In this document: piece by piece, positions 1 to 64,000 of the stretch
Position numbering within the stretch: the first letter of the stretch is position 1
Layout: each line of letters opens with the position of its first letter
Source: Planctomycetota bacterium
GTDB lineage: Bacteria; Planctomycetota; Phycisphaerae; Phycisphaerales; SM1A02
Assembly: GCA_022574595.1 (NCBI GenBank)
Contig: JACZRS010000003.1
Location: 124,001-188,000 of the forward strand
Length of the DNA stretch: 64,000 nucleotides
Direction: 5' to 3'
The notes under the pieces: generated by a model
What the model saw: only the letters and a program-made list of their open reading frames with translations
The model's database searches: none
Told to the model about the DNA's origin: nothing
Translations under genes and position numbers: made by a program

Positions 1-2
1 CC

Positions 3-1517
3 TATGTTTACCGCATGATCGATTCACCAACAGCACGGTCGTTGGAATTATCGATTGGAAGCGATGATGGAATCAAGATTTGGTTAAACGGCACAGTTGT
101 TCTCGACAAAAATGTTGCGCGCGGGGCAGCGCCAGATCAGAACTTCGTGACAGTAGATCTCAAAGCCGGTGAGAATCACCTGCTTATGAAAGTCGTGAAT
201 ATCACCGGTGAATATGGGTTCTATTATCGTAAAGTGCAGGAAGGCGCGACCGCAGATTTCTTACAAATCGCCAAACTCATTGAGTTGGACGACGATTCCA
301 TAACAGAAGATCAACGAACAAAACTGCGTCGATATTATCGCCGCAATCATTCTACGGATTTGCAAGCCCTTTATGATGAAGTGCAAACGCTTAAAAAGGA
401 GCGCACTGCTTTTGAAAAAATGTTGCCCATCACTCTGGTGATGAATGAGCGTGAGGAGCGTCGCCAGACCTTTATATTAAATCGAGGTGAATACGATCAA
501 CCCCGCGATGAAGTGCATCCGAATGTGCCAGCTATGTTGCCTTCGATGCCCGATGATGCTCCACCAAACAGGCTGGGTTTGGCGCGATGGCTTGTCGATC
601 CTGCTCATCCACTTACTGCTCGCGTTACTGTCAATCGATTCTGGCAGCGATTCTTCGGAACAGGAATTGTGCGCACAGCTGAAGATTTCGGATCACAAGG
701 AGAGTGGCCTAGTCACCCCGCTTTGCTGGATTGGTTGGCATGTGAATTTGTTGACAGCGGTTGGGATGTGAAACACATAATGAAGCTCATCGTGATGAGC
801 GCAACTTATCAGCAATCATCGAACATCTCGCCTCAATTGCTGCAACTGGATGCAGACAATCGTTTGCTGGCGCGGGGGCCGCGCTATCGAATGGATGCTG
901 AGATGATTCGTGATCAGGCGCTTGCTGCCAGTGGCTTATTGGTTGAGCAACTTGGCGGTCCAAGTGTGAAGCCGTATCAGCCGTCCGGACTCTGGAAGGC
1001 TGTCGCTTATACAGATAGTAATACACAGGTCTTTACCAGTGACAAAGGTGATGCACAATATCGTCGGAGTATGTACACCTATTGGAAGCGCACGAGTCCG
1101 CCGCCGAATCTACTCGCCTTTGATGCGCCTTCGCGCGAGACATGTGCTGTCAGGCGCGCCCGCACCAATACGCCCATGCAATCGCTGGTGTTACTAAATG
1201 ATCCACAATTTGTCGAGGCAGCTCGGGTGCTGGCGCAGCGCAGTTTGCTTGAAAGTGATTCTGTTGCCCAAGCTTCGATCGCCTTGGCGTTTCGACTAGT
1301 TACAGCCAGGGAGCCGGACCAGGCAGAACTCGAGATCTTGCTGAATTTGTATCAAGCTCGACTTGCAGAGTTCAAATCCGACCCGCAAGCAGCCCAGATG
1401 CTCCTTTCAGTCGGTGAATCACCTCGCGATGAATCCATTGACCTCAACCAACATGCTGCTATGACTATGATTGCCGCAGTCATATTCAGCCTCGACGAAG
1501 CGGTCACGAAGGGATAG
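3..1517 (+). CDS. DUF1549/DUF1553 planctomycete-type protein, 3' part
   Basis: The reading frame is open to the left edge of the window (codons Tyr-Val-Tyr-Arg precede the first Met at 15), so the gene begins outside and only about 505 residues are seen. The first 80 residues look like a small beta-sandwich or PA14-like module ([12 protein letters not shown], then a repeated hydrophobic pattern). Residues about 185-475 match the DUF1553 family: [29 protein letters not shown] and [14 protein letters not shown]. In planctomycetes these proteins usually start with a cytochrome c-like PSD1 domain and DUF1549 and are encoded beside a DUF1501 protein, as here. Their biochemical role is unknown; export and polysaccharide-related roles have been suggested. 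The DUF1501 gene follows after 3 bp, so the two are surely co-transcribed. Confidence 0.9.
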
Positions 1518-1520
1518 ATC

Positions 1521-2984
1521 ATGAATCCGATATGGGATAACAGATTGCAACAAACTCGACGACAGTTCTTCGGCCATTCCGCGTGCGGGATCGGTGCAGC
1601 AGCGCTGGGATCGTTAATCAACCCAAGTCTGTTCGCCGCAGCAGGTGGAACCGATCGCGCCAATGCATTAGGACTCAAAGTGCCGCATTTTGTTCCCACC
1701 GCCAAGCGTGTCATTTACCTTTTCCAAGCCGGTGCACCTTCGCAGTTGGATCTCTTCGAGAACAAACCGAAAATGCACAACCTGTATGATACGGATTTTC
1801 CTGAATCAATCCGCCAGGGACAGCGACTCACCACCATGACCTCCGGTCAGGATCGTTTCCCGGTTGCTCCATCAATATTCAAATTCAAACAACGCGGCCA
1901 ATCACGCGCATGGGTAAGCGATCTTCTTCCTCATATCGCAGACATCGCTGACGAACTGACGTTTGTTAAGAGTGTTCATACCGATGCCATCAACCATGAC
2001 CCCGGCATCACCTTCCTTCAAACCGGTCATCAACAACCGGGTCGACCGAGTATGGGCGCGTGGATCAGTTACGGCCTGGGTAGTGAAAATCAGAATCTCC
2101 CCGCCTTTGTTGTATTGATTTCCCAGGGAAGCTCCAAACGCCCATCGCAAGCGCTATACTCGCGGCTTTGGGGTACTGGTTTTCTGCCATCAGAGCATCA
2201 AGGCGTTTGTTTCCGTTCCGATGGTGATCCGGTCTTGTACCTATCTAATCCGCCGGGAGTAAAGCGTACAACTCGTCGAAGTATGCTGGATGCAATCGCA
2301 GCATTGAATAATCAGCAATTGCGTCGCGTGGGTGATCCGGAGATCAACGCTCGAATTGCTGCGGCTGAGATGGCGTATCGTATGCAAATCTCAGTGCCTG
2401 AGCTTACCGATCTTTCAGATGAACCCGATAGCACGTATGAACTCTATGGCGAAGATGCGCGAAAGCCTGGAACCTATGCAGCAAATTGTCTGCTGGCACG
2501 TAGAATGGCTGAAAGCGGTGTGAAATTTGTGCAACTTTACCATCGAGGATGGGATCAGCACGGCAATCTCCCCAGCGATCTCAAAGCCCAATGCAAGGAT
2601 GTCGATCAAGCATCAGCAGCCCTGGTCACCGATCTCAAACGACGCGGCCTGTTAGATGATACCTTGATAATCTGGGGTGGAGAGTTCGGCCGAACCATTT
2701 ATTGTCAAGGCGCACTTTCTCAAACCAACTACGGCCGCGACCATCATCCGCGCTGCTTTACAATTTGGATGGCCGGCGGTGGCATGAAACGCGGGCTAAC
2801 CTATGGCAAAACCGATGATTTCGGTTACAACATCATTGAGAATCCCGTTCATGTTCATGATCTAAACGCCACAATATTCCATTGTCTTGGCGTTAATCAT
2901 GAACGATTGACATACCGACACCAAGGCCGCGATTTCCGATTAACCGATGTGCACGGCCGCGTGATTACCGACCTATTGGCCTAG
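1521..2984 (+). CDS. DUF1501 family Tat-exported protein
   Basis: A 487-residue protein starting 3 bp after the stop of the DUF1553 gene; the AAGGGA before its ATG overlaps that gene's end. The N-terminus carries a twin-arginine signal (TRRQFF, Arg13-Arg14) followed by a hydrophobic stretch ending near Ala40. The rest follows the DUF1501 pattern, an alkaline-phosphatase/sulfatase-like fold: [13 protein letters not shown] near residue 70, GWDQHGNLP near 342, WGGEFGRT near 384 and GRDHHPRCF near 400. The His/Asp-rich motifs suggest a metal site, but no substrate is known. Length is normal for the family. It is exported with its DUF1553 partner and probably acts with it in the periplasm. Confidence 0.92.
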
Positions 2985-3194
2985 AGCGAGTTAAATCGGT
3001 ACACCCATCTCCAAATGGCCGGAACACTATGGAAATCCATCAAATTACTGTTTTGGCAAAAGGAACCTTCCAATAACCGGGTTTGAGTGTTAGTATGGCG
3101 GTGGTTGCATTGGTGGTACCTGTCTACGGGGGCGGCCATAAACCTGCCGCATGTGCTACCATTGTGCGACCTCTAACTTTAAGGAGGTTGAGCT
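2985..3194 (+). promoter_or_regulatory. 5' region of the propeller gene with a conserved leader core
   Basis: This spacer holds no gene. At 3127-3139 lies CGGGGGCGGCCAT, preceded by ACCTG and followed by ACCT. The same core (reverse strand 11640-11652) sits in the 5' leader of the other GC-rich dockerin-tagged gene at 9435-11585. A strong ribosome-binding site, AAGGAGG at 3181-3187, lies 7 bp before the ATG at 3195. I could not place a convincing -35/-10 pair here. Confidence 0.45.
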
Positions 3195-4559
3195 ATGTGG
3201 TTCAAGTCAAGATTTACAATCACGGCGGTCGCTGCGATTAGTTTCTGCCTCATTGGTGGGACAAGCCCCGCCTACGCTGACCTCGGCGATCAACTGGCCA
3301 AGCTCCTGGCCGACGACGGCGCGGCGAGCGACTTATTCGGCTTCACCGTGGCGATAAGCGGCACCACCGCCATCGTCGGGGCCCACCGGGACGACGATAA
3401 CGGTGACCTCTCCGGCTCGGCCTATCTCTTCGACACCATCACGGGCGACCAAATCGCCAAGCTCCTGGCCGACGACGGCGCGGTCGGCGACTTCTTCGGC
3501 TACTCCGTCGCGATCAGCGGCGCCACCGCCATCGTTGGGGCCCTAGGCGGCGGTTCGGGCTCGGCCTACCTCTTCGACACCGCCACGGGCGCCCAGATCG
3601 CCAAGCTCCTGCCCAACGATGGCGCGGCGGGCAACTTGTTCGGCTTCTCCGTGGCGATCAGCGGTGCCACCGCCATCGTTGGGGCGCGTCTCGACGACGA
3701 CAACGGATTCAACTCCGGCTCCGCATACCTCTTTGACACCACCACGGGCCGTCAGATCGCCAAGCTCCTGCCCAACGACGGCGCTGCGAACGACCTCTTC
3801 GGGGAGTCCGTGGCAATCAGTGGCGCCACCGCCATCGTCGGGGCCTACCTGGACGACGACAACGGCTCTAGCTCCGGTTCCGCCTACCTCTTCGACGCCG
3901 CCACGGGCCGGCAGATCATCAAGCTCCTGCCCAACGATGGCGCGGCGGGCCACGCGTTCGGCATCTTCGTCGCGATCAGCGGCGCCCCCGGCAAGGAAAC
4001 CGCCATTGTCGGGGCACCCTTCGACGACGACAACGGCGAGTTCTCCGGCTCCGCCTACCTGTTTGACGCCACCACGGGCCGTCAGATCGCCAAGCTCCTT
4101 TCTAGCGACGGCGCGGCTCAAGACAACTTCGGCCGCTCCGTCGCGATCAGCGACGCCACCGCCATCGTCGGCGCACGCTTTGACGACGACAACAACGGCA
4201 TCAACTCCGGCACCGCCTACCTCTTCGACACCATCACGGGCGACCAAATCGCCAAGCTCCTGGCCGACGACGGCGCGGTCGGCGACTTCTTCGGCTACTC
4301 CGTCGCGATCAGCGGCGCCACCGCCATCGTTGGGGCCCACCGGGACGACGACAACGGCATCAACTCCGGCTCGGCATACCTCTTTGATGCTTCTTCCTGC
4401 CCGTGGGATCTCGACAATACCGCATCGGTTAGCACAAGCGATCTACTAATACTCTTTGCACAATGGGGCACAGCAGGACCAGCCGACTTCGATGGCAGCG
4501 GAGCCGTAGGAACCAGCGATCTACTCATCCTCTTCGCCAACTGGGGGCCGTGTCCGTAG
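3195..4559 (+). CDS. Secreted seven-repeat propeller-like protein with dockerin-like C-terminus
   Basis: A 454-residue protein with a Sec signal peptide of about 28 residues (cleavage after SPAYA). Residues about 29-400 are seven copies of a ~52-residue FG-GAP/integrin-alpha-like repeat (core AKLLADDGA..., FG.SVAISG.TAIVGA, DDDNG, SGSAYLFD), a number that fits a seven-bladed beta-propeller. Each repeat has an acidic DDDNG loop that could bind calcium. Residues 404-454 hold two dockerin-like calcium-loop segments ending DLLILFANWGPCP, the tag shared by five proteins in this window. Two of the repeats are identical over 118 bp (see findings). The coding region is visibly more GC-rich than its neighbours. 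Function is unknown; it is probably exposed or secreted and anchored through the C-terminal tag. Confidence 0.85.
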   Translation: MWFKSRFTITAVAAISFCLIGGTSPAYADLGDQLAKLLADDGAASDLFGFTVAISGTTAIVGAHRDDDNGDLSGSAYLFDTITGDQIAKLLADDGAVGDFFGYSVAISGATAIVGALGGGSGSAYLFDTATGAQIAKLLPNDGAAGNLFGFSVAISGATAIVGARLDDDNGFNSGSAYLFDTTTGRQIAKLLPNDGAANDLFGESVAISGATAIVGAYLDDDNGSSSGSAYLFDAATGRQIIKLLPNDGAAGHAFGIFVAISGAPGKETAIVGAPFDDDNGEFSGSAYLFDATTGRQIAKLLSSDGAAQDNFGRSVAISDATAIVGARFDDDNNGINSGTAYLFDTITGDQIAKLLADDGAVGDFFGYSVAISGATAIVGAHRDDDNGINSGSAYLFDASSCPWDLDNTASVSTSDLLILFAQWGTAGPADFDGSGAVGTSDLLILFANWGPCP

Positions 4560-4603
4560 AGAAAGCACTAAGCACTTGTGAAGATAATTAACCCCACTTG
4601 ACT

Positions 4604-4630
4604 CCCATGGATAGCAATCCATGGGGTTTC
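4604..4630 (+). terminator. Hairpin after the propeller gene
   Basis: CCCATGGAT (4604-4612) and ATCCATGGG (4617-4625) form a 9-bp stem with a 4-nt loop, followed by GTTTCTT. It lies 45 bp after the stop codon and fits an intrinsic terminator with a short T-tract. Confidence 0.55.
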
Positions 4631-4682
4631 TTGAAATGGTGCTGGGTGCTGGTAAAGAGAAGATAAAAAAGAGAAGAACCCA

Positions 4683-4800
4683 CCCCCGCGCCCCCTCCCT
4701 GGAAGGGAGGGGGATAAGAAAAGCAAAGACCCTCACCTCGCTTCGAGTCGCCTATGGAGACCTAGCCCTCTCCCGGGGGGAGAGGGGATAAGAGGGAGGC
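4683..4800. repeat. Two palindromic intergenic repeats
   Basis: The convergent spacer between the propeller gene and the ABC operon holds two GC-rich palindromes: CCCCTCCCTGGAAGGGAGGG at about 4690-4712 and CCCTCTCCCGGGGGGAGAGG at about 4768-4790. Both resemble REP-type palindromes scattered between genes in many bacterial genomes, and they may also stop transcription arriving from either side. Small ORFs here are Pro/Ser/Arg-rich shadows of the repeats. Confidence 0.5.
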
Positions 4801-4806
4801 TATCCC

Positions 4807-5724
4807 TTATCCTCGCGCTGTGATTCCGCGCATGAAGCTTCTTTGGGTTAGTAGGAATACTATTAGTACAGGCAGGATGACAAGTACACTTGCGGCCATT
4901 AGGAGGTTCCAGGGTGTTGCGCCTTGTTGGGATTGATACATGTACAAGCCGAGTGAGAGTGTGAACTGTTCCTGGTGATTTAGAAAGACAAGTGGGCCGA
5001 CGAAATCGTTCCAACTTGCGATGAATTGAAATAATATTACGACTGCTAATGCGGGTTTAGAGAGTGGTAAGATGATTCGCCATAGTATTCCCCAGCGCGA
5101 ACAACCATCGAGCATCGCTGCTTCGTCGTATTGCTTGGGGATTCTCATAAAAAATTGGCGTAAGAGGAAGATGCTGAATGCTCCACCAAACCAGGCGGGC
5201 ACCCACAGCGGTTTGAAACTTCCGATCCAGCCGAGTTGTTTGAAGAGGACGTAAAGAGGGGCCATCAATACGGGAAACGGCACCATCATCGTCGCTATAA
5301 CCAGTAGGAACACGCCGTTGCGGCCTCGCCAATAGATGCGCGAGAATCCGTACGCAACAATTGAGCTTGAGATCACAATACCTAACACACTAAGTAGCGT
5401 AATCAAGAGCGTGTTCTTGAGATACAAGGGAAATTCCGCAATGGGATCGTTCCACGCACCTTTGTAATTGTCTATTGCGTAATTTGAAACGCCACGCCAA
5501 TACTGCAAAGTAAACGGCGAAACCGTTCGCTGCACTCCATCATCACTCACCACATGCGGCAAGATTGATTGATCGGCTGCAAACACTTGATCTAGCGGCT
5601 TAATTGAAGTCGAGATCATCCAGAGAAGTGGCAGCAAAAATGTAGCGGCGACGATCAGCAGCGTTACATAGAGCGCGATACGCTTTGTAAAATAGCTGGC
5701 CGAGTTGGTAAGTTTGAGTTTCAT
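4807..5724 (-). CDS. Sugar-type ABC transporter permease (MalG/UgpE-like)
   Basis: A 305-residue inner-membrane permease of the carbohydrate importer class. About six membrane helices are visible, starting with YVTLLIVAATFLLPLLW. The EAA loop that docks on the ATPase is present near residue 200 (EAAMLDGCSRWGILWRIILP). A large extracytoplasmic segment follows the first helix, typical of MalG/UgpE proteins. The start at 5724 is chosen because its ATG overlaps the TGA of the upstream permease by 4 bp (ATGA); the frame opens 27 codons earlier, but that would invade the neighbour. Last gene of the solute-binding protein/permease/permease operon. No ATPase is encoded nearby, so a shared MsmX/UgpC-type ATPase elsewhere must serve it. 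Confidence 0.92.
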   Translation of the reverse strand: MKLKLTNSASYFTKRIALYVTLLIVAATFLLPLLWMISTSIKPLDQVFAADQSILPHVVSDDGVQRTVSPFTLQYWRGVSNYAIDNYKGAWNDPIAEFPLYLKNTLLITLLSVLGIVISSSIVAYGFSRIYWRGRNGVFLLVIATMMVPFPVLMAPLYVLFKQLGWIGSFKPLWVPAWFGGAFSIFLLRQFFMRIPKQYDEAAMLDGCSRWGILWRIILPLSKPALAVVILFQFIASWNDFVGPLVFLNHQEQFTLSLGLYMYQSQQGATPWNLLMAASVLVILPVLIVFLLTQRSFMRGITARG

Positions 5725-6632
5725 GTGATTCGGTAATGAACAAAATTGCGAGACAGGCGAAGGATAATCGCAGTCAACCCAAGTACAGTTAGTAGCTGCA
5801 GCCAAGCCATGGCACTGGCATAACCCATACGTCCATAAACGAAAGCGTTTTCATATAGATAGATGGTGTAGAAGCGTGTCGAGTCCTCAGGGCCGCCTTG
5901 GGTCATAATATAAGGCACTGCAAAAACTTGAACAGACCAAATCAGAGCGATGATGATGTTAAATAATACTGCTGGTGAGATCATCGGGAGTGTAATGTGC
6001 CTGAATCTACTCAACGGTTGAGCTCCGTCGATGTTGGCTGCATCATAAAGTGAACGAGGCACACTCTGGAGAGCAGCCAAGCATATCACCATTGCCGCTC
6101 CGACTTGCCAAAGGCTCATCATGATCAGCGAGAGTAAAGCCCAATGTTTCTCGCCAAGCCAGTTTGGCCCATCAATTGAGAGCTTGGCTAGTAGGTTATT
6201 GATTAACCCCATCTCACCGTCATACAGCCACATCCAACCTAACGCTGCTGCAACGAGTGGGACAAGTGTGGGTAGAAACACAATAGCGCGCACTATGCCC
6301 ACGCCTCGGAGTTTGTTATTTAGCAGTACAGCCAGGGCGATTGTGATGATGGTTGAGAGTAGTACCGAACATAATGCGTAGATTGCTGTAACTCTGACGC
6401 TTATCCAAAACACCGGGTCGCTAAAAAGTTCGCGGTAATTATCCAGGCCGATGAAGACGGGCGCTTCGAGAAGTGAGTAGTCGGTCAGGCTGTAATAAAT
6501 ACTCATCCCAATTGGCAATAGCATGAACAGCACAAACCCGACAATCCAGGGGCTGACCCAAATCAAACCGCGTAAGGTTTGAATTCCAACATGGTCGGCA
6601 GGTTTAGGCGTAATGAATTTCCGCAACATCAC
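5721..6632 (-). CDS. Sugar-type ABC transporter permease (MalF/UgpA-like)
   Basis: A 303-residue permease with about six helices, beginning with the typical WVSPWIVGFVLFMLLPIGMS helix followed by SIYYSLTDYSLL and FIGLDNYRELF. The EAA loop is SLYDAANIDGAQ...ITLP near residue 190. The frame begins GTG-ATG; the GTG overlaps the stop of the solute-binding protein gene (GTGA) and the ATG forms a TGATG overlap, so either start implies translational coupling. It pairs with the MalG-like permease, which starts in an ATGA overlap with its end. Substrate cannot be read from the sequence; the family imports mono- and oligosaccharides or glycerol-3-phosphate. Confidence 0.92.
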   Translation of the reverse strand: MMLRKFITPKPADHVGIQTLRGLIWVSPWIVGFVLFMLLPIGMSIYYSLTDYSLLEAPVFIGLDNYRELFSDPVFWISVRVTAIYALCSVLLSTIITIALAVLLNNKLRGVGIVRAIVFLPTLVPLVAAALGWMWLYDGEMGLINNLLAKLSIDGPNWLGEKHWALLSLIMMSLWQVGAAMVICLAALQSVPRSLYDAANIDGAQPLSRFRHITLPMISPAVLFNIIIALIWSVQVFAVPYIMTQGGPEDSTRFYTIYLYENAFVYGRMGYASAMAWLQLLTVLGLTAIILRLSRNFVHYRIT

Positions 6633-7996
6633 GGATATTTGCCGATCATGCTTTGTCGCTGCTTGCGACGGAGTGCAGAAGTATCAAGAAGTTGTTGAAC
6701 ACGATCTTGTGCGGCTTGTAATTGCGATCGTACATCCGCTCCAGCCCAAATCGCGTCGAAGGCACTTGCGATCATGTCCGCATATTGTTTCCAGACTCGA
6801 GTTTGCGGAGCAACACGCACCGCAGAGCTCTTGATGATGGCATCGTGAACATGCACATAACGATTGGGATGTTCATGGATGAATTTTTCGGAGACATTCA
6901 TTAACGGCGAAGGTTTGGAGTGATCTGTCGCCAATTGCTCCTGTACATCCTGGCGTTGGGTATACAGCAGGAACTCAAATGCGGCCTGCGGATTAGGGCA
7001 ACCACGCGGGATCATTATTACATCCGCCTCGAGGATGCCTGTCGGATGTGTTGGATCATACAGTTCCTCGACAACTGGAGCTGCGAAACAGCCGTAGTCA
7101 AATGTCGGCGCGTATGTCCCAATAAAATTCGCAATCCAAGGCCCTTGCAAGATCATCGAAACTTTTCCCAGCAGAAATGGATCTTGTGGCGAATGAAAGG
7201 TGCGATTAAAACTTGAACCAAATGTTTGTGCTGCCATTTTGCCGTACAACTTGGGATGATTTGCCACCCATTCATAAGCCGCGATATTTTCAGGCGAAAC
7301 CAGTGTTGCCCGATTGGTTTGCTTATCGTAGAAAGTACCTCCAAACATTGCCGGCCAGAAGTGCGGCCACCAGTTGGGAATATTGGGCATGAAACCGGCG
7401 CGCTTAAGTGAGCCGTCATCTGCGAATTGTGTGAGTAGCTTGGCGTAATGATCGAATTCAGTCACCGTTGGCGGCGGACTATCAGGATCAAGGCCGACTT
7501 GGCGGAAATGCTCGCGGTTGTAATAAATCGCAAGGCTGTAACAAGTAGTCACCCCAGCCCATATTTTGTTTTCATAAGTCAGCAGATTCCACACCGCTGG
7601 TGCATAATGTTTAGGAAGTAATTGCTTGGTAGAATCAAGTTCATCAAGCGGCAGGATAGCGCCGGCTTCAGCAAATTGGGGTATGTTGAAATTAAACAAC
7701 CCAACTAGGTCGGGAGGGTCTCCGCCGCCGATGGCGACCATCGACTTTGCAACGATATCGCTCATTGTTACACGTTTTACCCAGATTCGATTCTGTGAGT
7801 TATTGAATCGATCGACTATGCGTCCGAGAGCTTGGCCTTCAACGCCGGTCCATTTTTCCCAATAATTCAATACTACGCGACCACTCGGGATATCACGGAC
7901 ATGTCGCGAGCGATATGGCCAAACGGCAAAGCCCGCTCCTGCCGCGGCTGCAGTAACCAACATAGTCCGGCGTGTTATGTCGGCCGATTTTCCCAT
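6629..7996 (-). CDS. Extracellular solute-binding protein family 1, Tat signal
   Basis: A 455-residue periplasmic or lipid-tethered sugar-binding protein of the SBP family 1 type. The N-terminus has a twin-arginine motif (TRRTML, Arg9-Arg10) and an Ala-rich hydrophobic stretch. Typical features are LNYWEKWTG near the mature start, VDRFNNSQ, GGDPPDL, a WNLLTYENKIWAGV hinge segment and GKVSMILQGPW in the second lobe. A TTG at 8026 would add ten residues, but the ATG at 7996 gives a normal Tat signal. First gene of the importer operon; it overlaps the MalF-like permease. Tat export of a sugar-binding protein is less common than Sec export but is seen in planctomycetes. Confidence 0.9.
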   Translation of the reverse strand: MGKSADITRRTMLVTAAAAGAGFAVWPYRSRHVRDIPSGRVVLNYWEKWTGVEGQALGRIVDRFNNSQNRIWVKRVTMSDIVAKSMVAIGGGDPPDLVGLFNFNIPQFAEAGAILPLDELDSTKQLLPKHYAPAVWNLLTYENKIWAGVTTCYSLAIYYNREHFRQVGLDPDSPPPTVTEFDHYAKLLTQFADDGSLKRAGFMPNIPNWWPHFWPAMFGGTFYDKQTNRATLVSPENIAAYEWVANHPKLYGKMAAQTFGSSFNRTFHSPQDPFLLGKVSMILQGPWIANFIGTYAPTFDYGCFAAPVVEELYDPTHPTGILEADVIMIPRGCPNPQAAFEFLLYTQRQDVQEQLATDHSKPSPLMNVSEKFIHEHPNRYVHVHDAIIKSSAVRVAPQTRVWKQYADMIASAFDAIWAGADVRSQLQAAQDRVQQLLDTSALRRKQRQSMIGKYP

Positions 7997-8066
7997 TTCT
8001 ATTACAGCACGCTCCGCGACAAACAATCAGGAATAAACATGCTCTCATTCTAAGCATTCTCGTGGT

Positions 8067-9110
8067 CTAAACAACTTTGCGTAATAAGGTAATGCGGCCG
8101 ATGGGGACCCATTCGGCAACGAGGATATCGCCAGTATGCAGGAAGATGGCATCGTGTGGGTGGACGAACTTGCCGGGAATGAATTTTTCGCGCGGGGCTC
8201 CGCGCAACTTGGAGGGATAACCATCGCCGAGGTGTACAACAACTTTGTTATCCTTATCAAGTAGTGTTACAACGCTATCAAGGTCGGGAACAAGCATCAA
8301 TTCTCCACGAGTCTTGAAATGGCATGGTTTTCGGATGCCTTCGGTAACGAAGCTGTGATGTTTGCCATCGAGTGTTAGATATTGAATACGTGCGTTAGAG
8401 CGATCCGCCACAGCAAGTAGGGGTGTGCCGCTACGTTCATCAACCCACAGGCCGTGTGGGCAACTAACTTGTCCCTTATCACTTCCGGGTGTAGCAATAG
8501 TGGTAATGTACTTGCCATCTTTGGAGTAGCGGTGGATGTAGCTTGAGCCATAACCATCCCCGACATAAAAATCGCCGTTGGGTGCGAAGGCTACGTTAGT
8601 GGGGCGGTAACGATCAACACTGGGGTAGACCTCGGCTTGTTTGGGATAACTTTGTTGCCAGATACTCTTGCCCTTGAGTGTGGTTTTAACTACAAGCCTG
8701 CGCTTGATATCGCAGTGGTAGAGGAACTCTTCTGACCCTTCTTTGCGAATGTCGAGGCCGTGCGCACCGCCTTGGAAATCTTCTCCCCAGGCTGTGATAT
8801 ATTTCCCATCAGCATCGAACACGAGGACAGCGTTCTTTTCATGGCTGGATGCGTTAACCGTGTGCGCGACATAGATACGTCCCGATCGATCCTGACATAG
8901 GCCGTGAGTATCACCCCACGCAATTGTTTTAGGCGGCTTTAACCAATCGTGAATGACTTGGTAACGGTGCTCACCTTGGCCAAGGATGATGTGCTTGGAC
9001 TCGGATGGATCTTGAGCGAAAACGCGCGGCACGATGTAGGTCGTTAGGGCTGCTGCGGCAGCTCGGCTGGTGAATTCACGGCGGGTGATGGTGGACTGCC
9101 TCTTATACAT
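8067..9110 (-). CDS. Tat-exported NHL-repeat (six-bladed propeller) protein
   Basis: 347 residues. The start at 9110 is supported by AGGAGG 8 bp upstream; the frame stays open further upstream but without a ribosome-binding site. A Tat signal is clear (TRREFTSRAAAAAL, Arg10-Arg11, ending near VFAQ). The rest has repeating NHL-type segments: DTHGLCQDRSGRIYVAHTV, VLVFDADGKYITAWGED, NVAFAPNGDFYVGDGYG and HGLWVDERSGTPLLAVADR. These match the peptidyl-alpha-hydroxyglycine lyase-like propellers frequent in planctomycetes. The enzyme activity is uncertain. It sits just upstream of the sugar ABC operon in the same direction with a 70-bp gap, so the two may share regulation. Confidence 0.85.
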   Translation of the reverse strand: MYKRQSTITRREFTSRAAAAALTTYIVPRVFAQDPSESKHIILGQGEHRYQVIHDWLKPPKTIAWGDTHGLCQDRSGRIYVAHTVNASSHEKNAVLVFDADGKYITAWGEDFQGGAHGLDIRKEGSEEFLYHCDIKRRLVVKTTLKGKSIWQQSYPKQAEVYPSVDRYRPTNVAFAPNGDFYVGDGYGSSYIHRYSKDGKYITTIATPGSDKGQVSCPHGLWVDERSGTPLLAVADRSNARIQYLTLDGKHHSFVTEGIRKPCHFKTRGELMLVPDLDSVVTLLDKDNKVVVHLGDGYPSKLRGAPREKFIPGKFVHPHDAIFLHTGDILVAEWVPIGRITLLRKVV

Positions 9111-9434
9111 AGCAAACCTCCTGTATATAGACAAGAAGAGTGTACAGCCGCAGTTGATTTGTGAAAGTGGCCGACAGCACATAAAGCTGGCGAGTGTGTG
9201 AGGCTCTTGTTTAGCGCTCAAAAATGAGGTTGTGGATAGTTCGAGGCTCTTGTAATGGGAGTGAGATTTTTAGTGCAAAATCACTTTGACGTGGACATTG
9301 TGCTTTAGTGTGAGCAAGCCCATCCTTATAATTAGATACGCTAAAGGGAGAAATTAGGAGAAATTAGGGACAACGGGGCTGTTAAAAAAGTTGCTCTAAA
9401 AACTACTATTAGCTATAAGCCAAACCATATAAAT
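9111..9434. other. Non-coding spacer with a short shared repeat
   Basis: No gene seen. It contains the 5' region of the NHL gene. At 9361-9383 it holds a 23-mer (AAATTAGGGACAACGGGGCT, then GTT) that matches 19 of 23 bases at 11928-11950, where it overlaps the end of the decahaem cytochrome gene. Confidence 0.5.
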
Positions 9435-11585
9435 CTATCCCCAATTTGCGAATAGTATGAGCAGATCGATCGTACTCACTTTGCCATCGCCATCCAGATC
9501 AGCAGGACAGTCGCTTTTTTCCGGGGGTGGGCATGGCCCCCAGTTGTCCAGCAGGGCTGACAGATCCGACAGGCCGACTATACAATCGCCATCGAGATCG
9601 CCCAGCAATGGGCCGGGTCCCCAGCGGGCCCAGTACGCCGAGACCTGCTCACCGGCGACGAGGAACTCGCCCCCGGCGATCAGCTCGCCGTTGTAAACCG
9701 TTAAGGCTCTCACGATAGGGTAGCAGAACTGGAACTGGACGTAGCATCCCTGGATCCCGCTGCCCAGGGGCGACCAGCTCAGGCCATCCCAGCGGGCGAT
9801 GTAGTTGGCCCGCGTACCGCCGGCGGTGGTGAACTGGCCCCCGGCGATCAGCTCGCCGTTGTACACGGTCAGGGCATGCACGAAGCCCCAGCCTCCGCTC
9901 ATCCCGTTGCCCAGGGGCGACCAGCTGGCGCCGTCCCAGCGGGCGATATAGTTGACTTCCGTCCCGCCCGCGGAGGTGAATTGGCCCCCGGCGATCAGCT
10001 CGCCGTTGTAGACGGTCAGACCAAACACATTGCCTGTCCCACTTCCCAGGGACGACCAACTGGTGCCGTCCCAGCGGGCGATGCGGCTAGCCGGCATCCC
10101 GCCGGCGGTGCTGAAGAAGCCCCCGGCGATCAACTCGCCGTTATAGATGGTCAGGGCCTTGACATGGTTGCTCATCCCGCTGCCCAGGGGCGACCAGCTC
10201 GCCCCGTCCCAGCGGGCGATCTTGTTGGCCGGTGTCCCGCCGGCGGTGGTGAATGTGCCTCCGGCGATCAGTTCGCCGTTGTACACGGTCAGCGCCCACA
10301 CGGAGTCGTTCATCCCGCTGCCCAGGGGCGACCAGGATTTTCCGTCCCAGCGGGCGATGCGGTTGGCCTCCGTCCCGCCGGCAGTGGTGAAACCGCCGCC
10401 AGCGATCAGCTCGCCGTTGTAGACGGTCAGGGCAAACACAGTGCCGCTCATCCCACTGCCCAGGGGCGACCAGTTCGTGCCGTCCCAGCGGGCGATGCCG
10501 ATGACCGGCGTCCCGCCGGCGGAGTTGAAGTCGCCTCCAGCGATCAGCTCGCCGTTGTACACCGCGAGGTCAGTAACGATAGGGGAGCATTCCCCCTTGC
10601 CTGGCCCCTGCAAGCATCCGCCAATCCCGCTGCCCAGGGGCGACCAGCTCGTCCCGTCCCAATGGGCGATGTTGCTGACGGTCGTCCCGCCGGCGGTGCC
10701 GAACCGGCCTCCGGCGATCAGCTCGCCGTTGTACACCGTCAGGGTGCGCACGGATGTGAATTGCCCCCCTGGCATCCCGCTGCCCAGGGGCGACCAGGAT
10801 TTGCCGTCCCAGCGGGCGATGCGTTCGGCCGGCATCCCGCCGGCGGTGGTGAAGGAGCCGCCGACGATCAGCTCGCCGTTGTAAATGGTCAGAGCGAGCA
10901 CACTGCCGCCGCTCATCCCGCTCCCCAGTGACGACCAGGTAGCGCCGTCCCAGCTTGCAATGGTGAACCCGCCCCCGGCGATCAGCTCGCCGTTGTACAC
11001 GGTCAGGGCCGACACGCCGCCGATCATCCCGCTGCCCAGGGGCGACCACTGTGCGCCGTCCCAGCGGGCGATGTGGTTGGCCTCGGTCCCGCCTGCGGTG
11101 GTGAAGTTGCCCGCAGCGATCAGCTCGCCGTTGTACACGGTCAGGGCCAAAACGCCGCTGTTCATGCCGCTGCCCAGGGGTGACCAGGTGGTGCCGTCCC
11201 AGCTGGCGATGTAGTTGGCCTCGGTCCCGCCTGCGGTGGTGAAGGAGCCCCCGGCGATCAGCTCGCCGTTGTACACGGTCAGCGCGTAGACCCAAGGGTA
11301 CTCGCCGCCCATCTCTCTGCCCAGTGCTGACCAGGTGGTGCCGTCCCACTTGGCGATGTGGTTGGCGAACACGTCGCCCGCGATAGTGAATTCGCCGCTC
11401 ACGTACAGGGCCGGGCCGGTGCCGTCGTCATAGACCGCCGCAGCGTACCCCCCATAGCCGTTCAACCCCGGCACACCCTGACCCGGTAGCCACTGTTCAG
11501 TGCATTGGGCTGAAACCGGTTGCGTGGCGAAGAAAACGGCAATGAGAATTACGAAAAGTCTTTGAAAATGACGAATCGTGTACAT
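9435..11585 (-). CDS. Large secreted repeat protein (twelve ~48-aa repeats) with dockerin-like tail
   Basis: 716 residues. The start at 11585 has GGGAGG upstream and yields a clean signal peptide (MYTIRHFQRLFVILIAVF..., cleavage after PVSA). About twelve copies of a 45-56-residue repeat follow: IARWDG.SWSPLGSGM, a variable part, then ALTVYNGELIAGG.FTTAGG. The repeat is delta-60/kelch-like and probably forms one or two beta-propellers; repeats 6 and 12 carry longer insertions with a Cys pair. The C-terminus has two dockerin-like loops (GDLDGDCIVGLSDLSALLDN and CPADLDGDGKVSTIDLL) and ends FANWG. GC content is above that of neighbouring genes. Its promoter and leader are duplicated at 23 kb. Function unknown; probably cell-surface. 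Confidence 0.85.
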   Translation of the reverse strand: MYTIRHFQRLFVILIAVFFATQPVSAQCTEQWLPGQGVPGLNGYGGYAAAVYDDGTGPALYVSGEFTIAGDVFANHIAKWDGTTWSALGREMGGEYPWVYALTVYNGELIAGGSFTTAGGTEANYIASWDGTTWSPLGSGMNSGVLALTVYNGELIAAGNFTTAGGTEANHIARWDGAQWSPLGSGMIGGVSALTVYNGELIAGGGFTIASWDGATWSSLGSGMSGGSVLALTIYNGELIVGGSFTTAGGMPAERIARWDGKSWSPLGSGMPGGQFTSVRTLTVYNGELIAGGRFGTAGGTTVSNIAHWDGTSWSPLGSGIGGCLQGPGKGECSPIVTDLAVYNGELIAGGDFNSAGGTPVIGIARWDGTNWSPLGSGMSGTVFALTVYNGELIAGGGFTTAGGTEANRIARWDGKSWSPLGSGMNDSVWALTVYNGELIAGGTFTTAGGTPANKIARWDGASWSPLGSGMSNHVKALTIYNGELIAGGFFSTAGGMPASRIARWDGTSWSSLGSGTGNVFGLTVYNGELIAGGQFTSAGGTEVNYIARWDGASWSPLGNGMSGGWGFVHALTVYNGELIAGGQFTTAGGTRANYIARWDGLSWSPLGSGIQGCYVQFQFCYPIVRALTVYNGELIAGGEFLVAGEQVSAYWARWGPGPLLGDLDGDCIVGLSDLSALLDNWGPCPPPEKSDCPADLDGDGKVSTIDLLILFANWG

Positions 11586-11717
11586 AGCTAGGCCTCCCAT
11601 TTGTCTCGAGGCCTCACGCCGGTCGCCTGCCATAGGTCCATGGCCGCCCCCGGATGGCAGGTGCCTCCGTGTCGGCCGGACGGTAACAGTCTACCAAAGA
11701 CTTATCCTTGTTGTCAA
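11586..11717 (-). promoter_or_regulatory. Promoter and structured 5' leader of the repeat-protein gene
   Basis: Read on the minus strand: TTGACA (11712-11717), an 18-bp spacer and TAGACT (11688-11693) form a good sigma-70-type promoter. The leader then contains a perfect 8-bp hairpin, CCTGCCAT (11654-11661) with ATGGCAGG (11626-11633), whose 20-nt loop holds the GGGGGCGGCCAT core (11640-11652). GGGAGG just before the ATG at 11585 is the ribosome-binding site. The same promoter and much of the leader recur at 23.03-23.21 kb, and the core recurs before the gene at 3195. The conservation suggests a cis-acting RNA element; I do not recognise it as a named riboswitch class. Confidence 0.6.
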
Positions 11718-11808
11718 GCAAAATCACGACCAATTCTGATCCCGATGGAATCGGGACAGGTGCAATCGGGACGGCTTTATGGCCTCTCAAGCCTAAACAG
11801 GCCGTTCA

Positions 11809-11916
11809 TTAACCCCAATTTGCGAAGAGCAATAGCAGATCGCTTGTGTTTGCTACATTATCACCATTTAGATCAGCAGGACACTCGCCTTTTTCCGTAT
11901 GAGAGATGGTACCCAA
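11809..11916 (-). pseudogene. Orphan dockerin-like C-terminal tail, in frame with the upstream cytochrome
   Basis: The 35 codons directly after the stop of the decahaem gene, in the same frame, encode a spacer and then GECPADLNGDNVANTSDLLL, LFANWG and a TAA. This is the dockerin-like tag that ends five intact proteins in the window. It has no start codon or signal of its own. Either it is the remnant tail of the cytochrome, cut off by one stop codon (TAA at 11917-11919), or it is a fragment left by a recombination. Readthrough would yield a tagged cytochrome. Confidence 0.7.
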
Positions 11917-14370
11917 TTACTTAGTGGAAATTGGGGACAGTGGAGCTGTTGAACCTAACGAAAGACGTGCGAATCCAGCATGATAGTTGTGGCAAGACAG
12001 ACAATTGTCACCTGCCTTGTCGGGTAAATGACATTGGGAACAATTGGATTTGTTGATGGCGTCGAAAGAATGGAGAACTTGGGTTGGATTTGTATGCGAG
12101 TACATCGTCTTCCACTGCCTCGTGTCATCAGCTGCTGAATTGAGTGTGTGACATGAAGTACAGTCGCTAAGGCCGGCAAGGTTCAGGTGTGGCTTGTGAG
12201 TGAAAGTGTTGAGGCGGTGCTTGGCAGACAACCCGTTACTTGCGGTCCAGTTTATCACGTATCGATTTGAATCCCCACCTACCGCTTCAACGCTGTGACA
12301 CTTCATACATCGGCCCGGCGACTTATATTCAATGGTTTCGCGTCCAATCTCGTCGAATATTGACCTGGTAGTATTAGGAACGGCGGTACTGCGTGCGTCG
12401 GCAGTTACATCAAGCCAAGCACGAAGAAACGTGTCTGCGTGTCCAGTTGGACGGTATCGAAGCGAAAAGTCGTTATCATCTATATGCCACTGCCCAACGG
12501 TAGCGAACTCATTGAGAAGTGATCGCATCCTGCTTAATTCAGCATCTAACGCCTCGTTGGCAGTTGCAGTAAGCGTTTCACCTGGCACATCATCTTCAAG
12601 CAGATCGTCGTCCAGTATATCTTCATCATCAAGTAATTCTTCATCCTGCGCAGCGCCACCTTCCTGGTCGTCGAGCAGGTCATCATCAAGAAGGTCTTCG
12701 TCATCATCAAGAAGATCATCGTCGTCAAGAAGTTCATCATTGTCATCTGCCGGCACAATATCCTTAGGCTTGGCCGGTTCATTGACTTCGTCAATAGCGT
12801 CCGTTGTGGGCAGCGGTCGCTCTCCTGCCTCATAGCGCTGAACATCATTCATCAGGTTAGGTAGCCAAAGTTCCGCAGCAGCACGGAGATTTACCTGCCA
12901 CTGCGTTTCGTTGCTGCGCACACCAAGCGTAGTGTTATCCGGCGCAAGCCCACTCATCGCTGCAAGTTGTCGAGCGGAAATCTTGTCGCCGAGCGCTCGT
13001 GTGAGCCTTGACTCCAGAGCAGGTTGCCCACCTTGTATTAGCTCATACAGTAAACTTTTGATTGCCCACACCAAGCGACCGGCGGCTTCCACCGTTTGCT
13101 CATCCGCTGAGGAAAGATCCGCTAGGCTTGATCCTGATGCGCGTAGAGTGTTCAAGTCTGCTGCGACTTCCTTATCTACCTCGAGCAGAAGGATCATAAA
13201 CCAGGTCATCTCATTCTCATCATCAAATGCATCTGCCGGCCAGGGGTCATTGCCTAGCCAAGTGTGGTGTTGCTCCAGCGTCGTGATCGCCACACTTGGC
13301 AATCTAAGAAAGGCAATTGATGGCTCGGACAGGCCTGCACCATGTATCTCATCCGCATGGTGATGACAGGATGCGCAGCTGGTATCGAAGCCTAGTGTTT
13401 GCATGCGCCTGCCAGCACCATCAGGAATGTGACACGTCGTGCAGTCAATAGGTGAAGTATCAGCGTATTTGTCTTGGCGAAAGTAGTGGCGCAAATGTGT
13501 AACATGATTGAAAGCTATTGATGATCGCTTGACAAATGGATAGTCCGAGGTGAATTCGGGGTGACCGTTGGCAAAGGACGCAAATTGCTGCTGATGACAA
13601 GTCTGACAGCGCGTGTTGTCCATAAAGGTAATGTCGAAGGAGCGACCGCGATGTTCATTGTGGCAGGTCGAACAGGCAATGGATTGCCAGGCGCTATTGT
13701 CATTGCCTGTAAGTTGCCGAGCCGCCCACATACGAATTGGCGTGCCATCTTTGTTGTCTTGGCCCTGCACTGCAACAGCTGAAACCTGTCGTAGGGATTC
13801 GGGCGGAAGATTGTGCGCCAAATTCGGAAACTGCAATATATGGTGACAATTCAGACAACGCTCGGAGTCGCTTTGCAACAATGTGCTTGCAACTGAGGAT
13901 GAATCGAGCATCACTTGATTGTTATGTGCGTCAGCATGACAAGCGGTGCAGTTTTGATCATTAATTCCATGAGAAGCTGAAAGCAATCCAGGCGAAAGAA
14001 ATTCCCGATTCCACGGCCCGAAAGCAAGGATAAGAAGCGCGCCAAGGGTGATTGCGCTAACTCCCCAAACAGTAATCGCACGTTTGGCGCGCAAGCTTCG
14101 TACCGGCTGACAAGTCGGGATTGGTCGAGAGCATTTACCATCAGGCATAGGGCCTTGTTCACACTGCGCGCCACAACTTGCAGCGCGGGTGCAATGCCAG
14201 CGATCACCTCTACGCTGGGGCGCACATTCCGAAGTGCCATGACAACGACCACGATTATCCGGTCCGCGATGACAGGCATCTCCCTCAGCCGCCCAACCAC
14301 ATACCCACTTCTGCGTTGGGCGCTCATATCGACTCTTGTCGTGATCGAATTGTTGTAATTGTTCGATCAC
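11917..14370 (-). CDS. Membrane-anchored decahaem cytochrome c with Cys-rich N-terminal domain
   Basis: 817 residues from a GTG at 14370 that overlaps the stop of the cytochrome b-like gene (GTGA); the frame extends 32 codons further, but inside that gene. Residues 1-95 are a soluble Cys-rich head with nine Cys between residues 24 and 87 and no CxxCH, probably cytoplasmic and possibly metal- or Fe-S-binding. A single membrane helix spans about 98-118. The periplasmic part has ten CxxCH motifs: CTACH, CLNCH, CSTCH, CQTCH, CTTCH, CASCH, CMKCH, CTSCH, CSQCH and CLSCH. The first six and last four are separated by a long helical segment and a linker of aspartate and dileucine repeats encoded around 12595-12740. 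Likely role: quinol- or ferredoxin-linked electron transfer from the membrane to periplasmic cytochromes. Last gene of the operon. Confidence 0.88.
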   Translation of the reverse strand: MIEQLQQFDHDKSRYERPTQKWVCGWAAEGDACHRGPDNRGRCHGTSECAPQRRGDRWHCTRAASCGAQCEQGPMPDGKCSRPIPTCQPVRSLRAKRAITVWGVSAITLGALLILAFGPWNREFLSPGLLSASHGINDQNCTACHADAHNNQVMLDSSSVASTLLQSDSERCLNCHHILQFPNLAHNLPPESLRQVSAVAVQGQDNKDGTPIRMWAARQLTGNDNSAWQSIACSTCHNEHRGRSFDITFMDNTRCQTCHQQQFASFANGHPEFTSDYPFVKRSSIAFNHVTHLRHYFRQDKYADTSPIDCTTCHIPDGAGRRMQTLGFDTSCASCHHHADEIHGAGLSEPSIAFLRLPSVAITTLEQHHTWLGNDPWPADAFDDENEMTWFMILLLEVDKEVAADLNTLRASGSSLADLSSADEQTVEAAGRLVWAIKSLLYELIQGGQPALESRLTRALGDKISARQLAAMSGLAPDNTTLGVRSNETQWQVNLRAAAELWLPNLMNDVQRYEAGERPLPTTDAIDEVNEPAKPKDIVPADDNDELLDDDDLLDDDEDLLDDDLLDDQEGGAAQDEELLDDEDILDDDLLEDDVPGETLTATANEALDAELSRMRSLLNEFATVGQWHIDDNDFSLRYRPTGHADTFLRAWLDVTADARSTAVPNTTRSIFDEIGRETIEYKSPGRCMKCHSVEAVGGDSNRYVINWTASNGLSAKHRLNTFTHKPHLNLAGLSDCTSCHTLNSAADDTRQWKTMYSHTNPTQVLHSFDAINKSNCSQCHLPDKAGDNCLSCHNYHAGFARLSLGSTAPLSPISTK

Positions 14371-15191
14371 CAGGCGCTTCCGATGAATGTATATACTGTT
14401 AGCACATGAGCCGCTGTAACGATCAGTAGCGCATAGGTTAGGGGGATGTGTACGAACAACCAGCACTTAAGCGATCTTTGAGTAGCAAATTGAAAGTCAA
14501 GGTCATCCTTGATCTCCACCAACCGGACAATCTGCGCCAGAAAGTCGCGCTCGGTTGCGTTCAGATAACGCTCCAGAGCATTAAGCTCGTGCAAAAGACG
14601 ATGCCTGTGGCGGCTAACTCCGACAAGATGGGCCAATGTGTTGCACGGACCATGGAAAAATCGGATCAATGTTGATGAATAAAAGTCGGCGATGGTTGGA
14701 GCATTGCTTTGTGTCACGGTTTGCAGCACAAGCTCTTCTGCTTGCTCACGGACTTGTTTGTAATGTAAGGGTATCCGTTCATAAAGAACACTCTCTCCTC
14801 GTCTGGTAAGTCGAGGTGCCGCCGTGCGCGAAAGCAGTATTCCCACAATCCCTGTTCCTGCAACCGCAAGGTATATGACCGCTAGAATAGACTCTAACCA
14901 GCCGTTTGGAACTCGAAACCCGATGTGGACGGCGAATAGCGCCAGAGTCAACCACCCCGCGTAAAGGTGAATCTGCAACCACAACGATGAAGACCCCAGC
15001 GGTAGAAAGGTTAGCAATTTGCGGACGTTGTATGCAGCAAGAAGAATGAACAAGGATGCCAGAGTCCATCCGGAGATGAATGTTGTTTCAATCAGTGTTG
15101 CCAGTGACAGCCACCACGCCAAGAAGATGGCGATCGCAATGACCATGGTTATTCCCACATTAATCCAAAGGCGCGTTGCGAGTCTTTTCAT
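14367..15191 (-). CDS. Membrane cytochrome b-like protein
   Basis: A 274-residue membrane protein with about four N-terminal helices (residues ~8-32, 36-58, 70-94, 98-120) and one near the C-terminus (~245-268). Between them is a cytoplasmic, mostly helical domain rich in Arg, Glu and His (FHGPCNTLAHLVGVSRHRHR). Histidines in helices (LQIHLYAGW, FAVHIGF, FVHIPLTY, TAAHVLTVY) could hold one or two b haems. The start at 15191 is preferred because its ATG overlaps the upstream TGA (ATGA); an ATG at 15203 is possible. It lies between the ferredoxin and decahaem genes and overlaps both, so the three are translated together. Likely the membrane step between the Fe-S protein and the decahaem cytochrome. 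No exact family is assigned. Confidence 0.75.
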   Translation of the reverse strand: MKRLATRLWINVGITMVIAIAIFLAWWLSLATLIETTFISGWTLASLFILLAAYNVRKLLTFLPLGSSSLWLQIHLYAGWLTLALFAVHIGFRVPNGWLESILAVIYLAVAGTGIVGILLSRTAAPRLTRRGESVLYERIPLHYKQVREQAEELVLQTVTQSNAPTIADFYSSTLIRFFHGPCNTLAHLVGVSRHRHRLLHELNALERYLNATERDFLAQIVRLVEIKDDLDFQFATQRSLKCWLFVHIPLTYALLIVTAAHVLTVYTFIGSAW

Positions 15192-16894
15192 CGATTCACC
15201 CACTTCGCAAGAGCCTCATGATCGGTCATATCGATCCGAACCAGCGCATCATGCGGGCACGCTCTTTGACAAGCGGGTCCGCCAAGTTGATCTGAACAGA
15301 GATCGCACTTGGTCGCTTTGGCAATAGGCAGGTTAGTACTCTCTTCAAGCACAACGCGCCCCTTATTATCTGTGATCTCCACCATACGGATGTTGTTGTA
15401 GGGACAACTGTTGGCGCATGTAGAGCAACCAATGCAGGTCAAGTCATTGATCACAACTTGCCCACCTTGTGGATCGCGGTGGATTGCTCCTGTCGGGCAG
15501 CCGATCATGCAAACCGGGTCGGCGCAGTGCATGCATGCGTTGGCGACCATGTAATGATCAAACGTCGGACCGTGCCGCACGAAGCGCGGATTGTTATCAT
15601 GAGTATCGGCGCAGGCCCGGACACAATCGTCACAGCGTGTACATCGATCGAGGTCAATGAGCATCGCCGCAGTGCCATTCATGAAGCGATTTTCGACTAT
15701 GAACTCGAGTAAGCCTGTGTCAATCTCTGTCTGTGATTGCACACTATGATCGATTGAAACCTGATCTGGCTTTTGATGTGCTCGGTGGCGTTGAGCTACT
15801 GATAGCACAAATTGTTCCACGGTTACAGTCGGAATCCGTAGCACATCCACGTATCCAACAGCCCTCAATGTCGAGCGTAAAGGGACTGATTGCTCAATGT
15901 TAGCACTGTCGACTATCTCGTCGAATCCGAAAACGTGGCCTCGCCCGAGATAGCTCATAGTTCGTTCGCCATTGCCGAAGCGGCAACTCTGGCGCGCAAA
16001 TCCCGCACGAATAAGAATCACGCCATTGGGATAATTACCTTCTTGGGCAATGATCGGTTCATGTGCTAGCCGCCGCGCAGGATCGGCCTCCGCGATCTTT
16101 TTATATGATGCGTACCAATCGAACTCGCCGTAGGTCTCGAAAACTGTCTGCTCGGCAACGTTAGCTAGCTGTTCTTCCGTGAGATGACTGAAGATAGGCG
16201 TGGAACGTAGATGCGATGACAAACTGCGCTCTCGGTAAAGGCGATCAACGTGCTCGCGCAATTCAGTTGCTCGACGGCGCAGATCTCTAAAACCCTGCCA
16301 GCGCAGTTCCAGAAGTTCACACTCAGTATCGGCAAAGAGGGTGGCAGATCGGGGGATCCGCGAGAGAGCAGCAAGTTCGCCAAAAAATTCGCCTGCGCTA
16401 ATACATACAGTTTGGCTGCCCTCGAGGATTCTTGGAACATCTTGAAGGAACACACGAGTGTCGGTGCCGGTTCCACGACGAGCTGCGAGCGCTTTTGTGT
16501 CATAGCCTGACAGGTCGCGTTGCTCCACGCCCCGGTGGTTGGTCCACAACTGGGCCACGGCCTGAAAGACACCCTTTTTCTGCGACTTCTTGCGACCGAG
16601 GACTTCTTCGGGAAGCTTGTCCAAAGCTACACGCACATCTCCTTGCATAATAAAAAACAAGGAATTGCCGTAATCACCTTCGCGAACGATGATGTCGCCT
16701 GGATTGTAACGTTCGATTCGACAGTCATTTAGAATGATGTCATGTAGCGGTGTGGACGGGGGGAATGAACTTGCGTTGATCGCAGAGAACGGCTCCATGT
16801 CAAGCACTCGGCGGACATCGGCATCTGTCATCTCAGGCCCGAAGGGCACATCCCATCGCTTGGGTCGTTGGACGGCCATCGCTGTGTCGGCCAT
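15188..16894 (-). CDS. Double cyclic-nucleotide-binding domain fused to a polyferredoxin
   Basis: 568 residues, cytoplasmic, no signal peptide. Residues ~40-215 form a Crp-type cyclic-nucleotide-binding domain with a classical phosphate-binding cassette near residue 167 (FGELAALSRIPRSATLFAD), including the Gly-Glu and Arg that contact the phosphate. Residues ~230-390 form a second, more degenerate copy (GHVFGFDEIVD...VPLRSTLRA). Residues ~405-568 are a DMSO-reductase-B/NrfC-like polyferredoxin with four Cys clusters: CTRCDDCVRAC, CMHCADPVCMIGCP, CIGCSTCANSCP and CDLC...CQRACP, enough for four 4Fe-4S centres. AGAGGT lies before the ATG. Known relatives are usually electron-transfer subunits; the nucleotide domains suggest direct allosteric control by cAMP or cGMP, which is inference. 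Overlaps the cytochrome b-like gene. Confidence 0.88.
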   Translation of the reverse strand: MADTAMAVQRPKRWDVPFGPEMTDADVRRVLDMEPFSAINASSFPPSTPLHDIILNDCRIERYNPGDIIVREGDYGNSLFFIMQGDVRVALDKLPEEVLGRKKSQKKGVFQAVAQLWTNHRGVEQRDLSGYDTKALAARRGTGTDTRVFLQDVPRILEGSQTVCISAGEFFGELAALSRIPRSATLFADTECELLELRWQGFRDLRRRATELREHVDRLYRERSLSSHLRSTPIFSHLTEEQLANVAEQTVFETYGEFDWYASYKKIAEADPARRLAHEPIIAQEGNYPNGVILIRAGFARQSCRFGNGERTMSYLGRGHVFGFDEIVDSANIEQSVPLRSTLRAVGYVDVLRIPTVTVEQFVLSVAQRHRAHQKPDQVSIDHSVQSQTEIDTGLLEFIVENRFMNGTAAMLIDLDRCTRCDDCVRACADTHDNNPRFVRHGPTFDHYMVANACMHCADPVCMIGCPTGAIHRDPQGGQVVINDLTCIGCSTCANSCPYNNIRMVEITDNKGRVVLEESTNLPIAKATKCDLCSDQLGGPACQRACPHDALVRIDMTDHEALAKWVNR

Positions 16895-16932
16895 TGTTGT
16901 ACCTCTTCAGAAGGCTTTCTAAAAGTCGTTAG

Positions 16933-18084
16933 TCAGTTCTGAGCCACACCTCGATAATCTGCGACAATAGGGAGAAGCGAATCAATCGCCGCGAGATCCG
17001 ACCCGTCGTGCTGGTTTGCGAACGCCTTGGTTGCTTGGGAAACCGCATCAGCAACATCGATAAGGCTAGTGAGGCTGGATAGGGAAATCTTCAACTTACC
17101 GGCATGCTGTGGTTTATCTCCAGCTTCACGGCGTGGAACCGCAGTTAATGCTGTAGCTACTTGGGAAATAGAATGAGCTGACTGAATTTTATCGAGTTTC
17201 TTAAGTACGTTGTTGACTCGCCTCATCATTGCACTGAGATATTTACCCTTTTTCTCCGCCTTGGCAAGTGCTCGTAAACTGAACTCAAGATCAGTCAGGT
17301 GGCCTACTACGAACAGCAAACGCCGACGATCTGCTGTTGCTTGTCGATTCTTTTGATCCGGCGAATAGAAATAGTTATGCCGAACTTCACCTTGAGACCA
17401 CGCGACAAGCTCGAATGCGCTCCCAGCCGGATGCCCTCCTACGTTGACGAGCGATTCATTGGGAACGGTGTGGCATGTATAGCAGTTCTTGGCGATGCGA
17501 TAAACCTGAGCCGACCGCAACATGCCCGCTTTGTCGCACGCTTCCAAACGTGTGGTCTTGTGTTCCGCCGTTTCGTTATCGATATTGAATTCCTTACCTC
17601 CGTAGTCTTTGTGAACGTCAATCCAGTCTTGCGCGGGGCCGTGGCACGATTCGCAAGAGACCCCTGCAAACGGCTTGGCTGCCTCATCCTTCCATCTCGA
17701 GGTGTAATGACACGTCAAGCACAGATCATTTCGCTTGATCCCCTTGGTATAGCCCATTTTCTTGGCAATTTCCTTGGCCTTTGCGTTGCGGTGCATTGTG
17801 CTCCAAGTTGCAAAATGCGTCGATTGTTTCCACGCTGCAAACTCCGATGCGTGACATTCGCCGCAAGCATTTGCACCAGAGATTTTTGACAGACTGGCCT
17901 TCACATCATCCTGAGATACCTGTGGCAGAATAGCGAAGTCAAAAGAAGATGCGCTGTTGTGTTCTATGTTTGGATCTGCCAGCGCCATTGCGGCACCACC
18001 GATGATGCACGCAATGATTAACATTGCAACAAATGCGCTACAGAAATACGGTCCAAGAACAATCGATGTGCAGGTCTTCTTCAT
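16933..18084 (-). CDS. Secreted tetrahaem cytochrome c (c554-like)
   Basis: 383 residues from 18084, giving a signal peptide (MKKTCTSIVL...ends near MALA). An in-frame ATG at 18111 would add nine residues and overlap the upstream gene. Four CxxCH motifs are visible, CGECH, CLTCH, CESCH and CYTCH, with spacing and context (ACGECHASEFAAWKQSTHF; SCESCHGPAQDW) typical of the cytochrome c554 family, which carries four haems. The C-terminal third lacks Cys and looks helical. It probably shuttles electrons in the periplasm between the decahaem protein and the porin-associated cytochrome. It lies 19 bp after the reductase gene in the same operon. Confidence 0.87.
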   Translation of the reverse strand: MKKTCTSIVLGPYFCSAFVAMLIIACIIGGAAMALADPNIEHNSASSFDFAILPQVSQDDVKASLSKISGANACGECHASEFAAWKQSTHFATWSTMHRNAKAKEIAKKMGYTKGIKRNDLCLTCHYTSRWKDEAAKPFAGVSCESCHGPAQDWIDVHKDYGGKEFNIDNETAEHKTTRLEACDKAGMLRSAQVYRIAKNCYTCHTVPNESLVNVGGHPAGSAFELVAWSQGEVRHNYFYSPDQKNRQATADRRRLLFVVGHLTDLEFSLRALAKAEKKGKYLSAMMRRVNNVLKKLDKIQSAHSISQVATALTAVPRREAGDKPQHAGKLKISLSSLTSLIDVADAVSQATKAFANQHDGSDLAAIDSLLPIVADYRGVAQN

Positions 18085-18103
18085 AGGATGTTTGCTTTCA
18101 AAT

Positions 18104-19366
18104 CTATGCATGGAGCTCCAATGGTCCCTTGGGAATACATATACAAGCCAGACACGATCCTTCCTCAGTCTCAAAGCCGGGTTCTGTAGTATACTCTATG
18201 TCGCCTGAGCGAATAGCTGTCAAACAGGTTCCGCAGTTGCCGGCTCGGCACCCGAAGTCTATGGCCACATCGTTCATCTCAGCAAAATCGAGCAGCGAAT
18301 CGGCCTCAGGGTCCCACTGGCAGGTCTTTGAAGACTGTGTGAAAGTGACATCAAATGTCTCAATTCCCTCAGCACGCTTCTCGGGTGCACGTAGCTTTTT
18401 GACCGTTGCTGGTCCAAACGATTCATAGTGTACGCGACTCGAAGGCACGCCCCAAGTGTCGAGATCCGATGTCAAAGCGGCCATCATCGGAGGCGGCCCA
18501 CAAATGAAGAAGTCGTAATTGTTGGAGGGCAACACACGCCGCATAAGATCTACGCTAACCCGGGCGGCATGATGGTAGTGAAGATCGCTTTGGTCAATCC
18601 CATCACGCGGATCGCTATAACACACATGAAGGTGAATATGGTCATGCTGGATATTCAGTTGCTTTAAGTGCTCGGCCATAATATGTTCATCGCTGTTGCG
18701 TACACCATAGAAAAACCATGTCTCGCGCGTGGAGTCGCTCTGTGCGATGGCATTGAGCATGCTGAGCATTGGTGTAATGCCCACTCCGCCCCCGATGAGA
18801 ACTACAGGTGCGTCGGCGGACATGTCGAGGAAGAAGTGCCCCGCAGGCGCCTTGACATCAAGAATGTCTCCTTCATTGATTTGTTCGTGGAAGTGGCTCG
18901 ACACCAGTCCAGGCGGGGCCTGGGGATTGTCACGAGGCGGTGGTATCCGCTTGATTGTGACGCGGTAATGAGGGTTGTCTGGTGAATCGGAAAGTGAGTA
19001 GCAACGGATCAGGGGCTTACTCTGATGTTGCAGGTGCAGTTCGAAGGTGAGATACTGTCCGGGTTTGAACCATGGGATGGCTTTCTGATCGTGGGGCACG
19101 AGATAAAAGGAACAGATTCCGCCTCCCTCATCGACTTTTCGCTTGACCTCGAATTTGCGATATCCCTGCCAAGTGTGTGCAGACTGCTCAAGCTCAGCGC
19201 GATTCCGCTGCGCTGCCCCAACGCGATGTCTCATCAAGTCAACCACCAGGTTCCGCCGCTGCACATCGTTGATAGTTCGGCGTAAAGTTCCGTACAGCGC
19301 TACCATGCCTTGTGCCGCTATAAGCACAACTATGATCACGCCTAAGATCCAGAGAATTTCCACCAT
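18104..19366 (-). CDS. Membrane-anchored FAD/NAD reductase with C-terminal 2Fe-2S domain
   Basis: 420 residues. The start at 19366 has AAGAAGG 8 bp upstream; an ATG at 19393 is possible. An N-terminal helix (ILWILGVIIVVLIAAQGM) anchors it. Residues ~75-180 form a ferredoxin-reductase FAD domain (KPGQYLTFELHL; RCYSLSD near 118). Residues ~183-310 are the NAD(P) domain (GGGVGITPMLSML near 189; CGPPPMM). The C-terminus is a plant-type 2Fe-2S domain (CRAGNCGTC near 370 plus a downstream Cys). The architecture resembles NqrF and phenol-hydroxylase/benzoate-dioxygenase reductases. It should take electrons from NAD(P)H or deliver them to it. In this operon it is the plausible entry or exit point of the electron chain. 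Confidence 0.9.
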   Translation of the reverse strand: MVEILWILGVIIVVLIAAQGMVALYGTLRRTINDVQRRNLVVDLMRHRVGAAQRNRAELEQSAHTWQGYRKFEVKRKVDEGGGICSFYLVPHDQKAIPWFKPGQYLTFELHLQHQSKPLIRCYSLSDSPDNPHYRVTIKRIPPPRDNPQAPPGLVSSHFHEQINEGDILDVKAPAGHFFLDMSADAPVVLIGGGVGITPMLSMLNAIAQSDSTRETWFFYGVRNSDEHIMAEHLKQLNIQHDHIHLHVCYSDPRDGIDQSDLHYHHAARVSVDLMRRVLPSNNYDFFICGPPPMMAALTSDLDTWGVPSSRVHYESFGPATVKKLRAPEKRAEGIETFDVTFTQSSKTCQWDPEADSLLDFAEMNDVAIDFGCRAGNCGTCLTAIRSGDIEYTTEPGFETEEGSCLACICIPKGPLELHA

Positions 19367-19401
19367 ATCACGCGCCTTCTTAAATTTATTCATCCAGCCA
19401 G

Positions 19402-20853
19402 TCAGAATTTGAACTGCAGTTCCACGCGCGCCCCCCACATGTTATCACCTTCTTCGGGAATACCGCCGAAAACATCAAACTGCAAAATAGTATTTTGGCC
19501 CATGGCTTGTTGATATCTGGCGCCGAGCGCCAGCATGTCCTCATTTCCTCCATCGGTGCCTGAGCGCCCTCCCGCCTCGATGATCAATTGCTTTCGAGTG
19601 TGATCGAAGAACATCTGATACCCAAGGGCTGCGCCGACGGACTCATCCGCACGGTTTCCCAGTGCCGCCCCATATTGTCCGATTCCAACCGCTGCAAAGA
19701 GGATACCGGTCCTCCCAAGAGGTCCACCCGCATCCGGTCCGCGCGCCGCCGAAGCAAACTCGTCAATTCCCCAGAAGCCATTGACATAAACCAGGTCTTG
19801 GGAATGTGGAGGCGTCCAGGAGACTTCTCCGAAGAATAAGTATCCATCGCTGACTTCGGGCGATTCACCATTGATTGCGTGTGAACCCAGTACGCGAAAT
19901 GCAGTGTTGAAATGGTCTATTCTTTGTATCGCCCCAGCACCCCAGTATAAGCCGTCAGTGCTATCATCATCATCTTGAATGTAGATTGCATCGAACTGGT
20001 AGGTGCTGGTTGGGAAATCTGACTCCGTGAACAATGCGAACATATTTGTTCCGCCATCCTCATCATTGTTATCCCGATGGATGTTATCCCAGCCGTAAAA
20101 AAAGGTCAGCCTCAAATCGGAGCCACCCTTGGGGACAAGCGTATCGCGCACCAGAGCCACGCCGTCGATTGTGTCGTTGATAAGCAAGCCTTCCTGAAAC
20201 ACTATCGGTTGTCTACCGACGGAAAATCCCCAGTCGTTGCTTGAAAAATCAGAGCGATCGAGATTGGGAAACAACTCACCAAAGTCGCCTTCAAAGAACA
20301 GAGTGGTAACTCTACCGTTGAATTCGTCAAACCAGCCGTCCGCACCAGCGCCGGGTTCAAAGCCATAACCGGTGAAGCGTCCGTCCTGATCCAACGGCCT
20401 CAGCCCGACGAGTAAGCGCTCAGTGCCGGTAAGCTGCAAATTGCCGAATAGATCCAATCGATGAACCCACTCGCTGAATTGGGTGTGTCCATCATCAAAT
20501 GTTTGCAGTGCGCTGCGGTAGGTTCCGTAAACAAGGAAAGAGGGTTGCCACACGGCGCCACCAGGCACTTCAAAGCCGGGATCCAACGTACCGGTCCCGA
20601 GGAATGGAGCACCCAGCTCAAGGATCGGCTTGGGTCTCTGCGGAAATCCTTCGAGTTTCAGTGGGATTGGTTCATCGGGAAATCGGCTGGTGCTTTGCTG
20701 CTCTTGATCTTTATCTTGATTCTGTTCACTGCTCGGTGCATCTTGCCCCAACGCCGCAGTTACAAGGCATCCTAAGGCAAGCCCCAATTGCGCGCAGAAT
20801 ATCCAAGACCGTGCTTTGTACTTATGCGAAATTCTTCGTACCTCTTGCCTCAC
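19402..20853 (-). CDS. Outer-membrane porin-like beta-barrel protein
   Basis: 483 residues from a GTG preceded by GAGGAGAAGG. A signal peptide (ends near ALGQ) is followed by a low-complexity Gln/Ser/Asp linker. The mature part alternates short aromatic and acidic strands (GTYRSALQTFDDG; WGFSVGRQPIVFQEGLLIND; FDVFGGIPEEGDNMWGARVE) and ends in a terminal Phe after LQFK, the usual outer-membrane insertion signal. It resembles alginate-export/OprB-like porins but I cannot name a family. Its place between a five-haem secreted cytochrome and an electron-transfer module suggests a porin-cytochrome conduit across the outer membrane, as in MtrAB-type systems. That is inference from context; a solute porin is the alternative. 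Confidence 0.75.
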   Translation of the reverse strand: MRQEVRRISHKYKARSWIFCAQLGLALGCLVTAALGQDAPSSEQNQDKDQEQQSTSRFPDEPIPLKLEGFPQRPKPILELGAPFLGTGTLDPGFEVPGGAVWQPSFLVYGTYRSALQTFDDGHTQFSEWVHRLDLFGNLQLTGTERLLVGLRPLDQDGRFTGYGFEPGAGADGWFDEFNGRVTTLFFEGDFGELFPNLDRSDFSSNDWGFSVGRQPIVFQEGLLINDTIDGVALVRDTLVPKGGSDLRLTFFYGWDNIHRDNNDEDGGTNMFALFTESDFPTSTYQFDAIYIQDDDDSTDGLYWGAGAIQRIDHFNTAFRVLGSHAINGESPEVSDGYLFFGEVSWTPPHSQDLVYVNGFWGIDEFASAARGPDAGGPLGRTGILFAAVGIGQYGAALGNRADESVGAALGYQMFFDHTRKQLIIEAGGRSGTDGGNEDMLALGARYQQAMGQNTILQFDVFGGIPEEGDNMWGARVELQFKF

Positions 20854-20880
20854 TCGAGCCTTCTCCTCGGGTTACTCTAA

Positions 20881-22872
20881 CTAGTGCTGTGTCTCTGGAC
20901 CTTGATCAACATCGATCGTGATGTTCTTCTCCCACACTACTATGTGTCCCTCTCTGATTCCATCAGCCAACTGTCGCGGCGTCATGTCGTAATCAATTCC
21001 AGCCAGAGTAATCTCGCTGAGTAAGTTGATGGGAATCATTGACGCGATGAGCTTGATGTTGGCGGTATACGGCCCGTTGCCGGTAAGCTGCGATCCCTCA
21101 ACTGTGTAATGCGGCCATCGCTCTTGTAATGGCGCGATGGTTTGTCGATGCTTACGCGCTCCAGCAGGTCGGCCGTAAATGATCGTCGGTCTTGACTCGG
21201 GTCGCAGGAATGGCAAGGGATCTAGCGAATAGTTGATGGGCAGAACTTGCTCGCGCTCTCCACCGCGAACATTGCGCGTTATGAATTTCGACTGTAAACT
21301 AAAGAGTTGATTATCCAGCGGCAACTCGCCGTTGTGAACATACAATGAATGTAGATCACGAACATCACCGTTGGGATCCAGATCGCCGGATTGCATGACA
21401 ACTTTACCTGCACTGTCAGTAACTGTTACCTGCAGGAACACGACTCGCTCAGCATCGAACCCAGTGGGAACCTCGTGGCCATCTGTCCCGTTGCGCACCT
21501 GCACCTTGAACTTGATTCCGGTTTGATCGGCGTTAAGCGTTACGATGTCGCCTAGAACGTAGCCTACTCGGAGAATTGCCACACGCTGCTGCTGACCCCA
21601 AGCGAGCAACTCCAGATTTTCCTGGATTATGTCGCGCGCATCATACCTATCATCAATTGATTCCCAACGCTGGGGAAAGACATAATCTTCCGAGACGGTG
21701 TCCTCAAAGTCATCGGTTCCCCATCCTGCCTTGTGATCGAAGGTCAACCATTCACGAATGGTTGCAAGTCCTTCCACAGTCGGATCGTCCTTCTCTGATT
21801 CTTCTTTTACTGCCTTGGCATTAAGAGGAAAGATGCCGGGATGTATGATTGGATAATCAGGACCGGCAAAGTAGTGATTGGTGATCTTGCGATCGACTGT
21901 TGGTTTGCCACCGATGAATGCAGCCGGCCCTGTTTCATAGCCCGACGCAACTCCAGGCACTACACCCATGTGACAATCCTGGCAGCTCACGCCGCGCCCA
22001 GCCGCAGGTGATTGTTTGTATGAACTAAACGCTTCCTCCAAACGAAAGCCATTCACCAGCGTGACATCATGGCAAGTTCCACAAAATCCCGACTTGTCAA
22101 TCTGAAAGAATTTGATCGCTTCTGTGTGAATCTTGCGCCCGGCTTTGTCAGGCGTGGTAACGACACTATATATGTCGGGATTGGCCAATACGCGCGCAAG
22201 CTCATCGTTGCCGGTAGGGCCATAGATTGGTGAGAGAATATCACCTTCGACGATGGCAATGCGTCCGCTGATTTTCCCGTATTCTTTGTTGACGCGATGA
22301 CAAACGATGCACGTGACACCCTCGCGCGAGGTCGGATGACGATCGATGTTGCTCATGAACGCTGGCTCACCCAGATTCATGCCGACAGGAGAATGGCAGC
22401 GAATGCAGAAGTCACCGTTTGTACCGTTGGTCAGCATAAGAATTGTCCCGTGCATCGCGTTGAAGACAGGGCTCATTTGTGCGTATGCATGCTGCGAGAC
22501 TGACCATTCTCGATACTGCTTTGGATGGCAGCTTGAGCACGCTGTCGCAGATGGGAATCGATTCGCCAGAAACACCTCAGCGTGCAATTGATTCGCCGTC
22601 TCCTGAACGACTTGATCCTTGTTATCCTTTTCTGGATCGTCACCTTCATCGAGAAGATCATCGTCATCACCAAGAAGATCGTCATCATCATCAAGGAGGT
22701 CATCATCCTGATCCTGAGCATCTTGCCCCTGAACTCCGCCTGATCCATCTAACCCTGTAGAAGGAACCAGCGATGCACCGACCATAGCTATTCCTAAAAG
22801 ACAAATCATTATCAAAGATGGTGCGGCTAATGCCAGTGCGCATCGGTCAGTTCGCATGATCTTTTCCTCCAT
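20881..22872 (-). CDS. Secreted pentahaem cytochrome c with C-terminal beta domain
   Basis: 663 residues; the start at 22872 has GGAGGG upstream, and a second ATG at 22857 is equally well served. The N-terminal signal or anchor (LIMICLLGIAMVGASLVP) is followed by an aspartate and dileucine linker encoded at ~22635-22720, like the one in the decahaem cytochrome. Five CxxCH motifs follow: CSSCH, CIRCH, CIVCH, CGTCH and CQDCH. The order CSSCHPKQYREW...CIRCHSP...CIVCHR resembles c554/MtrA-like multihaem domains. From about residue 420 a haem-free, probably beta-sandwich part follows (GIKFKVQVRNGTDGHEVPTG; VTVTDSAGKVV). It may sit at the outer membrane next to the porin. First gene of the seven-gene operon. 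Confidence 0.87.
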   Translation of the reverse strand: MEEKIMRTDRCALALAAPSLIMICLLGIAMVGASLVPSTGLDGSGGVQGQDAQDQDDDLLDDDDDLLGDDDDLLDEGDDPEKDNKDQVVQETANQLHAEVFLANRFPSATACSSCHPKQYREWSVSQHAYAQMSPVFNAMHGTILMLTNGTNGDFCIRCHSPVGMNLGEPAFMSNIDRHPTSREGVTCIVCHRVNKEYGKISGRIAIVEGDILSPIYGPTGNDELARVLANPDIYSVVTTPDKAGRKIHTEAIKFFQIDKSGFCGTCHDVTLVNGFRLEEAFSSYKQSPAAGRGVSCQDCHMGVVPGVASGYETGPAAFIGGKPTVDRKITNHYFAGPDYPIIHPGIFPLNAKAVKEESEKDDPTVEGLATIREWLTFDHKAGWGTDDFEDTVSEDYVFPQRWESIDDRYDARDIIQENLELLAWGQQQRVAILRVGYVLGDIVTLNADQTGIKFKVQVRNGTDGHEVPTGFDAERVVFLQVTVTDSAGKVVMQSGDLDPNGDVRDLHSLYVHNGELPLDNQLFSLQSKFITRNVRGGEREQVLPINYSLDPLPFLRPESRPTIIYGRPAGARKHRQTIAPLQERWPHYTVEGSQLTGNGPYTANIKLIASMIPINLLSEITLAGIDYDMTPRQLADGIREGHIVVWEKNITIDVDQGPETQH

Positions 22873-22957
22873 GTTTCACCCTCCGTGATCGGAGCCATCG
22901 GCCGAGACGCGAAGCTTACATTACGCTATGCCTGCTTGGAGTCGTTTCAGCACATGC

Positions 22958-22987
22958 AATGTACCCGGTTACTGCGTGAATTGTCAA
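22958..22987 (-). promoter_or_regulatory. Sigma-70-type promoter of the electron-transfer operon
   Basis: On the minus strand TTGACA (22982-22987) and TACATT (22958-22963) are separated by 18 bp, placing the transcript start about 80 nt before the ATG at 22872. It is the only good promoter I see for the seven-gene operon, whose internal gaps are at most 38 bp and include three overlaps. Confidence 0.6.
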
Positions 22988-23013
22988 TCATTCGGGACCT
23001 AGCGTGGCATCAT

Positions 23014-23206
23014 ATAAAGGCCTGAGAGGCCACAAAGCCGTCTTAATTCCGCTTGTCCCGATTGCACCTGTCCCGATTCCTTCGGGATTGGGATAAGGAA
23101 TGGTCGAGGTTTTTCTTGACTACAAGGACTAGTCCTTGGTAGACTATTACAGTTCTGTCGACACGGAGGCTTCTACTTTACGAGGGTAGCCATGGACATT
23201 CTGCAG
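23014..23206 (+). repeat. Inverted, diverged copy of the 11.6-11.8 kb promoter-leader
   Basis: On the plus strand this region repeats the minus-strand sequence 11.58-11.79 kb: GGCCTGAGAGGCC, CCCGATTGCACCTGTCCCGA, TTGACT (23116-23121), an 18-bp spacer, TAGACT (23140-23145), CGACACGGAGGC, GCCATGGAC and GCAGGCGAC. The spacer holds a perfect 14-bp palindrome, AAGGACTAGTCCTT (23124-23137), which is degenerate in the other copy. Instead of leading to a repeat-protein gene it runs into a cytochrome fragment. Confidence 0.7.
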
Positions 23207-23413
23207 GCGACAGCTGATGATGCGCGGCAGTGGAAGATGATGTACTCGCAAACAGATCCAGCGCAAATTCTTCATACCTTCGACCCCATCAATAAATCCA
23301 ATTATTCGGCTTGTCACGTACCGGAGCAGGCGAGTGATAATTGTTTGTCTTGCCACAACTATCACGCTGGATTCGCAAGTTTCTCGTCGGTTTCAACAGC
23401 GTTTACCAAGTAG
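23192..23413 (+). pseudogene. Truncated copy of the decahaem cytochrome C-terminus fused to the leader
   Basis: An open frame of 73 codons. Its first five codons come from the duplicated leader; from about 23207 it matches the last ~65 residues of the decahaem cytochrome (ADDARQWKMMYSQTDPAQIL against ADDTRQWKTMYSHTNPTQVL), roughly 60% identical by eye. The first CxxCH of that stretch is lost (NYSACH in place of NCSQCH) while CLSCH remains. There is no signal peptide, so haem attachment is impossible in the usual pathway. It is best read as a relic of recombination, although it keeps a promoter-like sequence and an open frame. Confidence 0.75.
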
Positions 23414-23680
23414 CGGCTATCGACTTTAATCCTTCTCGCCAATTGAGGTCGGTTACCATAGCCCGCAATTCCATCATGCCGTATTGAACTCTGACATATA
23501 GCAAAAGGTAACGAGCAAACAAACATCTCTCGCTGTGAACTATACCAGCCTTTTTATAGGACTTTGGAATGCGCTACCGTAAATTCTCGAACGTGGTCGC
23601 GTAGCACCGATAGTAGGGGCTGTTGTTGAATAAAAACTAAATGAAATCGATATCGGATCCATTCATAGAAAGCTAGCACC

Positions 23681-23893
23681 ATGTCACGTTGGATCTACGT
23701 TGAGTCGTTGGAGGACGAGAATGGAGTAACGTTCCGCCACCTGATCGTAGATGCCATCGACGAGGACGAAGCATTTAGCAAAGGCGTGGCGCTTATTGGG
23801 CCTTGCCCTCCGTCAGTCAAGTTGAACAATCACGTAATCAAGTTTGATGGACGCGGTGATGCCAACGATACAGGAAGACGCGCTGTAGGATGA
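23681..23893 (+). CDS. Small hypothetical protein (70 aa)
   Basis: An ORF beginning MSRWIYVESLEDENGVTFRH with balanced composition and an acidic middle (VDAIDEDEAFSKGV), which looks protein-like rather than random. The ribosome-binding site is weak (AGAAAG). No family is recognised. It lies alone in an otherwise empty 800-bp region, 130 bp before the membrane-protein gene at 24021. A hairpin (GTTAGG...CCTAAC, 23900-23921) follows its stop. Confidence 0.4.
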   Translation: MSRWIYVESLEDENGVTFRHLIVDAIDEDEAFSKGVALIGPCPPSVKLNNHVIKFDGRGDANDTGRRAVG

Positions 23894-24020
23894 CTGGTTA
23901 GGCATCACCGGCCCTAACGACGCGGCATCTTCCAGATGAGTGCTCCGCGGAGACGTGACCTATCAATTGCTTCTGTGATTTCGGGACGATTCACCTATTG
24001 GTAGACCAACGGACTTGACA

Positions 24021-25070
24021 ATGACTGAAAACGACCAAGAACGCCAGGGCACCGCAAAGAGCGAAGCAGATCACCTCACTAAACGGGTGGCGTTATACAT
24101 CGCGTTCCACTATTTGCTTCCTGTGCTGTTGGTCGTGACGCTTGCACTTGCCTTATTTGCCATATTCTTCTGGTGGTGGTGGAACGTTCAATCAATAGGA
24201 GTCAGCCGAGAAGCGGCATTGAGCTGGTTCTCCGTAGCCGTCAGTGTGGTAATCATTAACTCTATCCTTCTCGTTTTCCTTAACCGTGAAGCTAAAGGCA
24301 CTCTCAGACAGATCGAGAAGTCATCGTCGGATCATTACGAAGAACTTCAACGTTACATACGAGAAAAACTTAGTCCAAGTATACACGTATTAAACGGGAA
24401 AAAAGCAATACGACAGGAAGCCACAGTGCTGCTCGAAGGCGCTCCGGAGGAAAAGGTCGATCAGGCGCGTTATATAACCTACTTCGGCGCTGCCTCGCTT
24501 GGCCCCACCCCTGAGGAGGAACTCGCTTTCAAGGAAGGGGAGGTAGAGGACGTCGACAACCATCCAGCCGTGACCTTTAAAGGCGCCTTTTACAAGGCCC
24601 TGGCTGCACCCGAACCTGTTAGAGTTGACCGCTATCTACAATTATTTAGCCTTGAAGCATTCAGGGATCGAAGCGAATCTCAGCGTTCGGACTACATCCG
24701 CTGGCTGACCAAAGAGATTGGTCTCCTGAAAACACATCGTTGGTATACCCTGTGGGATTCGAAACGAGCCTTACCTTTCGGGAGTACGCGCAGCACTATC
24801 GTCACAAGGCAGGGCTTCCTAGACATCATTGGGACGAGCAAAGACGACAAACTCAGCGGTGTACTGGTAAGAGGTCCTGAAATTGCGAAATTGATACACG
24901 ATCGGACCATTGATTTTTTAGAAGCAGCTAAAAAGAAAGAAAATTTGCCCAGGGATATTGGCCAATGTCAACCGGAGAGATTGCTTAAACTAGAAAACGA
25001 CTACAAAAAGCGGATAGAAGAGATCCATAAAACAAAACGAGCCGAAGAACGTCGCGGCGCAGGGCAATAA
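24021..25070 (+). CDS. Unrecognised two-helix membrane protein upstream of MscS
   Basis: 349 residues from the ATG at 24021 (a TTG at 24015 is also in frame). Two membrane helices are clear at ~28-55 (LLPVLLVVTLALALFAIFFW, then a run of Trp) and ~66-90 (WFSVAVSVVIINSILLVFL). Next come a short coiled-coil-like segment (EAKGTLRQIEKSSSDHYEEL) and a soluble domain of about 240 residues with EAFRDRSESQRSDYIRWLTK and GFLDIIGTSKDDKLSGVLVR. I do not recognise the soluble domain; its general plan recalls membrane-tethered phospholipase-D-like or sensor proteins, but no HKD motif is visible. The Lys/Glu-rich tail ends 5 bp before the MscS gene, so the two are probably co-translated. Confidence 0.7.
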   Translation: MTENDQERQGTAKSEADHLTKRVALYIAFHYLLPVLLVVTLALALFAIFFWWWWNVQSIGVSREAALSWFSVAVSVVIINSILLVFLNREAKGTLRQIEKSSSDHYEELQRYIREKLSPSIHVLNGKKAIRQEATVLLEGAPEEKVDQARYITYFGAASLGPTPEEELAFKEGEVEDVDNHPAVTFKGAFYKALAAPEPVRVDRYLQLFSLEAFRDRSESQRSDYIRWLTKEIGLLKTHRWYTLWDSKRALPFGSTRSTIVTRQGFLDIIGTSKDDKLSGVLVRGPEIAKLIHDRTIDFLEAAKKKENLPRDIGQCQPERLLKLENDYKKRIEEIHKTKRAEERRGAGQ

Positions 25071-25075
25071 TTACT

Positions 25076-26449
25076 TTGTTACATGCAACACAAACTCTCG
25101 CCACGACCGGGGGAACCTCCGTAATCATAGATATATCACTTGTCGAGCAACTAACGCTGCAAGACTTGGCGACATGGCCAGTAGTTGCGTCCTTCTGTGC
25201 CTTGATCGTAACCGTCGGGATCCTCCTTGCCGTTCCAGTTCGTCTAAATGAACACGAGCAGATCGGTCTTCGTCTTTCCAAGGCTTTACTTTACTCGGCG
25301 GTGATCCAAGTTGTGCTTGTTCTGCTTTGGCACGCACTTGTCGTGGCGGATACCAGCTTCTTTTTGCGGCAAATTGAGGAAGCGGGAAAGTTACAAGAAG
25401 GGAAGGCATCCCCAGCATTAGCGATGTATATCGCTCCAGTCAGCGTAAGGTTTTCAGGTGCGCTCGCATTGTGTACATGGACGATGGCGATCCTGCGAAT
25501 GCTCTGGAAACTCGAATGGAAGCTTCCTACCCGCATCGGAATTACGGTTGCACTGTTATCAGTGCCACTAATCTCAGCGTTCTATCCAGGTGGTATCGCA
25601 CGATTTCTTACAACCATGAGCGGGCTCCCTGGCGAAGGATCGTCCCTGTCGGCCTCCAGCTTCGTGAAGAGTGCCTACGCCTTCGTCAGCACTTTCGTAT
25701 TGACTTCGTACTATGCAGAAGTTTGTCTGATCTCTCACAAGAAAAAACCCACGGAAGGTGTCGCCGTAGGTCTTGATCCGGAATCGTATGCCCGAGCCAT
25801 GTCTGTGGTGTGTATTACCATGTCAGTAATCGCGGCCGTAAGTTTTGCTGGAGCCAACCTCTCCGGCCTGGGCCTCTTCTCAGGTTTGGTGGGAGCCGGA
25901 TTGTCATTCGCGTTGCGGGACCTTCTCAACAACGTAGTGGCAGGCTTAATTCTTGCTTGGGACAAAAGCATAAAGACTGGAGATGTCGTTGAGCTCGCTG
26001 ACGGGTTTACTGGTGAGATAAAAAGACTGTCGCTGCGGTTCACGCAGATTAGAAACAGAGATCAAATTGATGTCCTGGTCCCCAACTCCGTACTGATCAG
26101 TAAGGAGCTCAAGAACCTTACCCATGAAGCGAAGGAAGTACGACTCGACGTAGATGTCCGTATCAAATGGGATGATTTTGAGCGAGCGGCCCACATCGCT
26201 GAGGAGGCGTGCCTTCGCATTGACCGGGTATTGAAGAGAGCTGACAAGCCACCGAAAACATTTTTCGTGAGGCAGGGGGACGGGGCATGTGATCTCAGAA
26301 TAGCCTTCTGGATAAATACTGCGCATAAAGGAATTTCAAACGTGAAATCAGACGTGTTTTTCGAGATCATGCGAGCCTTTAAAGAAGCGAATATCGAGCT
26401 CCCGCTGCCTCATCAAGCAGTTCATGTTTTGGGTGTGTCCTCCAAGTGA
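25076..26449 (+). CDS. MscS-family mechanosensitive ion channel
   Basis: 457 residues from a TTG at 25076; no ATG occurs in frame until well inside the membrane region, so the start is uncertain. About five hydrophobic segments precede the MscS core. The pore helix TM3 is GLGLFSGLVGAGLSFALRDL with the following NNVVAGLILAWDKSIKTGDVVE, and the beta domain GFTGEIKRLSLRFTQIRNRD follows, with VLVPNSVLISKELKNLT, all hallmarks of MscS. The C-terminal alpha/beta domain ends PLPHQAVHVLG. The protein is longer than E. coli MscS because of extra N-terminal helices. It opens under membrane tension to release solutes on hypo-osmotic shock. The unrecognised membrane protein just upstream may modulate it. 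Confidence 0.9.
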   Translation: MLHATQTLATTGGTSVIIDISLVEQLTLQDLATWPVVASFCALIVTVGILLAVPVRLNEHEQIGLRLSKALLYSAVIQVVLVLLWHALVVADTSFFLRQIEEAGKLQEGKASPALAMYIAPVSVRFSGALALCTWTMAILRMLWKLEWKLPTRIGITVALLSVPLISAFYPGGIARFLTTMSGLPGEGSSLSASSFVKSAYAFVSTFVLTSYYAEVCLISHKKKPTEGVAVGLDPESYARAMSVVCITMSVIAAVSFAGANLSGLGLFSGLVGAGLSFALRDLLNNVVAGLILAWDKSIKTGDVVELADGFTGEIKRLSLRFTQIRNRDQIDVLVPNSVLISKELKNLTHEAKEVRLDVDVRIKWDDFERAAHIAEEACLRIDRVLKRADKPPKTFFVRQGDGACDLRIAFWINTAHKGISNVKSDVFFEIMRAFKEANIELPLPHQAVHVLGVSSK

Positions 26450-26740
26450 ATCCCCCTAGAATACCTCGTACTATCTAGAAACTCAGCCGACATAGGATTT
26501 GCCACATCCATCCTCCGTGAAGTTGTACACAATTATTATTATCTAAACTGATACTTTTAAACATCCCCATAGTCCCTGATTATTAAAATTGAGTGACGTT
26601 GGGGACGCTGCGCGTTCCGGATTCTATCGGGACTAAACGGCTGTCGATTATTTAGACAGACAGACAACAGTTTCTTAGATGGTTACACTTGTGCCTCACT
26701 TTATTTATAGATTAGGGACCGTCACCTATATTTCATGGCT

Positions 26741-27238
26741 TTACGCACGGTTGGCCTTTATATACCGGTCTAATTGATCCAGGTGAATTAGATCATGACT
26801 TGCGTGTCGATTAAGCAAATACGATAGTGTAACTTCGCCTCCACCCATGCGCTGGTGTGGGCGAGATAGTTCCTCTGGGCTCAGTGATTCATACTGCTCA
26901 ATATTCATATTGCGCAGCAGCTTGAAGCGCTGTATTAGCTGTTTTGGATCTTTATCGTTGTATTTCTGCTTTGCAACCCATGTTTCCTGATCGTAGCTGC
27001 TCAGCCAGGCTTCCTTGTCAAACCGCGTAGTGCGAATGCGGCAGGCTGTGGCAATTTCGTGATCAACGAGGTGGCCTAGGATTTCGATCGGTGTCCATTT
27101 GCCTTCAAATGGCCGTTTGCGCATAACCAAATCGTTCGTCTCTTCAATTAACCTAGACAGATCATTTTCCGTTTGGCGCAATACATCTATGGGATCTCGC
27201 TCACCAAGCATGTCCTGGCCTCTGAATCCATCACTCAT
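26741..27238 (-). CDS. DinB-family protein
   Basis: 165 residues from the ATG at 27238 (the frame opens at 27268). The four-helix DinB/YfiT-like fold is indicated by LRQTENDLSRLIEETNDLV, GKWTPIEILGHLVDHEIATA and LLNRHASHDLIHLDQLDRYI. The His residues of GHLVDHE and of HASHDLIH form the usual divalent metal triad. Related proteins are metal-dependent thiol transferases or damage-inducible proteins of unknown substrate. It stands alone between an MscS gene and a hypothetical gene. Confidence 0.85.
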   Translation of the reverse strand: MSDGFRGQDMLGERDPIDVLRQTENDLSRLIEETNDLVMRKRPFEGKWTPIEILGHLVDHEIATACRIRTTRFDKEAWLSSYDQETWVAKQKYNDKDPKQLIQRFKLLRNMNIEQYESLSPEELSRPHQRMGGGEVTLSYLLNRHASHDLIHLDQLDRYIKANRA

Positions 27239-27362
27239 CTGTGGTCTCAATCCAATCTCATGGCACATTTAGCTAAAAAAGTGGATCACCGGTTCAAGCG
27301 TTGAGATTGGCTCTAATAAATAACTTGCAATCGCTCGATTTCTTCACTGAATGCAAAAATTC

Positions 27363-27857
27363 CTATTCGCATTTAGAGAGTTGTGATCCTAAAAAGTCAA
27401 ATGTGTCCTGAGGGAAAACGCCTGGGTTGGCTTCTTCAATCTTAGTTAAATAATTTAGTAGATCCTCAAGCAATCTCTTTGCTTTATCGCTGCGATCATT
27501 AAGTATGAGGCTTTGGCAATACAGAATTGTTGATGAGATACGTGGATTAACATCTGAAAACCCAAGTTCCGCTGCCGCTGAGTAATAGTATTCAAGATCG
27601 TTGCTTGCACAATTTTTTGCCACAGCATCTCCAAAGATCCTTTCGCTAACATTCTGCCTTATATACAACTGAAGATCAGAATCATCACAAATCGCTATAA
27701 ATTTCTCTTCGACATCCTTGTATTCCCGATGGATCATTTCGAACGTTTTGTACCCTAATGAAGCGGTAACCACATTTAGCGCTCTACCTACTTCAAGGTG
27801 GATTTGATCTTTGTCGTTTGCCATAGCTATCATCAAGTTATTGTATCGCTTTGTCAC
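27363..27857 (-). CDS. Hypothetical helical protein
   Basis: 164 residues from a GTG at 27857; ATGs at 27833 and 27824 are also possible, and none has a clear ribosome-binding site. The protein is helical, with LEYYYSAAAELGFSDVNPRI and ILYCQSLILNDRSDKAKRLL suggesting TPR-like helical pairs in the C-terminal half. No family, signal peptide or membrane helix is recognised. It stands divergently from moaA with about 100 bp between them. Confidence 0.6.
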   Translation of the reverse strand: MTKRYNNLMIAMANDKDQIHLEVGRALNVVTASLGYKTFEMIHREYKDVEEKFIAICDDSDLQLYIRQNVSERIFGDAVAKNCASNDLEYYYSAAAELGFSDVNPRISSTILYCQSLILNDRSDKAKRLLEDLLNYLTKIEEANPGVFPQDTFDFLGSQLSKCE

Positions 27858-27958
27858 TAATTAGGCGCATAAAAACATCATTTCCATGGTATGAACTTAT
27901 TGGATTAGTCGGCGTATAATGCACGTGAATAGTTACAGTCGATTTTGGAGTAAGATTC

Positions 27959-29035
27959 GTGTCTACTGCTTTGCCAATCATTTTATCTTCGTCTGACGAG
28001 CCGGCAAATAAGCCGCCTGCTGCGCCTCTTGAAGCAAATCGACCGGGCCAACTTTATGATTCGCATGGGCGTGTAATTCACGATCTGCGCTTAAGCATTA
28101 CCGATCGTTGCAATTTCCGGTGTCGCTACTGCATGGAACCGGATTACAAATACATGCCCCAACGCGAACTGCTCAGCTTCGAAGAATATCTAACAGTCGT
28201 TCGTGTTTGTTTAACGCTAGGCATAACTAAAATTCGCGTGACCGGAGGCGAGCCCACTTTATATTCGCAGCTATTGCCGTTATTAACAGAACTCGGCAAG
28301 ATGGCTATCGAAGATATTGCAATGACAACCAATGGATCGTTGATGACGCAAGAAAGCGCAAAGGCGTGGAAGGAAGCGGGGCTTCATCGCATCACGCTTA
28401 GCCTCGATAGTCTTCGTGATGATCGTGTTGAACATATCACTCGCGCCAAGACAAATCTCAATTCGTCAATTAACGCGATTAAGATCGCAAAAGCTGCGGG
28501 GTTATCGCCGATTCGTGTTAATGTGGTAATCATGCGTGATGTTAATGATGATGAAATAGCAGACTTTGCCGACTTTGCGCGTGAACACGAAATTGATGTG
28601 AGGTTAATCGAGTTTATGCCGCTCGATTCCGATCGTGCTTGGCATCGTTCTGCGGTAGTTTCCGCTGATGAGATGCTTGAGGCTATTAATAAACGACACA
28701 CGCTTGTGCAGCTCGATCGCAAGAATCCACATAGCCCCTCGCTAAACTTTGGTTTCGCGGATAAATCACTTGGCAAAATTGGCATTATTGCATCGGTAAC
28801 ACGACCGTTTTGTGGTGCGTGCAGCCGATTGCGTGTTACCGCAGATGGCAAAATTAGGGCATGCCTTTTTAGTCTTGAGGAATGGGACCTTAGGCCGCTA
28901 CTGCGATCCGGCGCAAGTGATGAAGAACTCGCAGCTTTTATAGTAGATTCTGTTTGGACCAAGCAAAAAGGTCACTCCATTAATGCAGCAGATTTCGTGC
29001 AACCAAAGCGCACCATGTCCGCAATTGGTGGATGA
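27959..29035 (+). CDS. moaA: GTP 3',8-cyclase, molybdenum cofactor synthesis
   Basis: 358 residues from a GTG preceded by TTGGAG. This is a radical-SAM enzyme that, with MoaC, converts GTP to cyclic pyranopterin monophosphate. The N-terminal 4Fe-4S motif is CNFRCRYC (Cys51, 55, 58), followed by TGGEPT for SAM binding. The second, C-terminal cluster that binds the substrate uses CGACSRLRVTADGKIRACLF (Cys285, 288, 302). The chain ends in Gly-Gly, as MoaA proteins do. Length is normal plus a short Pro/Ala-rich N-terminal extension. No other moa gene is in the window. A TATAAT at 27915-27920 may be its -10 element. Confidence 0.96.
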   Translation: MSTALPIILSSSDEPANKPPAAPLEANRPGQLYDSHGRVIHDLRLSITDRCNFRCRYCMEPDYKYMPQRELLSFEEYLTVVRVCLTLGITKIRVTGGEPTLYSQLLPLLTELGKMAIEDIAMTTNGSLMTQESAKAWKEAGLHRITLSLDSLRDDRVEHITRAKTNLNSSINAIKIAKAAGLSPIRVNVVIMRDVNDDEIADFADFAREHEIDVRLIEFMPLDSDRAWHRSAVVSADEMLEAINKRHTLVQLDRKNPHSPSLNFGFADKSLGKIGIIASVTRPFCGACSRLRVTADGKIRACLFSLEEWDLRPLLRSGASDEELAAFIVDSVWTKQKGHSINAADFVQPKRTMSAIGG

Positions 29036-29142
29036 CAATCAGCACCTTATCTCTGCGTTCTTTCTAGTGTAGAACCAGCAATTGACCGTAAAGGCAAATT
29101 GTGTAGTAAGCCGCAAGACATAGAGAGCATGCTCAAGCGTGT

Positions 29143-29520
29143 CTACTGAATAAGCGTACTCTTACCACGTTCACCGCGGGCTTTGTAATGATTAAGTGCG
29201 CTCTCGCGATCTGGAAAATCAGATTCAGAAAACATCAACTTGCTTTTACCAAGCTCAATGATGTCATTATTTTCCAGTAATAATTCTTCCGTGATTTGTC
29301 TCCCGTTTACTAATGTGCCGTTAGCGCTGTTCATATCAAGTAGAACATAATGAGCGACACCGTCCTTCTCCTCAAATCTGATTTGAATATGCTTGCGTGA
29401 GACAAGTTCGTCCTTAAGCTGAACAGGAACAGCCTCATCGCGGCCAACAACCATGGTTCGCTTAGCTAGTGGGTAGTAATCGCCAGTGCTGGGTCCAGCT
29501 ACAATTGTGATCGAGGGCAT
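29143..29520 (-). CDS. FHA-domain protein
   Basis: 125 residues from the ATG at 29520, which has GGAGGA upstream; an upstream in-frame extension to 29592 lacks support. The whole protein is one forkhead-associated domain: GRDEAVPVQL, SRKHIQIRF and LLDMNSANGTLVNGRQI contain the conserved Gly-Arg, Ser-x-x-His and Asn-Gly residues that bind phosphothreonine peptides. A short basic tail follows (HYKARGERGKSTLIQ). It probably acts as an adaptor for Ser/Thr kinase signalling; no kinase is encoded nearby. Confidence 0.9.
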   Translation of the reverse strand: MPSITIVAGPSTGDYYPLAKRTMVVGRDEAVPVQLKDELVSRKHIQIRFEEKDGVAHYVLLDMNSANGTLVNGRQITEELLLENNDIIELGKSKLMFSESDFPDRESALNHYKARGERGKSTLIQ

Positions 29521-29818
29521 ATGTGCTTCCTCCAATAAAGCAACCTTTATTGTGACCAGTTTTGAAGCATCTGGCAAGATCTTTAGCGGCAAGCCAAAAT
29601 CATATCTCCGCCAAAAGCTCCATGCAGGTTATCATAGACCTAAAATTACAGCATTATCGATATATTTCATGGTTAGATGCCCATCTCAGCATGAGAATCA
29701 AGATCACCTCCCACGGCTTCGATAATCAAGTGTGGACTAATATAATATAGATTGCCCTATCAGAATGTGTTGTTGGATCAATCTATGCAGTCCAGGAGCC
29801 AGTTAGGAATATCACTTG

Positions 29819-30865
29819 GTGACCGAACCCACAAGTCAACTCGAACCTGCCATCAACAAAGCTAATACCGATCAACTTGAAATCGGTCCTTTGTTTATTT
29901 GTGGCAGACAACACAGCGGCAATACCGTCACCGCATGTGTTTTTGAGCGCGTCGCCAACTGCCTTTCGGTAAACGTTGAAGGTTTGTTTTTCGAGCAGCG
30001 TAGCTTAATAGATCGAATCAAAGATCCAACTGAGCGAGCAAAAAGACTTGTAGATTTACTTAAGTTCGAAGATGAAGAATTAGCGGATAGAACCAAGCAC
30101 TGGCTAATTGATTGGCAGAACAAAACTCCCGACGCATCTGCATTGGATTGTTACTGCCAGGCGATGCAGTTCGCTACTTTGGATTCTGGTAAGGAGTTTT
30201 GGGTTCGCCGCGCAACCAGTTATATCTTTTACGCTCAAGAGATATTGACGCTAATGCCTAAGGCGCGCGTTTTGTATCTATTGCGCAATCCTCATGATGT
30301 ATGTGCTTCAAAGAAACGGCGAAATAGCAAAAGGGACCGCTACCTTGGGTGGGTAATAAGCTGGAACCGAGGAATGAGAATTGCCCTTGATCTTGAAAAG
30401 AAATTTCCTGATCGGTTCTTAATGAAGCGCTACGAAGATATGGTTTCTATGCCTGAGCAAGTTTTTAAGGAAATCTTCAATTTTATGGGTTTGCCTTTTT
30501 CTGAAGATTACCTGAATGTGCCGCATGTTAATAGATCAGAAAAAGAATATACCCGAACAAGTGAAAAGCGCGGCTTCAATGCATCAAGACTGTACTACTA
30601 CAAAGAAGTTCTTAAGCCGGTAGAAATTCAAGTTGTTGATATGCTGACTTGGAAAGAGCCGATGAATGAATATTACCCCGATATGCCGCACCGTGATGAT
30701 GTAATATCATTAAGTACACGAATACTCGCATTACTAACTGTTGCTTGGAGTCCATTTCCGTTTGCTTGGAGGCAGTTTCGTGTGCTTTTTGAGGATGATA
30801 TGCTTTGGAGGCTTAAGCGTTTGTTTCGCCGTGTAGCTTTGGTGCTGGGCGGTTCGAGTCGCTGA
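29819..30865 (+). CDS. Sulfotransferase-family protein
   Basis: 348 residues from a GTG at 29819 (TTG at 29816 also possible) after TTAGGA. The 5'-phosphosulfate loop is LFICGRQHSGNTVTACVF near residue 25 and the 3'-phosphate motif is YLLRNPHDVCASKKRR near 158. Both fit PAPS-dependent sulfotransferases, which transfer sulfate from PAPS to carbohydrates, lipids or proteins. The middle part (RYLGWVISWNRGMRIALDLE and MKRYEDMV) is typical of the bacterial Sulfotransfer_3 group. Substrate unknown. Such genes are abundant in planctomycetes. Confidence 0.88.
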   Translation: MTEPTSQLEPAINKANTDQLEIGPLFICGRQHSGNTVTACVFERVANCLSVNVEGLFFEQRSLIDRIKDPTERAKRLVDLLKFEDEELADRTKHWLIDWQNKTPDASALDCYCQAMQFATLDSGKEFWVRRATSYIFYAQEILTLMPKARVLYLLRNPHDVCASKKRRNSKRDRYLGWVISWNRGMRIALDLEKKFPDRFLMKRYEDMVSMPEQVFKEIFNFMGLPFSEDYLNVPHVNRSEKEYTRTSEKRGFNASRLYYYKEVLKPVEIQVVDMLTWKEPMNEYYPDMPHRDDVISLSTRILALLTVAWSPFPFAWRQFRVLFEDDMLWRLKRLFRRVALVLGGSSR

Positions 30866-30907
30866 TGCTGCTAGCATAACTGGTTATAAACAGCTAATAT
30901 CAGCTTT

Positions 30908-31315
30908 ATGACCACGCAAATATCTATAAAAACCCCTGGACAGGGGCTTCACCTGATTACCAGTCAAATAGAGCAGATCGTCCGTGATGAAGCAGTTGAT
31001 GATGGTCTGTGCACTATCTTCGTGCAGCACACTTCTGCAAGCTTAACTATTCAGGAAAACGCTGACCCATCTGCGCGAATTGATCTGGAAAATTGGCTTA
31101 ACCGCTTAGTGCCGGAAAACGATTCGTTATATACCCACACCGATGAAGGCCCCGATGATATGCCTTCACATATCAAAGCCGCCCTAACTTCCACAACACT
31201 AAGCATCCCAATTCACCAAGGCAGACTAGCCCTCGGCACCTGGCAAGGCATCTATCTTTGGGAACATCGTACAAAACCTAAGGTTCGCAAGATTGTTGTG
31301 CATATTTGTAGTTGA
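30908..31315 (+). CDS. YjbQ-family protein (UPF0047)
   Basis: A 135-residue protein, full length for the family. Typical motifs: DGLCTIFVQHTSASLTIQEN, a cluster of polar residues around SLYTHTDEGPDDMPSHIKAA, and LGTWQGIYLWEHR near the end. The conserved His, Asp and Glu form a metal site in family structures. Members have weak thiamine-phosphate synthase activity in E. coli complementation, but their true role is unclear. There is no ribosome-binding site; a TAATAT lies 7 bp before the ATG, so the mRNA may be leaderless. Confidence 0.92.
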   Translation: MTTQISIKTPGQGLHLITSQIEQIVRDEAVDDGLCTIFVQHTSASLTIQENADPSARIDLENWLNRLVPENDSLYTHTDEGPDDMPSHIKAALTSTTLSIPIHQGRLALGTWQGIYLWEHRTKPKVRKIVVHICS

Positions 31316-31570
31316 AACTTGAATAGTCTGTGTAGCCATTCCAATCAGAATTATTGGTCATTATTGAGCTAAAACCATGTATTGGCGTTTTTTTGATAAT
31401 TCGTATAAAATGAATTAGCAGTAACAGCTTAACTTAAGGGAAGAACATAATTTACCGCCCTCTTTGCGGATCAACCAATGGAGTGTTATATAGATGTGAA
31501 AACAATACTCTGCTTGTTATGTCTAGGATCATTTTTCTTGTTAGAATGACAGAACTCAAGTTTTGAAAGG

Positions 31571-32575
31571 ATGCATATTTTGAATAACAACCCACTTCCA
31601 AGACTTGACGCGGCACCAGATGTTAGAGAACAACTGCTACCATACTGTCGGCTTCAACCGGGTGAGATTTGGGAAGATGAACGCTACGGTCACCGTGTAG
31701 GTTGTCTCGACGCTACCAATGACCAAGCGGTCCAAGACATGATGGCCGGGCAGCGTGCGCAATTGGCCATTCACGATCCTCCATATAATCTGGCTGTGTT
31801 CGAACTTCGATCAATCTCCGAGTTCATTGATTGGTGCGAAAAATGGGTGCTGATTAGCGACGCTGTGCTGGATTCAAACGCCTCTCTCTGCATCTGGCTA
31901 GGTGCGGATCAAAGAGATGGTTTCCAACCATTACCAGAATTCATGCTTATGATGCGCAATAAGTCATTTTCTTCTAGAAGTTTCATCACAATGCGAAACC
32001 AACGTGGATATGGAACTCAAAAGAATTGGATGGCCGTTCGGCAAGAATTGCTGTACTACATCAAAGGATCGCCTACATTCAATGTAGATGCAGAATATAC
32101 AGATATACCCAAAATTCTGAAGGGGTATTACAAGAAAGTCAATGGGAAGATAACTGATAACTTAGAAAGAAGTCGGGCGGATACAATTAGAGCGGGAAAC
32201 GTTTGGGTCGATATTCAACAGGTATTTTACAGGATGGATGAGAATGTCTCTGGCTGCTATGCTCAGAAGCCATTGAAGTGCATTGATCGAATCATCCGGG
32301 CAAGTTCAAATCCACACGATCTTGTGATTGACTTTTTCGCTCATTCCGGAACAACGCTGCTTGCGGCTGAAATCCTCAAACGTAAGTGCTTCACGACAGA
32401 ACTCGATCCGATCTACGCCGAGATCACAATTCGTCGTCTTGAACGCTTTCGTTTAACAGGCCGCCTCGGATGGCAAAACGGACATCCATTTCAAGAGGAA
32501 CTTCCAAATATCGAAACAGGCGGTGTTGCTCAAGTTGCAGTTGAGACAATACCTGTCCAGCAATCATTGTTTTAA
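31571..32575 (+). CDS. Type II DNA methyltransferase, beta class
   Basis: 334 residues from the ATG at 31571; a TTG at 31580 has better spacing to the GAAAGGA and could be the true start. The catalytic motif DPPYN is at residues 69-73 and the SAM-binding motif FFAHSGTT lies near 255, the order of beta-class amino-methyltransferases. DPPY favours N6-adenine over N4-cytosine methylation. KPLKCIDRIIRASSNPHDLV and CFTTELDPIYAEITIRRLER are the other usual motifs. The restriction-like gene follows after 5 bp, making a probable two-gene type II restriction-modification unit. Confidence 0.92.
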   Translation: MHILNNNPLPRLDAAPDVREQLLPYCRLQPGEIWEDERYGHRVGCLDATNDQAVQDMMAGQRAQLAIHDPPYNLAVFELRSISEFIDWCEKWVLISDAVLDSNASLCIWLGADQRDGFQPLPEFMLMMRNKSFSSRSFITMRNQRGYGTQKNWMAVRQELLYYIKGSPTFNVDAEYTDIPKILKGYYKKVNGKITDNLERSRADTIRAGNVWVDIQQVFYRMDENVSGCYAQKPLKCIDRIIRASSNPHDLVIDFFAHSGTTLLAAEILKRKCFTTELDPIYAEITIRRLERFRLTGRLGWQNGHPFQEELPNIETGGVAQVAVETIPVQQSLF

Positions 32576-32580
32576 TTCAC

Positions 32581-33297
32581 ATGGAACATTTACAAGAAGA
32601 ACTTAATTCACTGCTTTTGCAATTACCTAACGCACAAGAAGTTAGTGATCGATTGGAGTCGCTCGTATCAGTTTATCCGTTCAACGAATACGAATACATA
32701 ATCTCCACTTTACTCGCAATGGATGTTCTGACTTTAGACAGCTATCACGAGTTGAGAGATAACTATTTCGCGAGAAATCTTTATTTGTACATCTTTGAAA
32801 TTAGCGCACCTCGTACATTTGGAGAGGCATGGGCTCAGGGACACTTAAAGGAATTGGTTCCTTTGCTTCAGAAACCCTCTAAGAAAACTGATCCTACATA
32901 CTCTGGCCAGTATGACTTTTTCCTTGAAAACATTCGTATTGAGGTGAAGGCATCACGCGCAGTAGACGCAGATTTGAATGCTCCGCTAGTTGTCAAGGCA
33001 TTGGCTTCAGATTCCAAAAAGAATTTCTGGATGAATTTCCAGCAAATGAAGCCGGAGTGCTGTGATCTATTTGTCTGGATTGCCGTTTGGCGCGATGTGA
33101 TACGCTACTGGGTGCTTTCTTCTAACGAAGTTGAGACTAATCCTTACTATTCTCAAGGCCAACATCGAGGTAATGTTGGCGAAGGCCAACTGCACATTAA
33201 ACAAGATAACATACACGAATTCAAAAAATACGAAGTAAAACCAAACAAGCTCGAAGAGGCAATTCGTGCAGCGTATGATCGGCAACTAAAGAAATAA
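32581..33297 (+). CDS. Probable type II restriction endonuclease
   Basis: 238 residues, starting 5 bp after the methyltransferase. I do not recognise the family from its whole sequence. The segment around residues 112-123 (an Asp in QYDFF, then IRIEVKAS with Glu121-Val-Lys123) fits a PD-(D/E)xK nuclease core. The N-terminal half is helical and acidic, which would suit DNA-target recognition or dimer formation. Position next to a solitary type II methyltransferase is the strongest clue. The recognition site cannot be predicted by eye. Confidence 0.72.
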   Translation: MEHLQEELNSLLLQLPNAQEVSDRLESLVSVYPFNEYEYIISTLLAMDVLTLDSYHELRDNYFARNLYLYIFEISAPRTFGEAWAQGHLKELVPLLQKPSKKTDPTYSGQYDFFLENIRIEVKASRAVDADLNAPLVVKALASDSKKNFWMNFQQMKPECCDLFVWIAVWRDVIRYWVLSSNEVETNPYYSQGQHRGNVGEGQLHIKQDNIHEFKKYEVKPNKLEEAIRAAYDRQLKK

Positions 33298-33406
33298 AAG
33301 ACAATCCTTGCTAAAGAGAGTATGGATTTAAGCGATAAGCGGGCGTGCAATCTATGAGCTAGATGAAGCTATTGGCGCTTGTGGATAGTTTGAGTCCAGC
33401 CACATT

Positions 33407-34006
33407 CTATATACTTTTCTCCATAAGTCCATCAAAATACTCCGGCTCGTTGCCTGGGATCCATTTTATATTGCAGCCGATGCTGGGTTTTTGATCTGCT
33501 TCTACTGTGTTGCCATTAAGTACCGCTTCCAATGCTGCTCTTAAATCCTCGCCTGTAATTGGCACATCATTGCTGGGGCGGCTGTCGTCGAATTGCCCTC
33601 GATATGCTAATTGTTTGTTACTATCAAAGACGTAGAAATCGGGTGTGCAGGCTGCTTGATATGCCTTAGCGACTGCTTGCGATTCATCTAATAAATACGG
33701 GAATGTATAGTCATAGTCGTTAATAGCTTCCGCCATCTTCTCTGGACCATCTGCTGGATATTTTCCAATGTCGTTGGAATTGATGCCAACTACCGCGACA
33801 TCCTTGGCTTGATAATCCTTAGCCAACTGTGATATTTCCTTTGCTAAGTGAATCACAAATGGACAGTGATTGCAGATGAACATAACAAGCAGAGCTGAGC
33901 TGCTATCAAAATCTGACAGTGAGAATACCTTGCCCAATGGGTCTGGAAGCTGAAAATCAGGGGCTTTTGTACCTAGAGGCAGCATTGTCGAAGGGGTAGC
34001 GGCCAT
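33407..34006 (-). CDS. Thioredoxin-like / AhpC-TSA family redoxin
   Basis: 199 residues from the ATG at 34006, which has GGAG at suitable spacing; upstream in-frame codons add 33 unlikely residues. The thioredoxin fold starts LGTKAPDFQLPDPLGKVFSL. The active-site CxxC is ICNHCPFV (Cys45, Cys48), an arrangement common in the PRX-like2/thioredoxin-like group. DYDYTFPYLLDESQAVAKAY and ACTPDFYVFDSNKQLAYRG follow as in this family. No signal peptide, so it acts in the cytoplasm, probably in thiol redox or peroxide handling. Confidence 0.88.
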   Translation of the reverse strand: MAATPSTMLPLGTKAPDFQLPDPLGKVFSLSDFDSSSALLVMFICNHCPFVIHLAKEISQLAKDYQAKDVAVVGINSNDIGKYPADGPEKMAEAINDYDYTFPYLLDESQAVAKAYQAACTPDFYVFDSNKQLAYRGQFDDSRPSNDVPITGEDLRAALEAVLNGNTVEADQKPSIGCNIKWIPGNEPEYFDGLMEKSI

Positions 34007-34215
34007 TGGAAATCTCCATTTCATGGTCATTAGGGTAATAGCCTGCACATTAAATGTGACAAACTCGTAAATATTCCACTTATTATAGGAATTACACTTT
34101 ACCAACTCTCAAGTTAGTGCATTACTTTAATAGAGGCTTAACATACAATAGTGGATTCAATTGATGCGGGAGTCGCCCCTAATCTCGTATCGCAAAAGGA
34201 GGCTCTAGAAAAGCG

Positions 34216-35559
34216 ATGATCAAACGTTCGAGAGCTGTGGGTTACGGTACAGCAATTACGATCGGTATCGCTACGCTTGGCATGATCGCGCCTTGTGCAA
34301 TTGCTCAAGACTCATTTCAATTTGCCAAACCCATTGTCTATGAATTTGACTTTGATATGTACCCAACATCAATCTCAGCAGGCGATGTGAATAACGACGG
34401 GATAGTAGACTTAGCAATCTCTGGCAGAAACGTCGAAGGCGTAACATTAATACTGCTTGGAGAAGGCGGCGGCCAATTCAGCGCTCCAATCGAGATTGTA
34501 GTAGATTCGCAAAATGATGCTGTTGCGATATGCAATTTGGATCTTAACGGCCCGCTCGATCTGGTTGTAGTAATGCGCGGAGGCGATGGCACACTTGCTA
34601 CATTTACAGGAGTGGGGGATGGGACGTTTATTGACCGTGTAGATTATTCCGTCGGCCGCTATCCATCGAGCCTTGTTGCAAAAGATTTCGACAATGATGG
34701 TGATATCGATTTTGCAACAACAAATTACCAAAGCAGTAGCGTCAGCATTTTACTAAACGAAGGTAATGGTGCGCTATTTAATTCACAGACAATCGAACTA
34801 ATAGGTGGGCTTCAAGGGCCAGCGTTTCCTTTTCATTCAACCTCAGCTGACTTTGATAATGACTCGGATATTGATTTAGTGATCGGACACCTTACGGGCA
34901 GCAATATTTCGTTCTTGCGAAACCAAGGCGATGGTTCGTTTGCTTGGCCAATGATCTTGCCGGTTGATACGCCTGTTGGTGTTGCAGCTGCGGACATGAA
35001 TCTTGATGGCGAAATAGACATAGTCATGGCCGACCTGCTGGACTTTAATGGTCGGGTCGCTGTTCTTGAAAATCAAGGCAATGCAGTATTTACTGGACTA
35101 ACAACAATTGATACCGGTGGATGGTCATGGTTTGTAGCAACTGCTGATCTTAATGGCGATGCAAAGCCAGACGTTGCCATGACTGATGTCCAGAGCGGCC
35201 TTTTGCTTCTAATGCCTAACGAGTCGCAAGGTGATATTGCTCTAGGTGCACCTGATACTTTTCTGGTTATAGGGCAGCCTCGCTTTATACTGCCGGTCAA
35301 TCTCGATGGAGATTGCGACCTGGATCTTGTTGTAGCGCAGCTAGGTTTTCACAAACTCTTAATTCTGATCAACGAAACCCAACAACTATCTGCGTGTACA
35401 GTCGCGGATCTTGATGGTGATTTGCAAGTAGGTACCAGTGATTTATTGATATTGTTTGCGCAGTGGAATGTAGCCAATTCATTTGCAGATTTTACATATG
35501 ATGGAATCGTTGATGTTGCAGATTTGCTGTTTCTACTAAGTCATTGGGGCGTAAAATGA
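34216..35559 (+). CDS. Secreted VCBS/FG-GAP repeat protein with dockerin-like tail
   Basis: 447 residues with a signal peptide of about 31 residues (cleavage near APCAIA). AAAAGGAGG lies 12 bp before the ATG. Six or seven VCBS/FG-GAP-like repeats fill residues 35-390, each with a calcium-loop pattern DVNNDGIVDLAI, DFDNDGDIDFAT, DFDNDSDIDLVI, DMNLDGEIDIVM or DLNGDAKPDVAM. They are likely blades of one beta-propeller. The last 50 residues are two dockerin-like segments ending LFLLSHWGVK, a variant of the shared tag. GC content is close to that of the chromosome, unlike the propeller gene at 3195. The next gene starts in an ATGA overlap. Confidence 0.87.
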   Translation: MIKRSRAVGYGTAITIGIATLGMIAPCAIAQDSFQFAKPIVYEFDFDMYPTSISAGDVNNDGIVDLAISGRNVEGVTLILLGEGGGQFSAPIEIVVDSQNDAVAICNLDLNGPLDLVVVMRGGDGTLATFTGVGDGTFIDRVDYSVGRYPSSLVAKDFDNDGDIDFATTNYQSSSVSILLNEGNGALFNSQTIELIGGLQGPAFPFHSTSADFDNDSDIDLVIGHLTGSNISFLRNQGDGSFAWPMILPVDTPVGVAAADMNLDGEIDIVMADLLDFNGRVAVLENQGNAVFTGLTTIDTGGWSWFVATADLNGDAKPDVAMTDVQSGLLLLMPNESQGDIALGAPDTFLVIGQPRFILPVNLDGDCDLDLVVAQLGFHKLLILINETQQLSACTVADLDGDLQVGTSDLLILFAQWNVANSFADFTYDGIVDVADLLFLLSHWGVK

Positions 35560-36623
35560 TCGCGCTTGGGCAAGGTAGTAAGCGACATATTTTATTAGCT
35601 GCGATAACAGCTAGTGCTGGTTTGTTCATTACAATTGACGCTTCTTTTGCAGGCGACAACCCCGCTTGTAACCCTAAAGCTGGAACTTGTTACGAAATAA
35701 ATAAAACACCTGGATGTGCTATAGCTGTCTGTTGCAACATCGTTTGCGATGTTGATTCGTTTTGTTGTGACGTGGAGTGGGATCTAATATGTGTAGATTT
35801 CGCAGTTGATTTATGTGCAACTTGTCCCGGAAAAGGTTCATGCTTTGAAGATGGTGATACGCCTAGCTGTGATGATGCTGCTTGCTGTGAAATAGTCTGT
35901 ACCATTGATGCGTTTTGCTGCCACACAGTGTGGGATTTAATTTGTGTTGGCGAGGCTGAGCTACTCTGTCTCAATGAACCATGCGATTTAAAGTGTCCAG
36001 CAGGCGCTATTCCCGAATTTGATCTTTGCGATGAGGACACAAACGGCGGTTGCAATCTAGACCCACCTCAGTTTACTACAATTAATTGTGGGGAAACTTA
36101 TTGCGGAACTTCATCCGCAGATGGTAATCGAGACACAGACTGGTATGAAATTACTGTCAATCAGCCAAGCAACCTGATCTGGTCAGTAACTAGCGAATTC
36201 CCATCAGCATTGTTCGGCATAATAGGAGATTGCGAATTCGGTTTCCAAGTTGTGGCAAGTGCCAATGGTTTCGGTTGCAATGCAGCTTCATTACAAATGT
36301 GCGTCGAGCCCGGCACATACTATTTTGTGGTTACAACCGGTACAGAATTTAGAGCAATCCTAGACGGCATACCCTGTCCAAAAAAAGGCGGCGAAATACC
36401 CGTGTTCGGCAACACCTACATCGCAACTCTAGACTGCGAAGGATGTGCTAATGATTGTCCAGCCGATTTAGATGGTGATGGAATTGTCAGTACCGTTGAT
36501 TTACTAATACTGTTCAGTGCATGGGGCCCTAATCCAGGCAATCCAGCTGATTTAGATGGTAGCGGCGAAGTGGGAACGGCTGATCTACTAATCCTCTTCG
36601 CCAATTGGGGTCCGTGTCCGTAA
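35556..36623 (+). CDS. Secreted Cys-rich protein with dockerin-like tail
   Basis: 355 residues from the ATG at 35556, overlapping the previous TGA by 4 bp. The signal peptide ends near ASFAG. Residues ~25-130 contain two copies of a Cys-rich repeat with the pattern CC..VC..D.FCC...WD..CV..A...C, often seen in planctomycete secreted proteins and probably disulfide-stapled. A beta-sandwich pre-peptidase-like domain follows (DTDWYEITVNQPSNLIWSVT; GTYYFVVTTG), then two dockerin-like loops ending DLLILFANWGPCP. Translational coupling to the preceding propeller protein suggests that the two act together on the cell surface. Confidence 0.85.
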   Translation: MIALGQGSKRHILLAAITASAGLFITIDASFAGDNPACNPKAGTCYEINKTPGCAIAVCCNIVCDVDSFCCDVEWDLICVDFAVDLCATCPGKGSCFEDGDTPSCDDAACCEIVCTIDAFCCHTVWDLICVGEAELLCLNEPCDLKCPAGAIPEFDLCDEDTNGGCNLDPPQFTTINCGETYCGTSSADGNRDTDWYEITVNQPSNLIWSVTSEFPSALFGIIGDCEFGFQVVASANGFGCNAASLQMCVEPGTYYFVVTTGTEFRAILDGIPCPKKGGEIPVFGNTYIATLDCEGCANDCPADLDGDGIVSTVDLLILFSAWGPNPGNPADLDGSGEVGTADLLILFANWGPCP

Positions 36624-36752
36624 GACTCCATCAAGCGTGGTTGGCTCAAGCCAGTGATGCCGAAGCTTTCGTATCAACGTATGTGCTAATTACGATTCTT
36701 CAAGACCAGGAGTGATAATTCACAGAGCTTATATGCTCGTTTTTTGGCTTTC

Positions 36753-36786
36753 AGGAGCCTCGCGATGAGGCGAGGCTCCTTTTTTT
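36753..36786 (+). terminator. Strong intrinsic terminator
   Basis: AGGAGCCTCG (36753-36762) and CGAGGCTCCT (36771-36780) form a perfect 10-bp stem followed by seven T. It closes the two-gene unit 34216-36623. Confidence 0.88.
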
Positions 36787-36878
36787 AATAAAAAACCAGG
36801 AATGCGCGCAGGATTCTGGCATTTTCAGCGTATAGGCCTGTGGATCGGGCTTTGATTTGATTGTTAGAGGTATTTAAC

Positions 36879-38498
36879 ATGTTGAGTATATTTAAGCATA
36901 TTAACCAGCAAGGCGGGACATCGTGGTGGCACGGGCATCTCGCCCGTGCGTTGCCTTTTTCTCTGTGTCCCGGATACATCGTATTCGTTTTTCTCGCGTT
37001 CGTGGGCTTTACCTCGCCCGCAACAGCGCAGTGTCTTCCTGATGAACTCCAAAAACTCACCGCGTCCGATGCAACAAGTGGTGACCATTATGGAACTTCT
37101 GTCATAATTCTGGGAGATATCGCGATCTCCGGAGCGAACAAAGCAAATGGTGTGGTTGGTGCCACAGGGGCGGCTTATGTCTTAAGCTATGACTCGATAA
37201 TGGAAATGTGGGTGGATCAGCAAAAAGTAGTTGCAGAAGATGGAAATACATTTGATCAATTTGCTCAGTCAATAGCTATAAATCCTATCGACCCCAACGT
37301 GATCATAATTGGAGCCTGGGCGGATGATGATGCCGATGATTGCTGTAACTGTTCGTCGTGCCAGTCTGGTTCAGCCTACATCTTCCGTTTCGATACCGAT
37401 CTGGGACTGTGGGTCCAGGAGCAAAAGCTCACAGCTTCCGATGCTCACAGTCAGGATCGCTTCGGTTGGTCGGTTTCAATCTGGGGTGATGTCGCGATCA
37501 TCGGAGCCAGATTTCATGATCATCCTTCTCAAAATAGCGGTACAGCTTACGTCTTTCGTTATGATGCGGATTCCGGGACTTGGAATGAGCAGCAGGAAAT
37601 CCTTTCTCCTGATCCAGGTACGTTTGGCACTTCAATCTCCCTTGAAGGCGATGTTGTTTTAATCGGCGCATCACAAGATCAGGATTTCGGCCTCGGATCA
37701 GGCGCGGCTTACATTTTCCGCATGGATCCTGATACACAAATATGGCAACTAGAGCAAAAACTTCTGCCGAATGACCCAGTGATAGGAGCTTCCTTCGGTT
37801 GGTTTGTCTCACTAGATGGGAACACAGCATTGATCGCAGCACCCGGAGCGGATGGCATAGAGTTCCTGGAAGGGGCGGCATACGTATTTACCTATGACGG
37901 CAAGCAATGGACTCAGCAACATAAACTATTTGCTTCTGATGGCGAACCACTGGATACATTCGGCCGGACAGTCTCCTTAGCGGGCAACATAGCAGTAGTT
38001 GCCGCTGTCTTGGATGATGTTGATGGACAGACTGTAGGCTCAACTTACATATACACATTCGATTCCCAACAGTGGAACGAAACCGCCAAGCTCTATGCAT
38101 CTGAGTTTGAAGGAGCCGAGGCCTTTGGCACACACGCAGCCACCGACGGCGTAAACGTCATAGTTGGTGCTAATTTCGCGATCATTGACGGCCACAGCGA
38201 GGCAGGAGCAGCATTCATCTTCGGCGGACTAGGCGATTGCAACAACAACGGCATAATCGATATATGCGACATAGCAGATGGCAACGCAGCCGACAAAAAC
38301 AACAACGGCCTACCTGATGAGTGCGACAAACCACCCTGCCCCTGGGATATAGACAACAGCGGCAGCGTCGGCGTCGGCGACCTACTGATGATGTTCGCCC
38401 AATGGGGAACAGCCGGCCCAGCCGACTTCAACGCCGACGGTATAGTCAACACATCAGATCTACTAATCCTCCTCGCCAACTGGGGAGCATGCCCATAG
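36879..38498 (+). CDS. Secreted FG-GAP-repeat protein with dockerin-like tail
   Basis: 539 residues from the ATG at 36879 (TTAGAGGT upstream). The N-terminus is odd: residues about 12-30 are encoded by a palindromic intergenic repeat (GCACGGGCATCTCGCCCGTG, 36929-36949) that has become part of the coding sequence just before the hydrophobic core of the signal peptide (cleavage near ATAQ). Residues ~55-455 contain about seven FG-GAP repeats (GDHYGTSVIILGDIAISGAN; RFGWSVSIWGDVAIIGARF). A Cys/Asn-rich calcium loop segment (DCNNNGIIDICDIADGN) precedes the two dockerin-like loops and DLLILLANWGACP. Probably a surface beta-propeller like the protein at 3195. Confidence 0.86.
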   Translation: MLSIFKHINQQGGTSWWHGHLARALPFSLCPGYIVFVFLAFVGFTSPATAQCLPDELQKLTASDATSGDHYGTSVIILGDIAISGANKANGVVGATGAAYVLSYDSIMEMWVDQQKVVAEDGNTFDQFAQSIAINPIDPNVIIIGAWADDDADDCCNCSSCQSGSAYIFRFDTDLGLWVQEQKLTASDAHSQDRFGWSVSIWGDVAIIGARFHDHPSQNSGTAYVFRYDADSGTWNEQQEILSPDPGTFGTSISLEGDVVLIGASQDQDFGLGSGAAYIFRMDPDTQIWQLEQKLLPNDPVIGASFGWFVSLDGNTALIAAPGADGIEFLEGAAYVFTYDGKQWTQQHKLFASDGEPLDTFGRTVSLAGNIAVVAAVLDDVDGQTVGSTYIYTFDSQQWNETAKLYASEFEGAEAFGTHAATDGVNVIVGANFAIIDGHSEAGAAFIFGGLGDCNNNGIIDICDIADGNAADKNNNGLPDECDKPPCPWDIDNSGSVGVGDLLMMFAQWGTAGPADFNADGIVNTSDLLILLANWGACP

Positions 38499-38613
38499 AA
38501 AAAGGCATGAGGGATGAGCCCCACCACGGCTGGTTCCGAACAACATGCGCCATGTTTAGCCGCGACCCGATAGGGGAGCGTTTAAAGAAATCAATGCCTA
38601 ACGCAATATAAAA

Positions 38614-38644
38614 CAAAGCCGCGACATTATGTCGCGGCTTTGTT
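38614..38644. terminator. Bidirectional terminator between convergent genes
   Basis: CAAAGCCGCGACAT (38614-38627) and ATGTCGCGGCTTTG (38629-38642) form a long stem flanked by A- and T-rich sequence on both sides. It lies between the stops of the converging genes at 38498 and 38676. Confidence 0.8.
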
Positions 38645-38675
38645 TATCTAAATGAATCCATTGAATTACATTCTT

Positions 38676-39314
38676 TTATTTTCGCTCAAATACACCTTCA
38701 AAGTTCTTGAAGTCTCTGCCATCAACAGTAGTTTCCCAACCCGTAGCTACTTGGCGACTGCTATTACCAAGTTCAATTTTGTTCCAATTAGTAATTAGCT
38801 TATGAGTATAGGGGTTACGGTATTTACTCATAGTGAAAAATTCCTTCTTGTCAGGATTAAATGATCCCGAACCTTTAATAATCGCAGTCGACATACTTTC
38901 CATCCAGATGGTTTCATATTGTCCATCAATATTGTTATAACCAATATACGCAATTGCTTCGAATGGCCCCATTTCCCCTTGGGCCTTTACGATTTCTTTG
39001 ATGAATCTGCCGCCTAGGATCCATTCGCGTGTTACAGTACCGGTGAATTTCATTGGTTCACTATCAGGTGTTTCCCATATCTTTACCTCCGCATCGAACT
39101 CACCAATTAAATTCTCAAGCTGCTTATGGAATTCACCGGGCTTTCCAGCATCCATCATCGCTTTCACATGGGGCGGCATCTCCATGCCCTGATCATGTTG
39201 ATGATCTTGTGCGTTAGCTGCTGAATTGCCAACAATCGGCAAGCCAATACGACCTGCAAGAAATGCTACTCCCGCAATTGCCACAACTGTTAAAATGTCT
39301 CTCGTTCTCTTCAT
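38676..39314 (-). CDS. DUF1579 domain secreted protein
   Basis: 212 residues; TAGGAG lies upstream of the ATG. A signal peptide (LTVVAIAGVAFLAGRIG) is followed by a His/Asp/Met-rich linker (AQDHQHDQGMEMPPH) that could bind metal. The DUF1579 core is FDAEVKIWETPDSEPMKFTG, TREWILGGRFIKE, GPFEAIAYIGYNN and TIWMESMSTAIIKGSGSF. The family is a lipocalin-like beta-barrel of unknown function, common in planctomycetes. A related core may be fused to a VOC domain in the protein at 61514-62461. Confidence 0.88.
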   Translation of the reverse strand: MKRTRDILTVVAIAGVAFLAGRIGLPIVGNSAANAQDHQHDQGMEMPPHVKAMMDAGKPGEFHKQLENLIGEFDAEVKIWETPDSEPMKFTGTVTREWILGGRFIKEIVKAQGEMGPFEAIAYIGYNNIDGQYETIWMESMSTAIIKGSGSFNPDKKEFFTMSKYRNPYTHKLITNWNKIELGNSSRQVATGWETTVDGRDFKNFEGVFERK

Positions 39315-39493
39315 TTTCGGTGACTCCTATTGTATTTCTTCAGTTCATAAAATGCTTACAATTGGCCGCCTCGATTGGTCAGCCATGTGTGAGTTATAGC
39401 ATCGCTATAGTGTTTTGGGAAAACAAATGTGGTAATGATGTGCAAAAGTACAGCATAGATGCAAGCAAAGCCGGTTGACGAATTTGTCAACTT

Positions 39494-42229
39494 TTATTCC
39501 ATTTCACTTCCAGGTGCGGGCAAGACTGTAAGTGACATTTCAGCTTCATGATCGCCATAGGTAATTGAGACTTTATAAACGCCAGCCTTTACAAACTCAG
39601 GCAGTTGATCCGCATTACCAAGCCGCTGCTCTTCTTCTGGCTGCAAGTCCCACATCACGCGGTTAAGGCCCGGGCGATTCGTCCCTTTAAGTTTCTTTAC
39701 TACATGGCCATTTGTGTCTGCAATGGAAATGCTCACTTCTTCATCTGCGTATTCGCGAATCCAATAACTGATTGCAGCTCCCAATGCAGGGTTATTCGCA
39801 ATAAACATGCGATCACTCCAAAGATCGCCATAATTAAGGTAATAGCGTGGCTGGGCGGGCATTGAAACAAAAACGTGAAACTCGCATTGCACAATATCAT
39901 TTGTCAATTGCGAGATAGGCGAAATATCATCGAGAATATAAATCGATCGGCCGTGTGTTCCCGCTACGAGATCCTGCTCACGAGACTGCAACTTCAAATC
40001 ATCAACCGCAACGGTTGGTAGTGATTTGCCGTTGAGTTTCACCCAATGTGTGCCGCGATCTATTGTCACATAAGCTGCACGTTCGGTTCCAATGTAAAGC
40101 ACATCAGGGTTATTAAAATCTTCACGAATTACCTTTACCGGAGCAGTAGTAGGCAAATCGCCTAAAATAGATTTCCAAGTCTTGCCTGCATCAGTAGTCA
40201 CAATAAGAATCGGCTCAAAATAATCACTACGATGCCCATCAATCGCAGCATAGGCGGCAAGAGCATCGTGATGTGATGGCTCTATCTTAGATACATATAA
40301 GCCAGCCATAGGAAGGTCTTGAGGAGTAATGTCTGTCCATGTACCGCCGTCATCAGTTGTGATGTGGATTAACCCATCATCTGTCCCGGCCCAAAGTAAG
40401 CCTTGCTCTAGTGGTGATTCAGCTAATGAAACAATCGTGCCATTGGTTTCAGCTTCTGAACCAACAGTTGTCACCCTAGTAACATCGTTTGTTGAAAGAT
40501 CATCACTTATGCGCTTCCAATGATCGCCTTTGTTTGTTAGCTTAAAGACATAATTGCCCCCAAGGTAGAGCGTATTATCCTCATGTGGCGAGATAAAAAA
40601 TGGCGCATTCCAATTAAATCTGAACCGCGTTTCGCCTTCCTTTGCTTCTGGTTTTAGTATTCGCTTAATACCCGTATCAAGATGCACGCGCATGAGGTAG
40701 CCACCTTGGGATTCTGCGTAGATGATATTGGAATCGTTGGGATCAAATGCCAGGTGAAAGCCATCACCCCAATTGACGAACGTCCAATCATGATTGGTGA
40801 TTGCGCCTTTGCGCCCCATGTAGGCTTCGGTTACGTTGAAGAGATTTTCGCTGGGACCTATCCATGTGCCGTTGTCTTGTAGACCGCCGCCCACTCGATA
40901 GGGATCTGAATTATCAACTGAAACATTATAAAACTGTCCTACCGCAAAGTGATTGTGAAAGTCCCATTTTTCGCCGCGATCATATGAAACGTATAGCCCG
41001 CCATCGGTGCCTATTAGAATATGATCGGAATCGTTTGGGTCAATGACCATGGCATGAAAATCCACATGCGCTACCTTAGCGGTTCCGGCGCGGAAAGATT
41101 CACCGCCGTCATCCGAAACAAATAAAGTCCAACCCGGCAGGTAAATGCGTTGATCGTCTTTGGGGTCAATGCGTATTCTGGAAAAGTAAAAAGCCCGTGG
41201 AGTGATCGCAGCTTTTCTCTGCCAGGTATCGCCACCATCATCTGACCTAAACACACCGCCTGCCCTTGAATCATTACCAAATGCATCTCCAACCTTGCCG
41301 CCGATATCAGATTCAACCATTGCATAGATCACGTTTGGATCAGCTTGATAAATATCTAAGCCGATGCGACCAGTTTCTTCGGGTAAGCCTTCAGTTAGCT
41401 TCGTCCATGTTTGGCCGGCATCGGTTGATCTAAAGATGCCGCCATCAGGCCCGCCACTGGCAAACGAATACGCAGTTCTCCGTCGTGTGTACATTGCAGC
41501 ATAAACAACATCCGGATTGTCAGGGTTTATTATTACATCGCACGCACCAGTATTTTCATCAATTTGAAGTGATGCTTGCCAGGTTTTCCCGCCATCGGTT
41601 GTCTTATATATGCCGCGCATTTCGTTTGCGCCCCAGAGGTGGCCGAGCGCTGCAACATAGCACGTATCCGGATCGCGTGGATCGACCGCTAATGCTGGAA
41701 TGTCATGGGAGTCCGCCAGCCCTACATGCTCAAATGTTGCTCCTCCATCGGTTGAGCGGTAAACCCCGTTGCCCCATGATGAGGAATTTCTGCCGTTACC
41801 TTCACCAGTTCCAACCCAGACGATTTTAGCTTTGCCCAGCTCCTTTAGATCAGCATCCTTTTCCAGCTCATCTTTTTTATCAAGCCAACCTCGCCAGTTT
41901 GTCGGCACATCGCAAACTGCAACCGCACCTATTGAAGAAGTTTCCTTTTCATCAAAGACGGGTGAAAATGTCGTGCCGTTGTTAGTGGTTTTCCATAGGC
42001 CGCCGGTTGCGTAGCCCACAAAATAGGTCTTAGGGTTATTAGGGGCTAAAGCGATAGTTGCGACGCGGCCGGCCATATTTGCCGGGCCAACGCTGCGCCA
42101 TGTGAGCGGCTTTAGGTCTTCGGGTTGTAGTACACGAGTTTGTGCGGTAGCGCTTGTTGCAATTGACGTTAACGCGAAGCCGCAAGCGGCCAGTGCGGAA
42201 CTATATCTTCTGAGATTACCCATGTTCAT
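39494..42229 (-). CDS. Secreted sortilin/BNR-repeat (glycosyl hydrolase-like) propeller protein
   Basis: 911 residues; GGAGAA precedes two ATGs (42229 and 42223). Signal peptide ends near ATA. The protein has many BNR/Asp-box and VPS10-like repeats (GGLWKTTNNGTTF, GVYRSTDGGATFEH, GIYKTTDGGKTWQ, GIFRSTDAGQTWTK, GVFRSDDGGDTWQ), expected to form two beta-propellers as in oligoxyloglucan reducing-end-specific cellobiohydrolase and sortilin. The C-terminus (residues ~800-900) is an FlgD/fibronectin-like sandwich with GLNRVMWDLQPEE. Such proteins are often annotated as glycosyl hydrolases without proof; binding to sugar or protein at the surface is equally possible. Confidence 0.88.
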   Translation of the reverse strand: MNMGNLRRYSSALAACGFALTSIATSATAQTRVLQPEDLKPLTWRSVGPANMAGRVATIALAPNNPKTYFVGYATGGLWKTTNNGTTFSPVFDEKETSSIGAVAVCDVPTNWRGWLDKKDELEKDADLKELGKAKIVWVGTGEGNGRNSSSWGNGVYRSTDGGATFEHVGLADSHDIPALAVDPRDPDTCYVAALGHLWGANEMRGIYKTTDGGKTWQASLQIDENTGACDVIINPDNPDVVYAAMYTRRRTAYSFASGGPDGGIFRSTDAGQTWTKLTEGLPEETGRIGLDIYQADPNVIYAMVESDIGGKVGDAFGNDSRAGGVFRSDDGGDTWQRKAAITPRAFYFSRIRIDPKDDQRIYLPGWTLFVSDDGGESFRAGTAKVAHVDFHAMVIDPNDSDHILIGTDGGLYVSYDRGEKWDFHNHFAVGQFYNVSVDNSDPYRVGGGLQDNGTWIGPSENLFNVTEAYMGRKGAITNHDWTFVNWGDGFHLAFDPNDSNIIYAESQGGYLMRVHLDTGIKRILKPEAKEGETRFRFNWNAPFFISPHEDNTLYLGGNYVFKLTNKGDHWKRISDDLSTNDVTRVTTVGSEAETNGTIVSLAESPLEQGLLWAGTDDGLIHITTDDGGTWTDITPQDLPMAGLYVSKIEPSHHDALAAYAAIDGHRSDYFEPILIVTTDAGKTWKSILGDLPTTAPVKVIREDFNNPDVLYIGTERAAYVTIDRGTHWVKLNGKSLPTVAVDDLKLQSREQDLVAGTHGRSIYILDDISPISQLTNDIVQCEFHVFVSMPAQPRYYLNYGDLWSDRMFIANNPALGAAISYWIREYADEEVSISIADTNGHVVKKLKGTNRPGLNRVMWDLQPEEEQRLGNADQLPEFVKAGVYKVSITYGDHEAEMSLTVLPAPGSEME

Positions 42230-42471
42230 CTTTCTCCAATAGTGGGGTTACCCACAGATTGTACCTGCAAGGGTAGGACAAACAAAAGAGAAAATTTCAC
42301 AGCTTCTTATGACCCAATATAGACGAGTCGACGGCAGCCAGTCAGGCAAACGGCCGCCATCGATCGTCTTGGGAGTTGTTGGGATTGCTCTTGTGGTATT
42401 TTCAACGCAATGCAAGCGCAGGGACGCTGCGCGTCACCCGCTAAACTACCCCCCTCTGTGTTGAAATGCAC
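42230..42471. other. Spacer with no gene seen
   Basis: This spacer holds the 5' region of the sortilin-like gene and the 3' flank of trkH. The only structure I noticed is a short sequence, GGGACGCTGCGCGT (42420-42433), also found at 26596-26609. Confidence 0.4.
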
Positions 42472-44034
42472 TCAATCCGCGCGCCAAAAGCGTGGGATCA
42501 CCAGCACGATGATGGCGAAGACCTCGAGCCGGCCCAGAGCCATCATCAACGTCAGCAGAAGCTTCGAGCCGGTCGTCATCCACTCGTAGTTCGCAGTCGC
42601 CCCGACGAGGCCCAGGCCCGGGCCGATGTTAAACAGACACGCAATACTCGACGCGGCGGCGGTCTTGAAGTCGCAGATATTGTTGCCGGTCCATTGCTCG
42701 AGCAACATCACGGCGACGGCTCCGACGATAAACAGCACCACCAGCCCCAGAATGTAGGCGACTGTGGCAAGCTTCAATTCGTCGTCGACCACTGATTTGC
42801 CTAAGCGCACTGGCCGAACAACTTGTGGGCGGAAGACGTGTTCGATCTCGGCGAGCATGATTTTAAGCGCGATCCAGATACGAATGACCTTGAGCCCGCC
42901 GGCTGTCGAACCCGCCGACCCGCCGATGAACATCGCCATAACCAACACGGCCTGGGCTGCGAAGGGCCAAAGATTGAAATCGGATGTGCAAAAACCGGTG
43001 GTAGTTTGTATCGAAACGGTTGCGAACACTCCGTGATGAATAGCGCCTGCCACAGACGGCTCAAGGACGGTTAGGTCTTTGGTTAATGTGATGGGACTAT
43101 TGATCAGTGAAAGTGTGACAATCGCTGTGCCAACCAACAGCAGCCCAAGATAGACGCGCAGCTCAGTATCTTGAAGCACTTTGCGGAAACGTTTGCGCGA
43201 GAGTTGGTAGTACAAGCCGAAGTTCACACCCGCCAGAATCATGAAGATGATGACGATTGTGTGAATAGCAGGTGAAGCGTAATGCCCGAGACTGGCGTCT
43301 TTGGGACTGAAACCGGCGGTGGCAACTGTGGTGAACGTGTGGCAAACAGAATCGAACCAGGTCATGCCTGCGATTTTTAATGCGAAAACCTCGACCGCAG
43401 TAAGGATTGCGTAAATAGTTAATAGCACACGAGCGGTATCTCTTATGTGTGGTTGCAAACCTTCATGCTTAGGTCCTGGCGCTTCAACTCTAAACAAACG
43501 TTTGCCGCCTACACCTAGTGTGGGCAAGACCGCAACAAACAAGACAACGATACCTAGTCCGCCCAGCCACTGTGTTGCGGACCTCCAAAGTAGCAAGCTT
43601 TGTGGTATCGCTTCGATGCTATATGCCCCGCCTAATATTGTTGCGCCTGTTGTTGTAAGCCCACTCATAGCTTCGAAATAGCAATCTATGAATCTAGAAA
43701 ATGGATGCCCGTCCGCGATGCTGCCATTCCAATGCGCCCAAAGTCGGTAAGGAAGTGCAGAAAGCACAGCGCCAATGAACCAACTTAGAGCTACTAGAAG
43801 CAACGCTTCGCGCCTGCCTATATGCTTGGGAGCTTTGCGCGTCCAGAACCAACATATACATCCGATTGCTGCACCAATACACACAGTAGCGCCAATTGCC
43901 AGCATGGCGTTTCGGTCAACACCACTTGCACTATTTAATTCAAACAGCCAACCCCCAATTAGAGTAGCGAGCAAAGCACCACTAAGCAGGAGAAACAGCA
44001 GACCAAGCTGACTAATAACGTAGCGCCAATTCAT
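42472..44034 (-). CDS. trkH: Trk-type potassium uptake channel subunit TrkH
   Basis: 520 residues with about ten to twelve membrane helices. All four selectivity-filter loops of the TrkH/KtrB family are recognisable: SGLTTTGATILGG, FTTVATAGFSP, SIQTTTGFCTSDF and GGSAGSTAGGLKVIRI. It forms the potassium-translocating channel, gated by the NAD-binding TrkA encoded 9 bp upstream in the same direction. The last residues are FWRAD. Length is normal. The two genes alone make a complete two-component Trk system. Confidence 0.96.
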   Translation of the reverse strand: MNWRYVISQLGLLFLLLSGALLATLIGGWLFELNSASGVDRNAMLAIGATVCIGAAIGCICWFWTRKAPKHIGRREALLLVALSWFIGAVLSALPYRLWAHWNGSIADGHPFSRFIDCYFEAMSGLTTTGATILGGAYSIEAIPQSLLLWRSATQWLGGLGIVVLFVAVLPTLGVGGKRLFRVEAPGPKHEGLQPHIRDTARVLLTIYAILTAVEVFALKIAGMTWFDSVCHTFTTVATAGFSPKDASLGHYASPAIHTIVIIFMILAGVNFGLYYQLSRKRFRKVLQDTELRVYLGLLLVGTAIVTLSLINSPITLTKDLTVLEPSVAGAIHHGVFATVSIQTTTGFCTSDFNLWPFAAQAVLVMAMFIGGSAGSTAGGLKVIRIWIALKIMLAEIEHVFRPQVVRPVRLGKSVVDDELKLATVAYILGLVVLFIVGAVAVMLLEQWTGNNICDFKTAAASSIACLFNIGPGLGLVGATANYEWMTTGSKLLLTLMMALGRLEVFAIIVLVIPRFWRAD

Positions 44035-44043
44035 AATAATAAG

Positions 44044-45384
44044 CTACTCCGTTGCGAACAGCTTCTTAAGCTGCTTTTCCATACCATGACGACCAATTAC
44101 TAAAACAGTATCGCCCATTTCTACAACATCATCAGCACTGGGAACCCAGGCGCGTTGGCCTCTACGAATTGCTGCGATGATCCAATTCGGGGTTAGCTTA
44201 ACTTCATGAAGTGGTTTTCCAATCATATCAGCATCCCTTCCAACACGAACACGGTAAGCATCAACCACGCCATCAGCCAGCGTTGACATTTGTTGTAGAG
44301 GGCTGTCATCTAAGGTTGCCTGTATTTCTTGTGCTGCGACAAGGCTGGGGCTGAAGGCTTGATCTACACCTATGTGATAAACCAGATCAAGATAGTTGGC
44401 ACTTTGAAGAACAGCGATAACCATAGTCACGCCCATGCTCTTTGCCAGAACGGATGCAATGATGTTGTCTTCATCATCGCTACGCAGCGAAACAAAGACA
44501 TCTGATTGACCTATATGTTCCTCTTCAAATACGCTGCGATCTGTTGGGTCTGCCTGGATTACCGTGATCCAGTCGAGCTTGTCCGCTAGTTCTTTGGCGC
44601 GCTCACGATCAGTTTCAAACAGGCGTATGGAAAAGTTCCTATTTCGCAATGAGCGACATAGCCACACAGCCATAGGAGTGCCGCCCATTAGCACTATCTT
44701 GCGCCTGCCTTGTTTATCATCATGAAACAGCTTGCGCGCTTCGTGGAATGTGTTAGTGTTTCCCACTAGTACGACATTGTCATCCTTTTGAACCATGCTG
44801 GTTGCAATAGGTATAAACGCTTCTCGGTTTCGGCTAATCACAGCAAGCCTCGTCCCTTCCGGAAGCTTTAATTCAGATAGGGGCTTACCAATTGCAGTTG
44901 CATCCTTACTTACAGGAAACTGCTGCATTTGGATCTTGCCTCGGCCAAACGTTTCAATTGCAAGCGCAGCTGGATTGCGCAGCTTACTGGCGACCTTTAG
45001 CGCAGTTGAATACTCCGGGCAGATTAATCGGTCAATGTTAAGATGATGCTCATAGTTAAAGTCACGCTGCGATAGATAAGCGCCATGATGAACCCGCGCA
45101 ATAGTCTTAGCAGCGCCCACTCCTTTTGCGATAGCAGCAGTGAGCATATTAACTTCATCCTGATCGGTAACAGCTATTAATAAATCCGCTTTAGCGCAGC
45201 CAGCTTCGCGCAGAACTTCTGCATCCGAGCAGCTTCCTGTGAGAGTCGCAACATCCAAGGAATCTGCGATAGCGCTCAGACGAGATGCGTCCGTATCAAT
45301 GACGGTGATATTGTTATCAGTGGACGCAAGAACCTCAGCTGCGTGGCTTCCGACTTGTCCTGCTCCGCAGATAATGATTCTCAT
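44044..45384 (-). CDS. trkA: Trk potassium uptake regulatory protein TrkA
   Basis: 446 residues with the full double arrangement: RCK-N domain 1 with an intact NAD motif (ICGAGQVGSHAAEVL, Asp at the end of the second strand), TrkA-C 1, RCK-N domain 2 with a degenerate glycine loop (LMGGTPMAVWLCRSL) and TrkA-C 2 (GRDADMIGKPLHEVKL). It sits on the cytoplasmic face of TrkH and controls gating by nucleotide binding. It is the first gene of the trkA-trkH pair; no clear ribosome-binding site is visible. Confidence 0.95.
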   Translation of the reverse strand: MRIIICGAGQVGSHAAEVLASTDNNITVIDTDASRLSAIADSLDVATLTGSCSDAEVLREAGCAKADLLIAVTDQDEVNMLTAAIAKGVGAAKTIARVHHGAYLSQRDFNYEHHLNIDRLICPEYSTALKVASKLRNPAALAIETFGRGKIQMQQFPVSKDATAIGKPLSELKLPEGTRLAVISRNREAFIPIATSMVQKDDNVVLVGNTNTFHEARKLFHDDKQGRRKIVLMGGTPMAVWLCRSLRNRNFSIRLFETDRERAKELADKLDWITVIQADPTDRSVFEEEHIGQSDVFVSLRSDDEDNIIASVLAKSMGVTMVIAVLQSANYLDLVYHIGVDQAFSPSLVAAQEIQATLDDSPLQQMSTLADGVVDAYRVRVGRDADMIGKPLHEVKLTPNWIIAAIRRGQRAWVPSADDVVEMGDTVLVIGRHGMEKQLKKLFATE

Positions 45385-45596
45385 GCGCTGGCTTTCAATT
45401 CAAGCAACTCAACTTGCTGCTTTGGTCGGGGCTTTCTTCTTACAGTGACTAGAATCAACCTATATATCCAGCCACCAAAGTTAGTTCGATTTTTCGCTAA
45501 AGGGACGATCTTATCCCCAGTTAGGTCAACGGCAACTCAATCGGCAAATGCAGCCTGCCAAGCCCTCACAAAGGGCGTTAAGGCCCACTTTCAGCC

Positions 45597-46685
45597 CTAA
45601 AAAGAGCCCGTACACCATTTTTTGCGCTGAAAATCAATATCCGGATTGGTTGAGATTTGGCTATCTAAGTATTCACAGTGCTTGCAACCTACCCAATGAT
45701 TAGGCTGAATTTCGTGAAGTACATATCCTCTTGTTTCATCCTCACCGCCTGGCCACCAAGGCTCAACGCCATTTTCATATCCGGGCAGTTTCTTAAATTC
45801 TTTGGGATCGTTAACCACCTGGTCAACAGTGGTAAGTCGATGCTTAGGCGCACCAATTCTAGGTATTGATGCGAACAAGCCACGCGTGTAAGGATGCTGC
45901 GGTTTATTAAATAAATCAAACACGTTAGCGTATTCGACAATGCGTCCTGCATACATCACACAAACAACATCTGCGTTTTCTGCGACTATGCCAAGATCGT
46001 GGGTTATAAACATCACAGCCATATTGCGCTGCCTTTGAAGCTTACGCAATAGCTCGAGAATTTGGGCTTGAATTGTTACATCTAGAGCTGTGGTAGGTTC
46101 ATCGGCAAGCAATAGTTTGGGTTGGCAGGCCAAGGCCATAGCTATCATTGCTCTTTGGCGCATCCCGCCGGAAAATTCATGCGGATAAGCGCGCAGGCGC
46201 TGCTTGGCTTTATCAATCCCCACATCGGCCATTGCTTTGATTGCGATTTGCATCGCTTGTTTATTGTCAACGTTTTGGTGGAGTAGGATTGCTTCGATGA
46301 TTTGTTCGCCTATGGTATAAACGGGATTGAGGCTGGTCATCGGTTCCTGAAAGATCATTGCGATATCTTTGCCACGAACTTTTAGCATTTGCTTTTCGCT
46401 AAGTTTTAGTAGATCTGTGCTATCAAAGAAAATTGAGCCGCGTTCAATATCCCCTGGCGGCTGATCGATTAATTGAAGCACACTCAAAGCGGTAACTGAT
46501 TTACCGCAACCAGATTCGCCAACAAGCGCAAGAGTTTGCTGCGGATAGATGGTCAAGCTCAGGCCATCTACTGCCTTAACTTTTGATTTGTTGGTTTCAA
46601 ACGAAACCGCTAGATCGCGTATGCAAATCAGCGGTTTGGACTGTTTAGTTTCAATATGAGTTGGTTGAGTATGTGCGGCGGTCAT
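45597..46685 (-). CDS. Oligopeptide/dipeptide ABC transporter ATPase (OppD/DppD-like)
   Basis: 362 residues from the ATG at 46685. Walker [10 protein letters not shown]-loop [19 protein letters not shown], signature FSGGMRQR, Walker [13 protein letters not shown] and switch His (MFITHDLG) are all present, so the ATPase is intact. The C-terminal oligopeptide extension ([17 protein letters not shown]) places it in the OppD/DppD group. Its end is Cys-rich (VGCKHCEY), a common feature where some relatives hold an Fe-S cluster. It is divergent from the solute-binding protein and permease genes at 46874-51032, and no OppF-type partner is in the window. Confidence 0.93.
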
Positions 46686-46873
46686 CAATTGAGAAGTATA
46701 CAAGAGATGAAAGTAGCGCGCAGGCCACGGAGAGCATGCAGATGAATAGATTTAGGATATGCGGCCTGGAGGTCCGCCGCTAAACATATGGGATCCACTG
46801 TTACATGATACTTTGATGCCCCTGACTCCTGATTCCTGAAACCTGATGCCTGGATATATGCTAATATCTCATC

Positions 46874-48760
46874 ATGCCCAATCGCTTTTCAGCCAAGGAT
46901 TATTTGTTCGTGCTGCTGGCTGTGGCAATTTGTTTGCTTTTGCTGCTTAATATGATCAAGACAAATCGTGAGGTTGAAGCACTAGGTCGAATTGAAGATG
47001 CCATCAAAGAACAAGCGGTTGCATTTAATGATCTGAAAACAACTATCAATTCTGCTGAAGTGAATCAGATCTTACCGCGCGCAATTGATCCTGTAATTGC
47101 AGAACCATCAACGGTAATCACGTTCAGCTCAGCAAGTCCATCTGTTAATCGATTGGGTCTGCCTCAGCAGTGGCAGACTGCGCCTGATGCTGAGCTGCCT
47201 GATGATTTTTCGCCAGGTGGTACGCTTGTTCATATTCGTAGTGCGGAACCATCGACGTTTACGCCGTTTGTTTCACGTGCAAGTTACGCAAACGATATTC
47301 ACCAGGATATTTTCGAGAAGTTGTGTTGGCGTAACCTTGAGCCTCCGTTTGAATATGTGCCTGGTCTTGCGCGGGCTTGGGAAATAAGCGAAGATGGGTT
47401 GGAATTAACATTTCATCTATTTGAAAACGCACACTTCTCAGATGGCAAGCCTGTTACTTCCGATGATGTGATTTTCACATTTGATTTGGTGCTTAACGAG
47501 CAGATTGATGCATTTGGGCGCAGTTTGCTTGCGGACAATATTGTTAAATACGCAGCGATAGACAGGCACACTGTAGTTTTTCACATGAAGCGGCCGTACT
47601 TTAATGCGCTTGGTATTTGCGGCAATTTGCTGTGGATATTGCCTCGGCACATTTACGGCAAATTTGATAGCGAAACATATAACACCAAGATCCCCGACTT
47701 GTGCGTTGGGTCCGGGCCTTGGATTCTTGAATCTTGGGATCGAGGTCGGCAACTTGTTCTCAAGCGTAACGAAAATTATTGGGGGCCTAAACCGGCTATA
47801 CAAAAGCAAGTTGTTCGAATTATTACCGGAGAGCTTGCGGAACTTCAAGAATTCTGGGCGTCCAATGCTGATCTGATAGGCCCAACCGAACAGCAATGGC
47901 TTGAATATATCGATGATCCGCGTTTGGCTGAGCTTGGTGAAGGAATCAGTTACTATACACCGATGCGGGGATACTATTTTCTAGGTTACAACTTGCGTTT
48001 ACCTATGCTTGCAGATAAACGTGTGCGACAGGCATTAACCATGCTTCTTGACAGGCAGGCGATGATTGACCAATTGCGTGGCGGATTGGGGCGAATCGTT
48101 ACCGGGCCGTTTTATTTTAATTCCGACCAACATGATAAGACAATTGAGCCTTGGCCTTACGATCCCCAGCGCGCCAAGGAGTTGTTGGCAGAGGCTGGCT
48201 GGGTTGATACTGATAGTGATGGGGTGATAGATAGGGATCTAGATGGTGATGGAATTCGTGAACCACTATCGCTAACTCTTCTGGCATCACAAAGTTCGCT
48301 GCATCAACAATATCAGCGCTACATACAGGTTCAGTTCGCCAATGCGGGAATTGATCTTAACATTGATCAGCTGGAATGGCCAGTATTTGAGCAACGATTA
48401 AATCAACGCGACTTTGAAATAATCATGCTGGCCTGGACGGGTAATCCTGAAACGGACGCTTATCAAATTTGGCATTCAAGCCAAACTGAAACAGGCGGTT
48501 CCAATCTTATTGGGTTTGTTAACGAGCAAGCAGATCAACTGATTGAACAAGCGCGGCAAACAATGGATTACAATAGTCGAATGGTTTTGTGGCATAAATT
48601 CCATGCAATCCTCCACGAGGAGCAACCTTATACGTTTCTATTTACAGGTCCACGTTTAGCGTTTGCCAACAATCGAATTAAGAACATCGTTCGCCATCCT
48701 CTGCGTTTGTATAACAGTAATGGTATATCCCTTCGGATCAGCAGCATCGTTAGAAAGTGA
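46874..48760 (+). CDS. Peptide-type ABC transporter solute-binding protein (family 5)
   Basis: 628 residues. An N-terminal hydrophobic helix (YLFVLLAVAICLLLLLNMI) without a lipobox suggests an anchored rather than released protein. After a spacer with coiled-coil character, the SBP-5 domain runs from about 115 (LVHIRSAEPSTFTPF) with EKLCWRNLEPPFEYVPGLAR, SDGKPVTSDDVIFTFDL, LADKRVRQALTMLLDRQAMI and PYDPQRAKELLAEAGWVDTD. An EF-hand-like DTDSDGVIDRDLDGDGIREP loop is inserted, as is frequent in planctomycete versions. An extended -10-like TGCTAATAT lies 6 bp before the ATG with no ribosome-binding site. First gene of a three-gene unit with two permeases. Confidence 0.92.
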   Translation: MPNRFSAKDYLFVLLAVAICLLLLLNMIKTNREVEALGRIEDAIKEQAVAFNDLKTTINSAEVNQILPRAIDPVIAEPSTVITFSSASPSVNRLGLPQQWQTAPDAELPDDFSPGGTLVHIRSAEPSTFTPFVSRASYANDIHQDIFEKLCWRNLEPPFEYVPGLARAWEISEDGLELTFHLFENAHFSDGKPVTSDDVIFTFDLVLNEQIDAFGRSLLADNIVKYAAIDRHTVVFHMKRPYFNALGICGNLLWILPRHIYGKFDSETYNTKIPDLCVGSGPWILESWDRGRQLVLKRNENYWGPKPAIQKQVVRIITGELAELQEFWASNADLIGPTEQQWLEYIDDPRLAELGEGISYYTPMRGYYFLGYNLRLPMLADKRVRQALTMLLDRQAMIDQLRGGLGRIVTGPFYFNSDQHDKTIEPWPYDPQRAKELLAEAGWVDTDSDGVIDRDLDGDGIREPLSLTLLASQSSLHQQYQRYIQVQFANAGIDLNIDQLEWPVFEQRLNQRDFEIIMLAWTGNPETDAYQIWHSSQTETGGSNLIGFVNEQADQLIEQARQTMDYNSRMVLWHKFHAILHEEQPYTFLFTGPRLAFANNRIKNIVRHPLRLYNSNGISLRISSIVRK

Positions 48761-48766
48761 TAGGCG

Positions 48767-49801
48767 ATGACGACATATATCATCAGGCGCATCGCCCTCA
48801 TGTTTCCAACGTGGATAGGGATAACGCTGATTGTTTTTATGATCGTCAGGTTCGCGCCGGGTAGGCCTGGCAGCGAATCATTTGAAGCGGGATATCTATC
48901 TGCTGATGGCCAGGCTGCTTCGCTATCCTATTACCAACGAAAACTCGGCCTGGATCAACCATTATATAAGCAGTATTTTTCGTGGTGGAGGAGCTTATTT
49001 AGCACAGAGATCGTGGCAAGCGAGGAACATCAAACAAGAACTTTTGAGTTTACATTAGGATACTCTCTAACAAGTCGTTCTAGTGTAGTTAGCGAATTAA
49101 AACGCAGGTTACCTATTACATTATTAATTAGCACGCTCTCAATTATTTTAATCTACATAATTGCCATTCCAACGGGACTGCTCATGGCGGTTACTCGGGG
49201 CAGGCGCTTCGATATTGGTTCAAACACACTATTACTAGCATTGTGGTCGGTTCCAATCGTACTTGTAGCAACATTATTAATAGGCTACACCACAACCGGC
49301 AGCTTAGGCGTACAGTGGTTTCCCAACAATGGGCTATCTAGCATTGGCGCGGAACGTTTGCCGTTTTTTGCATGGCTTGCTGATCGTGCCTGGCACCTCA
49401 TCTTGCCGGTGGTTTGCATCTCATTAGGCGGCTTTGCTTATCTAGCCAAACAAACTCGAGCTTCTGTGCTTGAGAATCTCTCTATGGATTATGTTCGCAC
49501 AGCTAAGGCAAAGGGTGTATCGGGGATCAACATAATTAAGCATCACGTTTTTAGAAATAGTCTGCTGCCACTTATCACAATATTTGCGACGTTGCTGCCG
49601 TTTATGTTAGCGGGTTCTGTGATCGTCGAGAAGATTTTCAACATCGAAGGGATGGGTCTTTTTACTTTTAGAGCAGTTATGAATCGTGATTATGATGTGG
49701 TGCAGGCCATGGCTTTGATCGCAGGGGTTTTAAACTCGTTCGGTTTGCTTGTAGCTGATATTGCGTACGCAGCTGCTGATCCTCGAATCAAATATCGCTA
49801 A
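48767..49801 (+). CDS. Peptide-type ABC transporter permease (OppB/DppB-like)
   Basis: 344 residues, six helices. It begins with the typical YIIRRIALMFPTWIGITLIVF and contains the OppB motif GLDQPLYKQYFSWW. The EAA-type loop is RTAKAKGVSGINIIKHHVFR and the end is VADIAYAAADPRIKYR, both usual for the family. The gene starts 6 bp after the solute-binding protein gene and is followed after 19 bp by the OppC-like permease. Confidence 0.94.
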   Translation: MTTYIIRRIALMFPTWIGITLIVFMIVRFAPGRPGSESFEAGYLSADGQAASLSYYQRKLGLDQPLYKQYFSWWRSLFSTEIVASEEHQTRTFEFTLGYSLTSRSSVVSELKRRLPITLLISTLSIILIYIIAIPTGLLMAVTRGRRFDIGSNTLLLALWSVPIVLVATLLIGYTTTGSLGVQWFPNNGLSSIGAERLPFFAWLADRAWHLILPVVCISLGGFAYLAKQTRASVLENLSMDYVRTAKAKGVSGINIIKHHVFRNSLLPLITIFATLLPFMLAGSVIVEKIFNIEGMGLFTFRAVMNRDYDVVQAMALIAGVLNSFGLLVADIAYAAADPRIKYR

Positions 49802-49820
49802 TTAGTGCTTTGGGTGAGAT

Positions 49821-51032
49821 ATGTATAACTCGATAGGAAAAAATCCAATAGCATTATTGAAGCTCATCTATCAGCGTAACAATTTCGCAGCAATATCGCT
49901 TGGTATTTTATGTGTATTTTCATTACTTGCGATCTTTGCACCATTTATTGCAAACCATCGGCCATATGTTTTGGTGAGACAAAACTCTATTGAATTTCCG
50001 CTTTTTAACATGCTGCGCCTTAGTGATTGGATTTTGTTTATTGGTTTTTTCCTGGGGTTATTAACGTTTTGGTTTTGCCGAAGCATGCAGCGAAAAGCCA
50101 AGTGCAGCAAACGTGCAACTTTGTATATATATCTAGGTGCAGTATTGCTAACGTTCACAGCCTCGCTGTTAATTACCTTGGATAGGCCAACGCTTGATAC
50201 AACTGATTATTATGCGTTAAGCCAAAGTCGTGATAACTGGGCGATCTTTGCACCTTTAGTTCACGACCCTGTTACTGCAAATATAGCTGAACGCTTAAAA
50301 GAACCAGGTTGGCAAGGCGATTTATCTACAACAAATTGGTTGGGAACTGATGGAGCAGGTGCTGATGTTTGTACAAGACTAATTCACGCATCACGAATTG
50401 CTTTATCCATCGGCCTAATCTCAACTTCCATAGCTCTACTCCTCGGCGTATGCGTTGGGTCTGTCATGGGATACTTCGGTGCGTGGATAGACACATTAGG
50501 GATGCGCATCATCGAGATATTCATGGCTATTCCTCGACTCTTCCTACTACTGTTGGTTATGGCTTTCATCCCGCCGCAATTTAGCAGTTATACAATTTAT
50601 GCAATGATGATCGTCATCGGCTTGACATCGTGGATGAATTGTGCGCGATTTGTTCGAGCGGAGTTCTTGAAGTTACGCGAACTTGATTATATTTGTGCAG
50701 CAAAGGCGGTGGGATTGCCCCGAAGGTCCATAATCTTTTATCATTTACTACCTAATGGGATAACGCCTGTACTTGTCGATGCAAGTTTTTCAATCGCAGC
50801 TGCAATCCTATTGGAAACCAGCTTGAGTTTTTTAGGGTTTGGAATCAAACCACCCGATCCAAGCTGGGGGCAGATGCTGGCGGAAGCCATCGATCCTAGC
50901 ACAGGAGTATTTCATTGGTGGTTGGCGTTTTTTCCGGGGGTGATGATATTTTTGACGGTGTTTAGTTTGAATTGTATTGGGGATGCGTTGAGGGATGTTT
51001 TGGATTCTAGGTTTGGGGACGCCGCCCGCTGA
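49821..51032 (+). CDS. Peptide-type ABC transporter permease (OppC/DppC-like)
   Basis: 403 residues, longer than usual (about 300) because of an insertion of roughly 100 residues between the first and second helix that includes two extra hydrophobic segments. The core is typical: NWLGTDGAGADVCTRLIHAS, GVCVGSVMGYFGAWIDTLGM, the coupling loop AAKAVGLPRRSIIFYHLLPN, and LETSLSFLGFGIKPPDPSWG. The last residues (FGDAAR) and the stop codon lie in a GC-rich palindrome at 51018-51046, so the C-terminus may have been altered by a repeat. It converges on a second OppC-like gene. Confidence 0.92.
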   Translation: MYNSIGKNPIALLKLIYQRNNFAAISLGILCVFSLLAIFAPFIANHRPYVLVRQNSIEFPLFNMLRLSDWILFIGFFLGLLTFWFCRSMQRKAKCSKRATLYIYLGAVLLTFTASLLITLDRPTLDTTDYYALSQSRDNWAIFAPLVHDPVTANIAERLKEPGWQGDLSTTNWLGTDGAGADVCTRLIHASRIALSIGLISTSIALLLGVCVGSVMGYFGAWIDTLGMRIIEIFMAIPRLFLLLLVMAFIPPQFSSYTIYAMMIVIGLTSWMNCARFVRAEFLKLRELDYICAAKAVGLPRRSIIFYHLLPNGITPVLVDASFSIAAAILLETSLSFLGFGIKPPDPSWGQMLAEAIDPSTGVFHWWLAFFPGVMIFLTVFSLNCIGDALRDVLDSRFGDAAR

Positions 51033-51049
51033 AGCGGGGGGCGCCGGGT

Positions 51050-52051
51050 TTAGTTTTTTGTGCGCCATTTGGGGTCGAAGGTTTGGCGCAGGCGCTCGCC
51101 CAGGAAATTCAGGGATAACAGAGTAATACCTATAAATAAACAGGGCCAAAGTAGTAGCCACCAACGTACTCGGACTGTGTTTAGTTCGCTCAGGCCATCG
51201 GCTGCTAGATTTCCCCAACTGGGCAAAGGCTCTTTTACGCCTATTCCTAGAAAACTTAGAAACGACTCGGAGAGAATCGCAGCTGGGACTGTAAGAGTTG
51301 TGTAAACTATGATTGGGCCTAGCAGGTTGGGTAATAAGTGTTTGAAGAATTGTCGGCCTAGCCCTGCACCTACCGCTCTTGTGGCTTCCATGAATGGTTG
51401 TTCTTTGAGGCTTAGCACTTGACCGCGGATAACTCTAGCCATGGTAAGCCAACTTACTCCTCCGATTGCTATCAGGAGAGTTAGTACGTTTATGAGTTGG
51501 CGATATGCTGGGCTCATGTCAACGGCGTATCGTTCGAGCAAGCCGTCTGCTGCGACTGCGAGTAGGACTACGAGTAGGATATAGGGTAAGCTGTAAAGGA
51601 TATCTACTATTCGCATCATAGTTGCGTCAACTCGTCCTCCCGCGTAACCGGCAATTGCGCCGTAGAGTGTGCCGATGATTATTGCGATTGCTGCTGCTGC
51701 GAGACCTATACCTAGACTGATTCCACCTCCGGTCAAGCAGCGGACTAGTAGATCTCGTCCGAAGCGATCGGTCCCGAGTATGTGCAAAGGTGTTTGGGCA
51801 TCTTTTTCTTTAGCAAGGTCGAATTTTTCACGTTCATCAATTTTATGATGTGCCCAAAATGGAGGCAGCAGCGCATGATCAAAGTTGGTAGCTTCGTAGC
51901 GTCTTGGCGGTGCACCTACATCGTTTTCGCTAGCAGCAACAGTTCCCAGGGTATAAGGCAGTGTGCCTAAGCACGCAAGCAGCATAATGCCCAGGACACA
52001 TCCCCCTAAAAGGGAAAACCAACGACCCGATTGTAAGCGCAGTACTCGCAT
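51050..52051 (-). CDS. Second OppC/DppC-like ABC transporter permease
   Basis: 333 residues from the ATG at 52051 (TTG at 52054 also in frame). An N-terminal OppC_N helix (LGGCVLGIMLLACLGTLPYT) is followed by LGTDRFGRDLLVRCLTGGGI, the coupling loop ATRAVGAGLGRQFFKHLLPN and LSESFLSFLGIGVKEPLPSW, all standard. It is only distantly like the OppC-like protein on the other strand and may belong to the same transporter, with the divergent oppD gene, or to a different one whose partners lie elsewhere. Confidence 0.92.
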   Translation of the reverse strand: MRVLRLQSGRWFSLLGGCVLGIMLLACLGTLPYTLGTVAASENDVGAPPRRYEATNFDHALLPPFWAHHKIDEREKFDLAKEKDAQTPLHILGTDRFGRDLLVRCLTGGGISLGIGLAAAAIAIIIGTLYGAIAGYAGGRVDATMMRIVDILYSLPYILLVVLLAVAADGLLERYAVDMSPAYRQLINVLTLLIAIGGVSWLTMARVIRGQVLSLKEQPFMEATRAVGAGLGRQFFKHLLPNLLGPIIVYTTLTVPAAILSESFLSFLGIGVKEPLPSWGNLAADGLSELNTVRVRWWLLLWPCLFIGITLLSLNFLGERLRQTFDPKWRTKN

Positions 52052-52085
52052 CAATGCACATGGTACACGCGATCAATAAACAGGA

Positions 52086-52835
52086 TCAGCCTGAGGTTGT
52101 GGTATTCTGCTGCTTAGCAGTTGTTGATTTGGATTTGATCTTGTCGAGAATTTCTTGTAGCCGCTGCTCTGCGGTTTCATCAAAGCTGGAACCTTGTTCT
52201 TCGATTCGCTGATGAAGATCTGCTGCGTATTCATTAATACGGATCAGGTATCGGACATCCGCCTCGATAGAGTAGGTTGCTTGAATTCGGACCAATTCTC
52301 GAAGGCGAACTTCAAGCATCTCTTGGTCTGCACTTTGGGTATCGACAGCTTCTTGGAGCAGGGTAGTGACCTGTTTGATTTCTGAGCCAGTCTTTAGCAC
52401 TCGCATCTTAAAGTCATAAATAACCGGATTGTTCTCACGCAGTTCGACCAGTCCTAGTAGATATCGAGCGTTGCGTTGAAGTGCGCGTTCAAATTCTTCC
52501 TTAGAGTTATTTGCTTCGAGGCGTTCAAGCCACATCGCTAAATGTGGACTAACATCTCGAGCAACTTCACGGCAATCTTCTAATAGTTCCTCAGTGATGG
52601 GCTTTGTATGCAGTGATCTACTGCGCCTCAGTGGATCTCTAAGTAAGCTGCGCGATGTGGATAAATTATTATCAATAATTGCCTGTGGGGTCTTATCGTT
52701 AGTATTTGTTTCTTGGATTAGCTGCTTCGGTTCAGTGATTTGAACCTGGGTATTTATGTCCTTATCATCCTGCATGATTGCAGAAGACAAGGCCATGGTG
52801 CTGCTTGCAATAACTATGATTCCTAGCTTAATCAT
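52086..52835 (-). CDS. Hypothetical secreted helical protein
   Basis: 249 residues; TTAGGA precedes the ATG. The N-terminus is a signal peptide (MIKLGIIVIASSTMALSSAI). The rest is polar and mostly helical with coiled-coil-like stretches (LLQEAVDTQSADQEMLEVRL; RIEEQGSSFDETAEQRLQEI). No family is recognised. It follows the sigma factor and the probable anti-sigma gene in the same direction (24-bp gap), so it is probably their co-transcribed target or partner. A periplasmic helical sensor is one reading; nothing in the sequence proves it. Confidence 0.7.
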   Translation of the reverse strand: MIKLGIIVIASSTMALSSAIMQDDKDINTQVQITEPKQLIQETNTNDKTPQAIIDNNLSTSRSLLRDPLRRSRSLHTKPITEELLEDCREVARDVSPHLAMWLERLEANNSKEEFERALQRNARYLLGLVELRENNPVIYDFKMRVLKTGSEIKQVTTLLQEAVDTQSADQEMLEVRLRELVRIQATYSIEADVRYLIRINEYAADLHQRIEEQGSSFDETAEQRLQEILDKIKSKSTTAKQQNTTTSG

Positions 52836-52859
52836 TTAGTTTCCTAATCAGTGCAGTGG

Positions 52860-53351
52860 TTACATATCCAAATCAGCAGCAAGGATTGCAAATTCCATGT
52901 CTAAATCATCATAGGTTACATCTCGAGTAACCAGTAAGTAGTCCATATCGCTAATGGTCTCGCCAACAACTCCGTGGTAGTACGGTTTAACCTTAATGTC
53001 GATGCCTGCAACTAATTGAGGCAGGGTTGGTGAACGTGATACATCAAAAGCGATCATCGCCACCAGGCCTAGCGAAGCTGCCATGGCAATTCGACCCCAT
53101 ATTGAAGCGTAACTTGAATTCAGACCTGAACCAATATTCGATATTGTTGCTAATACTTCGATCTGAGGTGTGCGAGCTCTTACTGGTAGCAGACCAACCG
53201 AAGCGTCAAATACTCGGCTCGTCAGTCCCTGCGGTACCCGAAGCCTACGGGCCTCCCGCTGCAACTGCATATCCACACTGTGCAGTTGTGGAGGAATTTC
53301 AGCGGGAAGCGGCCCGGGCTCTGGATGTTGTAAACGTCGTCTGTTGTTCAT
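52860..53351 (-). CDS. Probable membrane anti-sigma factor
   Basis: 163 residues, first gene after the ECF sigma factor (44-bp gap). It has an N-terminal soluble part (VDMQLQREARRLRVPQGLTS), one membrane helix around residues 85-105 (GRIAMAASLGLVAMIAFDVS) and a C-terminal acidic part that would lie outside (DYLLVTRDVTYDDLDMEF). That topology and position fit an anti-sigma factor. No zinc-binding ZAS motif (HxxxCxxC) is present, so the assignment rests on context. Confidence 0.6.
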   Translation of the reverse strand: MNNRRRLQHPEPGPLPAEIPPQLHSVDMQLQREARRLRVPQGLTSRVFDASVGLLPVRARTPQIEVLATISNIGSGLNSSYASIWGRIAMAASLGLVAMIAFDVSRSPTLPQLVAGIDIKVKPYYHGVVGETISDMDYLLVTRDVTYDDLDMEFAILAADLDM

Positions 53352-53395
53352 GTCATCTGCCTAACGCACCAGATTGTACTTGATTGCCATGCCTT

Positions 53396-53971
53396 TTAAG
53401 AATCCACATCATTTGGGCCAAGAAGCTCCCTGAGCTTCTTCAATGCCCGATGCTGACGCGCCAGGACGGTTCCTATGGGTTGATTTAGCACCTGAGCGAT
53501 CTGGGCAAAGCTCAGCCCTCCATAATGACGCATTTGAATCACTTTCAGGTCTGATTCCGATAATCTTGCCATTGCTTGCCTTAGATTAGCTAATTGTTCG
53601 CTGTCTGCATCTGAGTGAATGTCCTCATCAGGGCCAATACCACCAGCGAGGCTTGTTAAGACTTCGTCTTCAACAGGCCTGGCCTGGCGTTTTCGCCTTC
53701 GCATCTCATCGCGCAGGCGGTTCATAGCTATGCGAAATAGCCAAGCTTCGAAGCGACCAACCTCCGTATATTGGCCTATCTTCATCACCACCGTGCAGAA
53801 TGTGGATTGTGTGATTTCCTCCGCCAGCTCGTTATTGCCACACTGAGCACGGATTAAGCCGAATACCCTGTATGAATAGGTTTCCACGATATCCCGCCAC
53901 GCATCCTCATCGCCCTCGGCTGCTCGTTGCAGGTTTTCTTGAAGCGTCTCATTTTCAGGCGTTTGTGACAT
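53396..53971 (-). CDS. ECF-family RNA polymerase sigma factor
   Basis: 191 residues. Region 2 is clear (DIVETYSYRVFGLIRAQCGN, ELAEEITQSTFCTVVMKIGQ, GRFEAWLFRIAMNRLRDEMR) and region 4 follows (MARLSESDLKVIQMRHYGGL, SFAQIAQVLNQPIGTVLARQ). It directs polymerase to a dedicated set of promoters, probably in response to an envelope signal relayed by the membrane protein encoded next. There is no clear ribosome-binding site before the ATG at 53971. Confidence 0.93.
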   Translation of the reverse strand: MSQTPENETLQENLQRAAEGDEDAWRDIVETYSYRVFGLIRAQCGNNELAEEITQSTFCTVVMKIGQYTEVGRFEAWLFRIAMNRLRDEMRRRKRQARPVEDEVLTSLAGGIGPDEDIHSDADSEQLANLRQAMARLSESDLKVIQMRHYGGLSFAQIAQVLNQPIGTVLARQHRALKKLRELLGPNDVDS

Positions 53972-54090
53972 AGGCAGGAGTTATTGGAGAAAGTAACTTA
54001 GCGTGCAGTTTAGGTACATTAAGACAATCTGGCTTATTGGGTTCAATCAGCTAGCAACAGGGTAGAAAACGCAACTACAATCTCCGTCCC

Positions 54091-55107
54091 ATGCTTGACT
54101 TACTCGTTGAATTTGCTGCTGATCCATGGTCAGCCAGTCTCATACTTGTTCTAGGTGTGATTGTGCTGCTGATTGGCGGGCATTTGCTGGTAAATGGAGC
54201 AGCAGCTATCGCTCGAAGGTTGGGATGGTCCACCTTGGTGATCGGCCTAACCATCGTGGCGTTCGGAACCAGCGCGCCTGAGCTGTTTTTTAACGTCATC
54301 GCTGCCAAGAGCGGCCACAGCGAGATGAGCTTTGGCAATATCGTCGGATCGAATATCGCCAATATCGGTTTGATCCTTGGGGTTACAGCTTTGTTTGCGC
54401 CCTTGGTGGTACATGGCAGAATAATCAGCAAGGAACTGCCCTGGCTGGTTTTTATCTCCTTCTTCGCCCTGGGGATGGCTCTAGTTACATTCTTTGGCAA
54501 AGGTCAAAGCTTTGATCGTTTTGAAGGCATGATAATGCTGGCTGCATTTGCAGCTTTCATGATCGCCTGGTACCGCATGGGAAAACGCGATAAGGCTGAT
54601 CCATTAATTGTAGAGCTTGGAACAGAAGCAGAGGAAGAATCACAAGCTTCGCTGCCACTTGCAATTTCGATGCTGATTGGTGGGTTAGTGATGTTGCTAC
54701 TTGGCGGAAAGCTTGCGGAGATTGGGGCTGTATCTGCAGCCAAGTTATTGGGTTTAAGTGAGTCGCTGATTGGGCTAACTATTGTTGCGGTTGCCACAAG
54801 TTTACCGGAGCTTGCAACTTGCGTTATCGCGGTGCGCAAAGGTCATGATGATTTAGCCATAGGAAATATTATTGGCTCGAATCTCTTTAATTTGTTATTG
54901 GTGTTAGGGACAACAGCTGTTATTACGCCAGTTGTTGTTCCAGGTAAGTGGGGGATTTGGGATTTAGTAGCAATGAATGTGATTACGTTATTGCTGTGGC
55001 CGTTCGCTAGAACACATGGCAAAAAGGTTAGCCGCATCGAAGGCGGGATTTTACTTCTGCTATATTTTGGCTATATGACGTTTTCGGTGGTGCGCGAATT
55101 GAGATGA
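54091..55107 (+). CDS. Calcium/sodium antiporter (CaCA/YrbG family)
   Basis: 338 residues, about ten helices with the internal duplication of the family. The two alpha repeats are IGLTIVAFGTSAPELFFNVI with FGNIVGSNIANIGLILGVTA, and IGLTIVAVATSLPELATCVI with IGNIIGSNLFNLLLVLGTTA; the Thr-Ser-x-Pro-Glu residues bind the cations. A central cytoplasmic acidic loop is short (VELGTEAEEESQ), as in bacterial members. Translation may be leaderless: TACAAT lies 9 bp before the ATG and no ribosome-binding site is visible. Confidence 0.95.
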   Translation: MLDLLVEFAADPWSASLILVLGVIVLLIGGHLLVNGAAAIARRLGWSTLVIGLTIVAFGTSAPELFFNVIAAKSGHSEMSFGNIVGSNIANIGLILGVTALFAPLVVHGRIISKELPWLVFISFFALGMALVTFFGKGQSFDRFEGMIMLAAFAAFMIAWYRMGKRDKADPLIVELGTEAEEESQASLPLAISMLIGGLVMLLLGGKLAEIGAVSAAKLLGLSESLIGLTIVAVATSLPELATCVIAVRKGHDDLAIGNIIGSNLFNLLLVLGTTAVITPVVVPGKWGIWDLVAMNVITLLLWPFARTHGKKVSRIEGGILLLLYFGYMTFSVVRELR

Positions 55108-55157
55108 TCGACAAATACGGCTCTCCCCCCTTTGTTTTCCACAGCCGTAACAAGAAG

Positions 55158-55215
55158 GTCCGCACAGCGGACCTTACGGGATCGTGTTTTATCTGTAGGG
55201 TCCGCTGTGCGGACC
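55158..55215. repeat. 58-bp palindromic element, copy 1
   Basis: The element runs from GGTCCGCACAGCGGACC to GGTCCGCTGTGCGGACC, two inverted hairpins around a 24-bp centre. It differs from the copy at 55699-55756 at only two positions. Confidence 0.85.
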
Positions 55216-55236
55216 ATTCGCTTCTAAAACTTACAT

Positions 55237-55407
55237 TCAGTCTTTAGGCGTCTTCGCTACGAAGTGCATATAGCGATTTGCTATTCCTACAATGAGGTAG
55301 AGAGCGCCGACAAGAAAGATTATTTCGCCAATTCTCTTGTCGCCAAATGACATACCAATAACACCAGCCAAAACCAGAATTGCACCTGTAATTGAAGCCA
55401 TCACCAT
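55237..55407 (-). CDS. Small membrane protein (56 aa)
   Basis: A short ORF of 56 codons on the minus strand, with an ATG at 55407 and TGA at 55237-55239. The product has two hydrophobic segments, ASITGAILVLAGVIGMSF and IIFLVGALYLIVGIANRY, joined by a charged turn (GDKRIGE), and a basic tail (MHFVAKTPKD). The composition is what one expects of a real two-helix membrane protein, not of a random frame. There is no good ribosome-binding site. It lies between palindromic elements. No family is recognised. Confidence 0.6.
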   Translation of the reverse strand: MVMASITGAILVLAGVIGMSFGDKRIGEIIFLVGALYLIVGIANRYMHFVAKTPKD

Positions 55408-55590
55408 ATATTACCAAGCGGGGCTACTTAAGCAATAGGAAGAAAAGGGGACAGGCTATTTATTTGTTGGGGTTAGAGGGACGAGAACCGGATAAAGTGT
55501 TGTCTCTAATAATGTACTTATCCCCATTAATTCCCTAGCACTGGTTTCGCGGAGCCGGAACCAGTGGCACCGAAGATTTAATTATTCAGT

Positions 55591-55678
55591 GGCATGGGCG
55601 TCTCGCCCGTGCGGGTATTCTTTTAAAAGACTCACATATAAATCAAGAATATGTACGGGCGAGACGCCCGTACCACTG
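55591..55678. repeat. Inverted pair of GGGCGTCTCGCCC palindromes
   Basis: GGCATGGGCGTCTCGCCCGT (from 55591) and GTACGGGCGAGACGCCCGTA (from 55653) are inverted copies around about 40 bp of AT-rich DNA, the layout of paired REP elements. A third relative lies inside the coding sequence at 36929-36949. Confidence 0.8.
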
Positions 55679-55698
55679 TAAGAATAATAAGACAAGAT

Positions 55699-55756
55699 GG
55701 TCCGCACAGCGGACCCTACGGGATCGTGTCTTATCTGTAGGGTCCGCTGTGCGGAC
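55699..55756. repeat. 58-bp palindromic element, copy 2
   Basis: Direct repeat of 55158-55215 with two mismatches; see copy 1. Confidence 0.85.
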
Positions 55757-55782
55757 CATTCCGAGATATTAAATGGAAAGAC

Positions 55783-57309
55783 CTAAAACGGTACGTCGGC
55801 TGCTTCGGCATCATCATCGGCATATTGATCGGCGGTATATGCGGGCTGTCCGGGGTTTGCTTCAATCTCGCTGCCTGCTCTACCTGAGTATGGAGAATCG
55901 TCTTCAAATCGTGTTAGTTCACGGTTCCATTTCAATTTAACCAAACCAGTTGGGCCGTTTCTTTGCTTAGCTATGATGAACTCAGCCATGCCTACCTTGT
56001 CTGGATTGCTTGCCGCCCAATCTTCTTCACCCTGGTGGTAATACTCTTCACGGTGCAGCAGGCATACAACATCCGCATCCTGTTCGAGCGAACCCGATTC
56101 ACGAAGATCACTAATGCGCGGCCGATGTGTTTCGCGCTGTTCAGGTGAGCGGTTAAGTTGGCTTAGGCCTATGACTGGAATTTCAAGCTCGCGTGCTAGT
56201 GCTTTTAAGCCACGACTAATTTCTGAAACTTCCATTTGCCTCGATTCAGAGCGTCCGCCTGATGTAACAAGTTGAATGTAGTCAATGAATACAGCTTTGA
56301 TTGAATGTTTAGCAACCATTCGCCTGGCACGCGCGCGAATTTGCAGCAGCGTTGCGGAACCCATGTCATCAATAAAAACCGGTGCATCTTGTAATTCACC
56401 ACAAGCTTTTGTGAATTTTGCATAATCACTTGATCGCAAATTCATTCTTCGAAGTCGATGCAGATCTATGCCAGCTCTACCTGCAAGCATACGTTCAACA
56501 AGGTGACGTTTGCTCATTTCCAAGCTGAATAGCCCGACGGGATCTCCGTGAGAAGCCATGTTCTCGATCATGTTCAATGCGATTGCGGACTTACCCATTG
56601 AAGGTCTGCCTGCGATGATCAAGAAATCGCCAGGCTGAAATCCGCCTGTTAACTCATCAATGATTGAAAAGTGTGTAAGTACACCATTAATTGGCCTGCC
56701 GTCTCGAGCTTCCATTTCTTTTACGAGATCATTTACGATTGTTTTAAGCGATTCAATATCTCGATGCTCATAATGTTCTGCGATGGCAAAGATACGATGC
56801 TCCGCTTCATCGAGCAGGACTGCTGAGCTTTCCCTGCTGGTGTAGGCATCTTCGAGAATCGCGCCTGCTTCTTCTATGAGTCTGCGAATCATTCCTTTTT
56901 CACGTACTAGCCGAGCGTAATGATCTGCGTTATGTGCGGTGGGAACGGAGTTGGCCAGGTCGAGGAGGTATTCTTGTCCGCCAACCGCGTCGAGAATTTC
57001 TCGGTCGATAAGCCATTGATGAAGCTGCACCACATCCAGTGAAGCATTTTCATCGTAGAGCTTGACCATGGCATCGTAAATCGCACCATTTGCGGGCTTA
57101 AAAAACTCTTCACCGTTTTTTATTATTAGCGTGACATCACCAAGCACGCGCGGCTCGATGATGATCGAACCTAACAAGCACATCTCAGCTTCTATAGCAT
57201 GAGGGGGCAATTGCTCTAATAGCCTTGCTGCGCTCTTACCAGCACCTCTGCGCTTGGCAGGGATTGAAGAAGCGTTAGGCTTTGATGTTTTTGTTGTTGA
57301 AGCGCTCAT
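55783..57309 (-). CDS. dnaB: Replicative DNA helicase DnaB
   Basis: 508 residues. The N-terminal DnaB domain starts PPHAIEAEMCLLGSIIIEPR; the C-terminal RecA-like ATPase has Walker A IIAGRPSMGKSAIALNM, Walker B KAVFIDYIQLV and motif 4 SRGLKALARELEIPVIGLSQ, LNRSPEQRETHRPRISDLRE with SGSLEQDADVVCLLHREEYY. All key residues are present and length is normal, with a basic N-terminal extension of about 30 residues and an acidic tail (YADDDAEAADVPF). It unwinds DNA at the replication fork as a hexamer. No intein is seen. Confidence 0.97.
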   Translation of the reverse strand: MSASTTKTSKPNASSIPAKRRGAGKSAARLLEQLPPHAIEAEMCLLGSIIIEPRVLGDVTLIIKNGEEFFKPANGAIYDAMVKLYDENASLDVVQLHQWLIDREILDAVGGQEYLLDLANSVPTAHNADHYARLVREKGMIRRLIEEAGAILEDAYTSRESSAVLLDEAEHRIFAIAEHYEHRDIESLKTIVNDLVKEMEARDGRPINGVLTHFSIIDELTGGFQPGDFLIIAGRPSMGKSAIALNMIENMASHGDPVGLFSLEMSKRHLVERMLAGRAGIDLHRLRRMNLRSSDYAKFTKACGELQDAPVFIDDMGSATLLQIRARARRMVAKHSIKAVFIDYIQLVTSGGRSESRQMEVSEISRGLKALARELEIPVIGLSQLNRSPEQRETHRPRISDLRESGSLEQDADVVCLLHREEYYHQGEEDWAASNPDKVGMAEFIIAKQRNGPTGLVKLKWNRELTRFEDDSPYSGRAGSEIEANPGQPAYTADQYADDDAEAADVPF

Positions 57310-57420
57310 CCTTGAGCATTTATTCTCCGCGCTTCCTTGCGAGGTTGCTAGTGAACGTCAATTGATCCACATGTTATTTAGCTGTCAGCCTTCAGCTTTC
57401 AGCAGTCATCAGTCAGTTTA

Positions 57421-57777
57421 TTAAGTGCTCGAATCAGTCGTCGCGGGTTCGAGTTGAGGCGTCTTGTCTGGCACAACAGAATTATTAGATGTTTTATTTT
57501 CCAAAGCAGCTTTCATCATTCTGCCGACTTTGAACTTGACCGTTCTCTTAGCCGGAACCGGAACCCTCTCCAGGGTCTTGGGATTCTGCGCCATTCTTGG
57601 CGCACGATTCTTGATCTCAAAAACGCCAAAATCTCGAAACTCCAGACGATTGCCTTCGGAGAGTTCGAAAATTACATTGTCGAGAAAACTTTGAATCGTT
57701 CTTTTTACAGCTGTGCGCTTCTGGCCAGTCTGTTCTGCGATTCGGTCAATAAGATCTTTTTTAGTCGTTGTTGGCAT
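57421..57777 (-). CDS. HU-family nucleoid DNA-binding protein
   Basis: 118 residues. The HU/IHF fold is complete: TKKDLIDRIAEQTGQKRTAV, LEFRDFGVFEIKNRAPRMAQ, NPKTLERVPVPAKRTVKFKV and GRMMKAAL. Compared with HU (about 90 residues) it has a Ser/Thr/Pro-rich tail of about 25 residues. It bends and compacts DNA. It is transcribed in the same direction as dnaB; a 110-bp gap separates them. Confidence 0.94.
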   Translation of the reverse strand: MPTTTKKDLIDRIAEQTGQKRTAVKRTIQSFLDNVIFELSEGNRLEFRDFGVFEIKNRAPRMAQNPKTLERVPVPAKRTVKFKVGRMMKAALENKTSNNSVVPDKTPQLEPATTDSST

Positions 57778-58044
57778 GGCATCCAGCCCCCTGGCGCTCA
57801 GCGCTTTGTGTGAAAATTGATTTTCGCTCGCTCTGAATCAAGATCATAGTAAAAAAAATCAATAAATTGCATTCCAACCTTCAGTGTTTATTAACTTTAC
57901 GATCAAGCTCAAGTATCGCAATCACTCAGTAATGTGTCAAGAACAACTCGACAGAAGAATAGAGCTTAGCGAAACCGCCAGAGAATCGAATGATTCATAT
58001 AGATGTATGAATTCTTTGTGGACAAGATGCCGGGAGATGTGGCT
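57778..58044. other. Spacer with no gene seen
   Basis: AT-rich region upstream of the HU gene, presumably holding its promoter. I see no ORF with a ribosome-binding site and no repeat. Confidence 0.4.
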
Positions 58045-58395
58045 TTAAGGGCTTTTGTACCGGCGAATCGACCTTATTCGTGTTGTGGAGTGGTTGTGAG
58101 GTCGCCCATCATCGATCCGAATTCGATCATTTGTACGAATTTCTACTTCATCGACATGCGTAGAAGGAATTTCTCGACCAACGCTAAGCCTTTGATCATT
58201 TCGGCTGTACTGCCAATCATGGGGTTGGCCATGCGACATTTCATTGCCAGGCAGGACAAGATTTGCAGATATTGTCCGTTTATAAGTGGAGGAACTTGTA
58301 CGCATTGCAGATGATGAACCGCAACCTGTGCTGCCAAGAATTAGGGCCATACCCAACGCCCAAACCGAACCCCAACCGAATATCTTGCTCATCAT
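58045..58395 (-). CDS. Small putative lipoprotein
   Basis: 116 residues from adjacent ATGs at 58395 and 58392, preceded by GGAGGG. The N-terminus is a lipoprotein signal: SVWALGMALILGSTGC with the lipobox Cys at residue 25, followed by Gly and Ser. The mature part is polar, rich in Arg, Asp and His, and shows no fold that I recognise. The clear lipobox and ribosome-binding site support a real gene; a plus-strand ORF over the same bases has neither. Confidence 0.65.
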   Translation of the reverse strand: MMSKIFGWGSVWALGMALILGSTGCGSSSAMRTSSSTYKRTISANLVLPGNEMSHGQPHDWQYSRNDQRLSVGREIPSTHVDEVEIRTNDRIRIDDGRPHNHSTTRIRSIRRYKSP

Positions 58396-58827
58396 CTTTC
58401 AACCCTCCACTAAACCAAGGTACAAAGACCATGCCAGCTAAGCGAGAGTCAATGAGAAGCTATTTTTATATTAAGTGTTGCATTGAGGCATCATCGGTGT
58501 TGCTTCACAATTCAGCAATGATCAGCGTTTGGTAGGAAAGTTAATCTCGGCAAGATGCAGCAATTTTTCAGCCATTATTATCTAGTAGATTGTGTTGTAA
58601 TAGGCTGTTGGGGTCTTGTTTTGACCCACTACGGGTGGATTTGGGGCATTATTACGCAAACATGCGATATGTAGCACTATGAGGTTTTCTACTCTTGCCA
58701 GGAAAAGTAAGCAGTTGTACCGCTAAACGTGACAAAAAACTGCACAAAAATAGTACGTTTAACTGACAAAAAAACTGACAAAAAACGTGACTTAACAAGA
58801 AGCCTCAAATTGACTACAATACGCACG
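58396..58827 (+). promoter_or_regulatory. 12-bp iterons and promoter before the 100-aa gene
   Basis: No gene is seen in most of this region. At 58728-58791 short units such as CGTGACAAAAAA, CTGCACAAAAAT and ACTGACAAAAAA (58762 and 58774) recur mostly every 12 bp. Directly after them TTAACA (58792-58797), a 17-bp spacer and TACAAT (58815-58820) form a promoter whose start point would fall at or next to the ATG at 58828. The iterons look like operator sites of a cooperative regulator. Confidence 0.6.
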
Positions 58828-59130
58828 ATGTCTGAAAATCAATCTCACATTCCACAGTCTGATTTGGTGCCTAGAGGTAGACTTATTCTCGACAATTTTC
58901 CGCTTGAATTAGCCAAAGATTCCGCAAGTGCATTCCCCGATGGGAAAAGGGGGCGCAAGCACGCCATTATAACATTATTAGCTTTGTCATTAGATCCTGA
59001 CTTGCCTGAAGAAGTTAAGAGATTCTTGACTCTATGGGGATATGAAGCAGAGAATTACCCAACAGAAATCAACCCACGGGGCCTTTATAAAAAGTTTCTA
59101 AAGGCTATTGAAGAAGCGGAACAGGAATAG
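58828..59130 (+). CDS. Hypothetical protein under iteron control (100 aa)
   Basis: The reading frame opens at 58729, but its first third is the iteron field and promoter, so the ATG at 58828 is preferred, giving 100 residues. The product begins MSENQSHIPQSDLVPRGRLI and has DNFPLELAKDSASAFPDGKR, GRKHAIITLLALSLDPDLPE and a helical acidic end. No family is recognised. No ribosome-binding site is visible and the -10 box ends 7 bp before the ATG, so the mRNA may be leaderless. The next gene starts 25 bp after its stop, so both are probably co-transcribed. Confidence 0.55.
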   Translation: MSENQSHIPQSDLVPRGRLILDNFPLELAKDSASAFPDGKRGRKHAIITLLALSLDPDLPEEVKRFLTLWGYEAENYPTEINPRGLYKKFLKAIEEAEQE

Positions 59131-59155
59131 AGGCACTTTAAGAGGAGAAAACCTA

Positions 59156-59839
59156 ATGCAAGATTCACGATCCAAGCTCGATCGTAACGGTTGGAAGGAT
59201 GGGGCACAATCGCTCGCTCCTGAAATAAGAGCTGCTAGAATGTTACTTTCACCAGCCTCTCAAGAAGAAATATCTCAACTTGCAGAAGATATGGAAGTTA
59301 CTCTCTCGGGAAACCAACCAGCTAGAGCAGCGCATTCACAGCACGGACGAAGAGGTATAGCCCTTTGGCTAGCGGTATCTATAGGAGGCATAATCTCATT
59401 AGTTCTTGCGGGTTCAACTGGCTGGGCTAGTGCTATTAAGTATCACTCCATCGCTGAAAAAAACATAATGATTGCGGATCAAGAACAGCAAATGGCCGCC
59501 TACTTTGAAAATCAAGCTGCAACTGAGCGAAAACTACGCGAAGATCTTCAAGTGAGGGATGAGCGGCTCAAATATATTGCAAATTCACAATTGAAAATCA
59601 TAGCCGGTCTCAGAAAGAGTGGTCACTACGCCAAAGCCATCAGCATGATAGATCTTTTAACAGAGATTACAGTTGCTTTGGACAATCGTGAAGGCGACCT
59701 AATTGAGCGCATTAGCCAAGAGCGTATTGAAATGATAATAGCTGTGATTACAGATGTTCATGATAGTGAAGCGGACTTAAGTGGCGTGCGTACCGAGCTG
59801 GAAAAACTTTCAACTATTAAAAAGCAGCAGCCTGAATGA
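59156..59839 (+). CDS. Hypothetical membrane-anchored coiled-coil protein
   Basis: 227 residues from the ATG at 59156, preceded by AGAGGAGAAAA. Residues 1-70 are soluble, one membrane helix lies near 70-92 (GIALWLAVSIGGIISLVLAG), and a coiled-coil segment follows (EKNIMIADQEQQMAAYFENQ, AATERKLREDLQVRDERLKY). The tail is acidic. No family is recognised. A cytoplasmic N-terminus with a periplasmic coiled coil is the likely topology. It forms a two-gene unit with the iteron-controlled gene. Confidence 0.6.
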   Translation: MQDSRSKLDRNGWKDGAQSLAPEIRAARMLLSPASQEEISQLAEDMEVTLSGNQPARAAHSQHGRRGIALWLAVSIGGIISLVLAGSTGWASAIKYHSIAEKNIMIADQEQQMAAYFENQAATERKLREDLQVRDERLKYIANSQLKIIAGLRKSGHYAKAISMIDLLTEITVALDNREGDLIERISQERIEMIIAVITDVHDSEADLSGVRTELEKLSTIKKQQPE

Positions 59840-59953
59840 AGAATTAGTAATAGTAGTTGCGAATCCAGGTATTAGCACAACATGCCCGATGCCTCTAAGA
59901 GCAGGCAAAGCCAAAGCTCCACTGTCTGTCAGCCTAATGCAAGTTATTTATTC

Positions 59954-60502
59954 TTATGGTTTGGCTCGATCATATAAGTCCGCAAGCAACCAACGCGTCT
60001 GTCGAAATAGCGTTCCTGCATACTCATGATCAGGATTGCTGGCGTTGCATATTTCTTCTGCTGCCTTGCGAGCACTCTCACACAAATCATCGCCCATATC
60101 TTCGGTTGTCATAGAAGATGTGTTAAGCATTAAAGCTCCAGAACCAGCATCAAACGGATCCAGGCTGGGCGTTTGGTTGGGATCGAGGATCACATCGATT
60201 TTATCCATTGACCTTGTGATGAGTGGCTCAAGGCTATCCCAGTTTGCCCAGTCAACTTGATCAACAAAGCCATCTGTTAGCTGATCTATCCCCAATTTCA
60301 TAGAATTGCCACAGATCCATTCGGCAAGTTGGCGTGCAAGTACACAAAGTGGATCTTCATCCATTGAAAAACTGAGGACTTGCGATTGGCAGGTCGATTT
60401 CGATAATGAATTCCGACTAGCATCCTGTCCAGAGATAGCAGCCCCTAACATACAGGACATAGCAAAGATTGTAGTGCCAACAAACGTCTTTGAAAGTGTC
60501 AT
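59954..60502 (-). CDS. Hypothetical secreted protein
   Basis: 182 residues; GGGAGAGGGA precedes the ATG. A signal peptide (TTIFAMSCMLGAAISG) leads into a mature protein with six or so Cys in pairs (DPLCVLARQLAEWICGNSMK; DDLCESARKAAEEICNASNP), suggesting two disulfide-linked helical hairpins of similar pattern. No family is recognised. Confidence 0.62.
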   Translation of the reverse strand: MTLSKTFVGTTIFAMSCMLGAAISGQDASRNSLSKSTCQSQVLSFSMDEDPLCVLARQLAEWICGNSMKLGIDQLTDGFVDQVDWANWDSLEPLITRSMDKIDVILDPNQTPSLDPFDAGSGALMLNTSSMTTEDMGDDLCESARKAAEEICNASNPDHEYAGTLFRQTRWLLADLYDRAKP

Positions 60503-61234
60503 AATCCCTCTCCCAATAATTAAGTGATTCTCCTGCCCTACGCATGCGGAGGAACCTCACACAGGTTCTATTGCTACTACTCAAGGCATCCCCTAGTACT
60601 GCACCATGATCTTAATGAGGTCCAACAATTTAGCTGCGATTATTGTTGGTAGGGTCGTATCAAGACGACTGCACAGTTGGGTAAAGCCAATAATGCTATT
60701 TTACTTGGCACGGTAGTAATTTCTACGGTTTTACTGACGGTTTTACTGACGGTTTTACTGACGGTTTTACTGATAGTTTTACTGACGTTTTTACTGACGT
60801 TTTTACTGATAGTTTTACTGACGTTTTTACTGACGTTTTTACTGACGGTTTTGCGGTCATTTTCCTGTCAGTAAAACTGATTGAATTACGTAAAGGTAAT
60901 AAAGGGGGAAATATTATCAGAGCCCAAGAGTGTTACACTTATAAGGTTTAACTATATTACCTTTGCCAGTTGCGCCGATACATTAGTAGATAGAAAGAAT
61001 AGAACGCGTAATAATAATTCGGCAATTAGAGATAAAACTTACAAGACTTGATACTTATGGCAAACGCAAAGCGACATTGCCCATGCACCAAGATAACCGA
61101 GCCCTCAAGGGGAAGCCACACAAACTCCAAACATAATTCCAGCCAAAGTAAAGGCCTTCCTTAATCACAATTTCACCAAGTTTTTCCTTAGCACATGTAA
61201 CTTCAATTAGAGCAATGATCTGCGGAGAATCAAA
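60503..61234. other. Long spacer around the 12-bp repeat array
   Basis: Apart from the array at 60725-60856 I see no convincing gene. A minus-strand ORF at 61055-61315 overlaps the better supported plus-strand gene at 61235 and has an unusual composition. The sequence 60890-61060 is AT-rich and featureless. Confidence 0.45.
60725..60856. repeat. Tandem 12-bp repeat array (ten and a half units)
   Basis: Units of ACGGTTTTACTG (four copies), ATAGTTTTACTG and ACGTTTTTACTG follow one another exactly every 12 bp, the last one degenerate. Each unit boundary reads ACTGAC or ACTGAT, the word also repeated every 12 bp at 58762-58779. A small palindrome, TCAGTAAAACTGA, follows at 60868-60880. The array is open in one frame as a Val-Leu-Leu-Thr tetrapeptide repeat, but no ribosome-binding site supports translation. 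Confidence 0.85.
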
Positions 61235-61480
61235 ATGAGTGAGAATATCTGGAATGCATCTTCTCGGATAATCAAGATTGCTGGAAGCTATGAACTTGCA
61301 ATCTTTGACGAGCAAGGGAATAGAGTCGCCATAGCTACCGGACCAACAGAAGATACTTGCCGTATAAACGCAACTGCAATAATCGAAGGCCTTGAGCTAC
61401 GCGCAGACAAGTTGCAAAGCGCTACCCAACCTATTAAAAGTCTATCTGTTGAAAACAAATGCGATTCTACAGAACCGTGA
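61235..61480 (+). CDS. Small hypothetical protein (81 aa)
   Basis: An ORF with GGAGAA 7 bp before the ATG. The product begins MSENIWNASSRIIKIAGSYE and continues LAIFDEQGNRVAIATGPTED, which resembles a small beta-sheet domain. It shares only the MSEN start with the protein at 58828. No family recognised. Confidence 0.5.
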   Translation: MSENIWNASSRIIKIAGSYELAIFDEQGNRVAIATGPTEDTCRINATAIIEGLELRADKLQSATQPIKSLSVENKCDSTEP

Positions 61481-61513
61481 GTGCTTTACAAAGCAATGCT
61501 ATTTGTGTAGGAC

Positions 61514-62461
61514 TTACTCACTGTCACTACTTAGACTTTGATAGAGCATAAGCTTATTTCCACTTGGATCGAGAAACGATGCTAGTTTGACGATGCCGGG
61601 GATTTCTTCGGTTTCGCCCACGAATTTAACGCCTTTGTGAATCATCTTTGTGCGGGCTGCGTCAATGTCAATTACGCCGAAGGTTAGCGTGGTGCTGGAA
61701 CCTTCTTTGAACTCAGTAACTTCGGATAGGCCGACCGTTACACGGTTTACCGGGCTGGCAAGTTCGCAGAACTTTTCTTCGGTGAGCTCAAAGAGCAATT
61801 CGAAACCTAGTACGTCCTGATACCAGGATTTTGATGCGACAAGATTCTTAACGGGAATAACACAGGTCAATCCGCCATCGAACCCAATTTGATCAGTGCT
61901 TGTGTTGCTGTACTTGCTTTTTTCATCTGATACACGCTCGTAAACGATGTCTTCCATCCAGTTTTCATTGCCATCCTGGTACCAGGTCCATTTTTCGCTG
62001 AAGTGATCCTTATCAATGAATCTTATGATTACCTTGTCCATGTGGCCTTTATCGCGCGATGGCATATTTGTGCCATCCAGATATGTGAACGTGATGGTGT
62101 TTTCATCTTTATTTATTGATGTAGCCTGCAAGCGAGGCTGATTTTTCGCTACACAGTAATGTGTAAGCAATAGTCGATCTTCATCCATGTGAATCATGGT
62201 TGTCATGGTTTCGCCTGGATGAGCCCCGTGCGAGACTTTCATGATTGCGGATTCCCGTGCGATTACGCTTATTGTTTCGCTATTGGTCCAGCCCTTTGTG
62301 CTTTTACCAACCCATTGGCCATTGTGACTTTTAAATCGCTCGTACGCAGCCAAAGCTTCTTTAGCACTTATTGCTGATGTATCTTGCTGCGCTTCTGGCT
62401 TATTTGCAGCAATAGCAGAATTAATAATTAGTAAACATAGAAATGTAATTGAGAGCTTCAT
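61514..62461 (-). CDS. Secreted fusion of a lipocalin-like domain and a VOC domain
   Basis: 315 residues; AAGGAGAAAA lies before the ATG. A signal peptide (LSITFLCLLIINSAIA) targets the whole protein to the periplasm. Residues ~30-180 resemble a DUF1579/lipocalin-like barrel (FKSHNGQWVGKSTKGW; MTTMIHMDEDRLLLTHYCVA). Residues ~190-310 form a VOC (glyoxalase/bleomycin-resistance) module: FDGGLTCVIPVKNLVASKSW, YQDVLGFELLFEL, FGVIDIDAARTKMIHKGVKF and FLDPSGNKLMLYQSL. The VOC part closely resembles the separate protein encoded just upstream at 62516-62938. An exported VOC domain is unusual. The catalysed reaction is unknown. Confidence 0.82.
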   Translation of the reverse strand: MKLSITFLCLLIINSAIAANKPEAQQDTSAISAKEALAAYERFKSHNGQWVGKSTKGWTNSETISVIARESAIMKVSHGAHPGETMTTMIHMDEDRLLLTHYCVAKNQPRLQATSINKDENTITFTYLDGTNMPSRDKGHMDKVIIRFIDKDHFSEKWTWYQDGNENWMEDIVYERVSDEKSKYSNTSTDQIGFDGGLTCVIPVKNLVASKSWYQDVLGFELLFELTEEKFCELASPVNRVTVGLSEVTEFKEGSSTTLTFGVIDIDAARTKMIHKGVKFVGETEEIPGIVKLASFLDPSGNKLMLYQSLSSDSE

Positions 62462-62515
62462 CGTTTTCTCCTTGATTGCTCTGCTTGATATACAGCACTA
62501 AAGAACAGCAGATTT

Positions 62516-62938
62516 TTAGTTAGACATTTCATCTGAAAGAGATTCGCTCAACATATAGTTATTACCATCGGGATCGTAGAAAGTAGCAAGCTTTACCAAG
62601 TCGGGAATCTCCTGGGTTGGGCCATCGAACTTTACAGCGCTTTGCTCAAGTTTTTTGCGCGATGCTTCGATGTCGTTCACACCCCAGGTGAGCGTTACGC
62701 CTTTGACATTGGGTTTTTCAACCTGTGAAAGACCTAATTGCAAGCGATTCACAGGGCTAGCCATCTCGCACCAGCCTATTTCTTTGACGTGATAGATTAA
62801 CTTGAATCCCAGTACATCTTGATACCAGGCAATTGATTTTTCTATATCGCTTACTTGAACCGCACATGTCACGCCGCCGTCAAAGCCGAGAGCACATGCG
62901 CGATCAGAAAGTTCCGTTGTACTAGTATCTGTTGTCAT
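62516..62938 (-). CDS. VOC-family protein
   Basis: 140 residues without a signal peptide. A single VOC module: FDGGVTCAVQVSDIEKSIAW, YQDVLGFKLIYHVKEIGW, TWGVNDIEASRKKLEQSAVK and FYDPDGNNYMLSESL. Metal-ligand positions are partly kept (Glu near the end of each beta-alpha-beta unit). It is very similar to the C-terminal half of the next gene, so the pair arose by duplication, one copy joining a secreted domain. Both are read in the same direction with a 54-bp gap. Confidence 0.87.
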   Translation of the reverse strand: MTTDTSTTELSDRACALGFDGGVTCAVQVSDIEKSIAWYQDVLGFKLIYHVKEIGWCEMASPVNRLQLGLSQVEKPNVKGVTLTWGVNDIEASRKKLEQSAVKFDGPTQEIPDLVKLATFYDPDGNNYMLSESLSDEMSN

Positions 62939-63252
62939 ATTGGGCTGCCTTTTTTGAGTAAGTTGGGTAAGAGTTTTGTTTAGTAGTAGGTCTTATTCTT
63001 AACTTGCATTGCATGCTCAAATTATGAGATCTCAGAATTTCTTTAACTATATGTGTAGATGCACCAAGTCTTCCAACCAGTCACCAACAAGCTACGGCCA
63101 AACTGTTTGCATGACTGCAATTGGCCCTACACATAGTGTTTACATTCGCAGCCACAGTTTAGGCGCAACCTCAAAACGCCTGCCACATAGCACCAGTCAC
63201 CTCTCTCCTCGTGCCTCACACAAGCAACCAGCACCTGTCTCATATTTTGACC
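62939..63252. other. Spacer with no gene seen
   Basis: AT-rich region upstream of the VOC genes. It includes a TGAGATCTCA palindrome at 63025-63034. The plus-strand ORF from 63009 has no ribosome-binding site and a His/Ser/Thr-rich, unlikely composition. Confidence 0.4.
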
Positions 63253-64000
63253 TTGACAATCCATTGTCCTAATTTTATACTACCTATATAAAATTGTCAA
63301 TGAGGAATATTACAATACCTGAATTATGTAGCCTGATCTGGCGTTTGGCGTTTGGAGGCTGTGAGGGTGGTTTTGCAAGGCTGATTAACTTGCTGGATGT
63401 GCTGGGCAGTCGCGATTTTCTGATGACCAAGCACCGATGACCAAGCAGCAAAACACGTTGAGAGATTCGACCTGAATTTAGAATTACTTATATAGCAAGT
63501 ATTATGACTTAAAAACAACAAACTCCTAAGCCTAAGCCTAAGCCTCGTCAAACCAAAGTACTATTTTTATACTTACTATAATAGTTGGACCTTGGGTGGT
63601 TTGTTGCATATTTGTAGTAGACAAGGAGTTCTTATGGGGAGAGAGTAATCCGCTGGGACGGTACTCGGTGAGGCGGTGAGGTGGGCTGATTAACTTGGGT
63701 GATTTGTTTTCTGTGGCGAATTACTGATGACGAAGCGCAAAAAATTGTTGAGGATTCTCGATCCCAATCCCCACCCCGATCCCGACCTCGATCTCGAGTT
63801 GGAATTACTTATAGAGCAAATAGTATGACTGCAATAAACCACAAAATCCTAAAGTCTAACCTTGACAAACCAAAGCCATATTTTTATACTTACTATAAAA
63901 TTGTCGCTTAGGTGGTTTGTAGCAGTATTTGTAGTGGATCAGGAGTTATAATGGGGATGGAATAATCGGTTGGACGGTTGGACGGTTGGTCGCCGAGTCG
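63253..64000 (+). repeat. Tandem array of ~0.3-kb units, each with a consensus promoter
   Basis: Three diverged direct copies start near 63253, 63547 and 63863; the third is cut by the window end. Each begins with TTGACA (or TCGTCA in copy 2), a 17-bp spacer and TATACT (63276, 63568 and 63886), then CTATAAAATTGTC or a variant. Copies 2 and 3 share GGTGGTTTGT...GCA.TATTTGTAGT and then GGAGTT followed by ATGGGG; copies 1 and 2 share GGCTGATTAACTTG, CTGATGAC.AAGC and GAATTACTTATA.AGCAA. Copy 2 contains an expanded GATCCC/GACCTC tract. A 33-codon frame (63727-63828) in copy 2 is open, but its counterpart in copy 1 is broken. Confidence 0.75.

What the first reader, a model, noticed from the sequence alone, without database searches (positions are those of the whole stretch)
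11917..22987. A cyclic-nucleotide-sensing, trans-envelope electron conduit in one operon
The sequence shows seven genes read in one direction, with gaps of at most 38 bp and three coding overlaps, behind one good promoter (22958-22987). Their products carry 19 CxxCH motifs (5 + 4 + 10), about four 4Fe-4S clusters, one 2Fe-2S centre, FAD and NAD sites, a likely b-haem membrane protein and an outer-membrane barrel with a terminal Phe. From established families, porin plus multihaem cytochrome is the architecture of MtrAB-type outer-membrane conduits, and the CNB cassette is that of Crp and protein kinase A. The unusual part is that the first CNB copy, with an intact phosphate-binding cassette, is fused directly to the polyferredoxin, so a second messenger could gate electron flow itself rather than transcription. 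I infer a path NAD(P)H - reductase - ferredoxin/cytochrome b - decahaem - tetrahaem - porin and pentahaem, in either direction. I know of no characterised system with this gene set.
Basis: partly seen in the sequence, partly recalled or inferred. Interest (0 to 1): 0.88.

Follow-up and report, generated by a model that had tools for sequence, protein, structure and literature searches.

The report
Messenger-sensing electron relay, PCC4-type operon
Seven neighbouring planctomycete genes encode a chain of iron proteins that probably carries electrons from the cell interior towards its envelope; the gene set was described in 2017 as PCC4, but one subunit also has a domain of the kind that senses cyclic-nucleotide messengers, and related clusters often sit beside a gene for the enzyme that makes them.

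Summary
The seven-gene, 19-haem operon is real. In the best 80 relatives, from about ten phyla, 76 keep g5-g6-g7 in order. What I found no report of: (1) the Fe-S subunit carries two CNB domains, the first keeping its cassette Glu and Arg in 85 of 85 sequences; (2) class III nucleotide cyclase genes lie within 3.6 kb of the cluster in 19 of 84 loci, about 2 expected; (3) a sister cluster, five genomes of one genus, also joins CNB to an NDH-2-like enzyme; (4) the decahaem cytochrome has an N-terminal 2x4-Cys domain, complete in 71 of 77. Against: this genome has no class III cyclase and no other CNB protein; the barrel resembles Occ/MOMP/AlgE channels; 15 of 32 long-flanked loci lack porin and pentahaem homologues. 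Best reading: an NAD(P)H-linked inner-membrane-to-periplasm relay, gated by a cyclic nucleotide in most carriers; the trans-outer-membrane step is unproven.

The parts
20881..22872 (-). g1: pentahaem cytochrome c (663 aa), C554/NapC-like haem domain, haem-free C-terminal half, signal-type N-terminus
   Evidence: 5 CxxCH in 35 of 38 complete homologues; PDB relative 5ze8 'cytochrome c552', query residues 108-310
19402..20853 (-). g2: outer-membrane beta-barrel (483 aa), C-terminal Phe
   Evidence: AF2 mean pLDDT 83.5; Occ/MOMP/AlgE folds, Z up to 27.9
18104..19393 (-). g3: FAD/NAD(P)H reductase with N-terminal hydrophobic anchor and C-terminal 2Fe-2S domain (about 429 aa from ATG 19393; ORF open from 19438)
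   Evidence: PF00970, PF00175, PF00111; hydropathy
16933..18111 (-). g4: tetrahaem cytochrome c554-type (ORF open from 18174)
   Evidence: PF13435 3e-15; 4 CxxCH in 66 of 77 homologues, 3 in the other 11
15188..16894 (-). g5: CNB1 (about residues 52-217, with an insert between its two halves) + degenerate CNB2 + four-cluster ferredoxin of the DmsB/HydN kind (about residues 410-560)
   Evidence: PF00027 and Fer4 models; NCBIfam below-cut-off hits to DmsB, HydN; G172/E173/R182 in 85 of 85
14367..15191 (-). g6: integral membrane protein with two WX3HX13H motifs, predicted two b haems
   Evidence: W75, H79, W248, H252, H266 in 82 of 83 rows (1 gap), H93 in 83 of 83
11917..14370 (-). g7: decahaem cytochrome c with N-terminal 2x4-Cys domain, one hydrophobic segment, acidic linker
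   Evidence: 10 CxxCH in 74 of 75 complete homologues; all 8 Cys in 71 of 77 rows
14110..14328 (-). g7 Cys-rich domain (Y47 to C119 in the 849-aa numbering), before the basic stretch and the hydrophobic segment; cytosolic by inference
   Evidence: AF2 pLDDT 85-98 by blocks over residues 21-120 of the modelled piece; no usable PDB fold match
22958..22987 (-). sigma-70-like promoter match before g1 (weak)
   Evidence: 15 sites found, 11.9 +/- 3.3 expected

Best explanation
A PCC4-type (subgroup II) electron-transfer chain whose cytosolic entry module is gated by a cyclic nucleotide. Proposed path: NAD(P)H -> g3 (FAD, 2Fe-2S) -> g5 (four 4Fe-4S) -> g6 (two b haems across the inner membrane) -> g7 (membrane-anchored decahaem whose 8-Cys domain docks on, or relays from, g5) -> g4 tetrahaem -> g1 pentahaem next to the g2 channel. 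Ligand binding to CNB1 of g5 switches g5 between conformations that do or do not pass electrons. Shown: gene set, motifs, haem counts, conservation, cyclase neighbourhood. Inferred: electron path, outward direction, topology of the Cys domain, gating. Separate odds: PCC4-type inner-membrane-to-periplasm relay 0.85; CNB1 binds a cyclic nucleotide in most carriers 0.65; binding gates electron flow 0.45; electrons actually cross the outer membrane 0.4.
For: Co-conservation in the best 80 relatives: g6 78, g7 76, g4 71, g3 68, g2 38, g1 37. Haem numbers nearly fixed. g6 motifs equal those given for the PCC4 inner-membrane protein, except T for S in SGXXG. CNB1 cassette Glu and Arg 85 of 85; its PDB sequence relatives include PKA-R, PKG, HCN and SthK CNBs. 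Class III cyclases in 19 of 84 loci, in at least six arrangements, ten of them divergent from g3 with 58-437 bp between cyclase and g3 homology; 10 of 10 sampled proteins (nine of the 19, plus L020) pass PF00211. Expected: about 2.1 at the density in 33 carrier genomes, about 0.36 at the density in the 61 planctomycete genomes (57 matches in about 222 Mb, summed by hand). 10 of 12 carriers against 19 of 49 others have a class III cyclase (Fisher 0.009, phylogeny ignored). A sister cluster puts CNB on an NDH-2-like enzyme too, 5 of 5 with intact cassette, all of one genus. RuBisCO in 0 of 12 carriers, which I read as favouring export.
Against: The window's genome (96.4% complete) has no PF00211 cyclase; its only CNB domains are those of g5, and its one CYTH protein is below the class IV cyclase cut-off (34.8 against 57.95 bits). 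The closest full-operon relative G036 also lacks PF00211. CNB2 has no conserved cassette Arg. The barrel has a substrate-channel fold. 15 of 32 loci with at least 8 kb on both sides have no g1 or g2 homologue. He et al. proposed the opposite direction, donor to quinone pool. No binding, redox or localisation data were found. Cyclase neighbours are partly phylogenetically clustered (ten of one type, four verrucomicrobial), so counts are not independent.
Confidence: 0.55

Rival explanations
1. Fe(II)/Mn(II) or other extracellular electron uptake (the He et al. 2017 PCC4 model): electrons enter through the porin and cytochromes and reach the quinone pool or NAD+ through g6, g5 and g3.
For: He et al. 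found PCC4 in Zetaproteobacteria and Hyphomicrobium linked to iron or manganese settings; the contig titled Mariprofundus (L079) has g2-g7, its start being cut by the contig end.
Against: RuBisCO in 0 of 12 carriers among relatives; an NAD(P)H-type reductase and, in the sister clusters, an NDH-2-like enzyme suggest an outward source; moving electrons from ferrous iron to NAD+ is strongly uphill (general knowledge).
Confidence: 0.25
2. A periplasmic NAD(P)H-linked reductase for a soluble small substrate: g2 is a substrate channel, g1 the catalytic pentahaem, and no electron leaves the cell.
For: Barrel models on Occ/OprD, MOMP and AlgE channels, Z 25-28; g1 and g2 travel as a pair (all 17 of the 32 long-flanked loci that have one have both) and are optional; g1 has a NapC/c552-like haem domain plus a large haem-free part.
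Against: No CxxCK catalytic-haem motif in g1, g4 or g7 of the window, nor in 38, 77 and 75 complete homologues; a catalytic site with ordinary CxxCH haems is not excluded. The barrel has no Pfam hit, so its pore is unknown.
Confidence: 0.3
3. The CNB domains are structural or bind another ligand; the cyclase neighbourhood reflects shared regulation, not ligand supply to g5.
For: No PF00211 cyclase and no other CNB protein in this genome; the base-recognition positions of the ten planctomycete-type cyclases look non-canonical (read; the meaning of the positions is recalled).
Against: Glu and Arg of the CNB1 cassette invariant in 85 of 85 while CNB2 has no conserved Arg; three intact cassettes per sister cluster, 5 of 5.
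Confidence: 0.35

Closest known systems
PCC4 gene cluster, subgroup II (He et al. 2017, PMC5566968)
   Same: Porin, 4-, 5- and 10-haem periplasmic cytochromes, IMP with two WX3HX13H, PF13247 Fe-S gene directly upstream of the IMP gene, redox gene upstream of the tetrahaem gene, planctomycetes among the hosts.
   Different: The CNB fusion is not in its main text ('cyclic' 0 occurrences), nor did I see the g7 Cys domain or linked cyclases in the parts read (12 of 19 passages and section 16); its supplement, with domain drawings, was not readable here.
MtrAB / MtoAB / PioAB porin-cytochrome conduits
   Same: A decahaem cytochrome and a barrel encoded together.
   Different: g7 matches no MtrA-type model and has an N-terminal membrane anchor; g1 scores 28.5 bits on TIGR03508 against a cut-off of 192.2; the barrel resembles Occ/MOMP/AlgE channels.
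NADPH oxidase / ferric reductase-type b cytochromes
   Same: Two HX13H pairs in a membrane protein, here encoded with an FAD/NAD(P)H module (the analogy for PCC4 IMPs is He et al.'s).
   Different: No PF01794 hit for g6, and a four-cluster ferredoxin is encoded between the two.
CNB-gated proteins (PKA-R, PKG, HCN, SthK)
   Same: Intact phosphate-binding cassette; PDB sequence matches.
   Different: Here the fused part is a polyferredoxin; CNB1 has an insert between its halves and there is no kinase, channel or HTH hit.

Membership tests
PCC4 subgroup II (He et al. [quoted passage not shown]
   homologues keep 4 (66/77), 5 (35/38), 10 (74/75). Periplasmic location is inferred, not tested
PCC4 subgroup II (He et al. 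2017) | IMP with five TM helices and two WX3HX13H motifs | tested here: met
   motifs W75-H79-H93 and W248-H252-H266; hydropathy segments about 8-44, 36-69, 74-98, 101-129, 244-278 (simple hydropathy only)
PCC4 subgroup II (He et al. 2017) | SGXXG motif on TM4 of the IMP | tested here: inconclusive
   window reads TGIVG; Ser in 73 and Thr in 10 of 83 rows, both Gly in 83 of 83
PCC4 subgroup II (He et al. 2017) | PF13247 Fe-S gene directly upstream of the IMP gene; redox gene upstream of the tetrahaem gene | tested here: met
   g5 PF13247 1.1e-10, 42 bits against cut-off 26.2, then g6; g3 then g4
PCC4 subgroup II (He et al. 2017) | Direct sequence homology to a locus named in that paper | not tested
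   no accession of that paper was looked up; a contig titled Mariprofundus (L079) carries g2-g7
MtrAB-type conduit | MtrA/DmsE-type decahaem family (TIGR03508) | tested here: not met
   g7 no hit; g1 28.5 and g4 20.2 bits against cut-off 192.2
MtrAB-type conduit | 26-strand MtrB barrel sheathing the cytochrome (strand number recalled) | tested here: inconclusive
   model has about 17-19 strands of useful length; best rows Occ, MOMP, AlgE; absence of MtrB from the rows excludes nothing
Cyclic-nucleotide-binding domain (ligand-competent) | Phosphate-binding cassette Gly-Glu ... Arg | tested here: met
   CNB1 85 of 85; CNB2 has no conserved Arg
Cyclic-nucleotide-binding domain (ligand-competent) | Binds cAMP or cGMP | not testable with these tools
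   needs protein; no class III cyclase found in this genome

The most novel reading that the evidence does not exclude
A ligand-gated respiratory branch: a cyclic nucleotide, made by a cyclase encoded next door in many carriers, directly opens or closes electron flow from the NAD(P)H pool to the cell envelope by acting on the ferredoxin subunit (PCC4) or on an NDH-2-like enzyme and the ferredoxin (sister clusters), rather than through transcription.
Probability: 0.42. Interest if true: 0.85.

Novelty: new variant of a known kind. Interest (0 to 1): 0.64.

Why it matters
Control of bacterial electron export and uptake is, to my knowledge, known mainly at the level of transcription. A second messenger acting on the redox protein itself would be a new kind of control, comparable to ligand-gated channels but for electrons. 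The cluster's best 80 relatives carry titles from about ten phyla and 76 of the 80 are metagenome-assembled genomes, so it may be a common, untested way of moving reducing power in uncultured bacteria. The linked cyclases and the NDH-2-like fusion make the idea directly testable.

Tried and rejected
Rfam over the whole window: 0 matches at gathering scores, so no catalogued riboswitch was seen in the operon leader. Foldseek of the g7 Cys piece against PDB: best E 6.9, nothing usable. PDB sequence search with g6 (E up to 1) and g7 (E up to 0.01): none. MtrB did not appear among the 50 rows; this excludes nothing. Ligand supply by a class IV cyclase was weak (TIGR00318 below cut-off). RuBisCO in 1 of 61 genomes (G049), 0 of 12 carriers. 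COX1 is present once in this genome, so oxygen respiration is likely; it does not decide the direction. CxxCK motifs: none.

Literature: searches for CNB + ferredoxin + multihaem + Planctomycetes, CNB domain + multiheme + 4Fe-4S + extracellular electron, and CNB + NDH-2 gave 0 papers with all terms, and two five-term searches gave 0 papers with four terms, in the open PMC library only. One search (three of four terms) listed 8 of 12 papers; none of the 8 held the CNB term. Verrucomicrobial porin-MHC clusters of PMC5615132 (8 of 8 passages) have 8-haem periplasmic cytochromes and at least 20 TM motifs, so they were not equated with this one. Other papers, as passages: PMC5566968 12 of 19 places plus section 16; PMC10734462 12 of 14; PMC6344600 12 of 14; PMC10732223 6 of 6; PMC13264449 4 of 4 plus section 18.

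Dropped or limited before counting: L033 and L036 are the same contigs as L017 and L019; they were removed from my alignments but remain in the 86-locus counts and in the Phe count. The cyclase HMM was built from 18 of the hits, so it is no independent detection; the independent test is PF00211. A 20th cluster member, L084, is only a C-terminal fragment. 48 of 61 g7 N-termini went into the structure job. Of 34 handles, L050 was not held; 19 of the 33 searched were chosen because a cyclase lies beside the cluster, the other 14 from loci where none was seen, which may bias the density; the direct per-locus sum over the 33 is 0.88 expected. A '58/61' in my note was an uncounted estimate and is replaced by the 71 of 77.
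Full report
Seven ORFs on the minus strand, 22872 to 11917, are packed with gaps of at most 38 nt and three short overlaps. Their products are, in order: pentahaem cytochrome (g1), barrel (g2), FAD/NAD/2Fe-2S reductase (g3), tetrahaem c554-type cytochrome (g4), CNB-CNB-polyferredoxin (g5), a membrane protein with four conserved His (g6), and a decahaem cytochrome (g7). g7 most likely starts at 14370 through a GTGA overlap.

It is a conserved unit. The window's genome has one copy. 13 of 61 genomes, the window's own included, match g5 at E 1e-10; 12 of these are CNB-ferredoxins, and G060 matches only through the ferredoxin part. Within this set the seven-gene order is complete in three other genomes (L017, L020, L021) and g3-g7 in two more (L018, L019); L022 has g4 on the other strand. 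In these 80, homologues were found for g6 in 78, g7 in 76, g4 in 71, g3 in 68, g2 in 38 and g1 in 37, many loci being cut by contig ends. 76 of 80 have g5-g6-g7 in order on one strand and 12 have all seven in the window's order; of 32 loci with at least 8 kb on both sides, 17 have g1 and g2 and 15 have neither. Haem numbers are nearly fixed: 5 in 35 of 38, 4 in 66 of 77, 10 in 74 of 75 complete homologues from 86 loci, two of them duplicate contigs. The porin-pentahaem pair is thus an optional module on a fixed core.

It is already described, as a gene cluster. He et al. [quoted passage not shown] g6 has both WX3HX13H motifs (82-83 of 83 rows) and TGIVG where most relatives have SGxxG. Only one other paper in the library holds 'PCC4' together with 'multiheme' and 'porin', and mentions it in passing. 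The main text of He et al. does not contain the word 'cyclic'; its supplement could not be read.

The CNB part. Gly172, Glu173 and Arg182 of CNB1 are invariant in 85 of 85 sequences; CNB2 has no conserved Arg at what I read as the matching place. PDB sequence matches of CNB1 include PKA-R, PKG, HCN and SthK. A clustering of all ORFs of 110 aa or more in 84 loci (1.38 Mb) then turned up class III nucleotide cyclases beside the cluster. Nineteen loci have one within 3.6 kb, in at least six arrangements: divergent from g3 in ten planctomycete loci (58-437 bp to the g3 homology), co-directional before g1 (L041) or g2 (L034), converging on g2 (L065), abutting the end of g7 (L098), downstream of g7 in four verrucomicrobial-type loci (L081, L101, L110, L111), and after g3 in L091 (L084 has a fragment there). 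Sampled proteins pass PF00211 in 10 of 10 cases (nine of the 19, plus the L020 cyclase-kinase), with CHASE2, GAF, 7TMR-DISM or kinase partners in seven of them. In 18 aligned domains both metal Asp, the Asn and the Arg are present (read; their roles are recalled). The 33 searched carrier genomes hold 249 such domains in 166 Mb, so about 2.1 would be expected in the 84 loci. All 33 have at least one class III cyclase, 14 of them chosen from loci without an adjacent one.

Against this, the window's own genome has none, its only CNB domains are in g5, and its CYTH protein falls below the class IV cyclase cut-off. G036, whose cluster is complete, also has none. Either the ligand comes from an unrecognised enzyme, or a cyclase was missed in a 96%-complete assembly, or gating has been lost in this lineage while the cassette has not yet decayed.

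A sister cluster points the same way. In five genomes of another family, all of one genus (L023-L027), a CNB-CNB-ferredoxin with two intact cassettes stands near a pyridine-nucleotide oxidoreductase that carries its own C-terminal CNB, 5 of 5 with an intact cassette. The enzyme looks like NDH-2: PF07992 passes in 5 of 5, the NDH2_C model passes its cut-off in 2 and falls just under it in 3. CNB has thus been joined to two different redox enzymes in related clusters, though the five genomes are one genus and so perhaps one event.

g7 starts with two repeats of four Cys (C56, 65, 75, 81 / 92, 102, 112, 119 in the 849-aa numbering), followed by a basic stretch and the only strong hydrophobic segment, so it should lie in the cytosol (inference). 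All eight Cys are present in 71 of 77 rows; two rows lack all of them and four keep three to five. AlphaFold gives block pLDDT 85-98 over this domain and the following helix, but no PDB fold matches. I infer a metal-binding docking or relay domain for g5.

The barrel. AlphaFold (mean pLDDT 83.5) gives about 17-19 strands of useful length; the best structural matches are MOMP, Occ and AlgE channels, Z 25-28. This does not look like the wide barrel of MtrB (26 strands, recalled). A sheathed multihaem wire is therefore doubtful; a substrate channel serving the pentahaem, or a contact plug, fits as well. No CxxCK motif was found in the cytochromes.

Direction. g3 and the NDH-2-like sister enzyme suggest NAD(P)H as source; 0 of 12 carriers in this order have RuBisCO; a two-b-haem membrane protein fed by NAD(P)H works downhill outward (general knowledge). 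He et al. proposed inward flow for iron oxidisers. I rate outward flow somewhat more likely here; nothing decides it.

Verdict: a known but uncharacterised gene cluster (PCC4-II), with a conserved cyclic-nucleotide module and linked cyclases that I found unremarked in the papers searched. New variant of a known kind; interest 0.64.

Noticed in passing
window 23055-23400 (+) against 11622-12134: Inverted copies: the 3' end of g7 (82%) and the promoter region of the 732-aa gene (77-97%) recur, fused, upstream of the operon on the opposite strand; one CxxCH Cys is lost (read), so it looks like a relic of a second, internally deleted copy.
   Followed up: partly
window 12581-12747 and 22616-22731: g1 and g7 share acidic LLDDDD-type repeats (D4/D5), probably flexible linkers; not checked in relatives.
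   Followed up: no
window 9436-9523 and 11810-11897: 88-nt repeat (76%): the end of the 732-aa gene recurs just after g7, the likely remnant of a second such gene (D6).
   Followed up: no
window 9435-11633 (-): 732-aa protein made of repeats (mostly 138-nt units), propeller-like by my reading; no NCBIfam hit.
   Followed up: no
window 25076-26449 (+): MscS-type mechanosensitive channel gene two genes away from the operon (below-cut-off NCBIfam hits).
   Followed up: no
L023-L027: NDH-2-like enzyme with a C-terminal CNB domain near CNB-CNB-ferredoxin, a b-type-like membrane protein and small multihaem cytochromes.
   Followed up: yes
window 23055-23094 (+); G000 C19, C9, C25: A ~35-40-nt motif of the operon's upstream region recurs at three other places in the genome outside the window.
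   Followed up: no
L063, L069, L094: The g7 Cys domain is lost (L063, L069) or halved (L094) while its flanks stay: a modular domain.
   Followed up: partly
L028, L029 (G060, G048): Ferredoxin-only matches to g5 beside what looks like nitrate-assimilation genes (by eye); not examined.
   Followed up: no
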